In this document: positions 1 to 64,000 of the stretch, piece after piece
Position numbering within the stretch: the stretch's first letter is position 1
Layout: each line of letters starts with the position of its first letter
Source of the DNA: Paenibacillus dendritiformis
Lineage (GTDB): Bacteria; Bacillota; Bacilli; Paenibacillales; Paenibacillaceae
Assembly (NCBI RefSeq): GCF_945605565.1
Contig: NZ_OX216966.1
Location: 2,243,501-2,307,500 of the forward strand
Reading direction: 5' to 3'
DNA length: 64,000 nucleotides
Position numbers and translations under genes: made by a program
The notes under the pieces: generated by a model
What the model saw: the letters and a program-made list of their open reading frames with translations, nothing else
The model's database searches: none
Told to the model about the DNA's origin: nothing

Positions 1-1334
1 GCGATGCGCTGAATGCCGATGGCCATCTCTTCCATCGCCTTGGCTCCTTCCTCCGTGCCCCGCATTTGCGTCTCGGCGCCGCTCGCGACGATCTTGACAA
101 TGGAATCGACTTCCTGAATCTGAGCCGTGCTTGCCGCCGTATGGGCTGACAACTGCTCCGAAGATGCGGCCAATGTATTCGCGGCGCTGCGTATCTCTCC
201 GACGAGATGGCGGATGGAGGCTTGCATCACTTGGAGCGATTGTCCCAGCACGCCGACTTCATCCTTTTTCCGCTGAATAGAGGCAGGGACCTCGCCTGTG
301 AAATCCCCGGCGCTGATTTCCTTCAGATTGGCGACGACGGTCTGAATCGGCTTCGTAATGTTCGATGCCACTCCAAGCGCCAGCAGCACGGATAAGAGGG
401 CGCATATCGAGCTGGTGATCAGATTGATCATTCCGATCTTGTCGGCTTCTTGTGTCAGCTCGCTTTTTTCAACGATAGACAAGTATTTCCACCCGGTCGT
501 CTGTGACGTATACAAGTTGGTCATATAGTCTGTGCCATCGACTTGAATCTCGAAATGATCCGCCGTTTTTTCTTTGATATCCGCAAATTGAGGGACGCCG
601 ATGTCCGCAATGTTTTTGGAGATCAGCTCCGGGTTGCGGGGATGCGCGAGAATCGTTCCGTCTTTGGAGAGCAGAACGACATAGCCGGTCTCCCGGATTT
701 TGATGCTCTGGAGCTGTTCGGCCAGCTTGCTGAGGCTCGTATCCATCCCGAGTACGCCCAGCGGCTTGCCGTTATCGTCGTGGACGACCGCTACGCTGCT
801 CATATTCAAGTCGCCGGTTACTGAATCGACATACGGATCGGTAATCGTCACTTGGTCCGGCTTCGCCATCGCGTTCGTATACCAAGGACGGGTGCGCGGG
901 TCATACTTGGCGGCCATTTCTTTTTCCGGCCACTGCACGTAACCGCCATGATTAGCGGCCAAAAATACGGTAGAGGTGTTTGGATGCGTCTGGGCAAAGC
1001 GTTCAAATTCCTTATAAATTTGACTTTCAATGCCGCCATTTTGCGCAAATGTCGATTTTTTGTTCTCCGTTTGCTTCATGTATGAGGTGATGCTGTCATC
1101 GGCTTGATTGATAATCGGGCTGTCCGCCAGAAACTTGACATTCTCTTTTACCGTGTCGAAAAAAAGCGACATTCTGCCGTCCACCTGCGCGACTTCGTTG
1201 GTCGTCGACGTCACGAATGCGGAGGTGATTTCTTTGATCATACTATTATTAACAATAATGCCAATAATAGAAATTGGAATCAGGATCGTAACTAAAAAGG
1301 CAAGAACCAGTTTCATTTTAATGCTTTTTAACAT
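1..1334 (-). CDS. Methyl-accepting chemotaxis protein (partial, C-terminus beyond window)
   Basis: Transmembrane chemoreceptor that senses an extracellular ligand and controls CheA. Translating the minus strand from the ATG at 1334 gives MLKSIKMKLVLAFLVTILIP, a basic start plus a membrane helix. A roughly 270-residue extracytoplasmic region follows that reads like a double-Cache domain (WPEKEMAAKYDPRTRPWY, then VTITDPYVDSVTGDL). After a second membrane helix (MINLITSSICALLSVLLALG) comes a HAMP segment (NITKPIQTVVANLKEISAGD) and the start of the signalling coiled coil. A GGAGGGG ribosome site lies just upstream of the ATG. The gene runs off the left edge, so the signalling tip and methylation sites are not visible. 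Ligand unknown. cheX is divergent to it. Confidence 0.9.
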   Translation of the reverse strand, partial: MLKSIKMKLVLAFLVTILIPISIIGIIVNNSMIKEITSAFVTSTTNEVAQVDGRMSLFFDTVKENVKFLADSPIINQADDSITSYMKQTENKKSTFAQNGGIESQIYKEFERFAQTHPNTSTVFLAANHGGYVQWPEKEMAAKYDPRTRPWYTNAMAKPDQVTITDPYVDSVTGDLNMSSVAVVHDDNGKPLGVLGMDTSLSKLAEQLQSIKIRETGYVVLLSKDGTILAHPRNPELISKNIADIGVPQFADIKEKTADHFEIQVDGTDYMTNLYTSQTTGWKYLSIVEKSELTQEADKIGMINLITSSICALLSVLLALGVASNITKPIQTVVANLKEISAGDFTGEVPASIQRKKDEVGVLGQSLQVMQASIRHLVGEIRSAANTLAASSEQLSAHTAASTAQIQEVDSIVKIVASGAETQMRGTEEGAKAMEEMAIGIQRI

Positions 1335-1802
1335 AGCTGCCCCTCCTCTAAGATGTTTGCACAAACAGATTCGACATTAATTAAGGAAATTCGACATCCT
1401 CTCTATTCTATTTATCGCCCAAAAAAAGGTCTTTCTTAATACCTATTATAAGTAGAAGGGAGTTTTCTCCTGAATAATTTTGCATTTCATATTTTGCTTG
1501 AAGATTAGGTCTTTGGTCATGATAGACAGCTTGATGGAAACAGCGGCAATCTTTTCGGAGCAGCGTCATCCGCGATTGCATAGGCAAAAGCGATTGGTTG
1601 TCCAGCAATATAAAGCTGGAGGAATCGTTCTTTATGCTCGGAAATATATAAATATACAAAATTAATGAAATTGAGATAAATGTTTTAGTGATCGATGCGA
1701 GTGTTTTTAGTATAATAGTCATATAAAAGTGGGTATGTAGGACGTTCGAATGAGGTTCGGACATTACTCCCTTACTGTCGGAAAGGGGCGAAAGATACAA
1801 AG
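1335..1802. other. Intergenic region between divergent chemoreceptor and cheX
   Basis: No convincing gene. On the minus strand a TATAAT (1445-1450) could serve the chemoreceptor, but the element 18 bp upstream (TTCAGG) is a poor -35. On the plus strand TATAAT at 1711-1716 lies about 90 bp before cheX, again without a good -35. I found no clear sigma-D (TAAA/GCCGATAA) promoter. The short reading frames in this stretch have no family resemblance or ribosome site. Confidence 0.4.
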
Positions 1803-2279
1803 ATGAAAGCCGAGTGGATTCATCCTTTTTTGCAATCGGCGTGCACGGTCATTGAGCAAGTCGTGCAAGTCCGTCCGGAACGGGGAGAACTTGAGATGCT
1901 ATCTTGGAGCGGGTCTCATGATTTTCGTATCCAGATAGGGATGACAGGGCAATTATCGGGCCATGTGGCGTTCGGATTAAATGAAGATGTTGCGATTAAG
2001 ATGGCTTCTGCGATGATGGGAGGCTTCCCGCTGGAAGCGCTAGACGCCATTGGAGAAAGCGCGATTTCGGAGCTGGGGAATATGATTAGCGGCAATGCGA
2101 CGACGTTGATGTACAATCAAGGGCTGCGCGTTGATATTACGCCCCCTCAATTGCTGGTCTCCTCCAACTCGGGACCGATTCAACAGGCGATGGCGGTGCC
2201 GCTCATTATTGGAGACATCGGACGGTTTGATGTGCTCATGCATATCGGATATAGTGATAAGGTCAGTGTTGTATCCTGA
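1803..2279 (+). CDS. cheX: CheX-like chemotaxis phosphatase
   Basis: 158 residues, the usual length for CheX, a cytoplasmic phosphatase that dephosphorylates CheY-P. The diagnostic helix is visible at about residues 83-99: GESAISELGNMISGNATT, with the Glu and Asn of the family's E-x2-N catalytic motif (SELGN). The rest fits the CheX/CheC fold (GMTGQLSGHVAFGLNEDVAI). The ATG follows AAAGGGGCGAAAG with suitable spacing. Standing next to a chemoreceptor supports a chemotaxis role. A SpeD/CheX-like orphan with another phosphoprotein target cannot be excluded. Confidence 0.8.
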   Translation: MKAEWIHPFLQSACTVIEQVVQVRPERGELEMLSWSGSHDFRIQIGMTGQLSGHVAFGLNEDVAIKMASAMMGGFPLEALDAIGESAISELGNMISGNATTLMYNQGLRVDITPPQLLVSSNSGPIQQAMAVPLIIGDIGRFDVLMHIGYSDKVSVVS

Positions 2280-2361
2280 CGCATGATGCAAGGTCTGCGG
2301 CGAGCTGCAGCGCCAGGAATGGCGGACTGCAGGCGAGGCAGCGCCAAAGGAGCAGCAGGAA

Positions 2362-3138
2362 ATGGATTTGAAAGGGAAAATTGTGCTCATCACAGGAGCA
2401 TCGAGCGGCATCGGGGCTCTGACCGCCCAGGCCGTAGCGGCAAAAGGTGCTATTCCGGTGTTGACGGGACGTTCGCGGAAGAAGCTGGAGGCTGCCGTTC
2501 TGGGCATAACAGCGGAGCATGCCGTCTATACGATGGACGTGACGAGCGACGATGATGTGGAACATGTCGTAACCGATGTCATGGAGCGGTTCGGACGTAT
2601 CGACATCCTGCTCAACAATGCGGGATATGGGGAATTCGAGCGCGTTACGGACATGAGCGTGGCCCGATTCGCCGGCATGATGGACGTTAATTATATGGGG
2701 GTTGTGCGCTGCACGAAGGCGGTGCTCCCGCATATGCTGGCACGCCGCGACGGACATATCGTAAATATTGCCTCTATGGCAGGCAAGATCGGATCTCCCA
2801 AGTCGGCCGGCTACAGCGCGACGAAGCATGCCGTGCTCGGGTTCACGAATGCGCTGCGGATGGAGCTGGCGGGGACTGGCGTGGCCGTATCGGCCGTCAA
2901 TCCGGGACCTGTCGATACGCCCTTCTTCGAACTGGCCGATCCGTCAGGCCAGTATGTTCATAATGTCCGCTGGTTCATAATGCCGCCGGAGAAGGTGGTG
3001 CGCCACCTGCTTCGCATCATGGAGACGCGCAGACAGGAAGTGGACCTGCCGTGGCTGGGAGCCATGGGAATGCGCCTCTATTCTCTCTTTCCCCGCATAT
3101 CCAATCGAATCGCAGCCAGATTGCTGAACAAAAAATAA
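2362..3138 (+). CDS. Short-chain dehydrogenase/reductase (SDR)
   Basis: 258 residues, a classical SDR NAD(P)-dependent oxidoreductase. Visible motifs: TGASSGIG cofactor loop (residues 11-18), NNAG (85-88), catalytic Ser138, YSATK with Tyr151 and Lys155, and the PGPVDTPF segment after the active site. Gly-rich loop followed by TGRS suggests NADP preference (inference). The length and C-terminal extension with a hydrophobic end resemble the Bacillus YqjQ/DltE-type SDRs. Substrate cannot be read from sequence. It starts 82 bp after cheX with an AAAGGAGCAGCAGGAA ribosome region. A short AGCGCC/GGCGCT hairpin lies at the stop codon (about 3138-3157). Confidence 0.85.
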   Translation: MDLKGKIVLITGASSGIGALTAQAVAAKGAIPVLTGRSRKKLEAAVLGITAEHAVYTMDVTSDDDVEHVVTDVMERFGRIDILLNNAGYGEFERVTDMSVARFAGMMDVNYMGVVRCTKAVLPHMLARRDGHIVNIASMAGKIGSPKSAGYSATKHAVLGFTNALRMELAGTGVAVSAVNPGPVDTPFFELADPSGQYVHNVRWFIMPPEKVVRHLLRIMETRRQEVDLPWLGAMGMRLYSLFPRISNRIAARLLNKK

Positions 3139-3264
3139 GCGCCGCTATGGGCGCTGGACGAATGTTATCGGCTCGGGGAGGACTGCAGCCGGTCCGCTCA
3201 TACTATGCCGCAACCGAATGCGGTATCGCGGGAGCGGACTTGCCGCGGCAGCCGGCACATAGCG

Positions 3265-3519
3265 TCAGGAACTGGAGCCGCCCTGACGATGCGCCTCGTT
3301 CATTTGCTTAATCTCCTCGAAGAGCGCCCGTATTTCCGCCTTTCCTTCCGGATGGGCATCGTTCCAATGCCGAGTCAGGTTCGGCATCGTCTTATGCATC
3401 TGATTATACAGGGCCCACCGCTTCACCTTGTCGACGGTGGCCGGATCGGAATGTCCCGTCAGCAGCTCGGCATATTTTTCAACTAACCGTTCGAATGCGG
3501 GTTGCGCAGCTTCACTCAT
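3265..3519 (-). CDS. Small DUF2573-like (YusU-type) protein
   Basis: 84 residues, soluble and mostly helical, with a perfect AAGGAGG ribosome site (minus strand, 3527-3535). The sequence (FERLVEKYAELLTGHSD, WALYNQMHKTMPNLTRHW) looks like the short Bacillus YusU/DUF2573 family, whose function is unknown. The match is from memory. It lies alone, convergent with the SDR gene. Confidence 0.6.
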   Translation of the reverse strand: MSEAAQPAFERLVEKYAELLTGHSDPATVDKVKRWALYNQMHKTMPNLTRHWNDAHPEGKAEIRALFEEIKQMNEAHRQGGSSS

Positions 3520-3766
3520 AGTAGGTCCTCCTTTTTCTTGTTACGCTCATGATCAATGCCTCACCATTACGTTCCGCGTTTTGCGGCCGCTTCGATTGCT
3601 TCGATATTTCCACTTTATATTCCAGCATGTCACGAAATATGGACGATGATGCATCACGATGGCTTGGGCCAACTTCGGGAGCTGCCCTGTTTTTGCGCAG
3701 AATCTGCATATATGGTTAATTGTACCACATTTCACCGCCAAGACGGGCCGGTCAAGGACGAAAAGT
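3520..3766. other. Intergenic region before the helicase promoter
   Basis: Between the divergent DUF2573-like gene and the helicase. It holds the ribosome site and probably the promoter of the small gene (minus-strand TACAAT near 3717-3722). The 65- and 62-codon minus-strand frames here overlap each other and the DUF2573 start and show no family resemblance; I do not call them. Confidence 0.4.
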
Positions 3767-3795
3767 TTGGTGACCGCGCTTCTTTTCGTTATAAT
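3767..3795 (+). promoter_or_regulatory. Sigma-A promoter of the DEAD-box helicase gene
   Basis: TTGGTG (3767-3772) and TATAAT (3790-3795) with a 17-bp spacer. It predicts a leader of about 60 nt before the ATG at 3865. Long leaders are common for cold-shock helicases, but no riboswitch-like structure was recognised. Confidence 0.7.
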
Positions 3796-3864
3796 AGAGC
3801 CATGGATGCCGAAGTTGAGCTAGATATACATACATGAACGGATGTCATGTCATAGAGAGGAACG

Positions 3865-5148
3865 ATGCAGTTGAGCACCACGTTTGCTTCCTTGTCGATT
3901 ACCGAGGAATTGTTAGCCAAGCTTCAAGCGAAAGACATTACCGCTCCGTCGCCCGTACAGGCGGAAGCGATTCCGGCAGCGCTGGAGGGCCGTGATATTC
4001 TGGCCCAGTCGCAGACCGGAACGGGCAAGACACTGGCTTACCTCTTGCCGGTATTGATGAAAATAGACGCCTCGTATCGAGGCACGCAGGCGGTTGTGAT
4101 TGCCCCGACGCAGGAGCTGGCTATGCAGATCGTGCGCGAGGCGGAGTACTACGGCGAGGGAAGCGGCATTCACGTTGCTGCGCTCATTGGCGGAGCCGCG
4201 CTGAACCGCCAGGTGGAGCGGCTGCGCGACAAGCCGCAGCTGGTTGTCGGCACGCCCGGCCGAATCCGGGAACTGATTGAAATGCGCAAGCTGAAGATGC
4301 ATGAGGTCCGCATGATCGTCGTGGATGAAGTCGATCATTTGCTGCAGAAGGGCGGAGCCCACGATACGGATATGGCGATACGCAGCGCTCTGCGCGATCG
4401 GCAGCTTCTCTTCTTCTCGGCGACTCTCCCTCAGGAGGTTCGGGAACTGGCCGGCCGCTTCATGCAGACGCCTGCGGAGATCGGAATCGAGCCGGACAAG
4501 CGGATGGCGGACACGATCCAGCATTTATATGTGGCCGTTGAACGCGACAAGATCGATATGGTCCGCCGTCTCATTCGGCTGTGGAACCCGAAGCGGGCGA
4601 TCGCGTTCGTCAATGACACGAACCGCATCGGGGAATGGGAGGCGAAGCTGGCCTATGTTGGCCTGTCGGTTGCTTCCCTGTACGGCGATGCGCCGAAGCA
4701 GGAGCGGGCAGCTGTGCTGCGGCGCTTCCGCGAAGGCCAGGTCCAGGTGCTCCTGGCGACCGATGTCGCGGCCCGAGGATTGGATATCCCGGATCTGCCG
4801 CTCGTCATTAGCATTGAGCCGGCGCTGGATGCGGAGCATTATATCCATCGCGCCGGCCGGACCGGCCGGATGGGCCGCCGAGGCCTGTCCGTCAATCTGA
4901 TTACGCCGCAAGAGCGGTTCATTATGCGCAAGTTCGAACGCGAGCTTGGAATTACGATCGCCGAGCGCGTGTTCTACGAAGGGCGCCTGCATGACCCGAA
5001 CGGGAACCGGGGCAGCAAGCCGAACCGCAAGCCGCCCGGCACGCGCGATTCCGCAGTCTCCGCTAAGAAGGCGGAGTCCAAGTCGGAGCGCCACCGGGAG
5101 CGGAAGGACAAAGGCGCGCCGAAGTGGCTCAAGGACAAACGAACGTAA
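3865..5148 (+). CDS. DEAD-box-family ATP-dependent RNA helicase (DEVD variant)
   Basis: 427 residues. Superfamily-2 RNA helicase that unwinds or remodels RNA, probably in ribosome assembly or RNA decay. Motifs in order: Q-motif region (F7, PSPVQAEAIP), motif I AQSQTGTGKT (47-56), Ia PTQELA (81-86), Ib GTPGR (129-133), II DEVD (154-157, not DEAD), III SAT (185-187), and VI HRAGRTGRMGR near residue 335. A Lys/Arg-rich tail of about 45 residues follows, likely for RNA binding. Compact size and the non-canonical motif II recall Bacillus YfmL-type helicases rather than CshA (inference). Monocistronic: own promoter upstream and a strong terminator downstream. Confidence 0.92.
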   Translation: MQLSTTFASLSITEELLAKLQAKDITAPSPVQAEAIPAALEGRDILAQSQTGTGKTLAYLLPVLMKIDASYRGTQAVVIAPTQELAMQIVREAEYYGEGSGIHVAALIGGAALNRQVERLRDKPQLVVGTPGRIRELIEMRKLKMHEVRMIVVDEVDHLLQKGGAHDTDMAIRSALRDRQLLFFSATLPQEVRELAGRFMQTPAEIGIEPDKRMADTIQHLYVAVERDKIDMVRRLIRLWNPKRAIAFVNDTNRIGEWEAKLAYVGLSVASLYGDAPKQERAAVLRRFREGQVQVLLATDVAARGLDIPDLPLVISIEPALDAEHYIHRAGRTGRMGRRGLSVNLITPQERFIMRKFERELGITIAERVFYEGRLHDPNGNRGSKPNRKPPGTRDSAVSAKKAESKSERHRERKDKGAPKWLKDKRT

Positions 5149-5166
5149 TGATGAGGAAAAGGCCGA

Positions 5167-5201
5167 GCACCGCTGAATGGACATCATTCGGCGGTGCTTT
5201 T
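5167..5201 (+). terminator. Rho-independent terminator after helicase
   Basis: Stem GCACCGCTGAATG / CATTCGGCGGTGC with a 5-nt loop, followed by TTTTGC. It sits 18 bp after the helicase stop codon. Confidence 0.9.
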
Positions 5202-5232
5202 GCATTTGCAAGGAATTGGAAACTAGTCTAGC

Positions 5233-5298
5233 AAAAACATAACAAAAACATAAAGTTTCCTGTATATGGTTGAACCCGGCTATGTCAACCGATATACT
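5233..5298 (+). promoter_or_regulatory. Promoter and direct repeats before lipoprotein paralog 1
   Basis: Sigma-A promoter TTGAAC (5270-5275), 17 bp, TATACT (5293-5298). The conserved block TTTCC..TAT.TGGTTGAA around the -35 is shared with paralogs 6, 7 and 9. Upstream there is a different direct repeat, AAAAACATAA at 5233-5242 and 5244-5253 (11-bp period), instead of the TTCTTAA repeats of the other copies. Such helical-phase repeats suit a response-regulator operator (inference). Confidence 0.7.
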
Positions 5299-5331
5299 GG
5301 ATTTGGAATGGGAAAAGGAGGAGAACGGACT

Positions 5332-6822
5332 GTGGTAAGGAAATGGAAGATTGCTCTGCTATTGACTCTGGTCGTTGCCATGCTCAGCGGCTGCTTCGGC
5401 GAGAAGCCGGTGCTTGAGGAGCTGGGGAAGGACGGCAAGGGGAAAATTAAAGTTGTCTATTATAGCGAAGAAGGCTTTTACTCGGAGTATGGCAATAGTT
5501 TTAATGTGAAATATCCGGATATTGAATTTGAAGTGATCGATCAGCAAGAAATGTACCGGGAATTGCAGAATAATGAAGATGCCGATTATCGGGAAGAAAC
5601 GCGGAAGTTCCTGGACAAGCATAAGCCGGACGTATTGATGGTTGATTTGTCCACGATGGAGAAGATGGCCCAGGAAGGCAAGCTCTATAATCTGGACGCC
5701 GTTATCGCTCAGGAGCAATTCGATTTGGACGGATTTATGCCGGGCCTCATCGATATGATTCGAGCCAAGGGAGGCGGTTCGCTCTACGGACTGGCCCCTA
5801 ATTTCTTCACGAGTGTGATCTACTATAATGCCGGGTTGTTCCGGGAGCATAATATCGAACCGCCGCGCAATAAAATGACTTGGCAGGAGCTGATCGATCT
5901 GTCGAGCCGCTTCTCGGGCATCGGATCGGGCGAGAATCAAATTTATGGCTATTACGAACGATATGGCACTGTGGACCAACTGCTGAATAAAATAGCGCAA
6001 GCCTCCTCGCTGCGCCTGTTCGACGCCAAAGGGGAAAAGCTCGTCTTCAATACGGATGGGTGGAAGCAAGCGATGAAGCTGGCTTCAGACGCGATCCGGA
6101 ACAAGTCGATCTATACCCAACCAATGGATGAAGGCAATGAACGTGTATTTATGGGCGACGACGATCTCTTTTTCAAAGGCAAGGCAGCGATGATTATCGA
6201 TGGACCTTGGATGGTATCCCAATTCAAGAATCGCATGATGTGGGATAAAGAAGCAAAGGAAATCGACTGGGGCATGGTGACCGCGCCTGTCGATCCGGCG
6301 AATCCGGATGAATCATCGTATTCGAGTCTGAACGAAGTATTCGCTATCGCGGCGGATTCCCCGAACAAGCGGGCGGCGTGGGAGTTCGTCAAATTCGTGA
6401 ACGGGACGGAAATGGCCAAGGCGGCCTCCCGCTCTTCGCGGGGATATCTGCCGACACGGAACCAGTTCATGAAGGAAATTGAGGGCAAAAGCACGGAGCC
6501 GTTCTATTTGCTGCGGCCGAAGGCGGACTACGAGTCGATGTGGGGCGGAGCAAATGTGAAAATGCCGCGAGAATTCTACGAAGACTTCACTAAGATTCTG
6601 GCCAAAGAAATGAAAGCCGTGGTCGACAACAAGAAGTCGGTGGAGGAAGCCGCTGCCGCCATACAGGCGGAAGGCGAGGCAGCGCTGCAAAAGGGCAGAG
6701 AAGCGGAAAAAGCGCGCAAAGCGGCCCAAAAGGGCGCAGAAGGCGACAGCGGAAAAGCCGCGGAGGATAACAAAACCGAGGATTCAGGCAGTGCGGAGGC
6801 AACTACATCCGAAGGGAATTGA
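5332..6822 (+). CDS. Solute-binding lipoprotein, array paralog 1
   Basis: 496 residues from the GTG at 5332, chosen because GGAAAAGGAGGAG lies 8 bp upstream and the product begins directly with a lipoprotein signal (MVRKWKIALLLTLVVAM, lipobox LSGC, Cys21). Family-1 extracellular solute-binding protein of an ABC importer, probably for an oligosaccharide: SLYGLAPNFFTSVIYYNA, a Trp-containing ligand segment (IIDGPWMVSQF) and IAADSPNKRAAWEFVKFVNG are typical. It ends with an Ala/Glu/Lys-rich helix and an acidic Gly/Ser tail not usual for the family. First of ten paralogs; no permease or ATPase accompanies it. Substrate unknown. Confidence 0.88.
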   Translation: MVRKWKIALLLTLVVAMLSGCFGEKPVLEELGKDGKGKIKVVYYSEEGFYSEYGNSFNVKYPDIEFEVIDQQEMYRELQNNEDADYREETRKFLDKHKPDVLMVDLSTMEKMAQEGKLYNLDAVIAQEQFDLDGFMPGLIDMIRAKGGGSLYGLAPNFFTSVIYYNAGLFREHNIEPPRNKMTWQELIDLSSRFSGIGSGENQIYGYYERYGTVDQLLNKIAQASSLRLFDAKGEKLVFNTDGWKQAMKLASDAIRNKSIYTQPMDEGNERVFMGDDDLFFKGKAAMIIDGPWMVSQFKNRMMWDKEAKEIDWGMVTAPVDPANPDESSYSSLNEVFAIAADSPNKRAAWEFVKFVNGTEMAKAASRSSRGYLPTRNQFMKEIEGKSTEPFYLLRPKADYESMWGGANVKMPREFYEDFTKILAKEMKAVVDNKKSVEEAAAAIQAEGEAALQKGREAEKARKAAQKGAEGDSGKAAEDNKTEDSGSAEATTSEGN

Positions 6823-6850
6823 CTAGCATAGAGTGCAAGACATGAGTTAT

Positions 6851-6878
6851 GGCCGCTGACACAAGTTGGCGGCCTTTT
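6851..6878 (+). terminator. Hairpin between paralogs 1 and 2
   Basis: GGCCGC / GCGGCC stem with TGACACAAGTTG loop followed by TTTTCATTTT. It ends only about 5 bp before the next ribosome site, so it could act as terminator, attenuator or mRNA stabiliser. Confidence 0.6.
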
Positions 6879-6904
6879 CATTTTGTAAAGGAGGAGAATC
6901 TATT

Positions 6905-8398
6905 TTGCTTAAAAAATGGAAAATTGCTTTGCTTCTTACTACGGTCGTTGCCATGCTTGGCGGCTGCTTCGGCGAGAAGCCCGTGCTTGACGAGCTGGGG
7001 AAGGACGGCAAGGGGAAAATCAAAGTTGTCTATTATGATGAAGATAGCTTTTATCGGCAATACGGCAATCTTTTCAATGTGAAATATCCGGATATTGAAT
7101 TCGAAATCGTGAATCAACAAGAGATGTACCGGGACCTGCAGGGCAAAGAAGATGTCGATTATGAAGAAGAGCGAATGAAGTTTCTGGACAAGCATAAGCC
7201 GGACGTGTTGATGATCGATTTGGAAATGATGGAGAAGCTGGTCCAAGAAGGCAAGCTGTATAATCTGGATTCCGTCATCGCCCAGGAAAAATTCGATTTG
7301 GAAGGGTACATGCCGGGACTCGTCGACATGATTCGTGAAGGTGGCGGCGGTTCGCTGTACGGACTGGCTCCGTATTTCTATACGAGTGTTATTTATTATA
7401 ATGCCGAGCTGTTCCGGGAGCATAACATCGAACCGCCTCGCAATAAAATGACCTGGCAGGAGGTGCTCGACCTGTCGATCCGCTTCGCCGGCGTCGGCTC
7501 GGGCGAAAATCAAGTCTATGGCTACTATCAGCGCTTTGGAGGAGATCCTCAGGAACTGCTTTTAGATGTGGCGAACACTTCCTCGCTGCGGTTTTTCGAC
7601 GCCAAAGGGGAGAAGCTCGTATTTAATACGGACGGGTGGAAGCAGATGGTGAAGCTGATAACGGACTCGATCCGGAACAAGGGGGTATATACCCAACCGA
7701 GGGATGAGGGGAACGCTCGAACATTTTCGTCAGATGACGATCTCTTCTTCAAAGGCAGGGCGGCGATGATCATGGAGGGCCCATGGTTCATATCCCAAAT
7801 CAAGAACCGTGCCATGTGGGATAAAGATTCCAAGAACATCGACTGGGGTATGGTATCCGCGCCTGTCGATCCGGCATCTCCTGACGAGTCTTCTTACGCC
7901 GGTCTGAGCGAAATCTATGCCATCGCGGCGGATTCCCCGAACAAGCGGGCGGCGTGGGAGTTCGTCAAGTTCGTGAACGGGCCCGAGATGGCGAAGGCAG
8001 CCTCCCGTTCGATGGACGGCAACCTTCCGACAAGGAACCAATTCATGAAGGAAATCGACGGCAAAAGTACAGAGGCCTTCTACTCGCTGCGGCCGAAGGC
8101 GAAGTACGATTCGATATGGGGCGGACCGGATGTGGAGGTGCCGTCCGAATTCTATAGGGACTTCCGACCGATCCTAGACAAGGAACTGAAAGCCGTGATA
8201 GACAACAAGAAGACGGTGGATGAAGCCGTCGCCGCGATCCAGGCAGAAGGGGAAGTTGCCCTGCAGAAGGGCCGGGAAGCGGACAAAGCGCGCAAAGAGG
8301 CTGAACAGAAAGCGAAAGGCGAGAGCGGCAAAGCAGAAGAAGAGAACAAAACAGAAGGCTCTGGCAGCGCGGAGGCTGGAACAGCAGAAGGAGATTGA
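6905..8398 (+). CDS. Solute-binding lipoprotein, array paralog 2
   Basis: 497 residues from TTG 6905 (AAAGGAGGAG 11 bp upstream; upstream in-frame codons have no ribosome site). Signal MLKKWKIALLLTTVVAM, lipobox LGGC, Cys21. Same family-1 binding-protein layout as its neighbours: mature start CFGEKPVLDELGKDGKGKI, then KPDVLMIDL, the SLYGLAPYFYTSVIYYNA block and ADSPNKRAAWEFVKFVNG. It has the acidic Gly/Ser tail (ENKTEGSGSAEAGTAEGD). Collinear with paralog 3 without an indel (offset 1574 bp), and its last third is almost identical in DNA to that copy. No own sigma-A promoter seen; probably reads through from paralog 1 or starts in the gap. Confidence 0.88.
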   Translation: MLKKWKIALLLTTVVAMLGGCFGEKPVLDELGKDGKGKIKVVYYDEDSFYRQYGNLFNVKYPDIEFEIVNQQEMYRDLQGKEDVDYEEERMKFLDKHKPDVLMIDLEMMEKLVQEGKLYNLDSVIAQEKFDLEGYMPGLVDMIREGGGGSLYGLAPYFYTSVIYYNAELFREHNIEPPRNKMTWQEVLDLSIRFAGVGSGENQVYGYYQRFGGDPQELLLDVANTSSLRFFDAKGEKLVFNTDGWKQMVKLITDSIRNKGVYTQPRDEGNARTFSSDDDLFFKGRAAMIMEGPWFISQIKNRAMWDKDSKNIDWGMVSAPVDPASPDESSYAGLSEIYAIAADSPNKRAAWEFVKFVNGPEMAKAASRSMDGNLPTRNQFMKEIDGKSTEAFYSLRPKAKYDSIWGGPDVEVPSEFYRDFRPILDKELKAVIDNKKTVDEAVAAIQAEGEVALQKGREADKARKEAEQKAKGESGKAEEENKTEGSGSAEAGTAEGD

Positions 8399-8425
8399 CC
8401 AGCATAGAATTCAAGACATGACATT

Positions 8426-8449
8426 GGCCGCTGACACAAGTTGGCGGTC
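8426..8449 (+). terminator. Hairpin between paralogs 2 and 3
   Basis: GGCCGC TGACACAAGTTG GCGGTC, the same sequence as the hairpin after paralog 1 apart from one base, followed by GTTTCGTTT rather than a clean T-run. The duplicated unit evidently included the spacer. Confidence 0.5.
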
Positions 8450-8478
8450 GTTTCGTTTATAGAGGAGGAGAATCTATT

Positions 8479-9972
8479 TTGGTTAAAAAATGGAAAATTG
8501 CTTTGCTTCTTACTACGGTCGTTGCCATGCTCAGCGGCTGCTTCGGCGAGAAGCCCGTATTGGACGAGCTGGGAAAGGATGGCAAGGGGACAATTAAAGT
8601 TGTCTATTATGATGAGGATAACTTTTATCGGCAATACGGCAATTATTTCAATGTGAAATATCCGGATATTGAATTCGAGATCGTAAGTATGCAGGAAATG
8701 TACCGGGATCTGCAAGACAAAGAAAATGTCGATTATGAAGAAGAGCGGTTGAAGTTTCTGGAGAAGCACAAGCCGGATGTACTGATGGTTGATTTGTCGA
8801 TAATGGAGAAGCTGGCCAAGGAAGGGAAGCTGTATAATCTGGATTCGATCATTACTCAGGAAAAATTCGATTTAGAAGGGTATATGCCGGGCCTTGTCGA
8901 CATGATTCGGGAACATGGCGGCGGTTCGCTGTACGGACTGGCTCCGTATTTCTATACGAGTGCCATTTATTATAATGCCGAGCTGTTCCGGGAGCATAAC
9001 ATCGAACCGCCGCGCAATAAAATGACCTGGCAGGAGGTGCTTGATCTATCGAGCCGATTCGCAAGTGTCGGCTCAGGCGAGAATCAAGTCTATGGCTACT
9101 ATCAGCGCTATGGAGGAGGACCTCAAGATCTCTTTTTGGATGTTGCACACGGATCCTCGATGCGGTTTTTCGACGCCAAAGGGGAGAAGCTCGTCTTCAA
9201 TACGGACGGTTGGAAGCAGTTGGTGAGGCTCACAACGGACGCGATCCGGAACAAGGGAGTATACACGCAACCGAGGGAGGAGGGGAACGCTCGAACATTT
9301 TCGTCAGATGACGATCTCTTCTTCAAAGGCAGGGCGGCGATGATCATGGGGGACTCATGGTTCATCTCTCAAATCAAGAACCGTATCATGTGGGATAAAG
9401 AGGCCAAGCCAATCGACTGGGAAATGGTATCCGTACCTGTCGATCCGGCTTCTCCTGACGAGTCTTCGTACGCGAGTCTGCACGAAGTCTATGCCATCGC
9501 GGCGGATTCGCCGAACAAGCGGGCGGCGTGGGAGTTCGTCAAATTCGTGAACGGGCCGGAAATGGCCAAGGCAGCCTCCCGTTCGATGGAGGGCAACCTT
9601 CCGACGAGGAACCAATTCATGAAGGAAATCGACGGTAAAAGCACGGAGGCATTCTACTCGCTGCGGCCGAAGGCGAAGTACGATTCGATATGGGGCGGAC
9701 CGGATGTGGAGGTGCCGTCCGAATTCTATAGGGACTTCCGAACGCTCCTGGATAAGGAACTGAAGGCTGTAATAGACAACAAAAAGACGGTCGATGAAGC
9801 CGCCGCCGCCATCCAGGCGGAGGGCGAAGCAGCCCTGCAGAAGGGCCGGGAAGCGGATAAAGCGCGCAAAGAGGCTGAACAGAAAGCGAAAGGCGAGAGC
9901 GGCAAAGCAGCGGAAGATAACGAAACAGAAGGCTCAGGCAGTGCGGAGGCAGGCGCATCCGAAGGGGAGTGA
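8479..9972 (+). CDS. Solute-binding lipoprotein, array paralog 3
   Basis: 497 residues from TTG 8479 with AGAGGAGGAG just upstream. Signal MVKKWKIALLLTTVVAM, lipobox LSGC, Cys21. Closest relative is paralog 2; differences cluster in the middle (for example YYQRYGGGPQDLFLDVAHGS against the Gly-Asp version of paralog 2) where ligand contacts are expected, while the C-terminal third is nearly identical. This pattern suggests recent duplication or gene conversion with possible change of ligand (inference). Acidic Gly/Ser-rich tail present. Confidence 0.88.
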   Translation: MVKKWKIALLLTTVVAMLSGCFGEKPVLDELGKDGKGTIKVVYYDEDNFYRQYGNYFNVKYPDIEFEIVSMQEMYRDLQDKENVDYEEERLKFLEKHKPDVLMVDLSIMEKLAKEGKLYNLDSIITQEKFDLEGYMPGLVDMIREHGGGSLYGLAPYFYTSAIYYNAELFREHNIEPPRNKMTWQEVLDLSSRFASVGSGENQVYGYYQRYGGGPQDLFLDVAHGSSMRFFDAKGEKLVFNTDGWKQLVRLTTDAIRNKGVYTQPREEGNARTFSSDDDLFFKGRAAMIMGDSWFISQIKNRIMWDKEAKPIDWEMVSVPVDPASPDESSYASLHEVYAIAADSPNKRAAWEFVKFVNGPEMAKAASRSMEGNLPTRNQFMKEIDGKSTEAFYSLRPKAKYDSIWGGPDVEVPSEFYRDFRTLLDKELKAVIDNKKTVDEAAAAIQAEGEAALQKGREADKARKEAEQKAKGESGKAAEDNETEGSGSAEAGASEGE

Positions 9973-9999
9973 CCTGCGTACGCGAACTCAGGGATTTAT

Positions 10000-10030
10000 G
10001 GCCGCTGACATAAGTTGGCGGTCTTTTTTT
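10000..10030 (+). terminator. Terminator between paralogs 3 and 4
   Basis: GGCCGC TGACATAAGTTG GCGGTC followed by TTTTTTT, the most terminator-like of the first three array hairpins. The gap to paralog 4 is longer here (150 bp). Confidence 0.75.
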
Positions 10031-10122
10031 ACAAAGGTTAGAATATGTCTACTTTTTCATATAGGAATTGCCGATATTACTCTTTTACTACTCTTTGTAT
10101 AGGAAGAAGGAGGAGAACGCAA

Positions 10123-11532
10123 TTGGGAGGAAAATCGAAGCTTGCTCTGCTTCTGACTACAGTCGTTGCCCTGCTTAGTGGCTGCTTCGGCGAGAAGCCC
10201 GTGCTGGATGAGCTGGGTAAAGACGGCAAGGGGAAGATCAAAGTTGTTTATTACAATGAAGAAAGCTTCTATTCGCAATACGGCAATTATTTTAACGTGA
10301 AATACCCGGATATCGAATTTGAAGTCGTAAATTTACAAGAAATGAACCGGGAGCTGCAAGACAAAGAAAATGTCGATTATGAAGCTGAGCGGTTGAAGTT
10401 TCTGGACAAGCATAAGCCGGATGTGCTGATGGTTGATTTGCCTATGATGGAGAAGCTGGTCCAGGAAGGCGAGCTGTATAATCTGGATGCCGTCATCGCT
10501 CAGGAAAAATTTGATGTGGAAGGGTTTATGCCCGGCCTTATCGACATGATTCGGGAAAGGGGCGGCGGTTCGCTGTACGGGCTGGCTCCTATTTTTTATA
10601 CCAATGTCATTTACTATAACGCCGAGCTGTTCCGGGAGCATCATATCGAACTGCCGCGCAATAAAATGAGCTGGCAGGAGGTGCTCGAGCTGTCGGGCCG
10701 CTTCGCTGGCATCGGCTCAGGCGAGGATCAGCTCTATGGATACTACCAGCGATTCGGAGCGTCTGAGCAGATGGTGTTCGATATGGCGAACGCTTCGTCG
10801 CTGCGATTGTTCGATGCCAAGGGGGAGAAGCTGGTCTTCCATACGGATGGCTGGAAGCAGGCGGTGAAACTGGCAACGGAATCGATCCGGAACAAGGCGG
10901 TCTACACCCGATCGATGGATGAGGGGGACTCCCCCCAGGAATTTTCGTCGGATGACGATCTCTTTTTCAAAGGCAGGGCGGCTATGATCATGGATGGCCC
11001 ATGGTTCCTGTCCCAATTGAAGAACCGTGCCATGTGGGATAAAGATTCAAAGAAAATTGACTGGGGCATGGTGACAGTGCCCGTCGATCCGGCTTCTCCA
11101 GATGAGTCTTGGTACGTGCGACTGAACCAAGTGTATGCCATCGCGGCGGATTCCCCGAACAAGCGGGCGGCGTGGGAGTTCGTCAAATTCGTGAACGGGC
11201 CGGAGATGGCCAAGGCAGCCTCCCGATCGATAGACGGCCATCTGCCGACACGGAACCAGTTCATGAAGGAAATTGACGGCAAAAGCACAGAGGCATTCTA
11301 TTCGCTGCGTCCGAAGGGGCAGAACGAATCGATGTGGGGCGGACCGAATGCGGATGTCCCGCAGCAATTTTACTCGGAGTTCAGAACGATCCTGAGGCAG
11401 GAACTGAAAGCCGTTATCGACAACAAAAAGACGGTAGATGAAGCTGTCGCCGCGGTGCAGGCGGAAGGCGAAGCAGCCCTGCAGAAGGGCCGGGAAGCGG
11501 ATAAAGCGCGCGAAGCAGCCGAAAGGAATTGA
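10123..11532 (+). CDS. Solute-binding lipoprotein, array paralog 4
   Basis: 469 residues from TTG 10123 (AAGGAGGAG 6 bp upstream). Upstream in-frame codons to 10045 would add 26 residues without a signal-like character, so the TTG is preferred. Signal MGGKSKLALLLTTVVALLSGC, Cys21; the first residues lack the usual KWK. Family-1 binding protein as its neighbours (SLYGLAPIFYTNVIYYNA). It stops right after the Ala/Glu/Lys helix and lacks the acidic Gly/Ser tail of paralogs 1-3. Confidence 0.88.
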   Translation: MGGKSKLALLLTTVVALLSGCFGEKPVLDELGKDGKGKIKVVYYNEESFYSQYGNYFNVKYPDIEFEVVNLQEMNRELQDKENVDYEAERLKFLDKHKPDVLMVDLPMMEKLVQEGELYNLDAVIAQEKFDVEGFMPGLIDMIRERGGGSLYGLAPIFYTNVIYYNAELFREHHIELPRNKMSWQEVLELSGRFAGIGSGEDQLYGYYQRFGASEQMVFDMANASSLRLFDAKGEKLVFHTDGWKQAVKLATESIRNKAVYTRSMDEGDSPQEFSSDDDLFFKGRAAMIMDGPWFLSQLKNRAMWDKDSKKIDWGMVTVPVDPASPDESWYVRLNQVYAIAADSPNKRAAWEFVKFVNGPEMAKAASRSIDGHLPTRNQFMKEIDGKSTEAFYSLRPKGQNESMWGGPNADVPQQFYSEFRTILRQELKAVIDNKKTVDEAVAAVQAEGEAALQKGREADKAREAAERN

Positions 11533-11568
11533 GAAGGCACAGCCTAAACGAACGGAGCCGATATTCAG

Positions 11569-11592
11569 GGCCGCTGACTTATGTCAGCGGCC
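11569..11592 (+). terminator. Perfect hairpin between paralogs 4 and 5
   Basis: GGCCGCTGAC TTAT GTCAGCGGCC, a perfect 10-bp stem with a 4-nt loop, followed by TGTTCCGTT. It is the least degenerate copy of the array hairpin family, but has no T-run. Confidence 0.6.
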
Positions 11593-11747
11593 TGTTCCGT
11601 TGGAACGGGCATCCTTGCAGCGATATCTCTCAATGTCACATCTAAGGCTAACGGTTCGTTATACCAGGATAGAGAGCGTTGATGGCATGAGACCAACAAC
11701 AAAGCATCCGCGCACGGCCGCGAAATCTAGAAAGAGAGGCGAAGATT

Positions 11748-13169
11748 TTGAGAAGGAAGTGGAGGTATATGACGCTGCTGGTGATTACCGCTGCCATGCT
11801 CAGCGGCTGCTTCGGAGAGAAGCCGGTGCTGGAAGAACTGGGGGCAGACGGCGCCGGGACGCTGAAAGTAGTCTATGCCGATGAGAAAAGCTTCTACTCC
11901 AGATACGGAAATGCTTTTCAAGTCAAATATCCGGGCATTGAAATCGAAGTGGTGAGCTGGGGCGAGATGCACCGTGAACTGAGAGACAAGGATGATGCCG
12001 ATATGAAGGCGGAACGGCTGGAGTTTCTCCGCAAGCATAATCCCGATGTGGTCATCGTGAGTCTGGATGAAATGGGGGAGATGGCGCAGGAAGGCAAGCT
12101 GTATAATTTGGATGCCGTCATTGCGCAGGAAAAATTCGATCTGGAAGGGTATATGCCGGGTCTTATCGATATGATTCGGGGCAAAGGAAGCGGTTCTTTA
12201 TATGGATTGGCCCCTGAATTCAGCACGAGCGCCATCTATTACAACGCTGATCTGTTCCGGGAGCATCATATCGATCCGCCGCGCCATCAGATGACCTGGG
12301 AAGAGCTGTTGGAGCTGTCAAGCCGGTTCAAGGGCCTCGGTTCGCGCGAGAACCAGATTGCCGGCTACTACGAACGGCATGGGAAGCCGGATCAACTGCT
12401 GCTGAGGATGGCGGACGCTTATGCGCTGCGCCTGTTCGACGCGAAGGGAGAGAAGCTCATGTTCGAGACCGATGGCTGGAAGCGGGCGATGAAGCTGGCG
12501 GCCGATTCGATCCGCAATCAATCGGCCTATATGCAGCCGCCGATCGAAGACGAGCAGGGCAACCTGTTATGGGGCTCCGATTCTCTCTTTTTTCAAGGCA
12601 AGGCGGCAATGATCATGGAGGAGACATGGTTCATGTCCGACCTCAAACATCGCCCTGCGTGGGATAAGGAAGCGAAGTCCTTCGATTGGGGCATCGTCAC
12701 GGCCCCTGTCGATCCGGCCTCGCCCGACTCGTCTCCGTACGTAAGGCTGCACCAAGTATTCGCCATTGCGGCAGATTCTCCGAACAAGCGGGCGGCATGG
12801 GAGCTCGTCAAATTCGTGAACGGGCCAGACAGGGCCAAGGCCAACTCCCGCAAGACAAAGGAAACTTTGCCGACAAGAATCCATTTGGTAGAGGAAATCG
12901 AAGGCAAAAGTCTGGAAGCCTTCTATTTGCTGCGGCCGCGGGCACAGTCCAAATCCATCTGGGACAACTTCTTCAACATCGGGATTCCCCATGAGTTCTT
13001 CTGGGAATTCAGAACGATATTGTCGCGGGAGATGGAGGCTGTGATCGGCAAGATGAAGACAGTGGAGGAAGCCGCCGCTGCGGTGCAGGCGGAAGGAGAC
13101 GCCGTTCTTCGCAAGATTAGGGAAGAGGAGAAGGCGCGCCGTCTCACGACAGAGGACAGCAGTCAATAG
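11748..13169 (+). CDS. Solute-binding lipoprotein, array paralog 5
   Basis: 473 residues from TTG 11748 (AAAGAGAGGCGAAG upstream). Signal MRRKWRYMTLLVITAAMLSGC, Cys21. The most divergent of the first five copies: mature start CFGEKPVLEELGADGAGTLK, ligand-region changes (SLYGLAPEFSTSAIYYNA, GYYERHGKPDQLL) and a basic instead of acidic C-terminal end. Sits after a 215-bp gap with no promoter matching the array consensus. Substrate unknown. Confidence 0.88.
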   Translation: MRRKWRYMTLLVITAAMLSGCFGEKPVLEELGADGAGTLKVVYADEKSFYSRYGNAFQVKYPGIEIEVVSWGEMHRELRDKDDADMKAERLEFLRKHNPDVVIVSLDEMGEMAQEGKLYNLDAVIAQEKFDLEGYMPGLIDMIRGKGSGSLYGLAPEFSTSAIYYNADLFREHHIDPPRHQMTWEELLELSSRFKGLGSRENQIAGYYERHGKPDQLLLRMADAYALRLFDAKGEKLMFETDGWKRAMKLAADSIRNQSAYMQPPIEDEQGNLLWGSDSLFFQGKAAMIMEETWFMSDLKHRPAWDKEAKSFDWGIVTAPVDPASPDSSPYVRLHQVFAIAADSPNKRAAWELVKFVNGPDRAKANSRKTKETLPTRIHLVEEIEGKSLEAFYLLRPRAQSKSIWDNFFNIGIPHEFFWEFRTILSREMEAVIGKMKTVEEAAAAVQAEGDAVLRKIREEEKARRLTTEDSSQ

Positions 13170-13184
13170 GATAGAACACTTGAA

Positions 13185-13217
13185 CGACCGTCGGCCGGAT
13201 AAGCCGGCGGTCTATTT
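13185..13217 (+). terminator. Terminator after paralog 5
   Basis: GACCGTCGGC / GCCGGCGGTC stem (one G-T pair) with a short loop, followed by TATTTTTC. Separates paralogs 1-5 from the second half of the array, which starts with its own promoter. Confidence 0.8.
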
Positions 13218-13263
13218 TTCGGCAGGCAAGGACATTCCTACAGGGCGCAGGAACATGTGGAGA

Positions 13264-13347
13264 TTCTTAATATTCTTAACATTCTCTGATCGATTCGCTT
13301 AACTTTTCCTTTATCTGGTTGAAGGGTCAGGGAACGGCCGCTATACT
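13264..13347 (+). promoter_or_regulatory. Operator repeats and promoter of paralog 6
   Basis: Promoter TTGAAG (13319-13324), 17 bp, TATACT (13342-13347). Upstream are direct repeats TTCTTAA at 13264 and 13273 and a third CTTAA at 13298. The first repeat begins exactly 55 bp before the -35, the same distance as in front of paralogs 7 and 9. This looks like a binding site for an OmpR/PhoP-type regulator (inference from repeat form). Confidence 0.7.
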
Positions 13348-13376
13348 TGGTCTGGAATAAAAGGGAGGAGAGCGGA

Positions 13377-14825
13377 TTGAGACAGAAATGGAAGGCGGCC
13401 ATTTTGCTCCTTGCGGTGATTTCTATGCTGGGGGGCTGCTTCGCCGAGAAGCCGGTGCTCGAAGAGCTTGGACCGGAGGGCAAGGGGAAAATCAAAGTGC
13501 TCTATTATGACGAGGACAGTTTCTTTAAGGAATTTGGCAACCAATTTAATTTGAGCTACCCCAATATTGAGTTGGAGGTGGTAAGCACCGTTCCAATCGG
13601 CCGGGAAATGCAGGTGAACGGCACCACCTACGAGGAAGAATATATAAAATTTATCGAGAAGAACAAGCCGGATGTTCTGATTGTGAGCAGACGAGACCTG
13701 TTCGATAAGCTGGCGGAGGAGGGCAAGCTGTACAATTTGGAGGCGATTATCGAACAGGAGAAGTTCGATCTTGACGGCTATTTGCCCGGGTTCGTCGATT
13801 TGCTGCGGGAACGCGGGAGCGGCTCGCTCTACGGCCTGGCGCCGTACTTTTGGACCTCGGTCATTTTCTATAATGCCGATCTGTTCCGGGAGCATCACAT
13901 TGAACTGCCGCGCAACAGGATGAGCTGGAAGGAGCTGATCGAACTGGCGAGCCGGTTTGGGGAAGGCGGTTCCGAAGACGATCCGATCTATGGTTTGGTG
14001 AATCAAGACGGACGAGCCGACAGCATTTTTTTTGGTGTGGCCGAGAGCATGTCGTTGCGGCTGTTTGATGCGAAAGGGGAAAAAATCGCGTTTAATACGG
14101 ACGCCTGGAAGGAAGCGATGGAGCTGACGGCCAATGCGATACGCGACCAAGCGGTTTTTTCGACGCTGTTGGATCCGGGCTTCCGCTATGGTGAGGTTGA
14201 AGTTGTACAGAGCCAGAATTTTTTCAAAGGCAAGGTCGCGATGGTGCTCGGAACGCCCTGGTTCATGCATGAGCTTAGGGACTATCCGAACTATGATAAA
14301 GAAGCAAAGCCAATCGATTGGGGCATCGTGACCGCGCCTGTCGATCCGGGGAATCCGGATGAATCACAATATGTGTCTCTTCACGAAGAATTCGCTATCC
14401 TGGCCGATTCCCCGAACAAGCGGGCCGCTTGGGAATTCGTAAAGTATGTGAACGGTCCGGAGAGGGCGAAGGCCGATTCCCGTTCCTTGCGGGACTTGCG
14501 GGACGAGCTCCCGACAAGAGGGGATCACGTCAGAGATCTGGACGGCATAAGCCTGGAGCCTTTCTTTATGCTGAGACCGAAGGCATCGAGCGGAACGGTA
14601 TGGGGCGGACCGAACGGGAAGATCCCTCCAGGCTTCTACTGGAACTTCGCGAACCTGATTAAGCAGGAATTGAGAGACATGATCGAGAACAATAAACCGG
14701 CCGAAGCCGCCGTTGTCAAGATCGACGAAGAAGGCAACGCAATCCTGAAGCAAGAGCGGGAGAGAGAGAAGGCGGAGGCAGAGGAGATGCGGAGGAAGGC
14801 GCTAGAGAATGCCGCGAAGAAGTAA
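13377..14825 (+). CDS. Solute-binding lipoprotein, array paralog 6
   Basis: 482 residues from TTG 13377 (GGGAGGAG 7 bp upstream; the TATACT promoter overlaps the earlier in-frame GTG at 13347, ruling that start out). Signal MRQKWKAAILLLAVISMLGGC, Cys21. Begins the second subfamily of the array, marked by RQKWKAAILLL in the signal and CFAEKPVLEEL at the mature end. Family-1 blocks kept (SLYGLAPYFWTSVIFYNA, ILADSPNKRAAWEFVKYVNG). The insert LRDLRDELPTR near residue 380 is slightly longer than in siblings. Confidence 0.88.
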   Translation: MRQKWKAAILLLAVISMLGGCFAEKPVLEELGPEGKGKIKVLYYDEDSFFKEFGNQFNLSYPNIELEVVSTVPIGREMQVNGTTYEEEYIKFIEKNKPDVLIVSRRDLFDKLAEEGKLYNLEAIIEQEKFDLDGYLPGFVDLLRERGSGSLYGLAPYFWTSVIFYNADLFREHHIELPRNRMSWKELIELASRFGEGGSEDDPIYGLVNQDGRADSIFFGVAESMSLRLFDAKGEKIAFNTDAWKEAMELTANAIRDQAVFSTLLDPGFRYGEVEVVQSQNFFKGKVAMVLGTPWFMHELRDYPNYDKEAKPIDWGIVTAPVDPGNPDESQYVSLHEEFAILADSPNKRAAWEFVKYVNGPERAKADSRSLRDLRDELPTRGDHVRDLDGISLEPFFMLRPKASSGTVWGGPNGKIPPGFYWNFANLIKQELRDMIENNKPAEAAVVKIDEEGNAILKQEREREKAEAEEMRRKALENAAKK

Positions 14826-14846
14826 GAGATGGAGAAGCTTGATCGG

Positions 14847-14877
14847 AGGCCGCTGACTTAAGTCGGCGGTCTTTTTT
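14847..14877 (+). terminator. Terminator after paralog 6
   Basis: GGCCGCTGAC TTAA GTCGGCGGTC followed by TTTTTTT; same hairpin family as in the first half of the array. Confidence 0.8.
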
Positions 14878-14919
14878 TCGGCAGATAAGGACCCTTAAGA
14901 GAGCGAAAAGGAGTGGAGA

Positions 14920-15003
14920 TTCTTAATAATCTTAACATTCACGTTGTGATTCGCTTAAGATTTCCTTTATCTGGTTGAATGGTCTGGGAGCGGCCGATAT
15001 ACT
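14920..15003 (+). promoter_or_regulatory. Operator repeats and promoter of paralog 7
   Basis: TTGAAT (14975-14980), 17 bp, TATACT (14998-15003). Repeats TTCTTAA at 14920, ATCTTAA at 14929 and TTCGCTTAA at 14950. First repeat 55 bp before the -35, as for paralog 6. Confidence 0.7.
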
Positions 15004-15032
15004 TGCTCTGGAATGAAAGGGAGGAGAAGGAA

Positions 15033-16436
15033 TTGAGACAGAAATGGAAGGCAGCCATTCTGCTGCTAACGGTAATCTCTTTGCTGGGAGGCTGTTTTGC
15101 CGAGAAGCCGGTGCTCGAAGAGCTGGAACCGGAGCGCAAGGTGAAAATTAAAGTCATGTACCACAACGATGAAAGCTTTTATAGGGATTATGGCAATGGC
15201 TTTGATGCGATCTTTAATGAGAAATATCCCAACCTTGAGTTCGAATTCATCAGCCTCATTGAAATGTACCCGGATATCGAGAAGAATGGGACGAGCTTTG
15301 AGGAAGAGTATCTCAAGTTGATTGAGAAGAACAAACCGGATATCCTGTTTTTCACCAAAACCGACCTGTTCGAGAAGATGGCGCAGGAAGGCAAGCTGTA
15401 CAATCTGGACCCGATCATCGCACAGGAGAAATTCGATGTTGACAGTTACATGCCCGGACTTATCGATATGATGCGGCATTATGGGGACGGCTCGCTATAC
15501 GGCTTGGCTCCGTCCTTTTATACGAACAACCTCTACTATAACGCCGAGCTGTTCCGGGAATATCAGATTGATCCGCCGCGCAATCAGATGAGCTGGAAAG
15601 AGGTGCTGGAGTTATCGCAACGCTTCGCCGGCTTGGGCTCCAAGGATAAGCCCATTTATGGGCTGACGGAGGATTTCGGCCGGGTGGAAGAGCTTCTGTT
15701 CGGGATAGCGGCGACCTCGTCGCTGCGCGCGCTCGACCCGAAGGGAGAGAAGCTGGCATTTAACACGGAGGGCTGGAAGGAAGCGATGGAGCTGGTGGCC
15801 GATGCGGTTCGCAGCAGAGCGGTATTTGCGTCTCAAGAAGACGTGAGATATTTGCAGACTGAGCCGCTTCTCAGGGGTGAAGTCGCGATGGTGCTCGGGT
15901 CAGGCATGTTCCTGAATCAAATGTTGGAAGGTCCGATGCAGGATGATGGGAAGAAGATGGAGTGGAACATGGTCACGGTTCCCGTCGATCCGGCATCACC
16001 GGACGAATCGCCATTCGTGGAATTGAACGGCATCTATGCAATTGCGGCTGATTCCGCGAACAAGCGGGCGGCGTGGGAATTCATGAAGTACGTGAACAGC
16101 CCGGAAATGGCGAAGGCCCTATCCCGCTCTCCGCATGCTGGCCTGCAGACAAGATCCGGCTTCACCAAAGAAGTCGCGGGCAAAAGCACGGAAAGCTTCT
16201 ACCTGCTGCGGCCGAAGGCCGGGGGCGGTTCAATCTGGGGAGGCTCGAACGTGAACCGGCCGGATGAGTTCAGATTTGGCTTCCCGAGTCTGGTGGAAAA
16301 GCAATTGTACGAAATGATCGAGAACGGGAAGTCTGCCGAAGCGGCGGCGGCTGCCATCGAGAGCGAGGGCAACGCGCTCCTCGAGCAGGCGCGGGCGGCG
16401 CAGAAGGCGAAGAAGGCGAATGCCGGCACGAAGTAG
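15033..16436 (+). CDS. Solute-binding lipoprotein, array paralog 7
   Basis: 467 residues from TTG 15033 (AAGGGAGGAG upstream; earlier in-frame codons overlap the promoter). Signal MRQKWKAAILLLTVISLLGGC, Cys21. Compared with siblings it carries a short insertion after the first strand (FDAIFNEKYPNLEFEF) and a changed middle (GLTEDFGRVEELLFGIA). It keeps the conserved ADSANKRAAWEFMKYVNS block, with Ala for Pro. Ends with a basic AAQKAKKANAGTK tail. Confidence 0.88.
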   Translation: MRQKWKAAILLLTVISLLGGCFAEKPVLEELEPERKVKIKVMYHNDESFYRDYGNGFDAIFNEKYPNLEFEFISLIEMYPDIEKNGTSFEEEYLKLIEKNKPDILFFTKTDLFEKMAQEGKLYNLDPIIAQEKFDVDSYMPGLIDMMRHYGDGSLYGLAPSFYTNNLYYNAELFREYQIDPPRNQMSWKEVLELSQRFAGLGSKDKPIYGLTEDFGRVEELLFGIAATSSLRALDPKGEKLAFNTEGWKEAMELVADAVRSRAVFASQEDVRYLQTEPLLRGEVAMVLGSGMFLNQMLEGPMQDDGKKMEWNMVTVPVDPASPDESPFVELNGIYAIAADSANKRAAWEFMKYVNSPEMAKALSRSPHAGLQTRSGFTKEVAGKSTESFYLLRPKAGGGSIWGGSNVNRPDEFRFGFPSLVEKQLYEMIENGKSAEAAAAAIESEGNALLEQARAAQKAKKANAGTK

Positions 16437-16512
16437 CATACAGAAGCGCGGAGAGCCCGATTCCAATGGAAGTCGGCCATTGGATAAGGCTTCTCATTGA
16501 ACTCAGAGTCTG

Positions 16513-16538
16513 CGGCCGTCGACGCAAGTTGGCGGCCG
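16513..16538 (+). terminator. Hairpin between paralogs 7 and 8
   Basis: CGGCCGTCGACGCAAGTTGGCGGCCG; CGGCC/GGCCG stem with partial internal pairing and no T-run. Recognisable member of the array hairpin family. Confidence 0.45.
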
Positions 16539-16574
16539 TTCCTTGTATTGCGTCACGAAGAGCGTCATTCCAAA

Positions 16575-16593
16575 GGGGAGCGGCCGATATATT
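16575..16593 (+). promoter_or_regulatory. Truncated array promoter before paralog 8
   Basis: The block GGGGAGCGGCCGATATATTTG matches the promoter of paralog 7 from the middle of the spacer through the -10 (here TATATT, 16588-16593). The -35, the TGGTTGAA block and the TTCTTAA repeats are missing; the hexamer at the -35 place is TCATTC. The duplication joint therefore appears to lie inside the promoter, and activity is doubtful. Confidence 0.5.
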
Positions 16594-16622
16594 TGCTCTG
16601 GAATGAAAGGGAGGAGAAGGAA

Positions 16623-18029
16623 TTGAGACAGAAATGGAAAGCAGCCATTCTGCTGCTGATTGTGATTACTTTGCTCGGGGGCTGCTTTGCCGAGAAGCCG
16701 GCGCTTGAAGAGCTGGGGGCGGATGGTGAAGGTAAAATTAAAGTGCTCTATTATGATGAGGGCTACTTTTATAGGGAATATGGAAACACCTTCAATGCGA
16801 AGTATCCCAATATTGAATTCGAAGTCATTACCACCCTCTCCATCCAAAAGGATATGAAAGAAAACGGAACGACCTATGAGGAAGAGTATCTCAAATTGGT
16901 GGAGAAACATAAGCCGGATGTCATTATGGTCGGTTCGGCCAGCTTCGAGAAGCTGGCGCGGGAGGGCAAGCTGTACAATCTGGATCCGGTGATTGAGCAG
17001 GACAGCTTCGATCTTGACGGATATTTGCCCGGGCTCATCGATATGCTTCGGGAGCCCGGTGGCGGTTCATTATACGGCTTGGCTCCGAACTTCAATACCT
17101 CGGTTGTCTACTATAACGCCGATCTGTTCCGGGAGCATCATATTGACCCGCCGCGCAATCAGATGAGCTGGACAGAATTGCTCGAATTGTCGAGCCGCTT
17201 CGCTGGCCTCGGTTCCGGGGACGATCGGATTTATGGTCTCTCGGATGAATACGGCTTTGCCGACGACTTGCTTTTTACGTTGGCAAGGAGCTCATCGTTA
17301 CGAGTGCTGGACGCGAAGGGGGAGAAGATCAACTTCAATACGGAGAGCTGGAAGGAGGCGTTGGAGGTGACAGCCAACGCAATTCTCGGCCACACGGTCT
17401 ATACGGTTCCTCTGAAGCCGATCGGTGAAGGCACGATCCTTCATTCGCAGACAGAGCAGTTTTTCCAAGGCAAACTGGCGATGATGATCGGATCGTCCTC
17501 GCTCATCGGCGATCTCCGCAATCGATCGAAGGATAAAAACGGAACAGAAGTCAATTGGAGCTTCGTTACGGCGCCCGTCGATCCGGCTGCCCCGGAGGAA
17601 TCCGGTTTCGCGTACGTGTACGATATTTATGCGATCGCGGCCGATTCTCCGAACACGCGGGCTACCTGGGAATTCGTGAAATATATGAACGGTCCGGAAA
17701 TGGCGAAGGCCAAGTCCCGTTCCTTCCGGGGCGACCTGCCGACAAGGGTGGACTACATGAAAGAGGTGGACGGCAAAAGCATGGAGCCTTTCTATATGCT
17801 GCGGCCTAAGGCATTGAGCGCGCACTTATGGCGGGGGCTCGACCGTGAATTCATGTCCGGCTTCCGTACGAAATTTTCGAATCTGGTCCTCAAGGAATTG
17901 AAGGAGATGGTCGAGAACGGGAAGTCCGCGGAGGAAGCTGCGGCCGCGATCGAGATCGAGGGCAACGCGCTCCTCAAGCAGGCGCGGGAAGCGGTCAAGG
18001 CGGAGAAGGAGAAGGCCGGGAAGAAGTAG
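16623..18029 (+). CDS. Solute-binding lipoprotein, array paralog 8
   Basis: 468 residues from TTG 16623 (AAGGGAGGAG 8 bp upstream, identical leader to paralog 7). The longer frame from 16497 reads through the hairpin and is not signal-like. Signal MRQKWKAAILLLIVITLLGGC, Cys21. Family-1 layout kept (SLYGLAPNFNTSVVYYNA). The conserved block reads ADSPNTRATWEFVKYMNG, the most altered version in the array. Probably depends on read-through from paralog 7 because its own promoter is incomplete (inference). Confidence 0.88.
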   Translation: MRQKWKAAILLLIVITLLGGCFAEKPALEELGADGEGKIKVLYYDEGYFYREYGNTFNAKYPNIEFEVITTLSIQKDMKENGTTYEEEYLKLVEKHKPDVIMVGSASFEKLAREGKLYNLDPVIEQDSFDLDGYLPGLIDMLREPGGGSLYGLAPNFNTSVVYYNADLFREHHIDPPRNQMSWTELLELSSRFAGLGSGDDRIYGLSDEYGFADDLLFTLARSSSLRVLDAKGEKINFNTESWKEALEVTANAILGHTVYTVPLKPIGEGTILHSQTEQFFQGKLAMMIGSSSLIGDLRNRSKDKNGTEVNWSFVTAPVDPAAPEESGFAYVYDIYAIAADSPNTRATWEFVKYMNGPEMAKAKSRSFRGDLPTRVDYMKEVDGKSMEPFYMLRPKALSAHLWRGLDREFMSGFRTKFSNLVLKELKEMVENGKSAEEAAAAIEIEGNALLKQAREAVKAEKEKAGKK

Positions 18030-18063
18030 GCGCGATCCAGGACGGAGCGGAAGGCTTCCCGTT

Positions 18064-18147
18064 TTCTTAATAGTTCTTAACATCCCCTATCGATTTGATT
18101 AAGATTCCCTTTATTTGGTTGAATGATGCGGGAACTGCCGATATACT
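18064..18147 (+). promoter_or_regulatory. Operator repeats and promoter of paralog 9
   Basis: TTGAAT (18119-18124), 17 bp, TATACT (18142-18147). TTCTTAA repeats at 18064 and 18074 and TTGATTAA at 18105. First repeat again 55 bp upstream of the -35. A short GGAAG/CTTCC hairpin just before (about 18049-18060, then TTTTCTT) may end the paralog 8 transcript. Confidence 0.7.
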
Positions 18148-18178
18148 TGCTTCTTGTAACGAAAAGGAGGAGAACGGA

Positions 18179-19585
18179 ATGAAAAAGAAATGGAAGGTTT
18201 CCATACTGCTGCTTGCTGTCATTTCTTTGCTGGGAGGCTGCTTCGGCGGGAAGCCCGCGCTTGAAGAGCTGGACTCCGAGGGCAAGGGGAAAATTAAAGT
18301 GCTCTATTATGACGAGGGCAGCTTTTATAGCGATTACGGGAACAACTTCAATGTGAAGTATCCCAATATTGAGTTCGAGGTCATCAGCACGGGGACAATC
18401 TATCAGGATATGCAGGAAAACGGGACGAGCTATGAGGAGGAATATCTCAAATTTATCGAGAAGCACAAGCCGGATGTCATTATGACGAGTTCGGACAGCT
18501 TCGAGAAGCTGGTGGAGGAAGGGAAGCTGTACAATCTGGACACGGTAATCGAGCAGGAGAAATTCGATCTGGACGGTTTTATGCCCGGATCCGTCGATAT
18601 GCTTCGGGAACGCGGCGGCGGCTCGCTATACGGCTTGGCTCCGTACTTTCATGCCTCGGTCATCTACTATAATCCCGATATGTTCCGAGAACATCATATT
18701 GACCCGCCGCGCAATCAGATGAGCTGGAAAGAATTGCTCGAATTGTCGAGCCGCTTCGCGGGCCTCGGTTCCGGGGACGATCAGATTTATGGTTTGGCTG
18801 ATGAGTTCGGCCAAGCCGACGGCATGCTTTTTAATGTGGCACTCAGTTCGTCGCTCCGGGTGTTCGACGCGAAGGGAGAGAAGATCACCTTCAACACGGA
18901 CGGCTGGAAGGAAGCGATGGAACTGACAGCCAAGGCGATTCGCGACAAGGGGATCTATACGGCTTCTCTGGAGCCGGAAAAAGAAAATACGATGTATTAT
19001 TTGCAGACCGAGCAGTTCTTCAAAGGCAAAGTCGCGATGATACTCGGATCGAGCTGGCTCATGAGCAATCTTCGGAATCAGGCGGTGTATGCCAGCGACA
19101 GTGAAGAGATCAATTGGGATTTTGTGACGGCGCCCGTCGATCCGGCTGCGCCGGAGGAGTCCGCCTTTACCATGTTGAGTTCCATCTATGCGATCGCGGC
19201 CGATTCCCCGAACAAGCGGGCGGCTTGGGAGTTCGTGAAGTTCGTGAACGGTCCGGAAATGGCGAAGGCCGCTTCCCGTTCCTTCCGGGGCGAACTGCCG
19301 ACTAGGGCGGACGCGATGACAGAAGTGGACGGCAAAAGCATGGAACCCTTCTATATGCTGCGGCCGAAGGCATCGAGCGGTTCCTTATGGGGGGGGACGA
19401 GCGTCAATATCCCGGACGGATTCCGCATGACCTTCTCGAACATTATCATTAAGGAATTGAAGGCGATGGTCGAGAACGGAAAGAGCGCGGAGGAGGCCGT
19501 GGCCGTGATCGAGACAGAGGGGAATGCAGCCCTCCAGCAGGCGCGGGAGGCGGCCAAAGCGAAGGAGCAGGCCGGGAAGAAATAA
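18179..19585 (+). CDS. Solute-binding lipoprotein, array paralog 9
   Basis: 468 residues from ATG 18179 (AAAAGGAGGAG 5 bp upstream); the only array member with an ATG start. Signal MKKKWKVSILLLAVISLLGGC, Cys21; mature start CFGGKPALEELDSEGKGKI. Family-1 blocks SLYGLAPYFHASVIYYNP and IAADSPNKRAAWEFVKFVNG. Close to paralogs 6-8 over most of its length. Paralog 10 follows after 45 bp, so the two are probably co-transcribed. Confidence 0.88.
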   Translation: MKKKWKVSILLLAVISLLGGCFGGKPALEELDSEGKGKIKVLYYDEGSFYSDYGNNFNVKYPNIEFEVISTGTIYQDMQENGTSYEEEYLKFIEKHKPDVIMTSSDSFEKLVEEGKLYNLDTVIEQEKFDLDGFMPGSVDMLRERGGGSLYGLAPYFHASVIYYNPDMFREHHIDPPRNQMSWKELLELSSRFAGLGSGDDQIYGLADEFGQADGMLFNVALSSSLRVFDAKGEKITFNTDGWKEAMELTAKAIRDKGIYTASLEPEKENTMYYLQTEQFFKGKVAMILGSSWLMSNLRNQAVYASDSEEINWDFVTAPVDPAAPEESAFTMLSSIYAIAADSPNKRAAWEFVKFVNGPEMAKAASRSFRGELPTRADAMTEVDGKSMEPFYMLRPKASSGSLWGGTSVNIPDGFRMTFSNIIIKELKAMVENGKSAEEAVAVIETEGNAALQQAREAAKAKEQAGKK

Positions 19586-19630
19586 GCTGCCGCTTAGCAA
19601 AGGGCGAATGACAGAAGGAGAGAAGGCGGA

Positions 19631-21094
19631 GTGACAGACAAATGGAGGTCCGTCCTGCTGCTAGCGGTGATTGCTATGCTGGGCGGGTGCATGGGCAAGG
19701 CTCCCGTACTGGAGGAGCTAGGGGAAGACGGCGCGGGGAAGCTGAAGGTCATGTCTTACAGCGAAGCGTTATTTTATGAAGAATACGGCAATTCGTTTCA
19801 TATGAAGTATCCCAATATTCAGTTCGAAGTCGCGAGCATCCAGGAGATCTATAAGGATATGGATGAGCTGTCTCTCAGCTATCAGGATGCGTTCATGAGG
19901 TTCGTCGAAAAAAACAAGCCGGATGTCATTATGTGCGAATACGGCCAATTCGAGCAGTTGATTCAGGAGGATAAGCTGTATAATTTGGATACGATTATCG
20001 CCGAGGAGACATTCGATCTCGATGGGTACTTGCCCGGGGTCATCGATGTGCTTCGGGAGTCCGGCGGCGGATCGGTATACGGGCTCGCCCCGACGCTGGA
20101 TACCGCAGCGGTCTTCTATAACGCCGAGCTGTTCCGGGCGCATCATATCGAGCTTCCGCGGAATAAGATGACCTGGCAAGAGCTGTTCGAACTGTCGGAG
20201 CGCTTCGCGGCGCTCGATTCCGGAGAGGAGAGCTTGTATGGCTTGTCCGAGCAGCACGCCTCGCCCGTCATGTTGTTCTATGAGATCGCGGAGACATCGT
20301 CGCTGCGTCTCGTCGATGCGAAGGGAGAAAAGGTTATCTTCAACACGGAGGGGTGGAAGGAAGTGCTGGAGATGGTGAGCGGGGCCATCCGGAGCCACGC
20401 TCTGCATGCCCCGTCTCCGAAGCCGGACTCGGATACATCCGTTTCTATGCTCACGGATTCACCGTTCTTTCGCGGCAAAGCCGCGATGGTCATCGGCAAC
20501 TTCTTCTTCTTCACGGATCTGCGCAACCGGCCGCAATATGATAAGGACGCGCAAAAAATCGATTGGGGCGTCGTGACCGTCCCCGTCGATCCGCAATTCC
20601 CGGATGTATCGCCTCATATTCGTCCGGCCGCCATCTTCGCGATTTCTGCCGATTCCCCGAACAAGCGGGCGGCCTGGGAATTCGTGAAGCATGTCAACGA
20701 CCCGGAAAAGGCGAAGAAGGAATCGCGGACGCTGGGCAAGGGACTTCCGGCAAGAAGCGAGTTCTTCACCGAAGTCGACGGAAAGAACGTCGAGGCATTA
20801 TATATGCTGAAGCCAAAAGGAAAATGGGGGCTCTGGGGGGAATCGGCCCGGAACATCCCAAGTTCGTTCCTTCCTTCCATGCACGACCTGCTGGAGCGAG
20901 AAATTATGGCGGTAGCCGACGGCAAGAAAACGGTCGAAGAAGCGGCCGCCTCTATCGAAAGCGAAGGCAACGAGGCGCTCAAGCAAGCGCGGAAGGCGGC
21001 GGAGATGAAGCGGGAGGCCGCGAAGCAGAAGAGCGGCCAAGACGCAGGCTCGGCGCCGCAAGAGGACCAGGAAGGGGCGGCCGAAGGCGTGTAA
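19631..21094 (+). CDS. Solute-binding lipoprotein, array paralog 10
   Basis: 487 residues from GTG 19631 (AGAAGGAGAGAAGGCGGA upstream). Signal MTDKWRSVLLLAVIAMLGGC, Cys20. Last and most divergent copy: mature start CMGKAPVLEELGEDGAGKL, SVYGLAPTLDTAAVFYNA at the ligand block, ISADSPNKRAAWEFVKHVND near the end, and a long Ala/Glu/Lys/Gln tail with QDAGSAPQEDQEGAAEGV. A hairpin region (GCGGGATG/CATCCCCGC, about 21106-21130) follows, without a T-run. Confidence 0.87.
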   Translation: MTDKWRSVLLLAVIAMLGGCMGKAPVLEELGEDGAGKLKVMSYSEALFYEEYGNSFHMKYPNIQFEVASIQEIYKDMDELSLSYQDAFMRFVEKNKPDVIMCEYGQFEQLIQEDKLYNLDTIIAEETFDLDGYLPGVIDVLRESGGGSVYGLAPTLDTAAVFYNAELFRAHHIELPRNKMTWQELFELSERFAALDSGEESLYGLSEQHASPVMLFYEIAETSSLRLVDAKGEKVIFNTEGWKEVLEMVSGAIRSHALHAPSPKPDSDTSVSMLTDSPFFRGKAAMVIGNFFFFTDLRNRPQYDKDAQKIDWGVVTVPVDPQFPDVSPHIRPAAIFAISADSPNKRAAWEFVKHVNDPEKAKKESRTLGKGLPARSEFFTEVDGKNVEALYMLKPKGKWGLWGESARNIPSSFLPSMHDLLEREIMAVADGKKTVEEAAASIESEGNEALKQARKAAEMKREAAKQKSGQDAGSAPQEDQEGAAEGV

Positions 21095-21232
21095 GGAGCC
21101 AGGCAGCGGGATGTCGTGGCATCCCCGCGCTAAAGAGCGTGTCCCGAGCCGAAGCTCCTGGCTAAAGAATCGTGCCCCGAGCCGAAGCTGCAGACGAAGC
21201 TTCTGTCAGCGCCCGGATGATCCCCGTTCCAT

Positions 21233-21261
21233 TCGCATCCCCTCTCCGTGTTCGGTATAAT
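21233..21261 (+). promoter_or_regulatory. Sigma-A promoter of ecsAB
   Basis: TTCGCA (21233-21238), 17 bp, TATAAT (21256-21261), 20 bp before the ATG. The -35 matches consensus at four of six positions. Confidence 0.6.
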
Positions 21262-21281
21262 AGGCGGTGAGGTGACGATAT

Positions 21282-22067
21282 ATGGAATCTTTATTACATA
21301 TTGAAAGGTTGACCGGCGGCTACAGTGTCGGCAGACCCGTTCTCCACGATATTAACTTCACGGTCGAAGCCGGCCAGATGATCGGATTGATCGGGCTGAA
21401 CGGCGCCGGGAAGAGCACGACGATGAAGCATATTCTCGGGCTGCTTGAGCCGCAGTCCGGCAAGGTAACGCTGCAGGGACGTACGCTGGCGGAAGCGCCG
21501 GAGCAGTACCGGGCGGCATTGGCGTACGTTCCCGAGACCCCGCTGCTGTATGACGCCTTGACCGTGCGTGAGCATCTGGTCTGGACGGCCACCGCTTATG
21601 GGGTGGACAAGGCCCGATTCGAGCAGCGGGTGGCCGAGCTCGCGCAGTTGTTCCAGATGGAGCCGCATCTGGATAAGGCGGCTCAGCATCTATCCAAGGG
21701 CATGAAGCAGAAGACGATGCTGATGTGCGCATTTGCGGTTCGCCCTCCGCTCTATATCATTGACGAGCCGTTCCTTGGCCTTGATCCGCTAGGCATCCGT
21801 TCGCTGCTTCAATATATGAAGAGCGTCAAGGAAGAAGGGGCGGCGCTGCTCGTCAGCTCGCATATTTTGTCCACGATCGAGCAATATTGCGACGGCTTCG
21901 TCCTCCTGCACCAAGGAAGAGTGCTGGGCGCGGGCAGCCAGGAGGAGCTGCGGAAGCAGTGGAGCGGCCACTCCGGCCGGCCTGCCGAAGAACGGCTGGA
22001 GGATCTCTTCTATACGTGGGTGACCGACGTGCAGCAGGGGGGCGGTGATCGTCCATGGAACGGATAA
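21282..22067 (+). CDS. ecsA: ABC transporter ATP-binding protein, EcsA-like
   Basis: 261 residues, close to Bacillus EcsA (about 247). Cytoplasmic ATPase of the EcsAB exporter, known in Bacillus to affect protein secretion, intramembrane proteolysis and sporulation. Walker A GLNGAGKST (38-46), signature LSKGMKQK (137-144; LSKGM is typical of the Ecs type), Walker B LYIIDE (157-162), followed by a His in the SSHIL switch. GAGGTGA ribosome site. It overlaps the next gene by 13 bp, which supports translational coupling with the EcsB-like permease. Confidence 0.85.
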   Translation: MESLLHIERLTGGYSVGRPVLHDINFTVEAGQMIGLIGLNGAGKSTTMKHILGLLEPQSGKVTLQGRTLAEAPEQYRAALAYVPETPLLYDALTVREHLVWTATAYGVDKARFEQRVAELAQLFQMEPHLDKAAQHLSKGMKQKTMLMCAFAVRPPLYIIDEPFLGLDPLGIRSLLQYMKSVKEEGAALLVSSHILSTIEQYCDGFVLLHQGRVLGAGSQEELRKQWSGHSGRPAEERLEDLFYTWVTDVQQGGGDRPWNG

Positions 22068-23305
22068 CCCGGGAAGCGGACGGAACCGCGACGTTCGACG
22101 CCGGCCGGTTATGGAGGGAGCGCCGGCAACGGTTCTGGAGGCAAGTGCTCCCTTATTTAGGCTATGTTGCACAGAGCGGCCTGGCCATTGTGCTCGTTTT
22201 AGGATTTATAACCGGGACGGCTTTTTACGCCAACTTTTTAGATCAAATCCCGTCCGACTTCCCGGTCCGCGAGCTGGTGCTGCTTCTGGTCGCGCCGGCG
22301 ACGGCTTACATGACCTACCGCACGTTCCTGGAGCCGCCGGATCTGGTCTTCCTGCTGCGGGTGGAAGGGAGGTTGGCCGATTACATGAAGCGGAGCATCC
22401 GCTACAGTCTCATCCCGAGAATGCTGCTGCCGCTGGCGGTATGGACCGTGCTATGGCCGTTATATCACCGGGCGGACCCGCAGCCGAAGCATTATGGTCT
22501 GATGCTGGCCGTCATCATCCTGCTAAAGTGCGTCGCTGCCGTCGGCAGTTGGAGCGAACGGCAGATGAGCGACCCGTCCATCCGCGGAACGAGCCGATGG
22601 CTGCGCTATGCTTGGGTCTGGGGAGCGACGGCGAGCTGGCTGTGGCTGAGTGTTCCGGCGGCAGCGCTGATTACGGGAGCTGCAGGACTAGGCTACATCG
22701 GCTGGACGGTTACCCGGAGCAGGCTCCGTTTTCCATGGGAGCGCCACATCGAGACGGAGCGGGTTCATGCGAGCCGGGTATTTCTGCTCCTCTCGAACTT
22801 CGTCGACATCGCCGTCACGGAAGAGCGCCGGTATATGAGGCCTTGGCTGAAGCGGTTCGGCGACCGCCATGCCTACCGTCCTCAAGCGGCTTACCGCTAT
22901 TTGCTGGCGAAGACATTCGCCCGCAGCGAACTGCTGGGCATTCTGGTGCGGCTCACCGTCATCGGCCTGCTCGCCTTATTGTGGGTCCGGGATTCCGTCT
23001 GGAGCGCAGCGGCCTACGGGCTGATCCTGCTCGTTATCGGAGCCCAGCTCCATACTTTGTTCACGTATCACCGGCATGACGTCATGCGAAGCATTTACCC
23101 GCTGCCGCCTCACGCCCGCCATGAGGCCGCGCTGCGAATGAGCACTGCCATCCATCTAAGCTGCGCCGTCATCCTGCTGATCCCGCTCTTGCTGGGCGCG
23201 ACGGCTTGGAGCTTCAAGGGAGCCGCCGCGGCGGGCGGATTCGCGCTTGTGCTCTTGTTCCGGCTCAAGCGCGCCAAGCGGCGGGCAGATGATGATGAAG
23301 CCTAG
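22055..23305 (+). CDS. ecsB: ABC transporter permease, EcsB-like
   Basis: 416 residues, close to the length of Bacillus EcsB (about 408). Polytopic membrane protein with hydrophobic segments at roughly residues 30-60, 110-130, 170-210, 300-335 and 365-395 and a basic C-terminus. Typical EcsB pieces include LWRERRQRFWRQVLPYLGYV at the start and FVDIAVTEERRYMRPWLKRF mid-protein. Starts within the end of ecsA. The substrate of Ecs transporters is not settled. Confidence 0.82.
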   Translation: MERITREADGTATFDAGRLWRERRQRFWRQVLPYLGYVAQSGLAIVLVLGFITGTAFYANFLDQIPSDFPVRELVLLLVAPATAYMTYRTFLEPPDLVFLLRVEGRLADYMKRSIRYSLIPRMLLPLAVWTVLWPLYHRADPQPKHYGLMLAVIILLKCVAAVGSWSERQMSDPSIRGTSRWLRYAWVWGATASWLWLSVPAAALITGAAGLGYIGWTVTRSRLRFPWERHIETERVHASRVFLLLSNFVDIAVTEERRYMRPWLKRFGDRHAYRPQAAYRYLLAKTFARSELLGILVRLTVIGLLALLWVRDSVWSAAAYGLILLVIGAQLHTLFTYHRHDVMRSIYPLPPHARHEAALRMSTAIHLSCAVILLIPLLLGATAWSFKGAAAAGGFALVLLFRLKRAKRRADDDEA

Positions 23306-23385
23306 AGACAGCAAGAAGGGAATCCGGTGCTTGAGGGCGCAGGGATACCCTTCTTCGTTATTTTGCGGCGGAGGAGCGCCGCCAT

Positions 23386-24411
23386 CTATATCACATCGAA
23401 GCGTCTGTCTGCCGAGGCAGACGCGACCTCCGGGATAACGGCATCCGGCTGCAGGGAGCAGGGATCCATCGCGTGCAGCGTTCGGACGAAGCGCAGAGTT
23501 CCGGTCTTCGAGCGCAGCACGAGCGAATGCGTCTCCGCGTAATTGCCCGATGTGTTCCGCACCCCTTGCAGCACATCCCCCGGCGTGATCCCGGTCGCCG
23601 CGAAGATGACGTCTCCGCGCCCGCATAGATCCTCCGTATGCAGCAGCCGATCGGGAGGATGAACTCCCATCGCCAGGCACCGGTTCCATTCTTCTTCGCC
23701 GGCCGGCATAAGGCGAGCCTGCATCTCTCCGCCCATGCAGCGCAGCGCGGCTGCGGCCAGCACGCCTTCCGGGGCGCCGCCCGAGCCGACATACAGATCG
23801 ACGCCGGACTCCGTGAAGGCCGTGGCCAGCGCGCCTGCGACATCGCCCGCCTCGAGCAGCTTCAGCCTGACGCCGGCACGCCGCAGGGCGGCGATCTCGG
23901 CAGCATGGCGTTCCCGATCGAGAATGGACACCGTCAACTCCGATACATCTCGCCCCAATACGGTGGCAGCCTTCCGCACCGTCCATTCGAGCGGATCATC
24001 CAGATGGAGATGGCCTCTGAGCCGCGGTCCGCAGGCAAGCTTGCGCATATACATATCGGGTGCATGAAGCAGCTGCCCCCGGTCCGCTATCGCGATGACG
24101 GACAACGCTCCGTTCAATCCTTTGGCTACCAATTCCGTACCTTCGACGGGGTCTACCGCGACATCCGCCTCCGAGCCTTCGCCGGATCCAACCGATTCTC
24201 CGATGGAGAGCATCGGCGCCTCGTCCATTTCGCCTTCCCCGATGACGACCGTACCTTGAATCGGAACCGAAGCGAACATGCTGCGCATCATGCGGGTCGC
24301 CGCGTCATCCGCCTCATCGGAACGCCCCCTGCCAATCCATTGCGCCGATGCCAAGGCAGCCGCTTCGGTCACGCGAACACATTCCAAACTTAATTGTCGA
24401 TCCATATTCAT
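23386..24411 (-). CDS. glpX: Fructose-1,6-bisphosphatase class II, GlpX
   Basis: 341 residues, full length for class II FBPase, the gluconeogenic enzyme hydrolysing fructose 1,6-bisphosphate to fructose 6-phosphate. Signature metal and substrate motifs: GEGEMDEAPML (58-68), DPVEGT (87-92), and GSGGAPEGVLAAAA with the conserved Glu. Start ATG 24411 has AGGAGTGGTG upstream. Divergent from the SR1P-like gene, with ccpN nearby; CcpN governs gluconeogenic genes in Bacillus, so placement fits a carbon-switch neighbourhood. A GCGGCG/CGCCGC hairpin past the stop (23362-23379) lacks a T-run. Confidence 0.93.
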   Translation of the reverse strand: MNMDRQLSLECVRVTEAAALASAQWIGRGRSDEADDAATRMMRSMFASVPIQGTVVIGEGEMDEAPMLSIGESVGSGEGSEADVAVDPVEGTELVAKGLNGALSVIAIADRGQLLHAPDMYMRKLACGPRLRGHLHLDDPLEWTVRKAATVLGRDVSELTVSILDRERHAAEIAALRRAGVRLKLLEAGDVAGALATAFTESGVDLYVGSGGAPEGVLAAAALRCMGGEMQARLMPAGEEEWNRCLAMGVHPPDRLLHTEDLCGRGDVIFAATGITPGDVLQGVRNTSGNYAETHSLVLRSKTGTLRFVRTLHAMDPCSLQPDAVIPEVASASADRRFDVI

Positions 24412-24452
24412 TCACCACTCCTGATTATGACGTATTAAATAATTAAATATTG

Positions 24453-24480
24453 TGTGTTATTAAATAATATGATATATAAT
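24453..24480 (+). promoter_or_regulatory. Promoter with CcpN-type boxes before the SR1P-like gene
   Basis: TATAAT at 24475-24480, with TTGTGT (24450-24455) 19 bp upstream as a possible -35. TATGATATATA at 24468-24478 matches at every position the CcpN consensus I recall (TRTGHYATAYW) and overlaps the -10. A second, imperfect box TGTGTTATTAA lies at 24453-24463. Paired boxes over a core promoter are the arrangement known for CcpN repression of sr1 and gapB in B. subtilis. The leader to the start codon would be about 170 nt. Confidence 0.55.
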
Positions 24481-24658
24481 ATGGAAAAGCAATCCGTTAT
24501 TTTGTCCAGTCAAACGAATTGTTGCAAGAATATGATGGATTATGCCGTCATATTTATAGGGTATCAGCCAGAAGCTTCCGCGATCACCGTCATTAATGAC
24601 ACCATAATGCATCGCGTTAGGATACCCGTCACGATGACTGAGGAGAGGTGGATGTGTG

Positions 24659-24832
24659 ATGGAACAAACCCAATGCAAGCCGTTATTGGGCGCCATTCTA
24701 TGCAAACAATGCAACCGGTTTATCGCAGAACAAGATACGGAGCGGGTAACAGTCTACTACATGGACTGCAAATCACATGGCTGTCACGAGGATGCGGCAC
24801 CGGAAAGAGAGGTACAGCACATTGAAGTCTAG
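24659..24832 (+). CDS. SR1P-like GapA-binding peptide
   Basis: 57 residues, too short for routine gene calling. Translation: LGAILCKQCNRFIAEQ, then DTERVTVYYMDCKSHGCHED and an acidic tail. The core G-x-I-x-C-x2-C-N-x2-I...E-x-VT-x2-Y-x2-C matches the SR1P peptide encoded by the dual-function sRNA SR1, which binds GapA and stimulates RNase J1 in B. subtilis. The sequence has an 8-residue N-terminal extension beyond the usual MG start. AGGAGAGGTGG lies upstream; GTG 24656 is an alternative start. Context (CcpN box upstream, ccpN downstream, glpX beside it) supports the call. Its stop overlaps the start of the next gene by 11 bp. Confidence 0.75.
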   Translation: MEQTQCKPLLGAILCKQCNRFIAEQDTERVTVYYMDCKSHGCHEDAAPEREVQHIEV

Positions 24833-25718
24833 TGCGCAGCCGGCATGGCATCAGGAAGCGGAATGGAGCGAGGGCGGGCAGGCAACGTATTTTCGCCTCA
24901 TCCGCCGTACCGGTTCCGCATGGGGACATATATGGGATGAAGACAGGTTAGGGCAGAGAGCAGCGTTCAGCCGTACGGTTATGCGCTGCAGCAAGCGTTC
25001 AGACATTCATGCTGCTCTCAGCCAAGAAGCGGCCCACATCTTGCTCAATGCGGGCGCAGAACCGCTCTTGACGACGGAACGAATCCGGCTAGTGAGGGAG
25101 ATGCTGCAGGCGGTCCATGCGCCTGAGCGAGACGCCGCTCTTAATAAGCTGGTTCCGTTCATGACGTCAGAATATGAGTCTTTCATCAAGGCAGCCGCAT
25201 CATCCCGCCCCGTGCATCTCTATATGATACTGGCGGATGCCCGCTTGAAGGAAGCGCTGCCCAGCCTGACGGATATCGAGCAGCGGATGGAAGTGCTGCA
25301 GCGCCTGGCCGCAGAATCAGAGGGGCGCAGTCTTGACAAGCTGAATCAGCAGTGGTTCATGATGCGCCGCTGGAAGGAATGGCTTCTTGCCGATGAGGAC
25401 CGGACGCCGGCGTTCATCTCGGACGCCGTGCCGGATTGGATAGACATGCAGGCGGAGGCGCTGTTCCGGGCGGTCGATCGTTGTTACCGGACCGGGAGCA
25501 AAGCTCATGTCACCGTCATGCTCCCCTATCACCCGGAGGCATGGGAGAAGCATGTCCGCATGGCCCGCTCCGCCGCCGAGCAGATTATGGGCGAGACGGC
25601 CAAGCGAAGCGGCCCGTTAGTCGGCCTCTGGATTACGGGCGATGAAGCGGGGGTAGATGAAGATGAGCGGATTGCGGATGCGGATATCGTATGGAGATGT
25701 TCATTCTCCCCTTATTGA
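24822..25718 (+). CDS. Degenerate PPDK C-terminal-domain-like protein
   Basis: 298 residues from TTG 24822 (AAAGAGAGG about 9 bp upstream); the start lies inside the SR1P-like gene, so translation is probably coupled. Segments follow the PEP-binding TIM-barrel domain of pyruvate phosphate dikinase/PEP synthase in order: TTERIRLVREMLQAV, KLVPFMTSEYESFIKA, a VHLYMILADARLKEALPS strand, PDWIDMQAEALFRAVDRC, VTVMLPYHPEAW, then AEQIMGETAKRSGPLVGLWI. The catalytic parts are gone: the GLxRTE motif reads NAGAEP, the NPMLGHRG loop is replaced, and the protein ends before the CGEHGG active-site Cys. Probably a pseudoenzyme. The gene is open and collinear, not visibly frameshifted. Confidence 0.6.
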   Translation: MKSSAQPAWHQEAEWSEGGQATYFRLIRRTGSAWGHIWDEDRLGQRAAFSRTVMRCSKRSDIHAALSQEAAHILLNAGAEPLLTTERIRLVREMLQAVHAPERDAALNKLVPFMTSEYESFIKAAASSRPVHLYMILADARLKEALPSLTDIEQRMEVLQRLAAESEGRSLDKLNQQWFMMRRWKEWLLADEDRTPAFISDAVPDWIDMQAEALFRAVDRCYRTGSKAHVTVMLPYHPEAWEKHVRMARSAAEQIMGETAKRSGPLVGLWITGDEAGVDEDERIADADIVWRCSFSPY

Positions 25719-25723
25719 GCCTG

Positions 25724-25764
25724 GAGACGATCTTCCTGCCCGTCGGCGAAGATCGTCTCTTCTG
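25724..25764 (+). terminator. Terminator after PPDK-like gene
   Basis: Perfect 12-bp stem GAGACGATCTTC / GAAGATCGTCTC with a 12-nt loop, then TTCTGTT. It closes the SR1P-PPDK-like transcript. Confidence 0.75.
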
Positions 25765-25771
25765 TTGGGCA

Positions 25772-25801
25772 TTGATGGAAGCCGCCGAATTGCAGTACAA
25801 T
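25772..25801 (+). promoter_or_regulatory. Promoter of ccpN
   Basis: TTGATG (25772-25777), 18 bp, TACAAT (25796-25801), between the upstream terminator and the ccpN start. Confidence 0.6.
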
Positions 25802-25833
25802 GTAGGGAACGAAGATGCGCATGAACATGAATC

Positions 25834-26487
25834 ATGTCCAAGGAAAAGGGGGGATGCGCCATTCAACTTACGCCGCGCCAATCAGAAATTGTACAGCTCG
25901 TGCAACGGTCCGCGCCGATTACCGGCGAGCAGATCGCAGAGCAGCTCGGGATCAGCCGGCCGACGATTCGCTCCGATCTTTCCGTGCTTGTTATGCTGGG
26001 GTATTTGGATGCCAAGCCGAAGGTCGGTTATTTCCCGGGAAACATAACGGCAGGCGCTCCTAGCGAGCCATTGAACATTCGAGTACAGGACGTCCAGAGC
26101 ATGCCCATCATCGTCCGGGACACTTCCACTGTTCATGATGCCGTAGTCGCGTTATTTTTGGAGAATGTAGGAAGTCTGATTGTAGCTGATGATGAGGGGA
26201 TGCTGCTTGGCGTCGTCTCGAGAAAAGACTTGTTGAAGGTTACGCTCGGCAATGCGGTGGCAGGGACGATGCCCGTCAGCTTCGTGATGACGCGAACGCC
26301 GCTGATTACCGTGAAGCCGGAGGATTCGATTATCGAGGCCGCCAAAAAGCTGGACGAGCATGATATCGATACGCTGCCTGTCGTTGTACAGCGTGGAGAT
26401 GCCGCCAACGACAAATGGGAGGTCGTTGGACGGATATCCAAGACGACGATCTTGAAAGTATTTCTTCGCCAGGTGAAGGGCAGGTAA
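25834..26487 (+). CDS. ccpN: CcpN-type transcriptional repressor (HTH plus two CBS domains)
   Basis: 217 residues. Winged-helix domain at about residues 12-65 (PITGEQIAEQLGISRPTIRS, then GYLDAKPKVGYF), followed by two CBS domains (about 75-135 and 140-205). This is the architecture of CcpN, which represses gluconeogenic genes and the sRNA SR1 in B. subtilis under glycolytic conditions. The next gene is yqfL, the same order as in Bacillus. Start is uncertain: ATG 25834 has a weak ribosome site, while AAAAGGGGGG lies at 25845-25854, suited to initiation at ATT 25861, where homology to CcpN begins (IQLTPRQ). Confidence 0.9.
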   Translation: MSKEKGGCAIQLTPRQSEIVQLVQRSAPITGEQIAEQLGISRPTIRSDLSVLVMLGYLDAKPKVGYFPGNITAGAPSEPLNIRVQDVQSMPIIVRDTSTVHDAVVALFLENVGSLIVADDEGMLLGVVSRKDLLKVTLGNAVAGTMPVSFVMTRTPLITVKPEDSIIEAAKKLDEHDIDTLPVVVQRGDAANDKWEVVGRISKTTILKVFLRQVKGR

Positions 26488-26511
26488 AGGAAGGGAAGGG
26501 GAAGCGCAAGC

Positions 26512-27333
26512 ATGGGAGAATCGAGCCAACAATCTCCATACATTGTGACGGTATGCTCCGATTCGCTGGGAGATACCGCTGAATCCGTCGTACGGGCGGC
26601 AGCACGACAATTCCATGGACAGGAAATTATGATTCAACGGAAGAGCCATGTGAAGCAAGAGGATGAAATCAGAGCGTTGATGGAGCAGGTGAGCCGCGAA
26701 GGCGGCTTCGTCGCCTATACGCTGGTGCAGCCCGAGCTTCGGGAAATGATGAAGGAAGAAGCGATTCGGCTCGGCGTGCGGGCGGTCGATATTATGGGGC
26801 CGATGATGCAAGCATTCATCGATACGTTCAACGACTCTCCGATACGTCAGCCTGGATTGCTTCATACGATGGATGACGATTATTTTCGCCGCATGGAGGC
26901 CATCGAATTCACGGTCAAATGCGATGACGGGAAGGATACGACGGCGATTGCCGAAGCGGATATCGTGCTGATCGGCCCTTCCCGCACCTCGAAGACGCCG
27001 TTGAGCGTCTTCTTGAGCCACAAGGGCTACAAAGTCGCCAATATTCCGTTATCGCCGGAAGTGAAGCCGCCGCAGGAAATATACCGAATGCCCGGCGAGC
27101 GCATCTTCATGCTGACGATGCCGGCTGAGCGGCTGCTTCGCATCCGGGAAGAGAGGCTGAAGAATCTGGGCCTTCCGCACAGCTCTATGTATTGCTCCGC
27201 CGAGCGGATACAGGAGGAGCTGGATTATGCGGCCATGCTGGCCGACAAATGGAATTGCCATGTATTCGATGTATCCGACAAAGCGATTGAAGAGACGGCG
27301 AACGCCATTATCCGGCTGCTTCCGTCTTCGTAA
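26512..27333 (+). CDS. yqfL: PPDK regulatory protein (bifunctional kinase/pyrophosphorylase, DUF299)
   Basis: 273 residues, normal family length. The family phosphorylates and dephosphorylates the active-site Thr of pyruvate phosphate dikinase, or of PEP synthase, using ADP and Pi. Nucleotide loop GPSRTSKT at 155-162, and N-terminal VCSDSLGDTAESVVRAAARQF typical of DUF299. It starts 25 bp after ccpN and probably shares its transcript. Interestingly no functional ppdK is in the window; only the degenerate PPDK-like protein upstream. The true target may lie elsewhere in the genome. Confidence 0.93.
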   Translation: MGESSQQSPYIVTVCSDSLGDTAESVVRAAARQFHGQEIMIQRKSHVKQEDEIRALMEQVSREGGFVAYTLVQPELREMMKEEAIRLGVRAVDIMGPMMQAFIDTFNDSPIRQPGLLHTMDDDYFRRMEAIEFTVKCDDGKDTTAIAEADIVLIGPSRTSKTPLSVFLSHKGYKVANIPLSPEVKPPQEIYRMPGERIFMLTMPAERLLRIREERLKNLGLPHSSMYCSAERIQEELDYAAMLADKWNCHVFDVSDKAIEETANAIIRLLPSS

Positions 27334-27338
27334 TAGAA

Positions 27339-27382
27339 GGGGTTGTCTCATCAGTAGTTTGTAGCTCCAGTGAGACAGCCCC
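27339..27382 (+). terminator. Terminator after yqfL
   Basis: GGGGTTGTCTCA / TGAGACAGCCCC stem (one G-T pair) with a 20-nt loop, then ATCCTGCTTTTT. Begins directly after the yqfL stop. Confidence 0.75.
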
Positions 27383-27733
27383 ATCCTGCTTTTTACCGCA
27401 AGCGGTTGAAATCACGCAAATTCCTGCACAATTCAGGCTGTTGGAACCCCCCTGTTTTTTACGAAGGGGTGGAGATGTCCATTTACCTAATCAAAACTTG
27501 GCACTCAAAGCGTTTTAAGTCGTTTTTTTCTACTGAGAGACGAGATCCACCATATAAAAAATGAAGTGGAGAAAATCCCCACAGACTTCTCAACGGCCTG
27601 ATTTTACGGGATCCAAGAGACCGCGTCGGATCCTGGGGGCATCATCGCCTCCAGGAGGTATCATCGCCTCGTTGCCTTCAGGAGGCATCGTTGCCTCTCG
27701 GGGCTTGAACGTGTGGAGGGAATTGCTGCTATT
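27383..27733. repeat. Repeat-rich intergenic DNA left of the IS element
   Basis: No gene. It contains three near-copies of GG(C/T)ATCATCGCCTC between about 27647 and 27702, with CAGGAGG linkers. Near 27436 CAATTCAGGCTGTTGGAACC resembles CAATCAGGCTATTGGAAGCC at 29828 on the other side of the IS, suggesting a family of intergenic repeats into which the IS inserted. Confidence 0.5.
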
Positions 27734-27752
27734 TAAGTCAATTTCATAATTC
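27734..27752 (+). repeat. IS left inverted repeat
   Basis: TAAGTCAATTTCATAATTC, 107 bp before the transposase ATG. Confidence 0.75.
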
Positions 27753-27858
27753 GAAACCCTTGCGGTTGCTGGAGTTTTAGGCACAGAAAAAAGGAGTACC
27801 TCCCCATTTTCTCGAAGTTATAGGTGACTAAACCAAAAACTGAGAAAGGAGTACTCCC

Positions 27859-29304
27859 ATGTATCATATTCGACAAGAAGAGCTATTTTCCTTTGAGGAA
27901 ATGATGAAAATGGCGCCTTCCCCTAAAGCGGATTTCGTTTTAGAACATCTGCCGATCGGAAAAATTCTTCACGCCATTAGCAGCTACAATCGTCGGGGCC
28001 GTCCTGAAAGTTTAAATACAAGAGCGATGATATACTCACTCGTCATCGGCAAAATGGAGCACATCCGCTTTACCAAGGATTTGGTCAGCCGTTTGAAGGA
28101 AAGTCTTGAATTTCGTACTCGCTGCCGTTTTACCGGTTCCGATCGAGTGCCCAGCGAAGCAGCCTATTCCCGGCTCACTACAAAGCTCAGTCAATGCGGT
28201 TTCTTTCGAACGACACAGGAGGACCTTGTAAACCAGGCGATCACGGAAGGGTTTCTTGAGGGAAATGTACTGGCCATAGATTCTTCTCACATCGAGTCCT
28301 TTGATCGCAATCCCCATTTGGACGCCGGTAAATCATTACCGAAGCTCACGCCCGAAACCGATGAACCTACTTTTCTGGACGAGTCTGCCAGCAAGGCACA
28401 AGAGAAACCTAAACCAGAGAAACCCAAGCGTGCAAAGCGTGGACGCGTTCCGAAAGCCGAAGAAGCGGCTTGGCGTGCCGAAGTTGAAGCGTACGAGGCC
28501 TCGCTCAGCCTATTTGAACGGGAGGTCGCCGATATGTTGCCCGCCACTTACGAGCAGCTTCTCGCTGATATGCCGCAACACGCAAGTGTAGGTGCAAAGG
28601 GTGACCCACGGGGAGGGCGGCGCCGGGTGAAATATTGGCATGGCTACAAACAGAATCTCTTGGTGGATTGCCAAAGCCAGTACATTGTGGCCGGAGTGAC
28701 CTGTTCTGCTCATGTGAACGATCAGCGAGCGGCGATTGTTCTTCTGAAATATATGAAGGAGCGATTTCCCTCTCTCAAACCAAACTATGTGCTAGCTGAT
28801 AAGGGGTATGACAGCGAACCGGTTTACCGCCAAATCCGGGATATTGGTGCGTTACCGATCATCCCGCTTATCCATCGTAGCAAGCTACCTGAAGGGGTGG
28901 ATAAGCACTTTCGCCCGACTTGCAAGCAAGGTCATGCGTACGTCTACGACAGCTACGATGCCAAGCGAGATACCATAAAATTCACAAGGCCAAAGGAATG
29001 TGCCTCCTGCCCGTTTCAAGCGGACGGCTGCCAGAAAGTTTTCAAATTTCGCATTGATGAAGATGTTCGGAAATACACTGCACCCGGACGTGGAAGCAAA
29101 AAGTTTACTGAACTATTCAAGCAGCGAGTAGCGATTGAACGTGTTTTTGCCTATTTGAAGCTGTACATGGAATTGGGCTCAAGCAGAAAACTTAAGAAAC
29201 GTGCTTTTGTCGATCTAGACTTGAGTTGTCTGACATACACCCTATGCAAACTTGCGTTAGACCGCCTAAACAAAAGCATCCTTGGAGCTAAGAAGGTTGC
29301 GTAA
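27859..29304 (+). CDS. Transposase, DDE type (IS1182-like)
   Basis: 481 residues, intact, with GAGAAAGGAG upstream of the ATG. N-terminal transposase domain (HLPIGKILHAISSYNRRGRP), a Lys/Pro-rich spacer near residues 170-205, and a DDE catalytic core. The acidic residues are probably those of VLAIDSSHIES, YVLADKGYDSE and RVAIERVFAYLK. A Cys cluster (CASCPFQADGC) near residue 390 is typical of IS1182-group enzymes. Codon use is more AT-rich than its neighbours, in keeping with mobility. Probably still active as far as sequence shows. Confidence 0.88.
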   Translation: MYHIRQEELFSFEEMMKMAPSPKADFVLEHLPIGKILHAISSYNRRGRPESLNTRAMIYSLVIGKMEHIRFTKDLVSRLKESLEFRTRCRFTGSDRVPSEAAYSRLTTKLSQCGFFRTTQEDLVNQAITEGFLEGNVLAIDSSHIESFDRNPHLDAGKSLPKLTPETDEPTFLDESASKAQEKPKPEKPKRAKRGRVPKAEEAAWRAEVEAYEASLSLFEREVADMLPATYEQLLADMPQHASVGAKGDPRGGRRRVKYWHGYKQNLLVDCQSQYIVAGVTCSAHVNDQRAAIVLLKYMKERFPSLKPNYVLADKGYDSEPVYRQIRDIGALPIIPLIHRSKLPEGVDKHFRPTCKQGHAYVYDSYDAKRDTIKFTRPKECASCPFQADGCQKVFKFRIDEDVRKYTAPGRGSKKFTELFKQRVAIERVFAYLKLYMELGSSRKLKKRAFVDLDLSCLTYTLCKLALDRLNKSILGAKKVA

Positions 29305-29360
29305 TATTCAAAAAAAATGAATCTGCAATTTTGGCCTGGTCCAACCCCTTTGAACGAAAG

Positions 29361-29379
29361 GAATTATGAAATTGACTTA
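29361..29379 (-). repeat. IS right inverted repeat
   Basis: Reverse complement of the left repeat, 57 bp after the transposase stop. Confidence 0.75.
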
Positions 29380-29469
29380 TTTTACAGGAATTTCGGCTCA
29401 ATGAGTCCACATCCCGAGGAATTGCTGCAAATCTACATCATTTATGGCCCTTTTGCTTCAAGTCGAAGC

Positions 29470-29700
29470 GACACGGGTGAAATTCCTGCAGTTTTGCAGG
29501 ATTCCCTTTCTGGTAAAGTCGTCCATATCGAATTGCTGTATTTGCGCAGGATTTCGCTTACCGAATAAGCGTAGAAATCGTGCAGTTTTGCAGATTTCGC
29601 TTACCGGATAGACGTGTCTGGAGAAATCGTGTAGGTTTGCGGATTTCGCCTACCGGATAGACGTGTCTAGGGAAATGGTGCAGGAATTGCAGGCTTCGCG
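29470..29700. repeat. Degenerate tandem repeat, about 47-bp unit
   Basis: About five units of the form GAAATCGTGCAGTTTTGCAG + ATTTCGCTTACCGGATAGACG + TGTCTG. The two best are at about 29573-29621 and 29622-29670; outer units are more degenerate. No gene lies between the IS and the oxidoreductase gene (29380-29866). Looks like a species-level intergenic repeat rather than CRISPR, since there are no unique spacers. Confidence 0.65.
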
Positions 29701-29866
29701 CCCCATCCATCTTCCTCTGCTTTGCCCGCCTCCACATTCGCTGTTGACCCGTCTTGTCCTGCATCATCTTGCAATGCCTATAGGATAGTTCCTTCTATGT
29801 TCCCCCATCGGGCAAGGGATCGGCCGGCAATCAGGCTATTGGAAGCCCCTTAATGGAAGCATGCTG

Positions 29867-30814
29867 TCACTCCTCGTCTGCGATGACCGCTTCCGCAGCC
29901 AGGGCGTGGACAAGCGCCTGGGTCTCGCAGGCTTCCCGGCCATCGGTAAGCGGCCGGCCGCCGTGGGTGATGCAGCCGATAAAGTGGAGTACCGCATCCT
30001 CGAAGCCTCTAATCTTCGCCACGGAAGTCCATGAACCCGCGGATTCGATGCGGCTTGCTCCGTTCTCCTCCACCGTCAGTTCCGTCAGATTGCGCACCCG
30101 GTGGGTCGATACGGGGCCGATCCGTTCGGCCAGCTCCATATCGATGCCAGCGTGGCGGTGCATGGCTGCAAATATGGACGGGCCTTTGCCGGCGGCAGGC
30201 GCGAACAGATGATGGACATCGAGCAAATGCCCTTGGGAATTAATATGAACCCGTCCTGTCCAACGCAGCCCATCGCCGGATGCGCGGCTGAAATGGCGCA
30301 CCAGATCGATGACGTGGATATAATCGTCCAGCAGCGTGTCCAGGTAAGGCACAGGCTTCACCTTGCCGGCGCGGTGCTTCTCGATGCGGATCCAGGAGGC
30401 TTGCGCAGCTTCCGATGCCAGCGCTTCATAGCGCGGGGCGAATCTGCGGTTGAAGCCGACCATCAACGTGCGTCCCAGCTTTTCGCTCAGCTCAGCGAGT
30501 GTCTCCGCCTGCTCCAGCGTGGCGGCAAGCGGCTTGTCGACATAGACATCGATGCCGCGCCGGAGCAGCTCGGCGACAATCTCGTAATGGGAAGCCGTCG
30601 AGCTGTGAACGAACATGGCGTCGCAATCTTCGGCGAGGCGCCCGATGCTCGTATACGGCGTTATTCGATGCTGGGCGCATACGGCGAGACGCTTCACTTC
30701 GTTGGGCGTGTACGCGCCGACGAGCGTCCATTCCTCGGCGCGGCTGAGCACCGGCAAATAGGCCTTTTGCGCAATGCTTCCCAAGCCGACGATGCCAATC
30801 CGGGGCACTCTCAT
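29867..30814 (-). CDS. Gfo/Idh/MocA-family oxidoreductase
   Basis: 315 residues from ATG 30814, preferred over 30892 because GGAGGAGG lies 6 bp upstream. N-terminal Rossmann fold RIGIVGLGSIAQKAYLPVL binds NAD(P); the family motif EKP appears as DKPLAATLEQAE near residue 95. C-terminal alpha/beta domain includes DDYIHVIDLVRHF. Resembles the MviM/YceM-like group; sugar or inositol-type substrate unknown. Downstream of the aminotransferase on the same strand, 86 bp apart. Confidence 0.82.
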   Translation of the reverse strand: MRVPRIGIVGLGSIAQKAYLPVLSRAEEWTLVGAYTPNEVKRLAVCAQHRITPYTSIGRLAEDCDAMFVHSSTASHYEIVAELLRRGIDVYVDKPLAATLEQAETLAELSEKLGRTLMVGFNRRFAPRYEALASEAAQASWIRIEKHRAGKVKPVPYLDTLLDDYIHVIDLVRHFSRASGDGLRWTGRVHINSQGHLLDVHHLFAPAAGKGPSIFAAMHRHAGIDMELAERIGPVSTHRVRNLTELTVEENGASRIESAGSWTSVAKIRGFEDAVLHFIGCITHGGRPLTDGREACETQALVHALAAEAVIADEE

Positions 30815-30838
30815 ATTGATCCTCCTCCCTGTCATGTC

Positions 30839-30869
30839 GAAGCCGGCAGCATATCGGGCTGCCGGCTTC
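30839..30869. terminator. Perfect hairpin between aminotransferase and oxidoreductase
   Basis: GAAGCCGGCAGC / GCTGCCGGCTTC, 12 bp, 7-nt loop. T-rich tail only on the plus strand (TTTG), so on the transcribed minus strand it is more likely an mRNA-processing or partial-attenuation structure than a strong terminator. Confidence 0.5.
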
Positions 30870-30900
30870 TTTGTCATCTGCGCGCAGGTCACGCAGTTAT

Positions 30901-32205
30901 TTATTGGCTAATATCAAGCACGCCTTGATAAATGGTGTCGAACAGCTTCTCGAGATCCGCTTCCTCGATGCAAGAGAAGGCAACCCGCAGGTCGGTGTCG
31001 CCAAGCGCGATCGTCCCGACGCCATACGCGTCAAGCAAATGGGTGCGAAGCTGCTCCGCAGGCACGGTGTTCAGCTTGAGGCACATGAAGTATCCGGAAT
31101 TGAACGGATAGTAGCTCCATACATCCCCGTATTTCCCGCTGTCGAGCAGCGCTTTGACCTTGTTGGCCCGCGCCTTCATGATGCGGTACTTCTCCTGCTT
31201 CTGCGCTTCGAATTCCGGTGATTGCAGGGCTCGCAGGATGAAGGTCTGGGAAGGATGGGGACCGCTGGAAATCGTCGCGCGAATGATGCCCATCGTCTTC
31301 TGCTCCAACGCCGCGAGCAGCGCTTCCGATTCTGCCGCATAGGTGATGAACCCGACACGGAAGCCCCATACATACTCTTCCTTGGTCGCTCCATCGACTT
31401 TGACCGGCAGCACATTCGGATGCAGGGAAGCGAGAGATGAGAAGAGGGACTCATGCATCGAATCCTCGAAGAACAAGCCGAAATACGCGTCATCCGTGAC
31501 GACAACGAGGCGCATGCCGGCTTCCGCCGCCTCAAGAATGGCCTTGACGATCGCCTGGCCCTCTTCCCGGCCCGGCGTATATCCGGTCGGATTGTTCGGG
31601 AAGTTCAGCACGACGATGGCTTTGCCTTTGTCGCGATGGGCGAACAGCGCTTCGCGAAGTCCGGCGCTATTGAACATCCAGTTATCGTCGTACAACGGAT
31701 AGTAGACCATCTCGGCCCCGCGGCGGATGCTGAAGGTCAACTCGTAGTTCTCCCAATTTTTATCCGGCATAATGACGACGTCGCCTTCCTCGGCGAACAA
31801 ATCGGCGACAATGCTTAACCCGTGCGTCAACGCATTGGTCGCGATCGGCATGCTGGTATGCTTGTCAGCAAGCGACGGATTCTCCTTGAGCATCTTCTCT
31901 TTCCACAGCTTGCGCAGCTCCGGCTTGCCTGCCGGCGGCGCATACGGGTAGATATCCTTCGGGTTGTAGGCCGACAGCGTCTCCTGGATAACGTCCAGGT
32001 GCATCGGGATGCCGCCTTCCGTCGCGATGCCAATCGTCGCATTGAATTGCTTCGCCTTGCTCCCCGCTTCTGCGGATTGGCTTAATATGCCTTCCTTCGG
32101 GAAATAGATCTGGCGGCCGAGGCGCGAAAGCATGGCGTGAATGTTCGGGTTGTCTCTTTGAATCGTGTCATTCAATTGCTGAGCCAGTGGGTTCATTTCG
32201 TCCAT
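30901..32205 (-). CDS. PLP-dependent aminotransferase, class I/II
   Basis: 434 residues. Fold-type I aminotransferase transferring an amino group between an amino acid and a 2-oxoacid through pyridoxal phosphate. Visible: VVLNFPNNPTGYTPG (substrate loop), VVTDDAYFGLFF (PLP-Asp and Tyr), and VDGATKEEYVWGFRVGF containing the Schiff-base Lys and phosphate-binding Arg. Start ATG 32205 with GGAAGGATG upstream; a -10 TATAAT (minus, 32238-32243) lies just ahead. Substrate unresolved; aspartate/tyrosine-type is possible. Confidence 0.85.
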   Translation of the reverse strand: MDEMNPLAQQLNDTIQRDNPNIHAMLSRLGRQIYFPKEGILSQSAEAGSKAKQFNATIGIATEGGIPMHLDVIQETLSAYNPKDIYPYAPPAGKPELRKLWKEKMLKENPSLADKHTSMPIATNALTHGLSIVADLFAEEGDVVIMPDKNWENYELTFSIRRGAEMVYYPLYDDNWMFNSAGLREALFAHRDKGKAIVVLNFPNNPTGYTPGREEGQAIVKAILEAAEAGMRLVVVTDDAYFGLFFEDSMHESLFSSLASLHPNVLPVKVDGATKEEYVWGFRVGFITYAAESEALLAALEQKTMGIIRATISSGPHPSQTFILRALQSPEFEAQKQEKYRIMKARANKVKALLDSGKYGDVWSYYPFNSGYFMCLKLNTVPAEQLRTHLLDAYGVGTIALGDTDLRVAFSCIEEADLEKLFDTIYQGVLDISQ

Positions 32206-32320
32206 CCTTCCAACATCATTCTAACTTGATTTTTCCTATTATATCATCAAATTTCCGCTTTCGTCACGGGGGTGGAGCGAAGATGTCCAAATCAAAACGA
32301 CAGATCCGCGGTCGGCATGA

Positions 32321-32350
32321 TTGTGTTCAGGAAGCGATTTGTAGTAGAAT
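32321..32350 (+). promoter_or_regulatory. Promoter of AraC-family gene
   Basis: TTGTGT (32321-32326), 18 bp, TAGAAT (32345-32350), in the 239-bp divergent gap between the aminotransferase and the regulator. Confidence 0.55.
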
Positions 32351-32444
32351 AGTGCAAATGATAACAGGCGTTGAATGAGGTGCCGTATATTTACTACGAT
32401 AGAGAATTCCCGAATGGAATCCGGGAAGGAGGGAGGAACCATCC

Positions 32445-33230
32445 GTGTTGAACGCCGAACCGAACCGATATGTTATTAAGCCAGCCTGCGCGAAGATTAC
32501 ATGTGAGCCGAACTGGAAATGGCATAAGCGCGAGAAGGCGATGCCGAATTATGATCTCTTTTATGTATGGAACGGAGAAGGAGAACTGCAGTTGAATGAT
32601 GTATCGTATCATCTCAGCAAAGGCAGCTGCTTCCTCTTCCGGCCAGGCGACAATACGGTCGCTTCCCACAATGCCCAGAAGCCGCTGACGCTGACGTATA
32701 TCCATTTTGACGTGGAAGATCCTGTCGACGAGATACCCGAACCATATCGTATTCTGGAGGAGACCGTCGATTTTGAGCATCTGCTGGCCCGTTACGTCCG
32801 CTTGTTCCTGTCCCGATCCTATGGGGCGGAGGAAGAGGCGAAGCTGGTCCTCAAGCAGCTGATGATTCATCTGCTCCGCATCGATCGCGAAGGAACCGGA
32901 GAACGGAAGACAAGCTATCATCTGTCCGAGGCGATTCATGAGATTGCCAACTATATCCGGCAAAATCCGGGAGCCAGTCACCGCATTCAGGATTTGGCGC
33001 AGCGCGCCCAATTGTCGCCGCGTTATTTCTCGGTCAAATTCAAAGAGCTGATCGGTACCTCAGTGCAAACCTATATTATCCGCTCCCGTATTGAACGGGC
33101 GGAGCATCTGCTGCACCATGCGGGGATGAATGTAACGGAAGTCGCGGATGCGCTTGGATACCGGGATATCTTTTTTTTCAGCAGACAGTTCAAGCAGTAC
33201 ACCGGGCGAAGCCCTTCCGAAATACGTTGA
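32445..33230 (+). CDS. AraC-family transcriptional regulator with cupin sensor
   Basis: 261 residues. N-terminal AraC-type cupin (DLFYVWNGEGELQLNDVSYH, FLFRPGDNTVASH) likely binds a small ligand. C-terminal double HTH of about 95 residues starts near ANYIRQNPGASHRIQDLAQR and ends with the signature ADALGYRDIFFFSRQFKQYT-GRSPSEIR. Start GTG at 32445 follows GGAAGGAGGGAGG. Divergent from the aminotransferase gene, which is a plausible target (inference). Confidence 0.88.
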   Translation: MLNAEPNRYVIKPACAKITCEPNWKWHKREKAMPNYDLFYVWNGEGELQLNDVSYHLSKGSCFLFRPGDNTVASHNAQKPLTLTYIHFDVEDPVDEIPEPYRILEETVDFEHLLARYVRLFLSRSYGAEEEAKLVLKQLMIHLLRIDREGTGERKTSYHLSEAIHEIANYIRQNPGASHRIQDLAQRAQLSPRYFSVKFKELIGTSVQTYIIRSRIERAEHLLHHAGMNVTEVADALGYRDIFFFSRQFKQYTGRSPSEIR

Positions 33231-33242
33231 CGGAATAGAAAA

Positions 33243-33289
33243 AAGGCCGCTTATCGTGAACGTTCCTCTGTTCTTCGATAAGCGACCTT
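33243..33289. terminator. Bidirectional terminator between AraC gene and psd
   Basis: AAGGCCGCTTATCG / CGATAAGCGACCTT stem (one mismatch) with a 19-nt loop. An A-run on the left gives a U-run for the minus strand. Lies between convergent genes. Confidence 0.75.
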
Positions 33290-33307
33290 GATTCGGTTGC
33301 GGGGATA

Positions 33308-34126
33308 TCAAGCTTCCCCTGTTCGCGGACGGGTCGGTACGGCTTGAAGCCGGCCCAAGCCTTCTCCCATCTTCACGACGGATTCGAGAGCCAAATCGCT
33401 CCGCGGCTCAAATGTGCCGTTCTCCATCAATAGAACAACGGTCGATCCAAATGCGAAATAGGCGAGTTCCTGCCCCCGCTCGTATGCGGGAAGCGGCGCT
33501 CCGTCTGTATAGTGGATGCTGCTTACGTTCAGCGCTCCGACCTTCACGACCGCCACTTCACCATGCGCATGGCGAAGATACGTAATCAACCGCTCGTTGC
33601 GGCTCAGTACGCGGGGCATGTGGCGCAGTCCGAAGTCATTCACCGGATATACCCGGCCCGGCACGTGCTCGCTCTCTACCAGCTTCCCGGTGACCGGCGA
33701 ATGAATGCGATGATAGTCAGTAGGGCTTAGATAGAGCACGAAATAGTAGCCATGCATGTATTTCTGCTGGTAAGGCGAACGGTGCAGCAGTTCATCCAAC
33801 GTGTAATCTTGCCCCTTGACGTTGAGAATCGTGCCTTGCTGGATCGGACCCATTCCGGTAATCAATGCGTCCACCGGGCTAAGCAAAATATCGTCGCCGG
33901 CGGCAAGCGGCCTCATCCCCGGCTTCAGGCGGCGGGTGAAGAATTCGTTCAGCGTTCGGTATTCAGACATCGGCTTCTCCGCCTCGTCTACTTGTATGTT
34001 ATAGGCCTTGGCAAAGGAAGGAATCCATCGCCGGCTCCATCCCGAGCTTGCCGCACGGCCGGCTGTACGCGATACCCATTTGCGCGAGGACAATTCGGTC
34101 AGCAGGCGCATCCATCGTTTCTTCAT
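33308..34126 (-). CDS. psd: Phosphatidylserine decarboxylase proenzyme
   Basis: 272 residues. Membrane-associated pyruvoyl enzyme making phosphatidylethanolamine. Self-cleavage site GST at 227-229 (FAFGSTVVLL), cleaving before Ser228, which becomes the pyruvoyl group. Catalytic partners are visible: Asp86 in SPVDA and His139/His142 in TDYHRIHSP. Typical ends and length for the Bacillus-type enzyme. Start ATG 34126 (MKKRWMRLL) with a weak GTGATG-type leader. The short gap to the YheC/D gene upstream (162 bp) holds an interrupted hairpin near 34200-34226. Confidence 0.93.
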   Translation of the reverse strand: MKKRWMRLLTELSSRKWVSRTAGRAASSGWSRRWIPSFAKAYNIQVDEAEKPMSEYRTLNEFFTRRLKPGMRPLAAGDDILLSPVDALITGMGPIQQGTILNVKGQDYTLDELLHRSPYQQKYMHGYYFVLYLSPTDYHRIHSPVTGKLVESEHVPGRVYPVNDFGLRHMPRVLSRNERLITYLRHAHGEVAVVKVGALNVSSIHYTDGAPLPAYERGQELAYFAFGSTVVLLMENGTFEPRSDLALESVVKMGEGLGRLQAVPTRPRTGEA

Positions 34127-34288
34127 GATTGTTCATCACCTAGTGGCAGGTGCCATTTCTCCCGGGAGCGGGACAGGCGTCCTGTATATTTGTATTCCGC
34201 AGAAGAGAGCGCAAACCGCTCTTCTGTGGACTATCTTGACACAGAATGCCTGTTTTTTCAATATGATAATCCATACGCCGCCGCCTGG

Positions 34289-35377
34289 CTAACTCTGCAG
34301 GAAAGAGGCCCCGTAAGCGATGGGATTGAAGTAGGTGGCCTCCCAAATGTCGTACAGTCCGGCTTCGCGGAAGCTGTAGCGTTGGTCGCGCCCGTTGCAT
34401 TCAATGAATAACGGCTTGCCGTCGGACGTCAACCCGATATCGAGTCCGACATCAGCCATATGGCTCAAGCTGTGGGAAAGCCGATTCACGATATGAAGAG
34501 AGAATGCGCTGACGCGCTCCACCACCTCCGCGACGGAGCAATGCGGTAAAGCGGCGGCAACAAGCTCTTCGAGCCGATGAACCGTCCCTCCCTGCGCAAC
34601 GTTGGTAACGAAGGTATGCTGAGGCGCGACCCGGCCGACGATTCCGGTGATTTGCCACTCTCTGCTTCCGTCGCGTTGAACAGAGACCCGCAAATCAAAG
34701 GGACGATCGTGGTACCGGGCGAGTGGAAGCAGCTCCTGCACAAGATAGGGAGTCCGCCGCAGTTGGGCAAGCACGAATCGCGGCAGCCTGCCGCCCGGGA
34801 GATTCGCCTTCCTCCACTTTCTCGCTCCGCCGGCTGTTCGTCTGGAATAGACAATGGTCCAGCCGGTGCTGCTGCGTTCCAGCTTCATAATGCCGCGTCC
34901 GACACTGTTGTTGTCCGGCTTCAGCACGACAGCGCCGCAGTTGTCCATCATCGCCGCGACGGTGCCCTTCCGGGCAGGCGCAGTAACCGGCAAATGAGGC
35001 ACGAGCGCGGGATCTTGCTGGAGCAGAACGTGGAGCTTCCATTTTCCGTATCGATTCACCTGATTGAAAATAACCGTGCCGCGGTTCACCATCGACTGGA
35101 CTCGTGCATGCGCTCCGGAACGGAAATAGATAGCCCGGTTATGAATGACGGACGGGACGGGAATGCGCCGTCTCGCGTAGCCCGTACCGTCTCTTATATA
35201 GGCAACGGCCTCCATCTTCCTCACATTCACATCTTCCACGCGCATGAAGCAGGGAATAACGCCGTGGCGCCTCCCGGCTTCCTCGTAGAAGGCAATGGCT
35301 TCATGCCCTGTCTTGTTCCGCAGCAATCCCCGCAACATGTTCGAATTGAACAGGATGCCGATGCGGTTGTCTGCCAT
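34289..35377 (-). CDS. YheC/YheD-family ATP-grasp spore protein
   Basis: 362 residues. Family of endospore coat-associated proteins with an ATP-grasp ligase fold. N-terminal RIGILFNSNMLRGL, then the VVLKPDNNSVGRGIMKLE segment and the ATP-grasp metal loop DVGLDIGLTSDGKPLFIECN near the C-terminus. Start ATG 35377 has GAGGAGG upstream. A -10-like CATACAATA (minus, 35427-35435) suggests a mother-cell sigma factor (E or K), but no matching -35 was found. Enzymatic product unknown. Fits the spore-surface theme of the following genes. Confidence 0.8.
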   Translation of the reverse strand: MADNRIGILFNSNMLRGLLRNKTGHEAIAFYEEAGRRHGVIPCFMRVEDVNVRKMEAVAYIRDGTGYARRRIPVPSVIHNRAIYFRSGAHARVQSMVNRGTVIFNQVNRYGKWKLHVLLQQDPALVPHLPVTAPARKGTVAAMMDNCGAVVLKPDNNSVGRGIMKLERSSTGWTIVYSRRTAGGARKWRKANLPGGRLPRFVLAQLRRTPYLVQELLPLARYHDRPFDLRVSVQRDGSREWQITGIVGRVAPQHTFVTNVAQGGTVHRLEELVAAALPHCSVAEVVERVSAFSLHIVNRLSHSLSHMADVGLDIGLTSDGKPLFIECNGRDQRYSFREAGLYDIWEATYFNPIAYGASFLQS

Positions 35378-35576
35378 GGAAGCACCTCCTCTGAACTACT
35401 GGTCCACTGACTCTCTCTCGCTGCTGTATTGTATGAACGCCCCTTGGGACGCGCATGGACGAGTGCAGACGGATGTTAGTCCAAATTACGGCTCCAGCTT
35501 GACCGGTGTCGTCTGGCAGACCTGTCCTGCCGCAAGCCGGCATGTCCGGCAAGGCAATTAGAAAGGAGAAAGCTTT

Positions 35577-36725
35577 ATGCACAAGGTTGCAATCCTAACG
35601 CCAGGATCCTATCCTTATCCGTCAGGTTCCAGCAGTTCGGTGGAGCGAGTCGTCGAGAATGTCGCTGGTCTCGTGTCGTCCCGTGCGGACATTCGCGTGT
35701 ACGGCCGGAGATGGCCGGGGCAGGCTGAGTCGGAATCGGTGCGCGGCGTCAAAGTCGAACGGGTCGGACCGGTTTCCTTGCGGTTTTATGTGTATGAAGC
35801 GATGCGGCGCATAGCTCAGTTCCAGCCCGATATTATCCAGATTGAGAACCGGCCCCGATACATTCCGCTAATGAAGCGGCATTTTCCGCACGCGCACATC
35901 TGGCTGCAGCTTCATTCCACCACCTTTATGCACAGACAGGCGATCTCGCCAGCCGGGCTTCGGCGGGCGCTGTCTGCTGCCGACCAGATATTTGTGAACA
36001 GCCGCTATTTGGAAAGGCGGGTGACACGGGCATATCCTGGATGCAGGGAGAAGACGGCCATCAATTTGCTAGGCGTGGACGTCGAGCGCTTCCCGTCACG
36101 CTGGACAGAAGAAGGGATCCAACGTTATACGGAAGGGAAACGGGCCCGCGGATGGGAAGGGCGGGACATTGTTCTGTATGTCGGTCGCCTCATCCCGCAA
36201 AAAGGCGTCTGGGAGCTGCTGCAGGCTGTACCGCGCGTCATCCGCGAGCATCCGCGGGCGCTGTTCGTCATTGTCGGGGGCGCTTCTTACGGATTGAACC
36301 GGAAGACGGCGTACGTGCGCCGCCTGGAACGGTTCGCGAGCAAGTACCCGCATCATATTCGGATGGTCCCTTTTGTCCCGCATGAGGAAGTTCCGGCTTG
36401 GTACGCGCTGGCCGATCTTCTTGCCGTCCCGTCGCTTCGCCGGGAAGCGTTCGGTCTGGTCAATCTGGAGGCGATGGCTTCAGGAGTCCCGGTCGTGGCA
36501 TCCAGGGTAGGAGGAATTCAGGAGGTCGTCCGGGACGGAGAGACCGGGCTGCTCGTCCCGCCGTACCGTCTGCCTGTCCGGTTGGCCTCGGCCCTTGTCC
36601 GGCTGCTTCGGGATCGGGAAGCGCTGCGGCAGATGGGAGAGACCGCTGACCGGCATGTACGCAGCACGTTCACCTGGAAGCAGACGGCGGAGCGCTGGGC
36701 CAGCTTCATTGACGGCCTCGGCTGA
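35577..36725 (+). CDS. Glycosyltransferase family 4, spore-coat type
   Basis: 382 residues, GT-B fold. N-terminal acceptor half begins KVAILTPGSYPYPSGSSSSV; C-terminal nucleotide-sugar half carries DIVLYVGRLIPQKGVWELLQ and the EX7E-type motif in LRREAFGLVNLEAMASGVPV (Glu pair) followed by GGIQEVVRDGETGLLVPP. Resembles CotSA/YtcC-type enzymes of Bacillus spores. AGAAAGGAGA ribosome site. It stands directly upstream of the giant repeat protein and could glycosylate it (inference). Confidence 0.85.
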   Translation: MHKVAILTPGSYPYPSGSSSSVERVVENVAGLVSSRADIRVYGRRWPGQAESESVRGVKVERVGPVSLRFYVYEAMRRIAQFQPDIIQIENRPRYIPLMKRHFPHAHIWLQLHSTTFMHRQAISPAGLRRALSAADQIFVNSRYLERRVTRAYPGCREKTAINLLGVDVERFPSRWTEEGIQRYTEGKRARGWEGRDIVLYVGRLIPQKGVWELLQAVPRVIREHPRALFVIVGGASYGLNRKTAYVRRLERFASKYPHHIRMVPFVPHEEVPAWYALADLLAVPSLRREAFGLVNLEAMASGVPVVASRVGGIQEVVRDGETGLLVPPYRLPVRLASALVRLLRDREALRQMGETADRHVRSTFTWKQTAERWASFIDGLG

Positions 36726-36800
36726 TTCAAGCCTTGCCCGTGGAATCGCTGTGTGTGTTGTCCGCTCCTAGTCATGTCAATCCCTCAATATAGGCGAGTG

Positions 36801-36828
36801 ACGATATGAGCCTATAACGCATATGATG
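36801..36828 (+). promoter_or_regulatory. Possible sigma-K promoter of the giant repeat gene
   Basis: AC at 36801-36802, 17 bp, CATATGATG at 36820-36828. Sigma-K consensus is AC-N16/17-CATAnnnTA, so one of the -10 positions is off. It lies 39 bp before the start codon. Confidence 0.4.
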
Positions 36829-36866
36829 CTCTATATGTTGGGCATAGAACGGAAAGGAGAGAGCAC

Positions 36867-39800
36867 ATGAAAAGGAAAAATGAAAAGCGGACAACCAAGG
36901 GACAGAAGCCAATAAAGAAATCGTCCAGAAAGCCGCTATACTTTGTCGACAATCCGAACCAGTCGGAGTTATCGCTGCTGGACCGTCTTAGTTCAACGAA
37001 GAAGCCGCCGGAAGATTCCCCAAAAGCAAGCGTCAATGCGCTGGCTGCCCTTGAAGCCATAGAGCCGGAGCAGGAGAATTCGATGCCGCCGATCACGGCA
37101 GTATCCGAGCGAGACCCTGACGACGGGATCGGGGAGGAGTTGGAAGCAATGACGGAGGCGGCAGAGGCCAAAGAGGAACCGCTGCCTCCCGAGAACCCGA
37201 CCGCTGCGGTTGAGCCGGAAGAAGTCGAAGGGGCAGATGATCTTATACCGCCGGGAAGGCCAACGTCCCGTCAAGCAGGGAGCAGCCGCCGCAATGAGCG
37301 AACTGCGAAGCGGCATGCTGGTACGGAACGTTCCCGATCAGGAGAAGAGGAACGTCCATCGCCTAAGGAAAGCAAAGAAGATCATCCGACCTATACGTCG
37401 GCATTCAACATGCCGGGGACGTTGCCGACTGGACCTGCAGCGCGCGATGCTGCCGCACGGCCAGGCTCGGACGAACCGGCCGCACCGACTCCCCCGCCGG
37501 CTGCTCAGCCTGAAGTCAATGCCGCCGATGCCCGCAAGGCGAAGGAGAAGCTGCTGGCAGAGAAGCGGAGTTCGGCACGATCGACCGCCTTTATCTATAC
37601 CGATGATATCGCGGATGAAGCGGTGACGGAGGAGAAGCTGGCCGCCTATTCGATCAGCGGATCGAAGCTGCGGCGCGAGAGCATTGGCACCGACATGCTG
37701 ATTGACTATGCCGTTACATCCTTGAAAATTGCGGAGGAGGCGGTAACTGGCTCTAAAATTGCTCCCAACTCGATCGCCGGGGAGCATTTAATCCGCAACG
37801 CCGTGTCCGGCGGCAAGCTTCGCGACCGCTCGGTTACGGGGGAGAAAATTAAGGACGGCAGCATCACTTCCGAGAAGCTGGCGGACAAAACGATCGATTC
37901 GTCCAAGATCGCGGAAGGATCGATTCAAGCGAAGCATCTGAGCGAGCTGCTGATTTCGGGCAATCTGATTCAAGATCAAGCGATTACCGCGGAGAAAATC
38001 CGCAGCGGTGCCATTCGCACGGAAAATCTGGCGAACGAATCGGTTGACGCCTCCAAGCTGGCGCCTGAGTCGGTTACGAACTCCAAGCTGCGCGCCGGGG
38101 CGATTACCGGCGACAAGCTGGCGCCAGGGAGCATCGACGCCCGTCATTTCAGCGAAGGGGCTGTTGAAGGCCGTGCTATCGGAATGCAGGCGGTGGAGGG
38201 CCGCCATATCGGCCCCGGGCAGATCGACAGCACTCATATCGCGCTCGGCACGCTCTCCGGAGCGATGCTTGAAGCGAAGAGCATCACCAGCGAGCCGCTA
38301 GCTGACGAGGCGGTGCAATCCCGTCATCTGGCAGAAGATAGTATTCGCGAGGGGCATATCGGCCCAGGACAGATCAGCGGCCGCCATCTGGCCGACAGAG
38401 TCATTACCACCGCCAAGCTGGCGGATCAATCCGTCAGCACGATGAAGCTTGTCGAACACGCGGTCACCTCCTCCAAGCTGGCGGATCAAAGCGTGCTGTC
38501 GACGAAGCTGGCGGATGAAGCGGTCCGTTCCCGGCACCTCGGCAAGCAATCGGTCGACGGGCAGCATTTGGCCCTTCAGGCCGTAGAGTCCCTTCACATC
38601 GCTGAGGAGGCCGTCAATGAGATACACATCGCCGCCGGTGCTGTAAATGGAATTCATCTTATGCCGGAAGCGGTTCATGGCGCGCATCTTGCCGATGAAG
38701 CGGTGGAAAGCCGGCATGTAGGCTACCAGGCGATCGAGAGCCGGCATCTTGGCGATGAAGCGGTAACCACCGCCAAGTTGGCTCCGGCCGCCGTATCGTC
38801 CGATCAACTGGCGGATGAAGCGGTTATAGCCCGGAAGCTGGGTGCTGCCAGCGTCACGCCGGAGAAGCTGGCCTATGCCAGTGTGCAGCAGCATCATTTG
38901 GCGGAAGGAGCGGTTGGCCCGGAAGCGATCGGCCCGCATGCGGTGCAGGAGGAGCATATTGCCATTGGAGCGATCCGGTCGGGACATATTTATCCGCAGT
39001 CTATCCAGTCTACCGAGCTGGCTCCGGAGGCCGTCACGAGCGAGAAGCTGTCGGTGAATGCCGTCTGTGAGCGCCATATCGGAACGGGAGTCATCTATTC
39101 CCATCATCTGGCCGACCATATTATTACATCTTTGAAATTGTCTCCGGAGAGCGTATCGACCGATAAACTAAGCGATTTGTCCGTCACGACCGCCAAGCTG
39201 ACGAACGGTAGCGTAACCGCAGACAAACTGGCGGAGAACAGCGTGACAACTGCACATCTCGTCGCTGGAGCCGTCACGTCCGACACTCTGGCTGACGAGA
39301 GCGTCCAGGCGCAGCATCTCGCACCGAATTCGGTAGGGGCGGGGCAACTGCAGCCGGATTCGGTCTCAGGGGCGACGATTCAAGAATCAGCGATTCGCGC
39401 GGAGCATGTGCATCCCGGCAGCATCGGCTCGGTTCAGCTTGATGCAGCCAGCGTAGGCAGCGAGCACGTGATTGAGGGAACCATTCACGCCCAGCATATC
39501 GCAGGCGGGAGCATCGGGTCCGAGCATCTCGTCGATGCGGCCGTTACAGGAGATAAATTGGCAGATGACAGCGTCGGGGCCCGGAATCTCCAAGCGGCAA
39601 GTGTAGATACCGATCATCTGGCGGAGGAAGCCGTCACCGGTTTGAAGCTGGCTCCCGGTTCGATCGGCTCTCACCATGTACGGGAAGGAGCGATCCGGTC
39701 CGTCCATCTGGCATCGCATTCTGTCGGCGAGGATCAGCTTCAGCCGAAATCGATATCTTCAGGAATGCTGCAGGAGGACAGCATAACTGCGGCCAGTATC

Positions 39801-42800
39801 GCTCCCCAGTCTATCACGGAGAAGCATGTGGCGCTGGAAGCGATATCCGGCAAGCATCTGCAAGCAGAATCGATTCAGGGGTACCATTTGCGCAAAGGAA
39901 CGATTACGATGGCGCATTTGGGCTCCGATGTGCTCTCCAGCGATATTATCCCGGAGGGCAGTCTGGCCGGGAGCAAGCTTCAACCTCGGGCCGTGACGAG
40001 CGGACATATGGCGGATGCCGCCATCCAAGCCAGCCATCTGGCCGACGATGCGGTTCACTCCCGCCATATTGCGGTTCAAGCGATCCGTGCGGAGCATCTT
40101 TCCGCCAGCTCGGTGTCCGGCGAGCATCTTGCTTCCGACTCGGTCGGCGGCGAGGCGATAGCGGAAGGCGCTGTCAGCAGCGGCCATCTCTCGGCAGGCG
40201 CGGTGCAAAGCCAGCATGTCGCTTCCGGAGCGATTCAAGCAGAGCATTTGCAGAAGAACGCGATTACAGGCGAGCATATCCGGCAGACAGCGATCGGCAG
40301 TCATCATTTGCAGCCGGGATTGATTGACAGCCAGCATCTCCAGCCCGGCGTGATTGTATCCGCTCATTTAAGCGAAGGGGCTGTGCTTCCGCATCATTTG
40401 CGGGAGCAGACAATCGGAGAGCAGCATCTGCAGGCCGCAAGCATCCGTGCGGATATGCTTCAGGATGGTGCCGTGACGGAACGGAGCCTGAGTGACGGCT
40501 GTGTGACGAGCGGCAAGCTGGACGTGGGCAGCATCGCGCGTGAGCATGTGCAACCGGGAGCTATTGGCAGCACGGAGCTGGCAGGCGGCACGGTTCATTC
40601 GTCCCATGTGCAGCATGGTGCCATTGGCAGCGCCCATATTGAGACAAATGCGATCGGAAGCGAGCAATTGGCAGAAGGAACGGTCGGCTTGTCGCATCTG
40701 AATGAAGAAGTAATGGAACTGTTAACCTCGGCGACAACGCCGAAGCCGGCGGAGGCCGTTGTGATTGAGGAAGAATCGATCGCAACGGAGATGCTGCATT
40801 CCGGGGCCGTTACGGCAGAGAAGCTGGCTCAACAGAGTGTCGGATCGATTCATCTGCAGGAGCAGGCGATCAATTCCTCGCATTTGGAGGAAGCGGCGGT
40901 GGAGGGGCGGCATATCCGCCCGCAAGCAATCACCAGTGAGCATATCGGCACGGGTGCCGTCCAGTCCGAGCAAATCGCGAGCGGAGCCGTGCTTGGCAGC
41001 CATCTGGCTGCAGGCGAAGTAACGGGGCACCATATTGCCGAAGGGCAGGTAGCCGGCCAGCATATGGGAGCGGGCGTAGTCACCGGCCATCATATCGCTA
41101 AGGGCGAAGTAGCCGGTTGGCATATTGGTTCGGGTGAAGTAAAAGGCCGCCATATCGCCGAAGGCGAAGTAGCGGGATCGCATATCGGAGCGGGCGTAGT
41201 CACCGGCCATCATATCGCTGAAGGCGAGGTAGCCGGCGAGCATATCGGGGCTGGGCAAGTTACCGGCCGTCATATCGCCGAGGGCGAGGTAGCCGGTCAT
41301 CATATCGGAGCGGCTGAAGTCACAGGCCGTCATATCGCGGAAGGCGAGGTAGCCGGCGATCATATCGGAGCAGGAGAAGTCAGAGGCATCCATATCGGAA
41401 CGGGCGAAGTTACCGGCCGTCATATCGCTGAAGGCGAGATAGCCGGTGATCATATCGGAGCAGGAGAAGTCACCGGCCGTCATATCGCCGAGGGTGAAGT
41501 AGCCGGTCACCATATCGGAACGGGTGAAGTCAGAGGCCGTCATATCGCCGAAGGCGAGGTAGCGGGTCGCCATATCGGAACGGGGGAAGTTACCGGCCGC
41601 AACATCGCTGAAGGCGAGGTAGCCGGCGAGCATATCAGAGCAGGAGAAGTGACCGGCCGTCATATCGCCGAGGGTGAAGTAGCCGGTCGCCATATCGGCA
41701 CGAGTGAAGTCAGAGGCAGCCATATCGCCGAAGGCGAGGTAGCGGGCTATCATATCGGAGAAGGAGAAGTCACAGGCCGTCATATCGCTGAAGGCGAGGT
41801 AAGTGGCTATCATATCGGAGCGGGCGAAATCACCGGCCGCCATATCGTGGAAGGAGAAGTAGCCGGTCATCATATTGGAACAGAGGAAGTCACCGGCCGT
41901 CACATCGCCGAGGGCCAGGTAGCCGGCCGTCATATCGGGGCAGGAGAAGTCACCGGCCGTCATATCGCAGAAGGCGAGGTAGCCGGTGAGCATATCGGAG
42001 CAGGTGAAGTCACCGGCCGTCATATCGCCGAAGGCGAGGTAGCTGGTGATCATATCGGAGCAGGAGAGGTCACAGGCCATCATATCGGCGAGGGCGAGGT
42101 ATCTGGCCGTCATATCGGAGCAGGAGAAGTAACGGGCCGTCATATCGCCGAGGGCGAGGTATCAGGATGGCATATCGGTGCCGGCGAAATAACGGACCGC
42201 CATATCGCTGAAGGCGAAGTCGCGGGTTATCATATTGGCAAGGGCGAAATAGCCGGTGAGCATATCGGGGCCGGAGAAGTAAAAGGCCGCCATATCGCCG
42301 AGGGCGAAGTAGGAGGCCAGCATATTGGAACGGGAGAAGTAAAAGGCCGTCATATCGGCGAGGGCCAGGTAACGGGCTTTCATATCGGAACGGGCCAACT
42401 CACCGGCCGTCATATCGCCGAGGGCGAGATCGCGGACTATCATATCGGAGCAGGGAAAGTCACCGGCCGTCATATCGCTGAAGGCGAGATAGCAAGTGAG
42501 CATATCGGAGCAGGCAAAGTTACCGGCCGTCATCTCGCTGAGGGTGAGGTAGCGGGTCGTCATATCGGAGCAGGTGAAGTCACCGGCCATCATATCGCCG
42601 AGGTTGAGATAGCCGGCCGTCATATCGGAGCGGGCGAAATCACCGGCTGTCATATCGCCGAGGGCGAAGTAGCAGGCCATCATATCGGAGCAGGAGAAGT
42701 CACCGGCCGTCATATCGCCGAGGGCGAAGTAGCAGGCCATCATATCGGAACGGGCGAACTCACAGGTCGCCATATCGCCGAAGGCGAGGTTGGAGGGCAT

Positions 42801-45800
42801 CATATCGGAGAGGCAGAAATAACGGGCCGCCATATCGCCGAGAGTGAGGTAGCGAGTCGTCATATCGGAGCAGGAGAAGTCACCGGCCGTCATATCGCCG
42901 AGGGCGAAGTAACGGGCCATCATATCGGAACGGGCGAACTCACAGGTCGCCATATCGCCGAAGGCGAGGTTGGAGGGCATCATATCGGAGAGGCAGAAAT
43001 AATGGGCCGCCATATCGCCGAGAGTGAGGTAGCGAGTCGTCATATCGGAACGGGAGAAGTCACCGGCCGCCATATCGCCGAGGGCGAGGTAGCGGGCTAT
43101 CATATCGGAACGGACGAAATCACTGGTCGTCATATAGCCGAAGGCGAGATAGCGGACCATCATATCGGAGCAGGGAAAGTCACCGGCCGTCATATCGCCG
43201 AAAGTGAGGTAGCGGGTCGTCATATCGGAACGGGAGAAGTCACCGGTCGTCATATCGCCGAGGGCGAGGTAGCGGGCTATCATATCGGAGAGGCAGAAAT
43301 AACGGGCCGCCATATCGGCGAATGCGAGATTCTGGGCCATCATCTTGGAGCAGGAGAAGTCACCGGCCGCCACATTGCTGAAGGCGAGGTCGTGGGCCAT
43401 CATATCGGAACGGGCCAAGTAACGGACCGTCATATCGGTGAGGGTCAGATCACCGCTCATCATATCGGTTCGGAAGAAGTGAATGGCCGCCATATTGCCA
43501 AAGGTGAGGTAGGCAGTCATCATATCAGAACGGGCGGAGTAACGGGCCGTCATATCGGAGAAGGAGCGGTCGCTGACCATCACATCGGTTCGGGGGAAGT
43601 GACCGGCCGCCATATCGGCGAAGGCGAGGTAGCGGGCCGTCACATTGGTTCGGGTGAAGTAACGGGCCATCATATCGGCGAAGGCGAGGTAGCGGGCCGT
43701 CACATTGGTTCGGGTGAAGTAACGGGCCATCATATCGGTGAAGGCGAAGTAGCCGGCCGCCACATTGGTTCGGGTGAAGTAACGGGCCATCATATCGGTG
43801 AAGGCGAGGTAGCCGGCCGCCATATTGGTTCGGGTGAAGTAACGGGCCATCATATCGGCGAAGGCGAGGTAGCGGGCCGTCATATTGGTTGGGGCGAAGT
43901 AACGGGCCATCATATCGGCGAAGGCGAGGTAGCCGGCCGCCATATCGGAACGGGCGAAGTAACGGGCCGCCATATCGGCGAAGGCGAGGTCACCGCCCAA
44001 CATATCGGTTCGGGTGAAGTAACGGGCCGCCATATCAGCGAAGGCGAGGTGACCGCCCAACATATCGGTTCGGGTGAAGTAACGGGCCGCCATATCAGCG
44101 AAGGAGAAGTAGCCGGCCAACATATCGGGGCAGGCGAAGTAACGGGCCGCCATATCGGCGAGGGTGAGGTTAGAGGCCAGCATATCGGAGAGGCAGAAAT
44201 AACGGGCCGCCATATTGCCGAGAGTGAGGTAGCGCGTCGTCATATCGGAACGGGCGAAATCACCGGCCGTCATATCGCCGAGGGCGAGGTAGCGGGCTAT
44301 CATATCGGAACGGGCGAAATCACCGGCCGTCATATTGCCGAGGGCGAGGTAGCGGCCTATCATATCGGAACGGGCGAACTCACAGGTCGCCATATCGCCG
44401 AAGGTGAGGTTGGGGGCCAGCATATCGGAGAGGCAGAAATAACGGGCCGCCATATTGCCGAGAGTGAGGTAGCGGGTCGTCATATCGGAACTAGCGAAAT
44501 CACCGGTCGTCATATCGCCGAGGACGAGGTAGCGGGCTATCATATCGGATCGGGTCAACTCACAGCTCGCCATATCGCCGAAGGCGAGGTTAGGGGCCAG
44601 CATATCGGAGAGGCAGAAATAACGGGCCGCCATATTGCCGAGAGTGAGGTAGCGGGTCGTCATATCGGAACTAGCGAAATCACCGGTCGTCATATCGCCG
44701 AGGACGAGGTAGCGGGCTATCATATCGGATCGGGTCAACTCACAGCTCGCCATATCGCCGAAGGCGAGGTTAGGGGCCAGCATATCGGAGAGGCAGAAAT
44801 AACGGGCCGCCATATTGCCGAGAGTGAGGTAGCGCGTCGTCATATCGGAACGGGCGAAATCACCGGCCGTCATATTGCCGAGGGCGAGGTAGCGGCCTAT
44901 CATATCGGAACGGGCGAACTCACAGGTCGCCATATCGCCGAAGGCGAGGTTGGGGGCCAGCATATCGGAGAGGCAGAAATAATGGGCCGCCATATTGCCG
45001 AGAGTGAGGTAGCGGGTCGTCATATCGGAACTAGCGAAATCACCGGCCGTCATATCGCCGAGGGCGAGGTAGCGGGCTATCATATCGGAACGGGCGAACT
45101 CACAGGTCGCCATATCGCCGAAGGCGAGGTTAGGGGCCAGCATATCGGAGAGGCAGAAATAATGGGCCGCCATATTGCCGAGAGTGAGGTAGCGGGTCGT
45201 CATATCGGAACGGGCGAAATCACCGGCCGTCATATTGCCGAGGGCGAGGTAGCGGCCTATCATATCGGAACGGGCGAACTCACAGGTCGCCATATCGCCG
45301 AAGGTGAGGTTGGGGGCCAGCATATCGGAGAGGCAGAAATAATGGGCCGCCATATTGCCGAGAGTGAGGTAGCGCGTCGTCATATCGGAACGGGCGAAAT
45401 CACCGGCCGTCATATCGCTGAGGGCGAGGTAGCGGGCTATCATATCGGAACGGGCGAAATCACCGGCCGCCATATTGCCGAGAGTGAGGTAGCGGGTCGT
45501 CATATCGGAACGGGTGAACTCACAGGTCGCCATATCGCCGAAGGCGAGGTTGGGGGCCAGCATATCGGAGAGGCAGAAATAATGGGCCGCCATATTGCCG
45601 AGAGTGAGGTAACGCGTCGTCATATCGGAACGGGCGAAATCACCGGCCGTCATATCGGCGAAGGAGCGGTAGCCGGCCAGCACATTGGAGAGGCAGAAAT
45701 AACGGGGCGCCATATCGCGGAATGCGAGATTATGGGCCACCATCTTGGAGCAGGAGAAGTTACCGGCCGCCACATTGCTGAAGGTGAAGTAGGGGGCCAT

Positions 45801-47318
45801 CATATCGGAACAGGCGAAGTAACGGACCGTCATATCGGTGAAGGTCAGGTCACCGCTCATCATATCGGTTCGGAAGAAGTGAATGGCCGCCATATTGCCA
45901 AAGGTGAGGTAGGCGGTCATCATATCAGAACGGGCGGAGTAACGGGCCGTCATATCGGCGAAGGAGCGGTCGCTGACCATCATATCGGTTCGGGCGAAGT
46001 GACCGGCCGTCATATCGCCGAGGGCGAGGTAGTCGGCCGTCACATTGGTTCGGGCGAAGTAACTGGCCGTCATATCGCCGAAGGCGAGGTAGCCGGCCAT
46101 CATATCGGAGCAGGAGAAGTCACCGGCCGCCACATTGCTGAAGGTGAAGTAGTGGGCCATCATATCGGAGCAGGCGAAGTAAAGGGCCGCCATATCGGCG
46201 AAGGAGCGGTCGCTGACCATCATATCGGTTCGGGCGAAGTGACCGGTCGCCATATCGGCGAAGGCGAGGTAGCCGGTCATCATATCGGAGCAGGAGAAGT
46301 CACCGGCCGCCACATTGCTGAAGGTGAAGTAGTGGGCCATCATATCGGAGCAGGAGAAGTCACCGGCCGCCACATTGCTGAAGGTGAAGTAGTGGGCCAT
46401 CATATCGGAACAGGAGAAGTCACCAGCCGTCATATCGGTGAAGGTCAGGTCACCGCTCATCATATCGGTTCGGAAGAAGTGAATGGCCGCCATATCGCCA
46501 AAGGTGAGGTAGGCGGTCAGCATATCAGAACGGGCGAGGTAACGGGCAGTCATATCGCCGAAGGCGTAGTAGCCGGCCAACATATCGGAGCAGGCGAAGT
46601 AAAGGGCCGCCATATCGGCGAAGGTGAGGTCACCGCCCAACATATCGGTTCGGGCGAAGTAACGGGCCGTCATATCGGCGAGGGCGAGGTAGCCGGCCGT
46701 CATATTGGTTCAGGCGAAGTAAAGGGCCGCCATATCGGCGAAGGTGAGGTCACCGCCCAACATATCGGTTCGGGCGAGGTAACGGGCAGTCATATCGCCG
46801 AAGGCGTAGTAGCCGGCCAACATATCGGAGCAGGCGAAGTAACGAGCCGCCATATCGGGGAAGGCGAGGTCACCGGCCAGCATATCGGAGCAGGTGAAAT
46901 AACGAGCCGCCATATTGGCGAAAGAGAAGTCACTGGCCAACATATCGCAGCGGGGAGCATCCGGGCCGAGCACCTGGAAGAGGAAGTCTTAAATTCGATT
47001 GTGCTCCAGCCCGGAACGGTTACACCGGAATCCTGTTCCTTCGTCCCAGTTCGAACCTCGATGCCGCGCGCCGGAGCGCTGCAGCAATTCGGGATGAGCG
47101 CATTTCTGCTTCAGGGGGCGACAGACCGGGTAGACGTTCGCATTGCCTTCGATGAGCCGTTCCCGAATAATCAATATGTTCTTGTCGCGATGACCAACCA
47201 CCCGGAATGCCATGCGGTGCTGAAATCGCAAGCAACGCACAGCGCCGTTCTGGAAATACACCGCAAAGATCCGCAGTCACAGCCTTTCGGCTGCGTATCC
47301 TGGATTGCGATCGGCTAG
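36867..47318 (+). CDS. Giant decapeptide-repeat protein with lectin-like C-terminal domain
   Basis: 3483 residues; AAAGGAGAG upstream of the ATG. Layout: basic start (MKRKNEKRTTKGQKPIKKSS), then an acidic, Pro/Glu-rich segment to about residue 245. Repeat tract 1 (about 245-1281) has diverse decapeptides like AVTSEKLAxxSV. A unique linker (about 1282-1305, TSATTPKPAEAVVIEEESIA) follows, then tract 2 to about 3365, which becomes a uniform His-rich 20-mer (GRHIAEGEVAGHHIGAGEVT). The last 110 residues look globular (FDEPFPNNQYVLVAMTNHPE) and end in CVSWIAIG, like H-type lectin domains of phage tail proteins and, from memory, the WIAG-tail family. No signal peptide or membrane helix, so probably assembled on the spore from the mother cell. 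Likely a solenoid fibre; function unknown. Confidence 0.85.
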   Translation: MKRKNEKRTTKGQKPIKKSSRKPLYFVDNPNQSELSLLDRLSSTKKPPEDSPKASVNALAALEAIEPEQENSMPPITAVSERDPDDGIGEELEAMTEAAEAKEEPLPPENPTAAVEPEEVEGADDLIPPGRPTSRQAGSSRRNERTAKRHAGTERSRSGEEERPSPKESKEDHPTYTSAFNMPGTLPTGPAARDAAARPGSDEPAAPTPPPAAQPEVNAADARKAKEKLLAEKRSSARSTAFIYTDDIADEAVTEEKLAAYSISGSKLRRESIGTDMLIDYAVTSLKIAEEAVTGSKIAPNSIAGEHLIRNAVSGGKLRDRSVTGEKIKDGSITSEKLADKTIDSSKIAEGSIQAKHLSELLISGNLIQDQAITAEKIRSGAIRTENLANESVDASKLAPESVTNSKLRAGAITGDKLAPGSIDARHFSEGAVEGRAIGMQAVEGRHIGPGQIDSTHIALGTLSGAMLEAKSITSEPLADEAVQSRHLAEDSIREGHIGPGQISGRHLADRVITTAKLADQSVSTMKLVEHAVTSSKLADQSVLSTKLADEAVRSRHLGKQSVDGQHLALQAVESLHIAEEAVNEIHIAAGAVNGIHLMPEAVHGAHLADEAVESRHVGYQAIESRHLGDEAVTTAKLAPAAVSSDQLADEAVIARKLGAASVTPEKLAYASVQQHHLAEGAVGPEAIGPHAVQEEHIAIGAIRSGHIYPQSIQSTELAPEAVTSEKLSVNAVCERHIGTGVIYSHHLADHIITSLKLSPESVSTDKLSDLSVTTAKLTNGSVTADKLAENSVTTAHLVAGAVTSDTLADESVQAQHLAPNSVGAGQLQPDSVSGATIQESAIRAEHVHPGSIGSVQLDAASVGSEHVIEGTIHAQHIAGGSIGSEHLVDAAVTGDKLADDSVGARNLQAASVDTDHLAEEAVTGLKLAPGSIGSHHVREGAIRSVHLASHSVGEDQLQPKSISSGMLQEDSITAASIAPQSITEKHVALEAISGKHLQAESIQGYHLRKGTITMAHLGSDVLSSDIIPEGSLAGSKLQPRAVTSGHMADAAIQASHLADDAVHSRHIAVQAIRAEHLSASSVSGEHLASDSVGGEAIAEGAVSSGHLSAGAVQSQHVASGAIQAEHLQKNAITGEHIRQTAIGSHHLQPGLIDSQHLQPGVIVSAHLSEGAVLPHHLREQTIGEQHLQAASIRADMLQDGAVTERSLSDGCVTSGKLDVGSIAREHVQPGAIGSTELAGGTVHSSHVQHGAIGSAHIETNAIGSEQLAEGTVGLSHLNEEVMELLTSATTPKPAEAVVIEEESIATEMLHSGAVTAEKLAQQSVGSIHLQEQAINSSHLEEAAVEGRHIRPQAITSEHIGTGAVQSEQIASGAVLGSHLAAGEVTGHHIAEGQVAGQHMGAGVVTGHHIAKGEVAGWHIGSGEVKGRHIAEGEVAGSHIGAGVVTGHHIAEGEVAGEHIGAGQVTGRHIAEGEVAGHHIGAAEVTGRHIAEGEVAGDHIGAGEVRGIHIGTGEVTGRHIAEGEIAGDHIGAGEVTGRHIAEGEVAGHHIGTGEVRGRHIAEGEVAGRHIGTGEVTGRNIAEGEVAGEHIRAGEVTGRHIAEGEVAGRHIGTSEVRGSHIAEGEVAGYHIGEGEVTGRHIAEGEVSGYHIGAGEITGRHIVEGEVAGHHIGTEEVTGRHIAEGQVAGRHIGAGEVTGRHIAEGEVAGEHIGAGEVTGRHIAEGEVAGDHIGAGEVTGHHIGEGEVSGRHIGAGEVTGRHIAEGEVSGWHIGAGEITDRHIAEGEVAGYHIGKGEIAGEHIGAGEVKGRHIAEGEVGGQHIGTGEVKGRHIGEGQVTGFHIGTGQLTGRHIAEGEIADYHIGAGKVTGRHIAEGEIASEHIGAGKVTGRHLAEGEVAGRHIGAGEVTGHHIAEVEIAGRHIGAGEITGCHIAEGEVAGHHIGAGEVTGRHIAEGEVAGHHIGTGELTGRHIAEGEVGGHHIGEAEITGRHIAESEVASRHIGAGEVTGRHIAEGEVTGHHIGTGELTGRHIAEGEVGGHHIGEAEIMGRHIAESEVASRHIGTGEVTGRHIAEGEVAGYHIGTDEITGRHIAEGEIADHHIGAGKVTGRHIAESEVAGRHIGTGEVTGRHIAEGEVAGYHIGEAEITGRHIGECEILGHHLGAGEVTGRHIAEGEVVGHHIGTGQVTDRHIGEGQITAHHIGSEEVNGRHIAKGEVGSHHIRTGGVTGRHIGEGAVADHHIGSGEVTGRHIGEGEVAGRHIGSGEVTGHHIGEGEVAGRHIGSGEVTGHHIGEGEVAGRHIGSGEVTGHHIGEGEVAGRHIGSGEVTGHHIGEGEVAGRHIGWGEVTGHHIGEGEVAGRHIGTGEVTGRHIGEGEVTAQHIGSGEVTGRHISEGEVTAQHIGSGEVTGRHISEGEVAGQHIGAGEVTGRHIGEGEVRGQHIGEAEITGRHIAESEVARRHIGTGEITGRHIAEGEVAGYHIGTGEITGRHIAEGEVAAYHIGTGELTGRHIAEGEVGGQHIGEAEITGRHIAESEVAGRHIGTSEITGRHIAEDEVAGYHIGSGQLTARHIAEGEVRGQHIGEAEITGRHIAESEVAGRHIGTSEITGRHIAEDEVAGYHIGSGQLTARHIAEGEVRGQHIGEAEITGRHIAESEVARRHIGTGEITGRHIAEGEVAAYHIGTGELTGRHIAEGEVGGQHIGEAEIMGRHIAESEVAGRHIGTSEITGRHIAEGEVAGYHIGTGELTGRHIAEGEVRGQHIGEAEIMGRHIAESEVAGRHIGTGEITGRHIAEGEVAAYHIGTGELTGRHIAEGEVGGQHIGEAEIMGRHIAESEVARRHIGTGEITGRHIAEGEVAGYHIGTGEITGRHIAESEVAGRHIGTGELTGRHIAEGEVGGQHIGEAEIMGRHIAESEVTRRHIGTGEITGRHIGEGAVAGQHIGEAEITGRHIAECEIMGHHLGAGEVTGRHIAEGEVGGHHIGTGEVTDRHIGEGQVTAHHIGSEEVNGRHIAKGEVGGHHIRTGGVTGRHIGEGAVADHHIGSGEVTGRHIAEGEVVGRHIGSGEVTGRHIAEGEVAGHHIGAGEVTGRHIAEGEVVGHHIGAGEVKGRHIGEGAVADHHIGSGEVTGRHIGEGEVAGHHIGAGEVTGRHIAEGEVVGHHIGAGEVTGRHIAEGEVVGHHIGTGEVTSRHIGEGQVTAHHIGSEEVNGRHIAKGEVGGQHIRTGEVTGSHIAEGVVAGQHIGAGEVKGRHIGEGEVTAQHIGSGEVTGRHIGEGEVAGRHIGSGEVKGRHIGEGEVTAQHIGSGEVTGSHIAEGVVAGQHIGAGEVTSRHIGEGEVTGQHIGAGEITSRHIGEREVTGQHIAAGSIRAEHLEEEVLNSIVLQPGTVTPESCSFVPVRTSMPRAGALQQFGMSAFLLQGATDRVDVRIAFDEPFPNNQYVLVAMTNHPECHAVLKSQATHSAVLEIHRKDPQSQPFGCVSWIAIG
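37611..40710 (+). repeat. Coding repeat tract 1, 30-bp period, diverse
   Basis: About 103 decapeptide units. Phase is kept without any indel: the His codon of EHL at 37785 and of SHL at 40695 are exactly 97 x 30 bp apart. Units vary in sequence (EKLA, SKIA, RHLG, QHIA) around the fixed hydrophobic positions. Confidence 0.9.
40776..46980 (+). repeat. Coding repeat tract 2, 30/60-bp period, homogenised
   Basis: About 206 decapeptide units, out of phase with tract 1 by 6 bp because of the linker. From about 41,021 to 46,950 the units pair into about 99 copies of a 60-bp repeat, all in strict register. Contains an exact 180-bp tandem duplication (44461-44640 and 44641-44820). A larger block near 43321-43620 recurs at 45721-46020 with about 2.4 kb offset. 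Confidence 0.92.
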
Positions 47319-47348
47319 CTTGCGGCCGATACGCCGGTGAAGCAAGGA

Positions 47349-47377
47349 AGCCGCCAGATGCCAACTGGCGGCTTTTT
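47349..47377 (+). terminator. Terminator after giant repeat gene
   Basis: AGCCGCCAG / CTGGCGGCT stem with 7-nt loop and TTTT, 30 bp after the stop codon. Confidence 0.9.
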
Positions 47378-47510
47378 ACACATCTGAGGCGATCCGTCGG
47401 GTTATGGAAGAAAGCGGGCCGAATGTGTACATGAGCCGTTGCACTCTGGACTATGCCTCATACAATGGGATGTAAATACATGTGCAATTTGCCCGGGAGG
47501 GAGACGTGCA

Positions 47511-48320
47511 ATGGCTCATTCCAAAAGATATCGTTCTGCGCGAACACGTACCCGCCGGCAGGTACGACGATATCGAATCCATAGTTCTTCCGATCCCTTT
47601 GTGTCGGTCATCATCCCGGTTTTGAATGAACGGCGGACATTGGCTCGTGTCATTGAACGGGCGGCACAGGTGCATCCGGCCACTGAGGTCATTGTTGTAG
47701 CGAACGGAACGACCGACGGCTCAGACCGCATCGCGGCAGAGATGGGAGCCCGCGTTCTTCGTTATGCGATCCCGCTTGGCCACGATAAGGGCAGAGCCGT
47801 TGGAGCCGAGGCCGCGGCGGGACGCATTCTGCTGTTCATCGACGCCGATATGGTGCTGTCTGCTGCAGATTTGCGCCCGTTCATACATGCGGTGAACAAT
47901 GGCGTTGATGTCGCTCTCAATAATTATCAGGGGCCTGTCCGGAAGCATGATGTACACGGAGTTGTCCTGGCAAAGCACGCATTGAATGCCATGCTGTCCC
48001 GGCAGGATCTGGGGGGAGCCTCCATGACTGCCGTTCCGCATGCATTGAGCCGTCGGGCGCTTGCTCTGATCGGTGCGGACGCGCTGTCCGTCCCCCCGCT
48101 TGCGCATACGATGGCCGTCGTATACGGGCTGGATATCCGCGCAGTGCACACGATTAATGTCGGGCGCATGAATCGGATACGTGTTCGGGGGCTGCGCGAG
48201 GATCCGCTGGAGCCGTTGATATGCCAAGATCATTTGCAAGCGATACGCTGGCTGATGGAACAGCGGGGCCCTCGGGGCGGCCACTCGGATTTGACCAGAC
48301 AACGGGAGCGGGTGACATGA
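47511..48320 (+). CDS. Glycosyltransferase family 2 with Arg-rich N-terminus
   Basis: 269 residues from ATG 47511 (GGGAGGGAG upstream; the longer frame from 47439 lacks a ribosome site). Basic leader [20 protein letters not shown], then a GT-A domain: [30 protein letters not shown], and the metal-binding motif LLFIDADM (DxD) near residue 115. Paralog of the next gene. A CATACAATG -10-like element (47459-47467) may be recognised by sigma-E or K. Donor and acceptor unknown; probably a spore-surface glycan. Confidence 0.8.
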
Positions 48321-48324
48321 TGCC

Positions 48325-49524
48325 ATGAGAAGGAAACGATCCTTCCGCAGAACAAAGAACGTTATCCGGGGGCTTCGCAGATCATCACGTCGCCGCCAGT
48401 CGAGCCGGGGAAGAAGAAGAGGCTACCGCCGCCTGCGGGCTGGCCGCATGACAAGACGCAGCCGGCTCCGGCAACGCGGACATAAGCAGCTTCCGCATAG
48501 GAAGCGCCAGCTGCATGAGCCGCAGACAAGAGGAGCGTGGCGCCATGCTGCACAGGATGCGGGAAGGCGGCATGGCGACGAATATGCCGCATTGGGCGGA
48601 CAGGAAACGTACAAGGACATCGTCCGCTTCATGCAAAGCCGGTTCACCGAGTTCCTCGCGCCATATCGGCTTGCTCCCTTATCCTACTCGCAAATCAGAG
48701 AGTTGGCGGAAGCGTACAGAGCTGGATTTACGAGAGGAAGGTATCAGAACGGGAGGGAAGCCGTACTGATTCCGACCACAAGGCCGATCGATGCAATCGT
48801 GTGCGCCCAAAATGAAGAAGATAGCATCGCAGGAGTGTTGAAGGAGCTCGGACGCCTGCCGCTGTCGCGCACCATCGTCGTGGTGAACGGCTCCTCGGAT
48901 GGGAGCTTGCAGGCGGTGCATGAAGCTTCGGAGGACGCCTGCATCGTTCACTACCCGGAAGCGCTTGGCCATGACGTTGGCCGCGCTATCGGGGCGACTC
49001 TGTCTCAAGCGGAGATTCTGTTGTTCGTGGATGCCGATATCCCGATTGCCGCTGAGGAGCTCGGCGCTTTTATATGGGCATGCGACAATGGCATCGATGT
49101 GGCGCTCAACGACATCAGTCCGTTCCTGGGACCCTTCTTCAACCGTGATGGAATTACGCACTGCAAGGAGTGGCTGAACCGCAGTCTGGGCCGCGCCGAC
49201 TTGCATGCCAATTCACTGACCGCTGTCCCTCATGCCATTACCCGCCACGCGCTGGAGACCGTAGGCGTGCAGAATTTGATCGTTCCTCCCAAATTCCAGA
49301 CGCTTGCCTTGGCCCGGGGCTTGCGCACGGAAGCGGTGCATGCGGTCGACGTTATCGGAAGGAATCGGATACGCCGCACGAACGTAGGCGCATTGAATCC
49401 GGTTGCCGAGCTTATCATCGGGGATCATGTGGAGGCATTTCATTCCCTGTGGGAGGAAAATGCATCATTTTTCAGCGAGACGCACCAACGTGAGCAGATT
49501 GCCGAGAGGAGGAACGGAGGATGA
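48325..49524 (+). CDS. Glycosyltransferase family 2 with long Arg-rich leader and Gly-aromatic motif
   Basis: 399 residues. The first 60 residues are extremely Arg-rich (RRSSRRRQSSRGRRRGYRRL), followed by a linker and the motif AYRAGFTRGRYQNG near 133-146. The GT-A domain then starts (DAIVCAQNEEDSIAGVLKEL, VVVNGSSDGS, LLFVDADI). Same catalytic domain as the preceding gene: both have GHD.GRA.GA and [15 protein letters not shown] near the end. It begins 4 bp after the upstream stop, so they are coupled. Confidence 0.8.
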   Translation: MRRKRSFRRTKNVIRGLRRSSRRRQSSRGRRRGYRRLRAGRMTRRSRLRQRGHKQLPHRKRQLHEPQTRGAWRHAAQDAGRRHGDEYAALGGQETYKDIVRFMQSRFTEFLAPYRLAPLSYSQIRELAEAYRAGFTRGRYQNGREAVLIPTTRPIDAIVCAQNEEDSIAGVLKELGRLPLSRTIVVVNGSSDGSLQAVHEASEDACIVHYPEALGHDVGRAIGATLSQAEILLFVDADIPIAAEELGAFIWACDNGIDVALNDISPFLGPFFNRDGITHCKEWLNRSLGRADLHANSLTAVPHAITRHALETVGVQNLIVPPKFQTLALARGLRTEAVHAVDVIGRNRIRRTNVGALNPVAELIIGDHVEAFHSLWEENASFFSETHQREQIAERRNGG

Positions 49525-49579
49525 TATCCATCTTCCGCCCGACAGGTGACGCATTAGGAATGTTTTTGTGTAAGCCATA

Positions 49580-49597
49580 CCGCTCACAGAGCGGCTT
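49580..49597 (+). terminator. Weak hairpin before nucleotidyltransferase gene
   Basis: CCGCTC ACA GAGCGG followed by CTTTACT; short, could act as partial terminator. Confidence 0.4.
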
Positions 49598-49626
49598 TAC
49601 TAACTTGGCTAGAAGGAGGGAATCGA

Positions 49627-50358
49627 GTGAAAGGAATTATTTTGGCGGGAGGCACAGGCACCCGTCTATATCCGTTGACGAAGCTGATGAATAAGCATTT
49701 GCTGCCCGTTGGCCGGCATCCGATGGTCAGCTATGGCATCGAACGTCTGCGTGCGGCGGGCATTACGGATATTATTATGGTTATTGGGAAAATGTCAGCA
49801 TCTTTGTTTACCGGCTATTTCGGGAGCGGGCAGTCCTGCGGCGTTCATCTGACCTTTGCCATCCAGGAGGAAGCAGGCGGCATCGCCCAAGCACTCTCGC
49901 TGGCGAAGCCGTATATTGCTCCTGGCGAGAAATTCGTCGTACTGCTCGGCGATAATTTGTTCCGCGACGATCTGGCTCCATATGTAGCGGCATTCGGCGA
50001 TCAGAGGCCAGGCGAAGCACGCGTTCTGCTGCGGAAAGTGCCCGACCCGGAGCGATATGGAGTGCCTGTCTTCGACAGCGCCGATCGGAAGCGGATAGTC
50101 CGTATTGAAGAGAAGCCCGAGCATCCGTCGTCTTCGTATTGCGTAACAGGCATTTATATGTATGATACCGATGTCTTTCATCATATTGAGGCAATTGTAC
50201 CATCCGAGCGCGGGGAATTGGAGATTACGGATGTCAACAACCGGTACGCGGCCGCAGGCAAGCTGCACTACGATGTGCTTCGATCATGGTGGACGGATGC
50301 GGGAACGTTCGAGTCGCTGCATGAAGCAGCTCATGAGTTGAAGGAGGTTGAGTTATGA
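49627..50358 (+). CDS. rfbA: Sugar-1-phosphate nucleotidyltransferase, RfbA/SpsI-like
   Basis: 243 residues from GTG 49627 (AGAAGGAGGG 7 bp upstream). Makes an NDP-sugar, most likely dTDP-glucose, from sugar 1-phosphate. Signature GGTGTRLYPLTK (8-19), then NKHLLPVG, the LLGDN metal motif (106-110), and IEEKPEHPSSSY. The length (243) matches the short Bacillus SpsI type, lacking the C-terminal regulatory extension of enterobacterial RmlA. Overlaps the dehydratase gene by 4 bp (ATGA). Confidence 0.88.
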   Translation: MKGIILAGGTGTRLYPLTKLMNKHLLPVGRHPMVSYGIERLRAAGITDIIMVIGKMSASLFTGYFGSGQSCGVHLTFAIQEEAGGIAQALSLAKPYIAPGEKFVVLLGDNLFRDDLAPYVAAFGDQRPGEARVLLRKVPDPERYGVPVFDSADRKRIVRIEEKPEHPSSSYCVTGIYMYDTDVFHHIEAIVPSERGELEITDVNNRYAAAGKLHYDVLRSWWTDAGTFESLHEAAHELKEVEL

Positions 50359-51347
50359 ACCGGCTTCTCGTAACCGGAGGCATGGGGTTCATTGGCAGTA
50401 ACTTCATTCTCTATATGCTGGCCCGTCGCCCGGAAATCCACATTACGAATCTGGATGCGCTCACTTATGCAGGCAATCCGGATAATTTGCAGCATATTGC
50501 CGATAGCGGAGCCTACCGCTTCGTACGGGCTGATATAACGGATGCGGGGGCTGTGGAACAGATTATGGAGGAGGGAGCATTCGATGCGATCGTGCACTTT
50601 GCAGCCGAATCCCATGTCGACCGCAGCATTGCGGATCCGGAGTCATTCGTCCGCACGAATGTGCTGGGCACGTTCCGATTGCTGGAATCGGCACGGCGCC
50701 ACAGCATTTCCCGCTTTATTCACGTGTCGACCGACGAAGTGTACGGGACGTTAGGATCGACCGGCTTTTTTACGGAAGACTCCCCGCTCATGCCGAACAG
50801 CCCCTATTCTGCCAGCAAGGCCGGATCGGATATGTTGGCACGTTCGTATGCCCGCACGTATGGCCTGCCTGTCATTATTACCCGCTGCTCGAACAATTAC
50901 GGTCCGCGCCAATTTCCGGAGAAGCTTATCCCTACAATTATTACGCAAGCGATTCAAGATCGGCCGATTCCCGTATATGGGGACGGTTCCCATGTGCGAG
51001 ACTGGCTCTACGTCGATGATCATTGCGCAGCGATTGACGCAGCGCTGCGGCATGGGCAGCCTGGCGAGGTCTATAATATCGGCGGCCACCAGGAGCGCAC
51101 GAATCTGGAGGTTGTCCGGATGGTGCTGAATCAGTTGGGGAAGCCGGAGTCGCTGATTGCCTTCGTTGCTGATCGCCCGGGTCATGATCTGCGTTATGCG
51201 ATCGATCCCGGCAAGACCGAACGCGAGCTCGGCTGGACTCCGAGCGTAAGCTTGTCCGAAGGAATGAAGCAGACGATATCCTGGTATGTGAACAACCGCG
51301 CATGGTGGGAACGTGTCCTGTCCGGGGCGTATTTGCACGGTAGATAG
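50355..51347 (+). CDS. rfbB: dTDP-glucose 4,6-dehydratase, RfbB/SpsJ-like
   Basis: 330 residues. Extended SDR enzyme producing dTDP-4-keto-6-deoxyglucose, the first step to rhamnose and other 6-deoxysugars. NAD loop TGGMGFIG (7-14), HFAAESHVDRS, catalytic STDEVYG (125-131, Thr-Asp-Glu) and YSASK (151-155). Coupled to the preceding nucleotidyltransferase. RmlC and RmlD are not next door, so the final sugar cannot be named. Confidence 0.92.
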   Translation: MNRLLVTGGMGFIGSNFILYMLARRPEIHITNLDALTYAGNPDNLQHIADSGAYRFVRADITDAGAVEQIMEEGAFDAIVHFAAESHVDRSIADPESFVRTNVLGTFRLLESARRHSISRFIHVSTDEVYGTLGSTGFFTEDSPLMPNSPYSASKAGSDMLARSYARTYGLPVIITRCSNNYGPRQFPEKLIPTIITQAIQDRPIPVYGDGSHVRDWLYVDDHCAAIDAALRHGQPGEVYNIGGHQERTNLEVVRMVLNQLGKPESLIAFVADRPGHDLRYAIDPGKTERELGWTPSVSLSEGMKQTISWYVNNRAWWERVLSGAYLHGR

Positions 51348-51412
51348 TCTGATCCCGAAGCCGCCTCGCCATCATCGCCATGCAGATGAAGCCAGGAAGG
51401 GAGGAGACACGT

Positions 51413-52459
51413 ATGGCAAAAATTACGGTTCGCCGCCGGCGCGCTTCCTTTGTACGGAAGATGCGGGCTAGCCGTAAGGGACGCCTGTCCCGCAGAGCAG
51501 GACGTCTGTATCGCAAGCGGCAGCAGGCGCTCGGGGAGAGGGCGGCACGGGAGATGAAGCGCAAGCATCGGCCTGCTGCTGAGCCGGCTGCCAGCACGAA
51601 GCAGGAGACGCCGCCTGACGTGGAGACCGAACGGCGGCTCAGTTATGAGGACGGGTTCCGCAAAGGAAAGTATGAGGGAGGAGAACGCATCGTGGCCCGG
51701 CTCCTACCCGTCATGACCCTGCTTCCGGATATGTCGGTGGAGCAGGTCATCTCTTTGGGAGTGGAGCAGGTCCGCCATTTGCTGAAGCCGCTGATGGGAG
51801 TGGCGGAAGTGTTCCAGGAGCTGGAGACGGCACTGCAGGAGAGGACCCCGTGCTCGCTCGTGCGGCTGGGCGACGGCGAACTGTTGGCATTGGCGCACGA
51901 TACCGTGCTGAGCGCGGAATTAGTCCGGAGAGAGGGCGCCTTCCTCGAATATTCAGGCATGAGTATTCCGGATCACGTCCACCGGGATCAATTGGCGGAG
52001 GCCGTACGGAGAGCATCGATCATCGGCGTTCCGGTTGCCCCGGAGCCGAACTTCCAGGGGCTGCTGTCCCCCGTCTTTCAAGCGCACGGCATCGAAATCG
52101 CGCCACGGCGGTTTACTTTTTCTACCATTAACTATTCGTTGGCTGAGGAAGGCTACTTGCTTCGGATGATCCAAGGCCGGCGTGCGCTCGTCATCGGCAA
52201 TATGGCCCATTCGCTTGCCACGGCTCTTGCAGGCAAAGGAGCTGTCATCGCTGGCGCGATCTCCCCGGTTAAAGGCATCCATGACATTCCTGCCGTTCTG
52301 CAGGAGGCCGCCGAGCATGATTATGATTTGGCCGTTGTCGCTGCAGGCATTCCTGCAGTCATCCTGGTTCAGCGCCTTGCCGAACAGTTCGGCAAGGTCG
52401 CCATTGATTTCGGACATTTGGCGAATCGCATAGTAAACGGCAATATCCAATTATCTTAA
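51413..52459 (+). CDS. GT-D-fold glycosyltransferase with basic leader and Gly-aromatic motif
   Basis: 348 residues from ATG 51413 (GGGAGGAG 7 bp upstream). The first 65 residues are Arg/Lys-rich (RRRRASFVRKMRASRKGRLS). Next comes LSYEDGFRKGKYEGG, the same kind of Gly-aromatic motif as in neighbouring proteins. The catalytic region carries CSLVRLGDGELLALAHD, the Asp-Gly-Glu motif of GT-D (DUF1792-type) transferases, and later VIGNMAHSLATAL. Donor sugar unknown. Follows rfbB after 65 bp, probably same transcript. Confidence 0.75.
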   Translation: MAKITVRRRRASFVRKMRASRKGRLSRRAGRLYRKRQQALGERAAREMKRKHRPAAEPAASTKQETPPDVETERRLSYEDGFRKGKYEGGERIVARLLPVMTLLPDMSVEQVISLGVEQVRHLLKPLMGVAEVFQELETALQERTPCSLVRLGDGELLALAHDTVLSAELVRREGAFLEYSGMSIPDHVHRDQLAEAVRRASIIGVPVAPEPNFQGLLSPVFQAHGIEIAPRRFTFSTINYSLAEEGYLLRMIQGRRALVIGNMAHSLATALAGKGAVIAGAISPVKGIHDIPAVLQEAAEHDYDLAVVAAGIPAVILVQRLAEQFGKVAIDFGHLANRIVNGNIQLS

Positions 52460-52483
52460 CTCGAATGAAGGAGGTGCGCCGAG

Positions 52484-53860
52484 ATGCCACGAATGCGTTC
52501 CCGCCGCAACATTCGCCGTGTGCGCGCAGGCAAGCGGCGCGTCCCCGCATCTTCCATGCGGGCTGCATCCGGACGGAGCAGACAACAACGATACGATCGG
52601 GGTTATGCCTGCGGCTATGCGGAAGGATTGCGTGTCGGGCAGGCCCAATACGAAGTTCCCTTCGATGGCACGAGCATCATCATCCCGACGTATAACAAGG
52701 CCGAACTGTTAGAGCAGTGTATTGCCAGCATTGAGGCCCATACGCCCATCCCCCATGAAATCATCGTCGTCGACAACGCCTCGACAGACGGCACCACTGC
52801 CTATCTCCTCCGGAATACCGGGAAGCTTCGCTTCCATATCCATGAGCATAACCGCGGCTTCGCTGGAGCAGTCAATACGGGGCTGATGATGGCGAAGGGG
52901 CGTACGATCTGCATACTGAACAACGATATTCTCGTAACTCCGAACTGGCTCAAGAACCTTCTTAACTGCCTTCAGAGCGATGACACTATCGGAATGGTCG
53001 GGCCGGTGACGAATTTCATCAGCGGAGAACAGCAGATTGAAGTTCCTTATCACAGCATTAAGGATATGTATTCGTTCGCAGCGGCACATAATGTGCCGAA
53101 TGCGGGAAAATGGCAAGGAACGGATCGGATTGTCGGGTTTTGCCTCGTATTCCGCCGGGAACTGTTCGAGACGACCGGCTATTTCGACGAAGGCTTCGAG
53201 ATTGGCAATTTCGAAGATGAAGATTATGTGCTGCGCGTGCGCCTGAATGGACGCAAGCTCGTGGTTGCTCGGGATACGTTCATCCATCATTACGGCAGCG
53301 TAACGATGAGGGAGCTCGGGGACCAGTTTTTGGACATCAATGAAAAAAACGCGGCATTTTTCCGTGCCAAATGGGGAAATTCATTCAACTTGGTGCAGCG
53401 CGCGAGAGAAGCGAGCAGGGGCTCGAACCTTACCCGCTGCCATGATTTCTACCCGACGCATGTAGCGGTTACCGGATTGACAGATACGGTGTATTGGGTC
53501 GAGCACGGTACGAAATATCCGCTTGTCGGTCATATCGGCGTTCCGATCGTATCCGTCCCGCAAATCGATCTGCGGGGCTGGCCGACAGGGCCAGCCATGG
53601 ATGCGGGGACTGCCCGCGACAAGTGGCATCGACAATCCGAGCCGAACGGGGTTATCGCAGACGGGGCCGTCTTCGCGACCGAAGCAGGAAAATGGTACCA
53701 GCGTCAAGGAGAGGAATACCGCGAAATCATCAGCGAGCATGCCCTTCGCAGATGGCAGCTGGAGAATCGGGTCCAGCCGCGAACGGATAAAGAGAGACGC
53801 GAATTGAAAGAGGGGCTTCCGATCATTCCAGCGCCGGTTATTGCCTCCTTTCACTTGTAA
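52484..53860 (+). CDS. Glycosyltransferase family 2 (WbbL-like) with basic leader and Gly-aromatic motif
   Basis: 458 residues; AAGGAGGTG ribosome site. Basic leader (MPRMRSRRNIRRVRAGKRRV), then RYDRGYACGYAEGLRVGQAQ, then a GT-A domain: SIIIPTYNKAELLEQCIASI, VVDNASTDGT, and LNNDILVTPNW as metal motif. Acceptor-side FDEGFEIGNFEDEDYVLRVR is typical of rhamnosyltransferase-like GT2. About 130 extra C-terminal residues, with TGLTDTVYWVEHGTKYPLVG and repeated Trp/Tyr patterns, are not part of the catalytic fold and could be a binding module (inference). Confidence 0.8.
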   Translation: MPRMRSRRNIRRVRAGKRRVPASSMRAASGRSRQQRYDRGYACGYAEGLRVGQAQYEVPFDGTSIIIPTYNKAELLEQCIASIEAHTPIPHEIIVVDNASTDGTTAYLLRNTGKLRFHIHEHNRGFAGAVNTGLMMAKGRTICILNNDILVTPNWLKNLLNCLQSDDTIGMVGPVTNFISGEQQIEVPYHSIKDMYSFAAAHNVPNAGKWQGTDRIVGFCLVFRRELFETTGYFDEGFEIGNFEDEDYVLRVRLNGRKLVVARDTFIHHYGSVTMRELGDQFLDINEKNAAFFRAKWGNSFNLVQRAREASRGSNLTRCHDFYPTHVAVTGLTDTVYWVEHGTKYPLVGHIGVPIVSVPQIDLRGWPTGPAMDAGTARDKWHRQSEPNGVIADGAVFATEAGKWYQRQGEEYREIISEHALRRWQLENRVQPRTDKERRELKEGLPIIPAPVIASFHL

Positions 53861-53933
53861 ACTTTGACCGCCTCGATGAGGCCGGCCGCAGAAATGGCTG
53901 GGTTGAGGGCAGTTTTGGGCGTATGGCCCGTAT

Positions 53934-53960
53934 ACGCTCGCCTGTGGCCCGCATATGTTA
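53934..53960 (+). promoter_or_regulatory. Sigma-K-type promoter of small-protein operon
   Basis: AC at 53934-53935, 16 bp, CATATGTTA at 53952-53960, a full match to the sigma-K form AC-N16-CATAnnnTA. It lies 62 bp before the first ATG of the operon. Sigma-K drives late mother-cell genes for coat and crust. Confidence 0.6.
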
Positions 53961-54021
53961 AGACAAGGAAGCGGAGTTAACACCTGTGCGCGATCCGTTA
54001 TTTTGCCGGGGAGGAAGAAGC

Positions 54022-54309
54022 ATGCATAACGTCGTGGACGAAATTATTATCCATATGTCCCATACGCATCAGCATATGGCCCGCGTTCTGGACGCGGAAC
54101 GTCAGGTTGCGGTCCGGATGGCACAGCTCATTCACGCCCTGCCGGACGTTAACCCCGATTTTGCCGGCCTGAGCGGACTGAAGGAGCAATCCGCTGCGTT
54201 AACGAAAAATATCGTCGCTTACTTGAACGGAATCGCGGAGCTGGAAGAGGCATTGGCCGAGCAGCTTGAACATGTTATCAAAGAATTGAACGACGATGGC
54301 GAAGAATGA
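54022..54309 (+). CDS. Small helical protein A of spore-surface locus (unknown)
   Basis: 95 residues from ATG 54022 (GGGGAGGAAGAAG directly upstream, better than the GTG at 53986). Fully helical in appearance, acidic C-terminus. MSHTHQHMARVLDAERQVAV and EALAEQLEHVIKELNDDGEE are its amphipathic ends. I do not recognise a characterised family. First gene of a tight operon of three similar-sized proteins and the basic-tail protein. Confidence 0.75.
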   Translation: MHNVVDEIIIHMSHTHQHMARVLDAERQVAVRMAQLIHALPDVNPDFAGLSGLKEQSAALTKNIVAYLNGIAELEEALAEQLEHVIKELNDDGEE

Positions 54310-54329
54310 ATCGATAGGGGGGAGACGGG

Positions 54330-54668
54330 TTGAGCAGAGAGCGCTCCTATCATCTTATATTGGATGCCATAGCCAAGATGCAGTGGAACGTCGCCATGAT
54401 TTTGGAAGCCAAAGCGGTGGAAGCAGAAAAAACGCGAAATTGGATGCTAAATCATTTGACGGAGACCGCTTTTGTCAACCATAAAGAGCAAATCAGCGAT
54501 CCGTTGGAGATTCATAACCAAGTTGTTGAAGTCCTTGACGGATTGACCAAAATCCAGCTCAGTCTCGCCCGGAACATGAAAGTCGTCCTTGACCGGGGAG
54601 AATCGGGTTCGATGGGAGACGGACTAGGAGACGGATCTTTCAGCGGAGAATATGATTTGGGGAGATAA
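54330..54668 (+). CDS. Small helical protein B of spore-surface locus (unknown)
   Basis: 112 residues from TTG 54330 (GGGGGGAG 6 bp upstream). Two or three helices (YHLILDAIAKMQWNVAMILE, LTKIQLSLARNMKVVLDRGE) and a Gly/Ser-rich tail. Spacing of the Met/Leu/Ala residues in WNVAMILEAKA and LSLARNMKVVL resembles the MARVLDAE stretch of protein A, so distant relatedness is possible. Function unknown. Confidence 0.75.
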   Translation: MSRERSYHLILDAIAKMQWNVAMILEAKAVEAEKTRNWMLNHLTETAFVNHKEQISDPLEIHNQVVEVLDGLTKIQLSLARNMKVVLDRGESGSMGDGLGDGSFSGEYDLGR

Positions 54669-54674
54669 ACGGTC

Positions 54675-54974
54675 ATGATGCATAGATCGCAGGAGGATGA
54701 AGTCAAGCTTGAAATGATCCAGGCCATCGTCCGCAGCCAGTCTGCTCTGGCCCGGATGTTGGAGCACCTTGCGGATGTGACCGAGCATGCGGAAGGCTCC
54801 GTCAAAGGAATTAAAGAGGATATCCGGCTGCTGTCGAACTATCAGCTGGCGCTATGCGGCATGATCACCGGCTGGCGTTCCCGTCACAAGACAACCGGAA
54901 CTCCTGCAACGCCCTGGTTCAATCCAGCTTATTTCGACAGAGCCGTACTTGACCCGAGGAGTACAGGAGAGTGA
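54675..54974 (+). CDS. Small helical protein C of spore-surface locus (unknown)
   Basis: 99 residues; starts 6 bp after protein B with TTGGGGAGA upstream. Begins with an amphipathic helix (EMIQAIVRSQSALARMLEHL) that again carries the ALARxL pattern, then a second helix ending in WRSRHKTTGT and a Pro/Phe-containing tail (TPWFNPAYFDRAVL). Not recognised. Its stop overlaps the possible GTG start of the next gene. Confidence 0.72.
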   Translation: MMHRSQEDEVKLEMIQAIVRSQSALARMLEHLADVTEHAEGSVKGIKEDIRLLSNYQLALCGMITGWRSRHKTTGTPATPWFNPAYFDRAVLDPRSTGE

Positions 54975-54979
54975 ATCAA

Positions 54980-55267
54980 TTGAAAAAGCGTTCACCTACA
55001 CCGAAACTGGGGCGCAAGACCGTACGCAGCGGCCCCATTCGCGCCCGCAAAGGGGCGCGGCGCGAGGGAGTGAGCCGGCGTCTGTCCCGGCGTTCCCGCA
55101 AGCTGCAGAAACGCGGGCTGCGAATCGCCCGCCGGAGGAGGAGAAGAGGCTCTCCTCAAGCCTATAAGAAGGGCTATGACGAATCTTATCAAGCAGGATT
55201 CAATGCCGGCTTTGCCAAAGGCTTCGAGGACGGTCACCAGTTGGCCTATTCCGAACATGCCGGTTAA
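54980..55267 (+). CDS. Stand-alone Arg-rich and Gly-aromatic-motif protein
   Basis: 95 residues from TTG 54980 (AGGAG 10 bp upstream; GTG 54971 is too close to it). Two parts only: a strongly basic region (SRRLSRRSRKLQKRGLRIAR and a run of six Arg), then YKKGYDESYQAGFNAGFAKG-FEDGHQL, four Gly-aromatic repeats at 4-residue spacing. These same two parts begin several glycosyltransferases of the locus, but here no catalytic domain follows. Likely a structural or docking component (inference). Confidence 0.75.
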   Translation: MKKRSPTPKLGRKTVRSGPIRARKGARREGVSRRLSRRSRKLQKRGLRIARRRRRRGSPQAYKKGYDESYQAGFNAGFAKGFEDGHQLAYSEHAG

Positions 55268-55484
55268 GGCTTATGAACAGTCAGATGCACGCCGCAAGCG
55301 GCGGACGCTGGCTGTTTTTTGTCTGTCCGGAAGCCCTTTTTGACCATGGATGGATAACCGTCCATGATGCACCTGACGGAGCGGCATATGATGAATGGAT
55401 GCTAGACCATGCAGCATTTGCGAGGCCGTGTCTACCGGATCGTGGCATGCCAACGAGAAACGAATGTAAAAAAGGAGCGATTCC

Positions 55485-56621
55485 ATGCGTACCTCACGCT
55501 CACGAAGGCAGCAAGCCCGAATTCATATGAATCATCAATTCCGATACAACGCCCTTCATCAAGGACGCATCGCAGGGTTCAATGAAGGATTCCAGGAAGG
55601 TTATTTACGCGGACGGGCGGATGTCATTATGAAGACGCCGAGGGAGCCGATACCGATGCGGCCGCTCCATATCTGCTATGTGACAACCGGCAAAGGGTAT
55701 CCTTATGTCCCGATGGATGAAGGCATGCGTAACACATGGAAGGAGTTGGTCGCAAAAGTGTCGGTCTGCGGGCCGCGGGATGGCGTTGCCGCCGTCGCCG
55801 GCCAACAGCGGCCCGATTTGGTTTTTGCCCTGGACGGCATGGACCTTCCGGTGGAGCAAGTCGATGCCGTGCGGGCGCTGGGGATTCGCACCGCTCTATG
55901 GATTACGGATGATCCCTATTACACCGATATAATGAGCTCCATAGTGACGCATTATGACTATGTTTTCACTCTGGAAGCGAACACCGTCCAGTATTACCGT
56001 TCGCTTGGGGCGAACGTGCACTTTTTGCCGTTTGGCGTCTATCATGGCCATTTCCGGCCTCTTCGCAGCCCAGCCAAGGTGCGAAGGGGGATCAGCTTCA
56101 TCGGATCCGCCTATTGGAACCGGATTCGGATGATAGAGCCGATTCTGCCTGAACTGATGAAGCGAGGCTTGATCCTGACCGGCTTATGGTGGGAACGGCT
56201 GCCTCAATATCCTCAATACGCCCATCAGATCGAACTGAACCGCTGGATGGATCCGTACGAGACGTCGGAGGCGTACAACGGCAGCAAGATTGTCATTAAT
56301 TTGCACCGCGACCATGACGAGTCGATCAACCAGAACCGGGTCAATATTACGGCCGATTCCCCGAACCCGCGCACTTTCGAAATCTGTGCCTGCGGAACGC
56401 TGCAGCTGACGGACGTTCGTTCGGATATCTCCCAATTCTATACTCCCGGCGAGGAAATAGAGACCTATTCTTCCCCGGAAGAGATGCTGGCCAAGATCGA
56501 CTATTATTTAGGCCATGAACAAGAACGGCGGGACATCGCGCTCCGCGCTTTGGCCCGGACGATGCGCGAACATACGTATGCGCACCGTTTGAACCAGGTG
56601 CTGGCTACCATATTCGGGTAG
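55485..56621 (+). CDS. cgeB: CgeB-like spore glycosyltransferase
   Basis: 378 residues; AAAAAAGGAGCG upstream of the ATG. Short basic leader (MRTSRSRRQQARIHMNHQFR) and motif FNEGFQEGYLRGR (about 33-45), then a CgeB-type GT-B fold: TALWITDDPYYTDIM in the N-terminal half, and in the C-terminal half the INLHRDHDESINQNRVNI and RTFEICACGTLQLTD segments. In B. subtilis CgeB belongs to the spore crust glycosylation genes under sigma-K. Assignment by family resemblance; the sugar is unknown. Confidence 0.82.
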   Translation: MRTSRSRRQQARIHMNHQFRYNALHQGRIAGFNEGFQEGYLRGRADVIMKTPREPIPMRPLHICYVTTGKGYPYVPMDEGMRNTWKELVAKVSVCGPRDGVAAVAGQQRPDLVFALDGMDLPVEQVDAVRALGIRTALWITDDPYYTDIMSSIVTHYDYVFTLEANTVQYYRSLGANVHFLPFGVYHGHFRPLRSPAKVRRGISFIGSAYWNRIRMIEPILPELMKRGLILTGLWWERLPQYPQYAHQIELNRWMDPYETSEAYNGSKIVINLHRDHDESINQNRVNITADSPNPRTFEICACGTLQLTDVRSDISQFYTPGEEIETYSSPEEMLAKIDYYLGHEQERRDIALRALARTMREHTYAHRLNQVLATIFG

Positions 56622-56715
56622 AGCGGCACAATCTCAGGACGGCGTCATCCTATGCCATTCCACTGCATCTGGAGGTGAAGGCTTACGTACCTCTTACGAG
56701 GAACGGGCCACGAAA

Positions 56716-58230
56716 ATGAGACCGACTATGATGTTATTTTCGCATATGTGCAACCAAGATTATATTACCGGGGCGGAGAAGCATCTTCTTTTTCTCGCTC
56801 ATGAGTTAAGCATCTGGTATGAATGCATTATCATCGTGCCGCAGGAAGGTCGATTATCGGCTCTGGCCAGGGCTGCCGGCATTCGAAGCGAGATTATGCC
56901 CTGCCCGCTCATGTACTCTCTCATCCGGCCGGACGCCGATCTCCCGGAGGAGTGGGAGCGTTGGAAGCGGGCTCCCGAATTCGAGGCCATCGTCGAGCTG
57001 CTGAGGCATATGCAGCCCGACATCGTCTTGACGAATACGGCGATCCACCCGCTTCCGGCCGCCGCAGCCGCATCGCTGGGAATTCCAGCCCTGTGGGTCA
57101 TCAATGAGACCATCGCCGACACTCCGCACACTTCCCTCGCGGCGGCGCTTATCAGCTCGCATGCCGATGGCATTATCGGTACATCGGAAACGACGCTTCA
57201 ACCGATCCGCCCTGCGGCGGCCCCAATCTATTTGCTGCCTCCATCCTGGCACCCGAACTCGCTTCAGATCCGATCCTGGCCCCACTTCCGCCGCAGCAAA
57301 AGAAAAGAACTGGGGATAGCGGCGGGACATGTGCTGATTGGATATATAGCGGCTGCCATCTATCCCGAAAAAGGGCTGGACCATTTTGTCCGAATGGCGC
57401 TTCAAGTAGCCAATCAGAGGCCGTTCGCCCGCTTCGTCATCATCGGAGAGCCGACGGATCACGGTTATTATGACGCCTGTCTCGGGATGATTGCGAATTC
57501 TCCTTACGCCGATCGGTTCCGGGTCATTCGCTTCGAGGCGTCGGTGCAGCATGTGTACCCGGCGATGGATATTGTCGTGGTGCCCAGCTTGCTTCCGGAA
57601 GGCTTTGGATTAACGGCGCTGGAAGGAATGATATTCGGTAAGGCGGTGATTACGTACGCGTCAGGCGGATTGGCCGAAATACAAGCGGCGACGAGGAACT
57701 CTGCTTACTCGATAGAGACCGGGAACGTGGGGAGACTGGCACAGGCCGTTGTTGATGCGACCCGCAGCCCTTTGGTATGGAAAAAGGCGGGCATTCGCAA
57801 CCGGAAGAACGCTGCCCGGGTGTATGGGCATACCGTGTTCCGTGATCGGCTGAAGAAGTTGCTGGTTAGCCATGTCCTTCACCATCGGCCAAAATACCAA
57901 GTCATCCAAGGGGATGCTCCCGATGTGTTCGTCGCCGATTCGGATAGCGGAACGTACCGCCGCGTTGCTCCCGGCATGCCGGAATATGAATCACTGCTGC
58001 CCCAGGCACGGCGGATTCCCGCCGACATCCTGTACGGCGTCATTTCTTCCGAAGGCTCGCCGGGCGACAAACTGCGGCGTCCCTTGTCCCGTCACCCTCA
58101 TCTGCGCGGCAGGCGGAGGACGAAGCGGGGCCGGCGCCATTCGCCCCGGGCCATACGATCCGGCAGGAGGAAGAGAACGGGGCTCCATCGTTCCCGGATA
58201 CGCCGAAGCAAGCGTCTTCGAAAAAAATGA
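56716..58230 (+). CDS. Glycosyltransferase family 4 with Arg-rich C-terminal tail
   Basis: 504 residues; weak AGGAA ribosome site. GT-B fold: N-terminal HMCNQDYITGAEKHLLFLAH, C-terminal half IGYIAAAIYPEKGLDHFVRM and the acid pair in PEGFGLTALEGMIFGKAVIT. After the catalytic part the protein continues with VFVADSDSGTYRRVAPGMPE and ends in a basic tail of about 50 residues (GRRRTKRGRRHSPRAIRSGR). The basic module thus appears at the opposite end from its neighbours. Last gene of the glycan locus. Confidence 0.83.
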   Translation: MRPTMMLFSHMCNQDYITGAEKHLLFLAHELSIWYECIIIVPQEGRLSALARAAGIRSEIMPCPLMYSLIRPDADLPEEWERWKRAPEFEAIVELLRHMQPDIVLTNTAIHPLPAAAAASLGIPALWVINETIADTPHTSLAAALISSHADGIIGTSETTLQPIRPAAAPIYLLPPSWHPNSLQIRSWPHFRRSKRKELGIAAGHVLIGYIAAAIYPEKGLDHFVRMALQVANQRPFARFVIIGEPTDHGYYDACLGMIANSPYADRFRVIRFEASVQHVYPAMDIVVVPSLLPEGFGLTALEGMIFGKAVITYASGGLAEIQAATRNSAYSIETGNVGRLAQAVVDATRSPLVWKKAGIRNRKNAARVYGHTVFRDRLKKLLVSHVLHHRPKYQVIQGDAPDVFVADSDSGTYRRVAPGMPEYESLLPQARRIPADILYGVISSEGSPGDKLRRPLSRHPHLRGRRRTKRGRRHSPRAIRSGRRKRTGLHRSRIRRSKRLRKK

Positions 58231-58383
58231 TGTTCGTTCACAAAATAGACATATTATTTTAAGTTTCGTTTCATTTCCGTTTAATCTTGCTTTAGATATC
58301 GCGGCTTATGATCGGGAGAGAGACTGCGGCGCGCCGCCGGCAGGCGGTGCGTCCGTTATCGTAAATGAAACGGGAGGTCTACG

Positions 58384-59541
58384 ATGTTAGAAGTGAACAA
58401 CGTCAGCAAATGGTATGACGACCGCCGGGGCGTGGAGGATCTTCAATTCGCCATCGAGCAGGGCGAGATAGTCGGCTTCCTGGGGCCCAACGGGGCAGGC
58501 AAGACGACGACGATGCGCATGATTACCGGGTATTTGAACCCGACTCGCGGGAGCATCTCGATCGGCGGCTTGACGATGGCGGAGCACGGCGCCCAGGCAA
58601 GAAGCAAGATCGGCTACTTGCCCGAGACGCCGCCCCTCTACCCTGACATGTCGGTGAAGGCGTATTTATCGTTTATCGCCGATCTGCGGGGAGTCCCTGT
58701 ACGGGAGCAGAAGCAGCGCATCGCGGAAATGCTGGACAAGCTGGGGCTGCGAGGAAGAGAAAAGCAGATCATTCGCAGTCTGTCCAAAGGGTACAAGCAG
58801 CGGCTCGGCTTGGCGCAAGCGATTATGCATAAGCCTGATCTGCTCGTGCTGGACGAGCCGACGTCCGGGCTGGACCCGAACCAGATTATCGAGATACGCG
58901 AGCTGATCCGCGAATTGGGAGAGCAGCATACCGTTCTGCTCAGCACTCATATTTTGCCTGAGGTGAATACGTTGTGCAATCGGGTCCTTATCATCCATCA
59001 GGGACGTCTTGTGTTGGATGAACGGCAGGACCGGCTTGGGTTAGTGATGGGCCAGACCTCCTCGCTGCAGCTGGAAGTGAAGGGACGGGAGTCCGAGATC
59101 ATTTCCATTTTGACAGCCCTTCCCGAGGTAGCGTCCGTCGATGTCCTTGCTGAGGCCGAAGAGCCTGGAGCCGGAATCGGGACGGATCAGGAGAGAGAGA
59201 CTGACGATGAAGAGACTGAATCCCGTGCCGGCGCATTCTCTGTCAGCCCAGGCGCGGAGGCGGGAGCAGAATCCGGGATCACGGCGGAACAGGCGGGCGC
59301 GGATGAAGCTGGCGTCGTTCCAGAAGCAGGGGAAGAGCAGACCGGAGCGGCGCAGCCGGATTCCGGCGCCCAGATCGTTGCGCTTCGGGTCATTCCGGCG
59401 GAACAGTCGGATGCACGGGAGTCTATTTTTTTCGCACTTGCGAAGGCGGGTTATCCGATTCTCGAGATGAAGCGGGATGGTACCAGCCTCGAGGACGTGT
59501 TTATTCGGCTTACGACCGAGGAGGAGGTGCAAGATGCGTAG
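58384..59541 (+). CDS. ABC transporter ATP-binding protein, GldA-like
   Basis: 385 residues. Walker A GPNGAGKT (34-41), signature LSKGYKQR (133-140), Walker B LLVLDE (153-158), then STHIL switch. Normal to about residue 250, followed by an acidic, low-complexity Ala/Gly/Glu insert (about 258-328) before the C-terminal subdomain resumes (VALRVIPAEQSDAR, then KAGYPILEMKRDGTSLEDVF). CGGGAGGTC ribosome site. First gene of a four-gene operon resembling gliding-type (Gld) ABC exporters; cargo unknown. Confidence 0.87.
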   Translation: MLEVNNVSKWYDDRRGVEDLQFAIEQGEIVGFLGPNGAGKTTTMRMITGYLNPTRGSISIGGLTMAEHGAQARSKIGYLPETPPLYPDMSVKAYLSFIADLRGVPVREQKQRIAEMLDKLGLRGREKQIIRSLSKGYKQRLGLAQAIMHKPDLLVLDEPTSGLDPNQIIEIRELIRELGEQHTVLLSTHILPEVNTLCNRVLIIHQGRLVLDERQDRLGLVMGQTSSLQLEVKGRESEIISILTALPEVASVDVLAEAEEPGAGIGTDQERETDDEETESRAGAFSVSPGAEAGAESGITAEQAGADEAGVVPEAGEEQTGAAQPDSGAQIVALRVIPAEQSDARESIFFALAKAGYPILEMKRDGTSLEDVFIRLTTEEEVQDA

Positions 59542-60247
59542 ATTTCGAGCGATCTTTCGCAAGGAGCTGCAAGCTTATTTCACCTCGCCTGCCTCTTATG
59601 CGGCGTTTGCAGTCTATGTGCTGATTTCCAGCATGATGTTTTATTTGAATTTCGTGATGTTCCAGCCTAGTATCATCGATTTCCGTCTCGTCTCGGGCAA
59701 CGCGGTATTCATGTATGTGTTCGTCATTCCGCTGTTGACGATGCGGCTGCTGGCGGACGAATTCCGCCAAGGCACGGATGAGCTGCTGTTGACCTCACCG
59801 GCCCGGCTGAGCCACATCGTGCTCGGCAAATATGCGGCGGCGCTTGTCGTCATGGTGCTGCTGGTCTGTCTCAGCCTGCTGTACCCGCTTATCATGTCGT
59901 TCTTCGGCCCGCTGGATTGGCCGGTGCTGCTTACTTCCGTTCTCGGGATGCTGATGTTAAGCGCAACGATGGCTGCCGTCGGCTTGTTCGCGTCCAGTCT
60001 GTCGCAGCACCAGATGGTGGCGGCGATAGCGGGCGTGGTCATGCTCCTTGCCTTCTGGCTGCTCGATATGCCCGCATCCACCTCCCCGGAATGGGGAAGC
60101 TGGCTTGCGCCATTTGCGATGAATCTTCGTCTGGAGTCATTCATGAAGGGTGTGATCAGCGCGGCGGACATACTCTTTTTTGTGACGCTGTCCGCCGTAT
60201 TTATCGTGCTGAGTATTCAAGTGTTGGACAGAAAGCGGTGGAGGTAA
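59534..60247 (+). CDS. ABC-2 permease, GldF-like
   Basis: 237 residues from ATG 59534, which overlaps the ATPase stop by 8 bp and has GAGGAGGTG upstream. Six membrane segments of the ABC-2 type. ELQAYFTSPASYAAFAVYVL at the start and the LTMRLLADEFRQGTDELLLT segment are typical of the GldF/NosY-like group. Works with the preceding ATPase. Confidence 0.88.
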   Translation: MRRFRAIFRKELQAYFTSPASYAAFAVYVLISSMMFYLNFVMFQPSIIDFRLVSGNAVFMYVFVIPLLTMRLLADEFRQGTDELLLTSPARLSHIVLGKYAAALVVMVLLVCLSLLYPLIMSFFGPLDWPVLLTSVLGMLMLSATMAAVGLFASSLSQHQMVAAIAGVVMLLAFWLLDMPASTSPEWGSWLAPFAMNLRLESFMKGVISAADILFFVTLSAVFIVLSIQVLDRKRWR

Positions 60248-60248
60248 C

Positions 60249-61637
60249 ATGAAGATGAAAACATGGCTGCGTCGTGGCAATGCGGCAATGATCTCGGCCG
60301 CGGTAGTAGGGATTTTCGTGCTGATTACTTATATATTCCAATCCTTCTCGGGATGGCAGTGGGACGTGACGAAGAACAAATCCTTCACGCTGTCGGAGCA
60401 GACGTTATCGGCGTTGGCTTCCATCGAGAAGCCAATCGCTATCAAGCTGTTCACGACCCCGAACGATGATGAAGTGCTGGTTCGGGAGGTTGCCGACATG
60501 GCAGAGGAATATGCGAAGCGCAACCGGAATATTTCATTCAAGCGGTATGATCTGCTGAAGGAGCCTTCGCTTGCGGAGCAGTACAAGCTGACGGCAAGCT
60601 CGATCGTATTCGAGCAGGGAACCCAGCGGAAAACGGTTGGCTTATTTGAAATGTTCCAGGCCGGGCAGGGGTATTCGTATCAGTTCAGCGGTGAAGAAAA
60701 AATGACACAGGCGCTGCGAAGCCTGGCGTCAGATAAAAAATCAAAGGCTTACGTTCTTAGCGGCCACCAGGAATTGCCGCTGGCGCAAATGAATGTGCTC
60801 CGGACAAGCTTGGGAGAAGATAATGTGGAGCTTGAGGAGCTGAACCTGCTGCAGAAGGGCAGCGTGCCGGAGGATGCCGATCTTGTTATGCTAATCGGTA
60901 TGAAGCAGGATGTGAGCGATAAGGAAGCGGAACTGCTGCAGAAGTATGTGGAAGGCAAAGGAAAGCTGTACATTGCGCTTGGGTTCGATGAAAAGATGGC
61001 CACAGAATGGCCGAATATTCATGGGCTGCTGAAGTCTCTCGGCGTCGAAAGCACGAACTCGGTCGCCGTGGAGCCGTCCGAAGGCTTGCTGTACGATCCG
61101 TTCACGATTATGCCTGATTATAACGAGCACGAGATGACAGACAAGCTTATTCAGTACCGGATGATGATGACCTTGTCGTTAAGCATTCCGCTGAAGATTA
61201 GCGAGAATGATACGTATGAAGCGCAAGAAATATTGCACACGACGGAACAAGCGTATGGTGAGACGGATATCCCGCGCTTGGTTCAAGAAGGAAGCGAACG
61301 GGATGACAAGGATATCGCAGGTCCCCTGACACTCGGAGCGGTCGTCCAGTCGAAGGATGGGCAGCCGAAAGCTGTCGTCATCGGCGGTTCCAGCTTTATG
61401 GCGGATGCTTATATTTATACCCAGGGCAATCGGGACTTCGCGTTGAACAGCATCCACTGGCTGGAGGAGAATCAGGATCAGGTTACAATCCGGCCGCGCG
61501 AGAAGGCCGCCTACCAGCTTGCGTATTTGACCCCGGCTCAGGGAAAAACGATTTTGTGGGTGACCGTCATCGGATTCCCGGCCGTGCTGCTCTTTATTGG
61601 AGCGGGACTGTGGTGGAGAAGGAGACATGCGTCATGA
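60249..61637 (+). CDS. GldG-like auxiliary protein of ABC exporter
   Basis: 462 residues; starts 2 bp after the permease stop with GTGGAGG in its end. One N-terminal membrane helix (NAAMISAAVVGIFVLITYIF), extracytoplasmic domain with VTKNKSFTLSEQTLSALASI and KAYVLSGHQELPLAQMN typical of GldG/ABC_transp_aux, and a C-terminal helix (TILWVTVIGFPAVLLFIGAG) with a basic end. Accessory subunit of Gld-type transporters; role unclear outside Bacteroidota. Confidence 0.87.
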   Translation: MKMKTWLRRGNAAMISAAVVGIFVLITYIFQSFSGWQWDVTKNKSFTLSEQTLSALASIEKPIAIKLFTTPNDDEVLVREVADMAEEYAKRNRNISFKRYDLLKEPSLAEQYKLTASSIVFEQGTQRKTVGLFEMFQAGQGYSYQFSGEEKMTQALRSLASDKKSKAYVLSGHQELPLAQMNVLRTSLGEDNVELEELNLLQKGSVPEDADLVMLIGMKQDVSDKEAELLQKYVEGKGKLYIALGFDEKMATEWPNIHGLLKSLGVESTNSVAVEPSEGLLYDPFTIMPDYNEHEMTDKLIQYRMMMTLSLSIPLKISENDTYEAQEILHTTEQAYGETDIPRLVQEGSERDDKDIAGPLTLGAVVQSKDGQPKAVVIGGSSFMADAYIYTQGNRDFALNSIHWLEENQDQVTIRPREKAAYQLAYLTPAQGKTILWVTVIGFPAVLLFIGAGLWWRRRHAS

Positions 61638-62623
61638 AAAAGCTGATGCCGGCCGCTCTGCTGGTTATTGTGTTCGGCATACTGTATTGGTATGCATCGT
61701 CCAACCATTTCTTTATCGAGTCGGACAAGGAAGCGGAAGTCGCGCCTGCCCTCGTGAAGGCGGAAGCGGAACAAGTGGACGCCATTGAATTGGATACCGA
61801 TGGCAAGCCGTTGAAGCTGGTTAAGGTGAAGGATGATTGGAAGGTGCAGGGAAATGAGGATTATCCGGTAAGCTCTTATGCGGTTACCGATTGGATTACG
61901 ACGTTTACCGGCGTGGCGGGGCAAGCCGTGGTCGAAGAGGAGGCGGCGGATATGGCCAAATATGGCCTTGATCATCCCGCTGCCGTGTACTCCATTCGTG
62001 AAGGCGGGAATGTTCACCGGATTGAAGTCGGAGGGAACACTCCGGTTCCCGGAACGGTCTACGCCCGGACAGATGGTACGAAGACGGTCTATCAAGTAGC
62101 CGAATCCGGCTTGTCGGGCCTCAAGCGCTCTGCCTTTGATTTTGCCCGGAAGGAACCGTTGACATTTGCGTTAGAGGAAGTCCGGGAATTCAAGTGGTCA
62201 TGGGATGGACAGTCCTATGATCTGAAAAAGCAGCCCACAAAGGAAAATTCGGCTGATAAAGCGGAGAATTGGAGCTTGAACGGCGGGAAAGTTACGCAAG
62301 AGAAAGCGTCCTCGCTTATCAATGCCTTCCGCTTCCTGATGATTGATCGCGAGCCGGAACGGGCTGACGCCCTGTCGGGATCCGGAGCGAAGCAGGACTG
62401 GTCGCTGACGATTACGCTGCAGCCGAAAGCCATTGACCCGGGACAGCCGCAAGAAAAAGCGGTAACGAAGCGATATGGCGGTTACATGAAGAAGGAGCAT
62501 ATGTGGATCATCCCGGATGGTGAGGGATGGGCCTATCCGGTCGATGAATCCTCCTTCCATGAAGCGGTTCAGACATGGCAGGATGACGAGAAGCAGGATG
62601 AACCTGAATCCAATCAAAAGTAA
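61634..62623 (+). CDS. DUF4340-domain protein
   Basis: 329 residues from ATG 61634, overlapping the GldG-like stop by ATGA. N-terminal membrane anchor (LMPAALLVIVFGILYWYASS), then the extracytoplasmic DUF4340 region (AIELDTDGKPLKLVKVKDDW, SVYARTDGTKTVYQVAESGL with close variants). This domain regularly follows GldG-like genes. Function unknown; probably a third membrane-anchored part of the exporter. Confidence 0.85.
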   Translation: MKKLMPAALLVIVFGILYWYASSNHFFIESDKEAEVAPALVKAEAEQVDAIELDTDGKPLKLVKVKDDWKVQGNEDYPVSSYAVTDWITTFTGVAGQAVVEEEAADMAKYGLDHPAAVYSIREGGNVHRIEVGGNTPVPGTVYARTDGTKTVYQVAESGLSGLKRSAFDFARKEPLTFALEEVREFKWSWDGQSYDLKKQPTKENSADKAENWSLNGGKVTQEKASSLINAFRFLMIDREPERADALSGSGAKQDWSLTITLQPKAIDPGQPQEKAVTKRYGGYMKKEHMWIIPDGEGWAYPVDESSFHEAVQTWQDDEKQDEPESNQK

Positions 62624-62627
62624 AATG

Positions 62628-62665
62628 AGACACGGCTCCCGTTCGCGGGAAGCCGTGTCTTCTTG
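62628..62665. terminator. Terminator between exporter operon and fabH
   Basis: AGACACGGCT / AGCCGTGTCT, 10-bp perfect stem extended by CCCG/CGGG inside, followed by TCTTGTT. Located between convergent genes and probably serves both. Confidence 0.8.
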
Positions 62666-62674
62666 TTGCTCTCA

Positions 62675-63673
62675 TTACAATTCAGGCCAACGAAGCAGAA
62701 GCGCCGCTTGAGAGAAGCCTCCTCCGAAGCCGTACAGGAGCGTCATGTCGCCGGGCTTCAGCTTCCCTTCGGCCAAGGCAAGGGAGATGGCCAGCGGAAT
62801 GCTTGCCGCCGATGTATTGCCATAATAGGTCACGCTCGTTAATGTCCGTTCCATTGGAATGCCGCTTCGTTCACTAATCGCTTCAATCATTCGGAGATTG
62901 GCGCTATGCGGAATGAACCAGTCCACTGCATCCGCATTCATTTGAAGCAGGGAGAGGATGTTCCCGACGCCGACAGGGATTTGCTGCAGCGCCCATTTAT
63001 ATAGTACGCGGCCGTTCTGCACCAATTTGCCATCTTCCCGGAGTTCCACTTCTCCAATCCGGTCGGCGGTGGCGCGACGGTATAAGACCGCCTCCGTATC
63101 CCCCGTCGTGGCCGATAAGGAGGCCATAAAGCTGTCTCTTCGCTCATCCGCCTCGAGCAGCATCGCTCCGGCGCCATCGCCGAACAGTATGCAGGTGCTG
63201 CGATCGGTGTAGTCTACGGTCCGGCTCAACACTTCTGTTCCGATAACGAGGACGCGCTGATGCATGCCTGCCTCGATTAAGCCAATCCCCACCTGAAGTC
63301 CGCTGACGAAGCCTGCGCAGGCATTGGAAATATCGAGAGCCAGCGCATCACGCATTCCGAGCCGAGCCTGGACAAGAGCCGCCGTATTCGGGAAAAAAGC
63401 ATCCGGAGTGGACGTGGCAACCAATACCGCATCCACCTGCCGCAAGTCAATTCCGTGACGCTCCGCCAGATCATTGGCGGCCTTCACCGCCAGATCGGAG
63501 GCGTAGACGCCCGGATCGGCGATCCGGCGTTCCTTCATTCCGGTACGGGTAACGATCCATTCATCATTCGTGTCCACCATCGCGGCCAGATCATCATTGG
63601 TCAATCGACGCTCGGGGACAAAGGAGCCAAAAGCGGTAATGCGGGCTTTCGTATGCAAACGTGTTATTGGCAT
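62675..63673 (-). CDS. fabH: 3-oxoacyl-ACP synthase III
   Basis: 332 residues. Starts fatty acid synthesis by condensing an acyl-CoA with malonyl-ACP. Catalytic triad visible: Cys119 (ISNACAGF), His256 (FIPHSANLRM) and Asn286 (YYGNTSAA). C-terminal GFGGGFSQAALLLRW is typical. Start ATG 63673 with GGAGGG upstream. The promoter carries a FapR box, so expression should follow malonyl-CoA levels. It stands alone rather than in the fapR-plsX-fabD cluster, suggesting a second FabH copy (inference). Confidence 0.95.
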   Translation of the reverse strand: MPITRLHTKARITAFGSFVPERRLTNDDLAAMVDTNDEWIVTRTGMKERRIADPGVYASDLAVKAANDLAERHGIDLRQVDAVLVATSTPDAFFPNTAALVQARLGMRDALALDISNACAGFVSGLQVGIGLIEAGMHQRVLVIGTEVLSRTVDYTDRSTCILFGDGAGAMLLEADERRDSFMASLSATTGDTEAVLYRRATADRIGEVELREDGKLVQNGRVLYKWALQQIPVGVGNILSLLQMNADAVDWFIPHSANLRMIEAISERSGIPMERTLTSVTYYGNTSAASIPLAISLALAEGKLKPGDMTLLYGFGGGFSQAALLLRWPEL

Positions 63674-63697
63674 AAGTTTCCCTCCGGTATGCTAATA

Positions 63698-63743
63698 TTA
63701 GTACCTGGTACTAAATAATAATGCTCCGATGTACCGTTGTCAA
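63698..63743 (-). promoter_or_regulatory. fabH promoter with FapR operator
   Basis: On the minus strand TTGACA (63738-63743), 17 bp, TATTAT (63715-63720). Immediately downstream is the palindrome TTAGTACCAGGTACTAA (63698-63714), differing at one central position from the FapR consensus I recall (TTAGTACCTGATACTAA). FapR bound here would block transcription start; malonyl-CoA releases it. Confidence 0.85.
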
Positions 63744-63929
63744 CGAAAAGGTATGTCGGCAATCCAGGCGGTCCTATAAATGAAGCGCTCCTGCCTTGCT
63801 GCGGAAAATTGCAAAGGGGAGAAAGGAGTGGCAGGGGCGGTAAAACCTATCGGCATAACATCCCGGCCTCGGCGCATGCTAAGTGTGGTGATAATCCAAT
63901 TGAAATCATCTACACAAGGAGGAAAAGCG

Positions 63930-64000
63930 ATGCGTAAAAAGATGGTCCTGCTCACGTTGGCAGCGGCAATGGTCCTGTCCATGGGGTTGACGGGCTGCGC
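63930..64000 (+). CDS. Lipoprotein, N-terminal part only
   Basis: Starts at ATG 63930 with AAGGAGG 6 bp upstream and runs off the window. The visible 23 codons form a lipoprotein signal: MRKKMVLLTLAAAMVLSMG, lipobox LTGC. Unrelated by the visible residues to the ten-copy array. Family cannot be told; a substrate-binding protein is one possibility. Confidence 0.7.
   Translation, partial: MRKKMVLLTLAAAMVLSMGLTGC

Follow-up and report, generated by a model that had tools for sequence, protein, structure and literature searches.

Fibrils of BclA and of F-BclA/L-BclA on spores of the Bacillus cereus group combine a spore anchor, a length-variable repeat shaft and a globular trimeric tip, and a glycosyltransferase gene lies nearby (PMC11952670). 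The same article reports F-ENA endospore appendages (DUF4183) on a Paenibacillus isolate, that is, spore filaments from the same bacterial family as the fibre described here. This fibre is encoded in a 64-kb stretch of Paenibacillus dendritiformis DNA, the whole of which is hereafter called the window, and its overall logic is like that of the BclA-type fibrils; in function it would resemble BclA or the ENA tip fibrils. It differs from BclA in that its sequence holds no Gly-X-Y collagen shaft (no collagen match at E<=0.1) and its tip has no C1q/TNF-like Pfam match (E<=0.1); no sequence relation was seen. F-ENA are fibres of small subunits, whereas the fibre of the window is a single giant chain without a DUF4183 match (E<=0.1). 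Elsewhere in the same genome there is one DUF4183 match, in a 132-aa frame (G000:C1:5516856-5517065). The spore proteins CpbA and CpbB of Brevibacillus laterosporus, as described in the available text of PMC5335551, were also considered; no link was found and they are far smaller. BclA-type and ENA-type fibres are thus the nearest spore systems, with shafts, tips and subunits of other kinds. We consider it fairly probable that the gene product is a spore-surface filament made by the mother cell and organised along the lines of a phage tail fibre.

The fibre gene (36867..47318, + strand) starts with ATG and is an open frame without stop of 3483 codons, present as a single copy in the genome; the protein has a mass of about 360 kDa and a pI of 5.7. 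A ribosome-binding site AGGAG is read in the sequence (36855..36859, +). A terminator-like hairpin follows the stop codon (47345..47377, +; -21 kcal/mol, z -5.17), which the terminator consensus scan did not call, though it folds well. With its own upstream box and its own hairpin after the stop, the gene seems to be a stand-alone unit. The protein begins with a putative anchor that recurs in the order, made of basic residues 1-22 and then KPLYFVDNPNQSELSLLD (36867..37046, +). A low-complexity acidic and proline-rich linker extends to about residue 242 (37047..37592, +) and contains TLPTGP near residue 185, which may resemble an exosporium leader. Shaft tract 1 comprises 104 decapeptides (residues 243-1282; 37593..40712, +), with YTDDIADEAVTEEKL at its opening, and is separated by a short non-repeat break (40713..40763, +) from shaft tract 2, with 208 decapeptides (residues 1300-3389; 40764..47033, +). 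The C-terminal head (residues 3405-3483; 47079..47315, +) is a WIAG-tail domain by its NF012201 match, with an H-type-lectin-like fold in the model. In own-genome searches the sole match of this WIAG-type head was the gene of the window, and the N-terminal region matched the fibre gene only (E<=1). The original prediction had described a giant protein of about 300 decapeptides with a globular end in SWIAIG and without signal peptide. The translated frame bears this out: the end is present, and the hydrophobicity scan finds no hydrophobic N-terminal segment (largest 19-residue Kyte-Doolittle mean 0.05 in the first 60 windows). Neither membrane helix nor signal peptide was found in the whole fibre protein (top 19-residue mean 0.84), and no cell-wall anchor is among its Pfam and NCBIfam matches (E<=0.1).

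A fixed rule counts 312 decapeptides; it asks for V/I/L at one position and L/I/M/V/F/A five residues later, in chains that advance by 10. The regularity is far above chance: in tract 1 the lag-10 identity is 0.297 (highest of 1000 shuffles 0.110) and in tract 2 it is 0.537 (highest 0.151), in agreement with the two in-phase 10-residue tracts already noticed. In tract 2 the lag-20 signal (0.735) is stronger than the lag-10 signal. This tract consists mostly of His- and Gly-rich units of 20 residues (60 bases), TGRHIAEGEV-AGHHIGAGEV, and TRF reports 99 copies of the 60-base tandem unit. Third codon positions vary most among these units (0.451, against 0.188 and 0.192 for first and second positions), and hence the + strand is the coding strand; the pattern is as expected for a translated strand with selection at the protein level. 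An opposite-strand open frame of 1513 codons over tract 2 (42162-46703, -) is most likely a by-product of the repeats. Two or more His are found in 97 of 98 tract 2 20-mers, as had been stated; since no more than 36 of the 98 contain two His side by side (HH), "paired" His holds in the looser sense alone. The suggestion that the His-rich tract binds metal is weak and unsupported, His being no steady family trait (1.8 to 10.7% of residues among shaft-bearing proteins, 9.0% in that of the window).

Judging by their sequence, the shaft repeats are those of phage tail fibres, a likeness on which the original prediction had not remarked. PHROG 892 'tail fiber protein' matches tract 1 (E 3.5e-142, 18 stretches) and tract 2 (1.5e-126, 32 stretches), as do further PHROG tail families; such E-values are inflated by the repetition, and the alignments were examined in addition. 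With a 200-residue piece of tract 1, tblastn (E<=1e-3) found 120 phage records, all below 60% identity. Among the 20 of these 120 matches that are listed, some are annotated as tail fibre, minor tail or host specificity protein J, and others as hypothetical proteins. The decapeptide consensus of PHROG 892 (AVTTAKLADG), of STIP37_39 from phage S-TIP37 and of gp94 from Arthrobacter phage Mimi is very similar to that of the window, whose shaft unit reads A/S-V/I-T-S-x-H/K-L/I-A-D-G. STIP37_39, a tail fibre-like protein of this Synechococcus phage, has 31 units A-V/I-T-T-A-K-I/L-A-D-G, and in the proteins of two other phages (one seen in part) the longest tract counts 50 and 55 units. A phage-type N-terminal virion connector was not found, residues 1-240 having no PHROG match at E<=0.01. 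Against Pfam and NCBIfam repeat families the protein scores low, with 14.9 bits for PF25296, Decapeptide repeat region (gathering cut-off 45), and 36.4 bits for the pentapeptide-repeat HetL of NCBIfam (equivalog cut-off 260). HetL, and Fascin and 5_nucleotid_C of Pfam on shaft pieces, were taken as repeat or composition matches. A full-length query of the protein database (length filter 0.55-1.75) gave nothing at E 1e-3 among 83 candidates.

The shape of the shaft bears on the best-surviving alternative, a structural protein within the coat or a parasporal layer, that is, a beta-solenoid scaffold with no outward filament. In the single-chain model most decapeptides form a strand of six residues and a turn of four, VIA-align places the model nearest to beta-helix and leucine-rich solenoids, and the 20-residue super-period would suit a two-strand coil. 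Against this, the model is weak (pLDDT 65) and has no Foldseek match with E <1, and with a spacing of five residues V and L cannot both face a single core on a straight strand. Searches of the PDB by sequence with tract 1 gave nothing significant; the best match was 9eg4_H 'orf16' (E 0.12), whose matched stretch visibly contains a few such decapeptides, and three alginate lyase chains had E >2. Tail fibres built of the same decapeptides protrude, and the conserved lectin-fold head suggests exposure. We therefore regard an internal scaffold as unlikely and favour a filament pointing outwards.

The head matches NCBIfam NF012201 'WIAG-tail domain' with E 1e-28 (99.2 bits, cut-off 33). This label is already known and carries no function. 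Most relatives examined likewise run from a basic N-terminus through a shaft to a head, and the shaft of the window is the second longest among the loci examined, its 312 repeats comparing with 49-391 in complete shaft-bearing relatives. In a confident single-chain model the head adopts a fold shared with H-type lectins and with pyocin/tailspike heads. The lectin-like tip that had been proposed agrees with this prediction, which ranks H-lectin and fibre-head folds first for the C-terminus, and the proposed fibre architecture gains support from the same predicted fold. The H-type lectins concerned (Helix pomatia and Helix aspersa agglutinins, discoidin C-terminal domain) share the predicted fold but only 10-18% sequence identity, and Pfam H-lectin is not among the families listed for the head (25 of 34). 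The head had no phage tblastn match at E 0.01 and no viral-contig relative, so its kinship with phage heads rests on fold and weak profile matches. No plasmid match was found, nor, when the alignment was the query, any PDB match by sequence up to E 10. In the protein database the head alone had 4 matches and the head alignment 7, to short or partial WIAG-tail proteins. In the literature searched, the available text contains a single mention of 'WIAG-tail domain', in a table entry for the tail fibre of an algal virus, and no stated function; 'WIAG' is not mentioned together with 'Paenibacillus'. The listed literature on Paenibacillus spore fibres and proteomes gives no account of such a spore fibre.

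Several sugar genes surround the fibre gene. Upstream are a YheC/D-like ATP-grasp protein (34289..35377, -), a phosphatidylserine decarboxylase (PSD) on the opposite strand and a neighbouring glycosyltransferase (Glycos_transf_1; 35577..36725, +). Downstream are two family 2 glycosyltransferases (47439..49524, +; Arg-rich N-terminus in the second), an RmlA-like nucleotidyltransferase (under the equivalog cut-off) and a dTDP-glucose 4,6-dehydratase (over the cut-off; 49627..51347, +), and a GT-D-fold glycosyltransferase with a further family 2 glycosyltransferase (51380..53860, +). Glycosyltransferase flanks had been noted; sugar-nucleotide genes can be added to them, and the loci of relatives are similar, at least one window-type sugar gene being matched in 29 of 40 and none in 11 (by eye; flanks about 0.5-6 kb). 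These surroundings are compatible with glycosylation of the shaft.

Other features of the window were recorded as well. The 30 scanned neighbours comprise genes of metabolism, transport and regulation, glycosyltransferase genes, ORFs without a match and one transposase, a DDE transposase gene (27859-29304) that lies between the fibre locus and an unusually long tandem array of ten consecutive genes for proteins of about 470-520 aa (5266-21094, +). Nine of the ten have a lipoprotein-like start, with a common GC-F/M-x-x-x-P-x-LEEL-type motif, and three scanned members are extracellular solute-binding proteins. Two small proteins without Pfam match are encoded at 53986-54309 and 54330-54668, and a sigma-K-like box accompanies the first. 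Five relatives (G026, G028, G029, G030 and G037) have a homologue of one or both close to their fibre gene. An ABC transporter operon with ABC_transp_aux and DUF4340 proteins (58384-62623) adjoins the sugar genes; its ABC_transp_aux protein is presumably of the gliding type, GldG-like.

Sigma-K promoters have the consensus AC-N16-18-CATAnnnT. The sequence upstream of the fibre gene conforms to this pattern, with AC, 17 bases and CATATGAT (36801..36827, +; -10 at 36820-36827). The element extends from 66 to 40 bases ahead of the ATG, and its -10 starts 47 bases ahead of it. A CATAnnnT wholly 22-62 bases before the start was found in 41 of the 42 fibre genes of the order, which are related and hence not independent cases, compared with 3.2% in shuffles and 37 of 299 other frames from the same loci. 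In the 64 kb, the loose form AC-N15-18-CATAnnnT occurs 20 times on both strands and lies within 200 bases of 3 of 41 gene starts. Outside the order CATAnnnT is found in 4 of 18 fibre genes and the GCATA box in 1 of 18, with GAATA instead in 12 of 18. The GAATA seen where the order has GCATA (L072, L076-L078, L080-L082, L084, L086-L088; no shuffle control) perhaps reflects another sigma factor or another -10 preference.

SpoIVA was found in 268 of 398 genomes of the class sample, and all 109 head-bearing genomes are among them. Without the own genome, both are present in 108, the head only in 0, spoIVA only in 159 and neither in 130; this cross-table treats the head and SpoIVA samples as one draw, and the genome handles agree for all listed. 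The p-values of the co-occurrence are inflated by shared ancestry, the non-spore-formers being largely other clades. The four family members that lack the head in the class sample belong to one genus and are also without SpoIVA. Because 5 of 6 head-less relatives keep SpoIVA and 159 spoIVA-positive genomes of the class are without the head family, the fibre is dispensable for sporulation as such. The fibre protein is probably made during spore formation; the sporulation link of the original prediction draws support from the sigma-K-like box and the co-occurrence with spoIVA, both read from genomes. It is improbable, in our view, that the protein is instead a vegetative surface or secreted giant adhesin whose link with sporulation is clade membership only. 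Giant size, repeats and a sticky end are what a typical adhesin has, and the 159 spore formers without the head family would fit such a reading; the lack of any signal peptide, membrane segment or cell-wall anchor match in the searches above, and the sigma-K-like box, speak against it.

The head family is present in 54 of 60 genomes, that is, the own genome and 53 of 59 relatives, and in 18 of 18 of the genus. In the class sample it was found in 109 of 398 genomes (own included) and 41 of 146 sampled genera, and in a phylum-wide sample in 4 of 299 (own included), all of one family. None of 14 control genomes, including Bacillus subtilis, had it, and the six head-less relatives gave no match to the head alignment either. 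Loci were taken for 40 of the 54 places besides that of the window, together with 20 class stretches holding 21 places; in G077 and G097 the contig ends within the place. The order set consists of 42 complete fibres (the window, the 40 fetched loci and G448), with starts chosen by a ribosome-site rule. At least six K/R occur among residues 1-20 in 41 of 42 fibres of the order and in 16 of 18 complete ones outside it. The motif V-D/E/H-N/D-P occurs in the first 60 residues of 28/42 in the order and 0/18 outside, and E-L/M/I-x-x-hydrophobic in 37/42 and 5/18. The YTDD-like cap is present in 33/42 and 11/18, respectively. Five complete relatives have no repeats under the decapeptide rule (G022b, G051, G058, G129 and G166) and the others have 49 to 391, so that N-terminus, shaft and head behave as modules and shaft length is the variable. 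One of the repeat-free proteins, the second copy in G022 (L034), is a 305-aa paralogue that joins a VDNP-type N-terminus to a WIAG head; the same genome encodes a long fibre as well. The others (L040 and L041 in G051 and G058, L089 and L090 in G129 and G166) are WIAG proteins of about 200-350 aa with a basic N-terminus, as if anchor and head alone.

The near relatives by name are Paenibacillus sp. 2.1, P. dendritiformis, P. popilliae and P. thiaminolyticus (94%). In comparison with four close relatives, 1035 residues of tract 1 align without a gap at 89.7-95.1% identity, the final 94 residues are 97.9% identical and the N-terminus about 80%, whereas tract 2 has 74-78% identity and 242-1010 gap residues. 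Base and head are therefore held and the outer shaft grows and shrinks, a pattern that would be expected if the 60-base tandem units undergo recombination and a set function belongs to the base alone.

Unlike phage tail fibres, the fibre of the window is without connector and without phage neighbours seen, has a sporulation-type promoter and is kept through most of a bacterial order. That it is the tail fibre of a resident or decaying prophage, out of context, as its tail-fibre-like shaft and head might suggest, is largely refuted and most improbable, since the 30 other window proteins searched against Pfam include no phage structural gene, the gene is single copy, most family loci are syntenic with PSD, YheC/D or glycosyltransferase genes, 53 of 59 relatives have it, a sigma-K-like box stands upstream and the N-terminus has no phage match.

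As a spore-surface filament, the chain would be made in the mother cell late in sporulation from the sigma-K-like promoter, without a signal peptide. The chains would then form a thin decapeptide shaft, with a homotrimer as the most likely form, from the YTDD cap to the lectin-fold head; from the usual rises, the filament could be up to about 0.3 micrometre long, an extended trimeric spiral giving about 270 nm and a 20-residue solenoid coil about 75 nm. The basic N-terminus and the VDNPN-SEL-LD motif would take the place of the virion-connector end and dock on the outer coat or exosporium. The head would be held far from the spore and stick to a surface or a glycan, and enzymes encoded nearby may add sugars to the shaft. 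By gain and loss of repeats the distal tract would vary in length, with the proximal tract and the head constant. More tentatively, and with some doubt, we propose that endospore-forming Bacilli, including nearly all Paenibacillales, have domesticated a phage tail fibre as a spore appendage. It would retain the phage shaft and the receptor-binding head, with a spore anchor in place of the connector and a shaft stretched to hundreds of repeats that has a constant base and an evolvable outer part, and a dormant spore would aim its attachment with this phage-type filament.

If the fibre is a spore filament, a usually single-copy gene of most sampled Paenibacillales would give their spores a non-collagen filament from tail-fibre parts, and a phage-type fibre would have been reused in a new place. 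The family would also offer a natural length series, from no repeats to 391 in the loci examined, for what sets the length of a fibre. Dormant, non-growing spores would choose a surface or host by means besides collagen-type or ENA fibres, and the spores of many soil bacilli may bear long adhesive filaments of phage-type parts.
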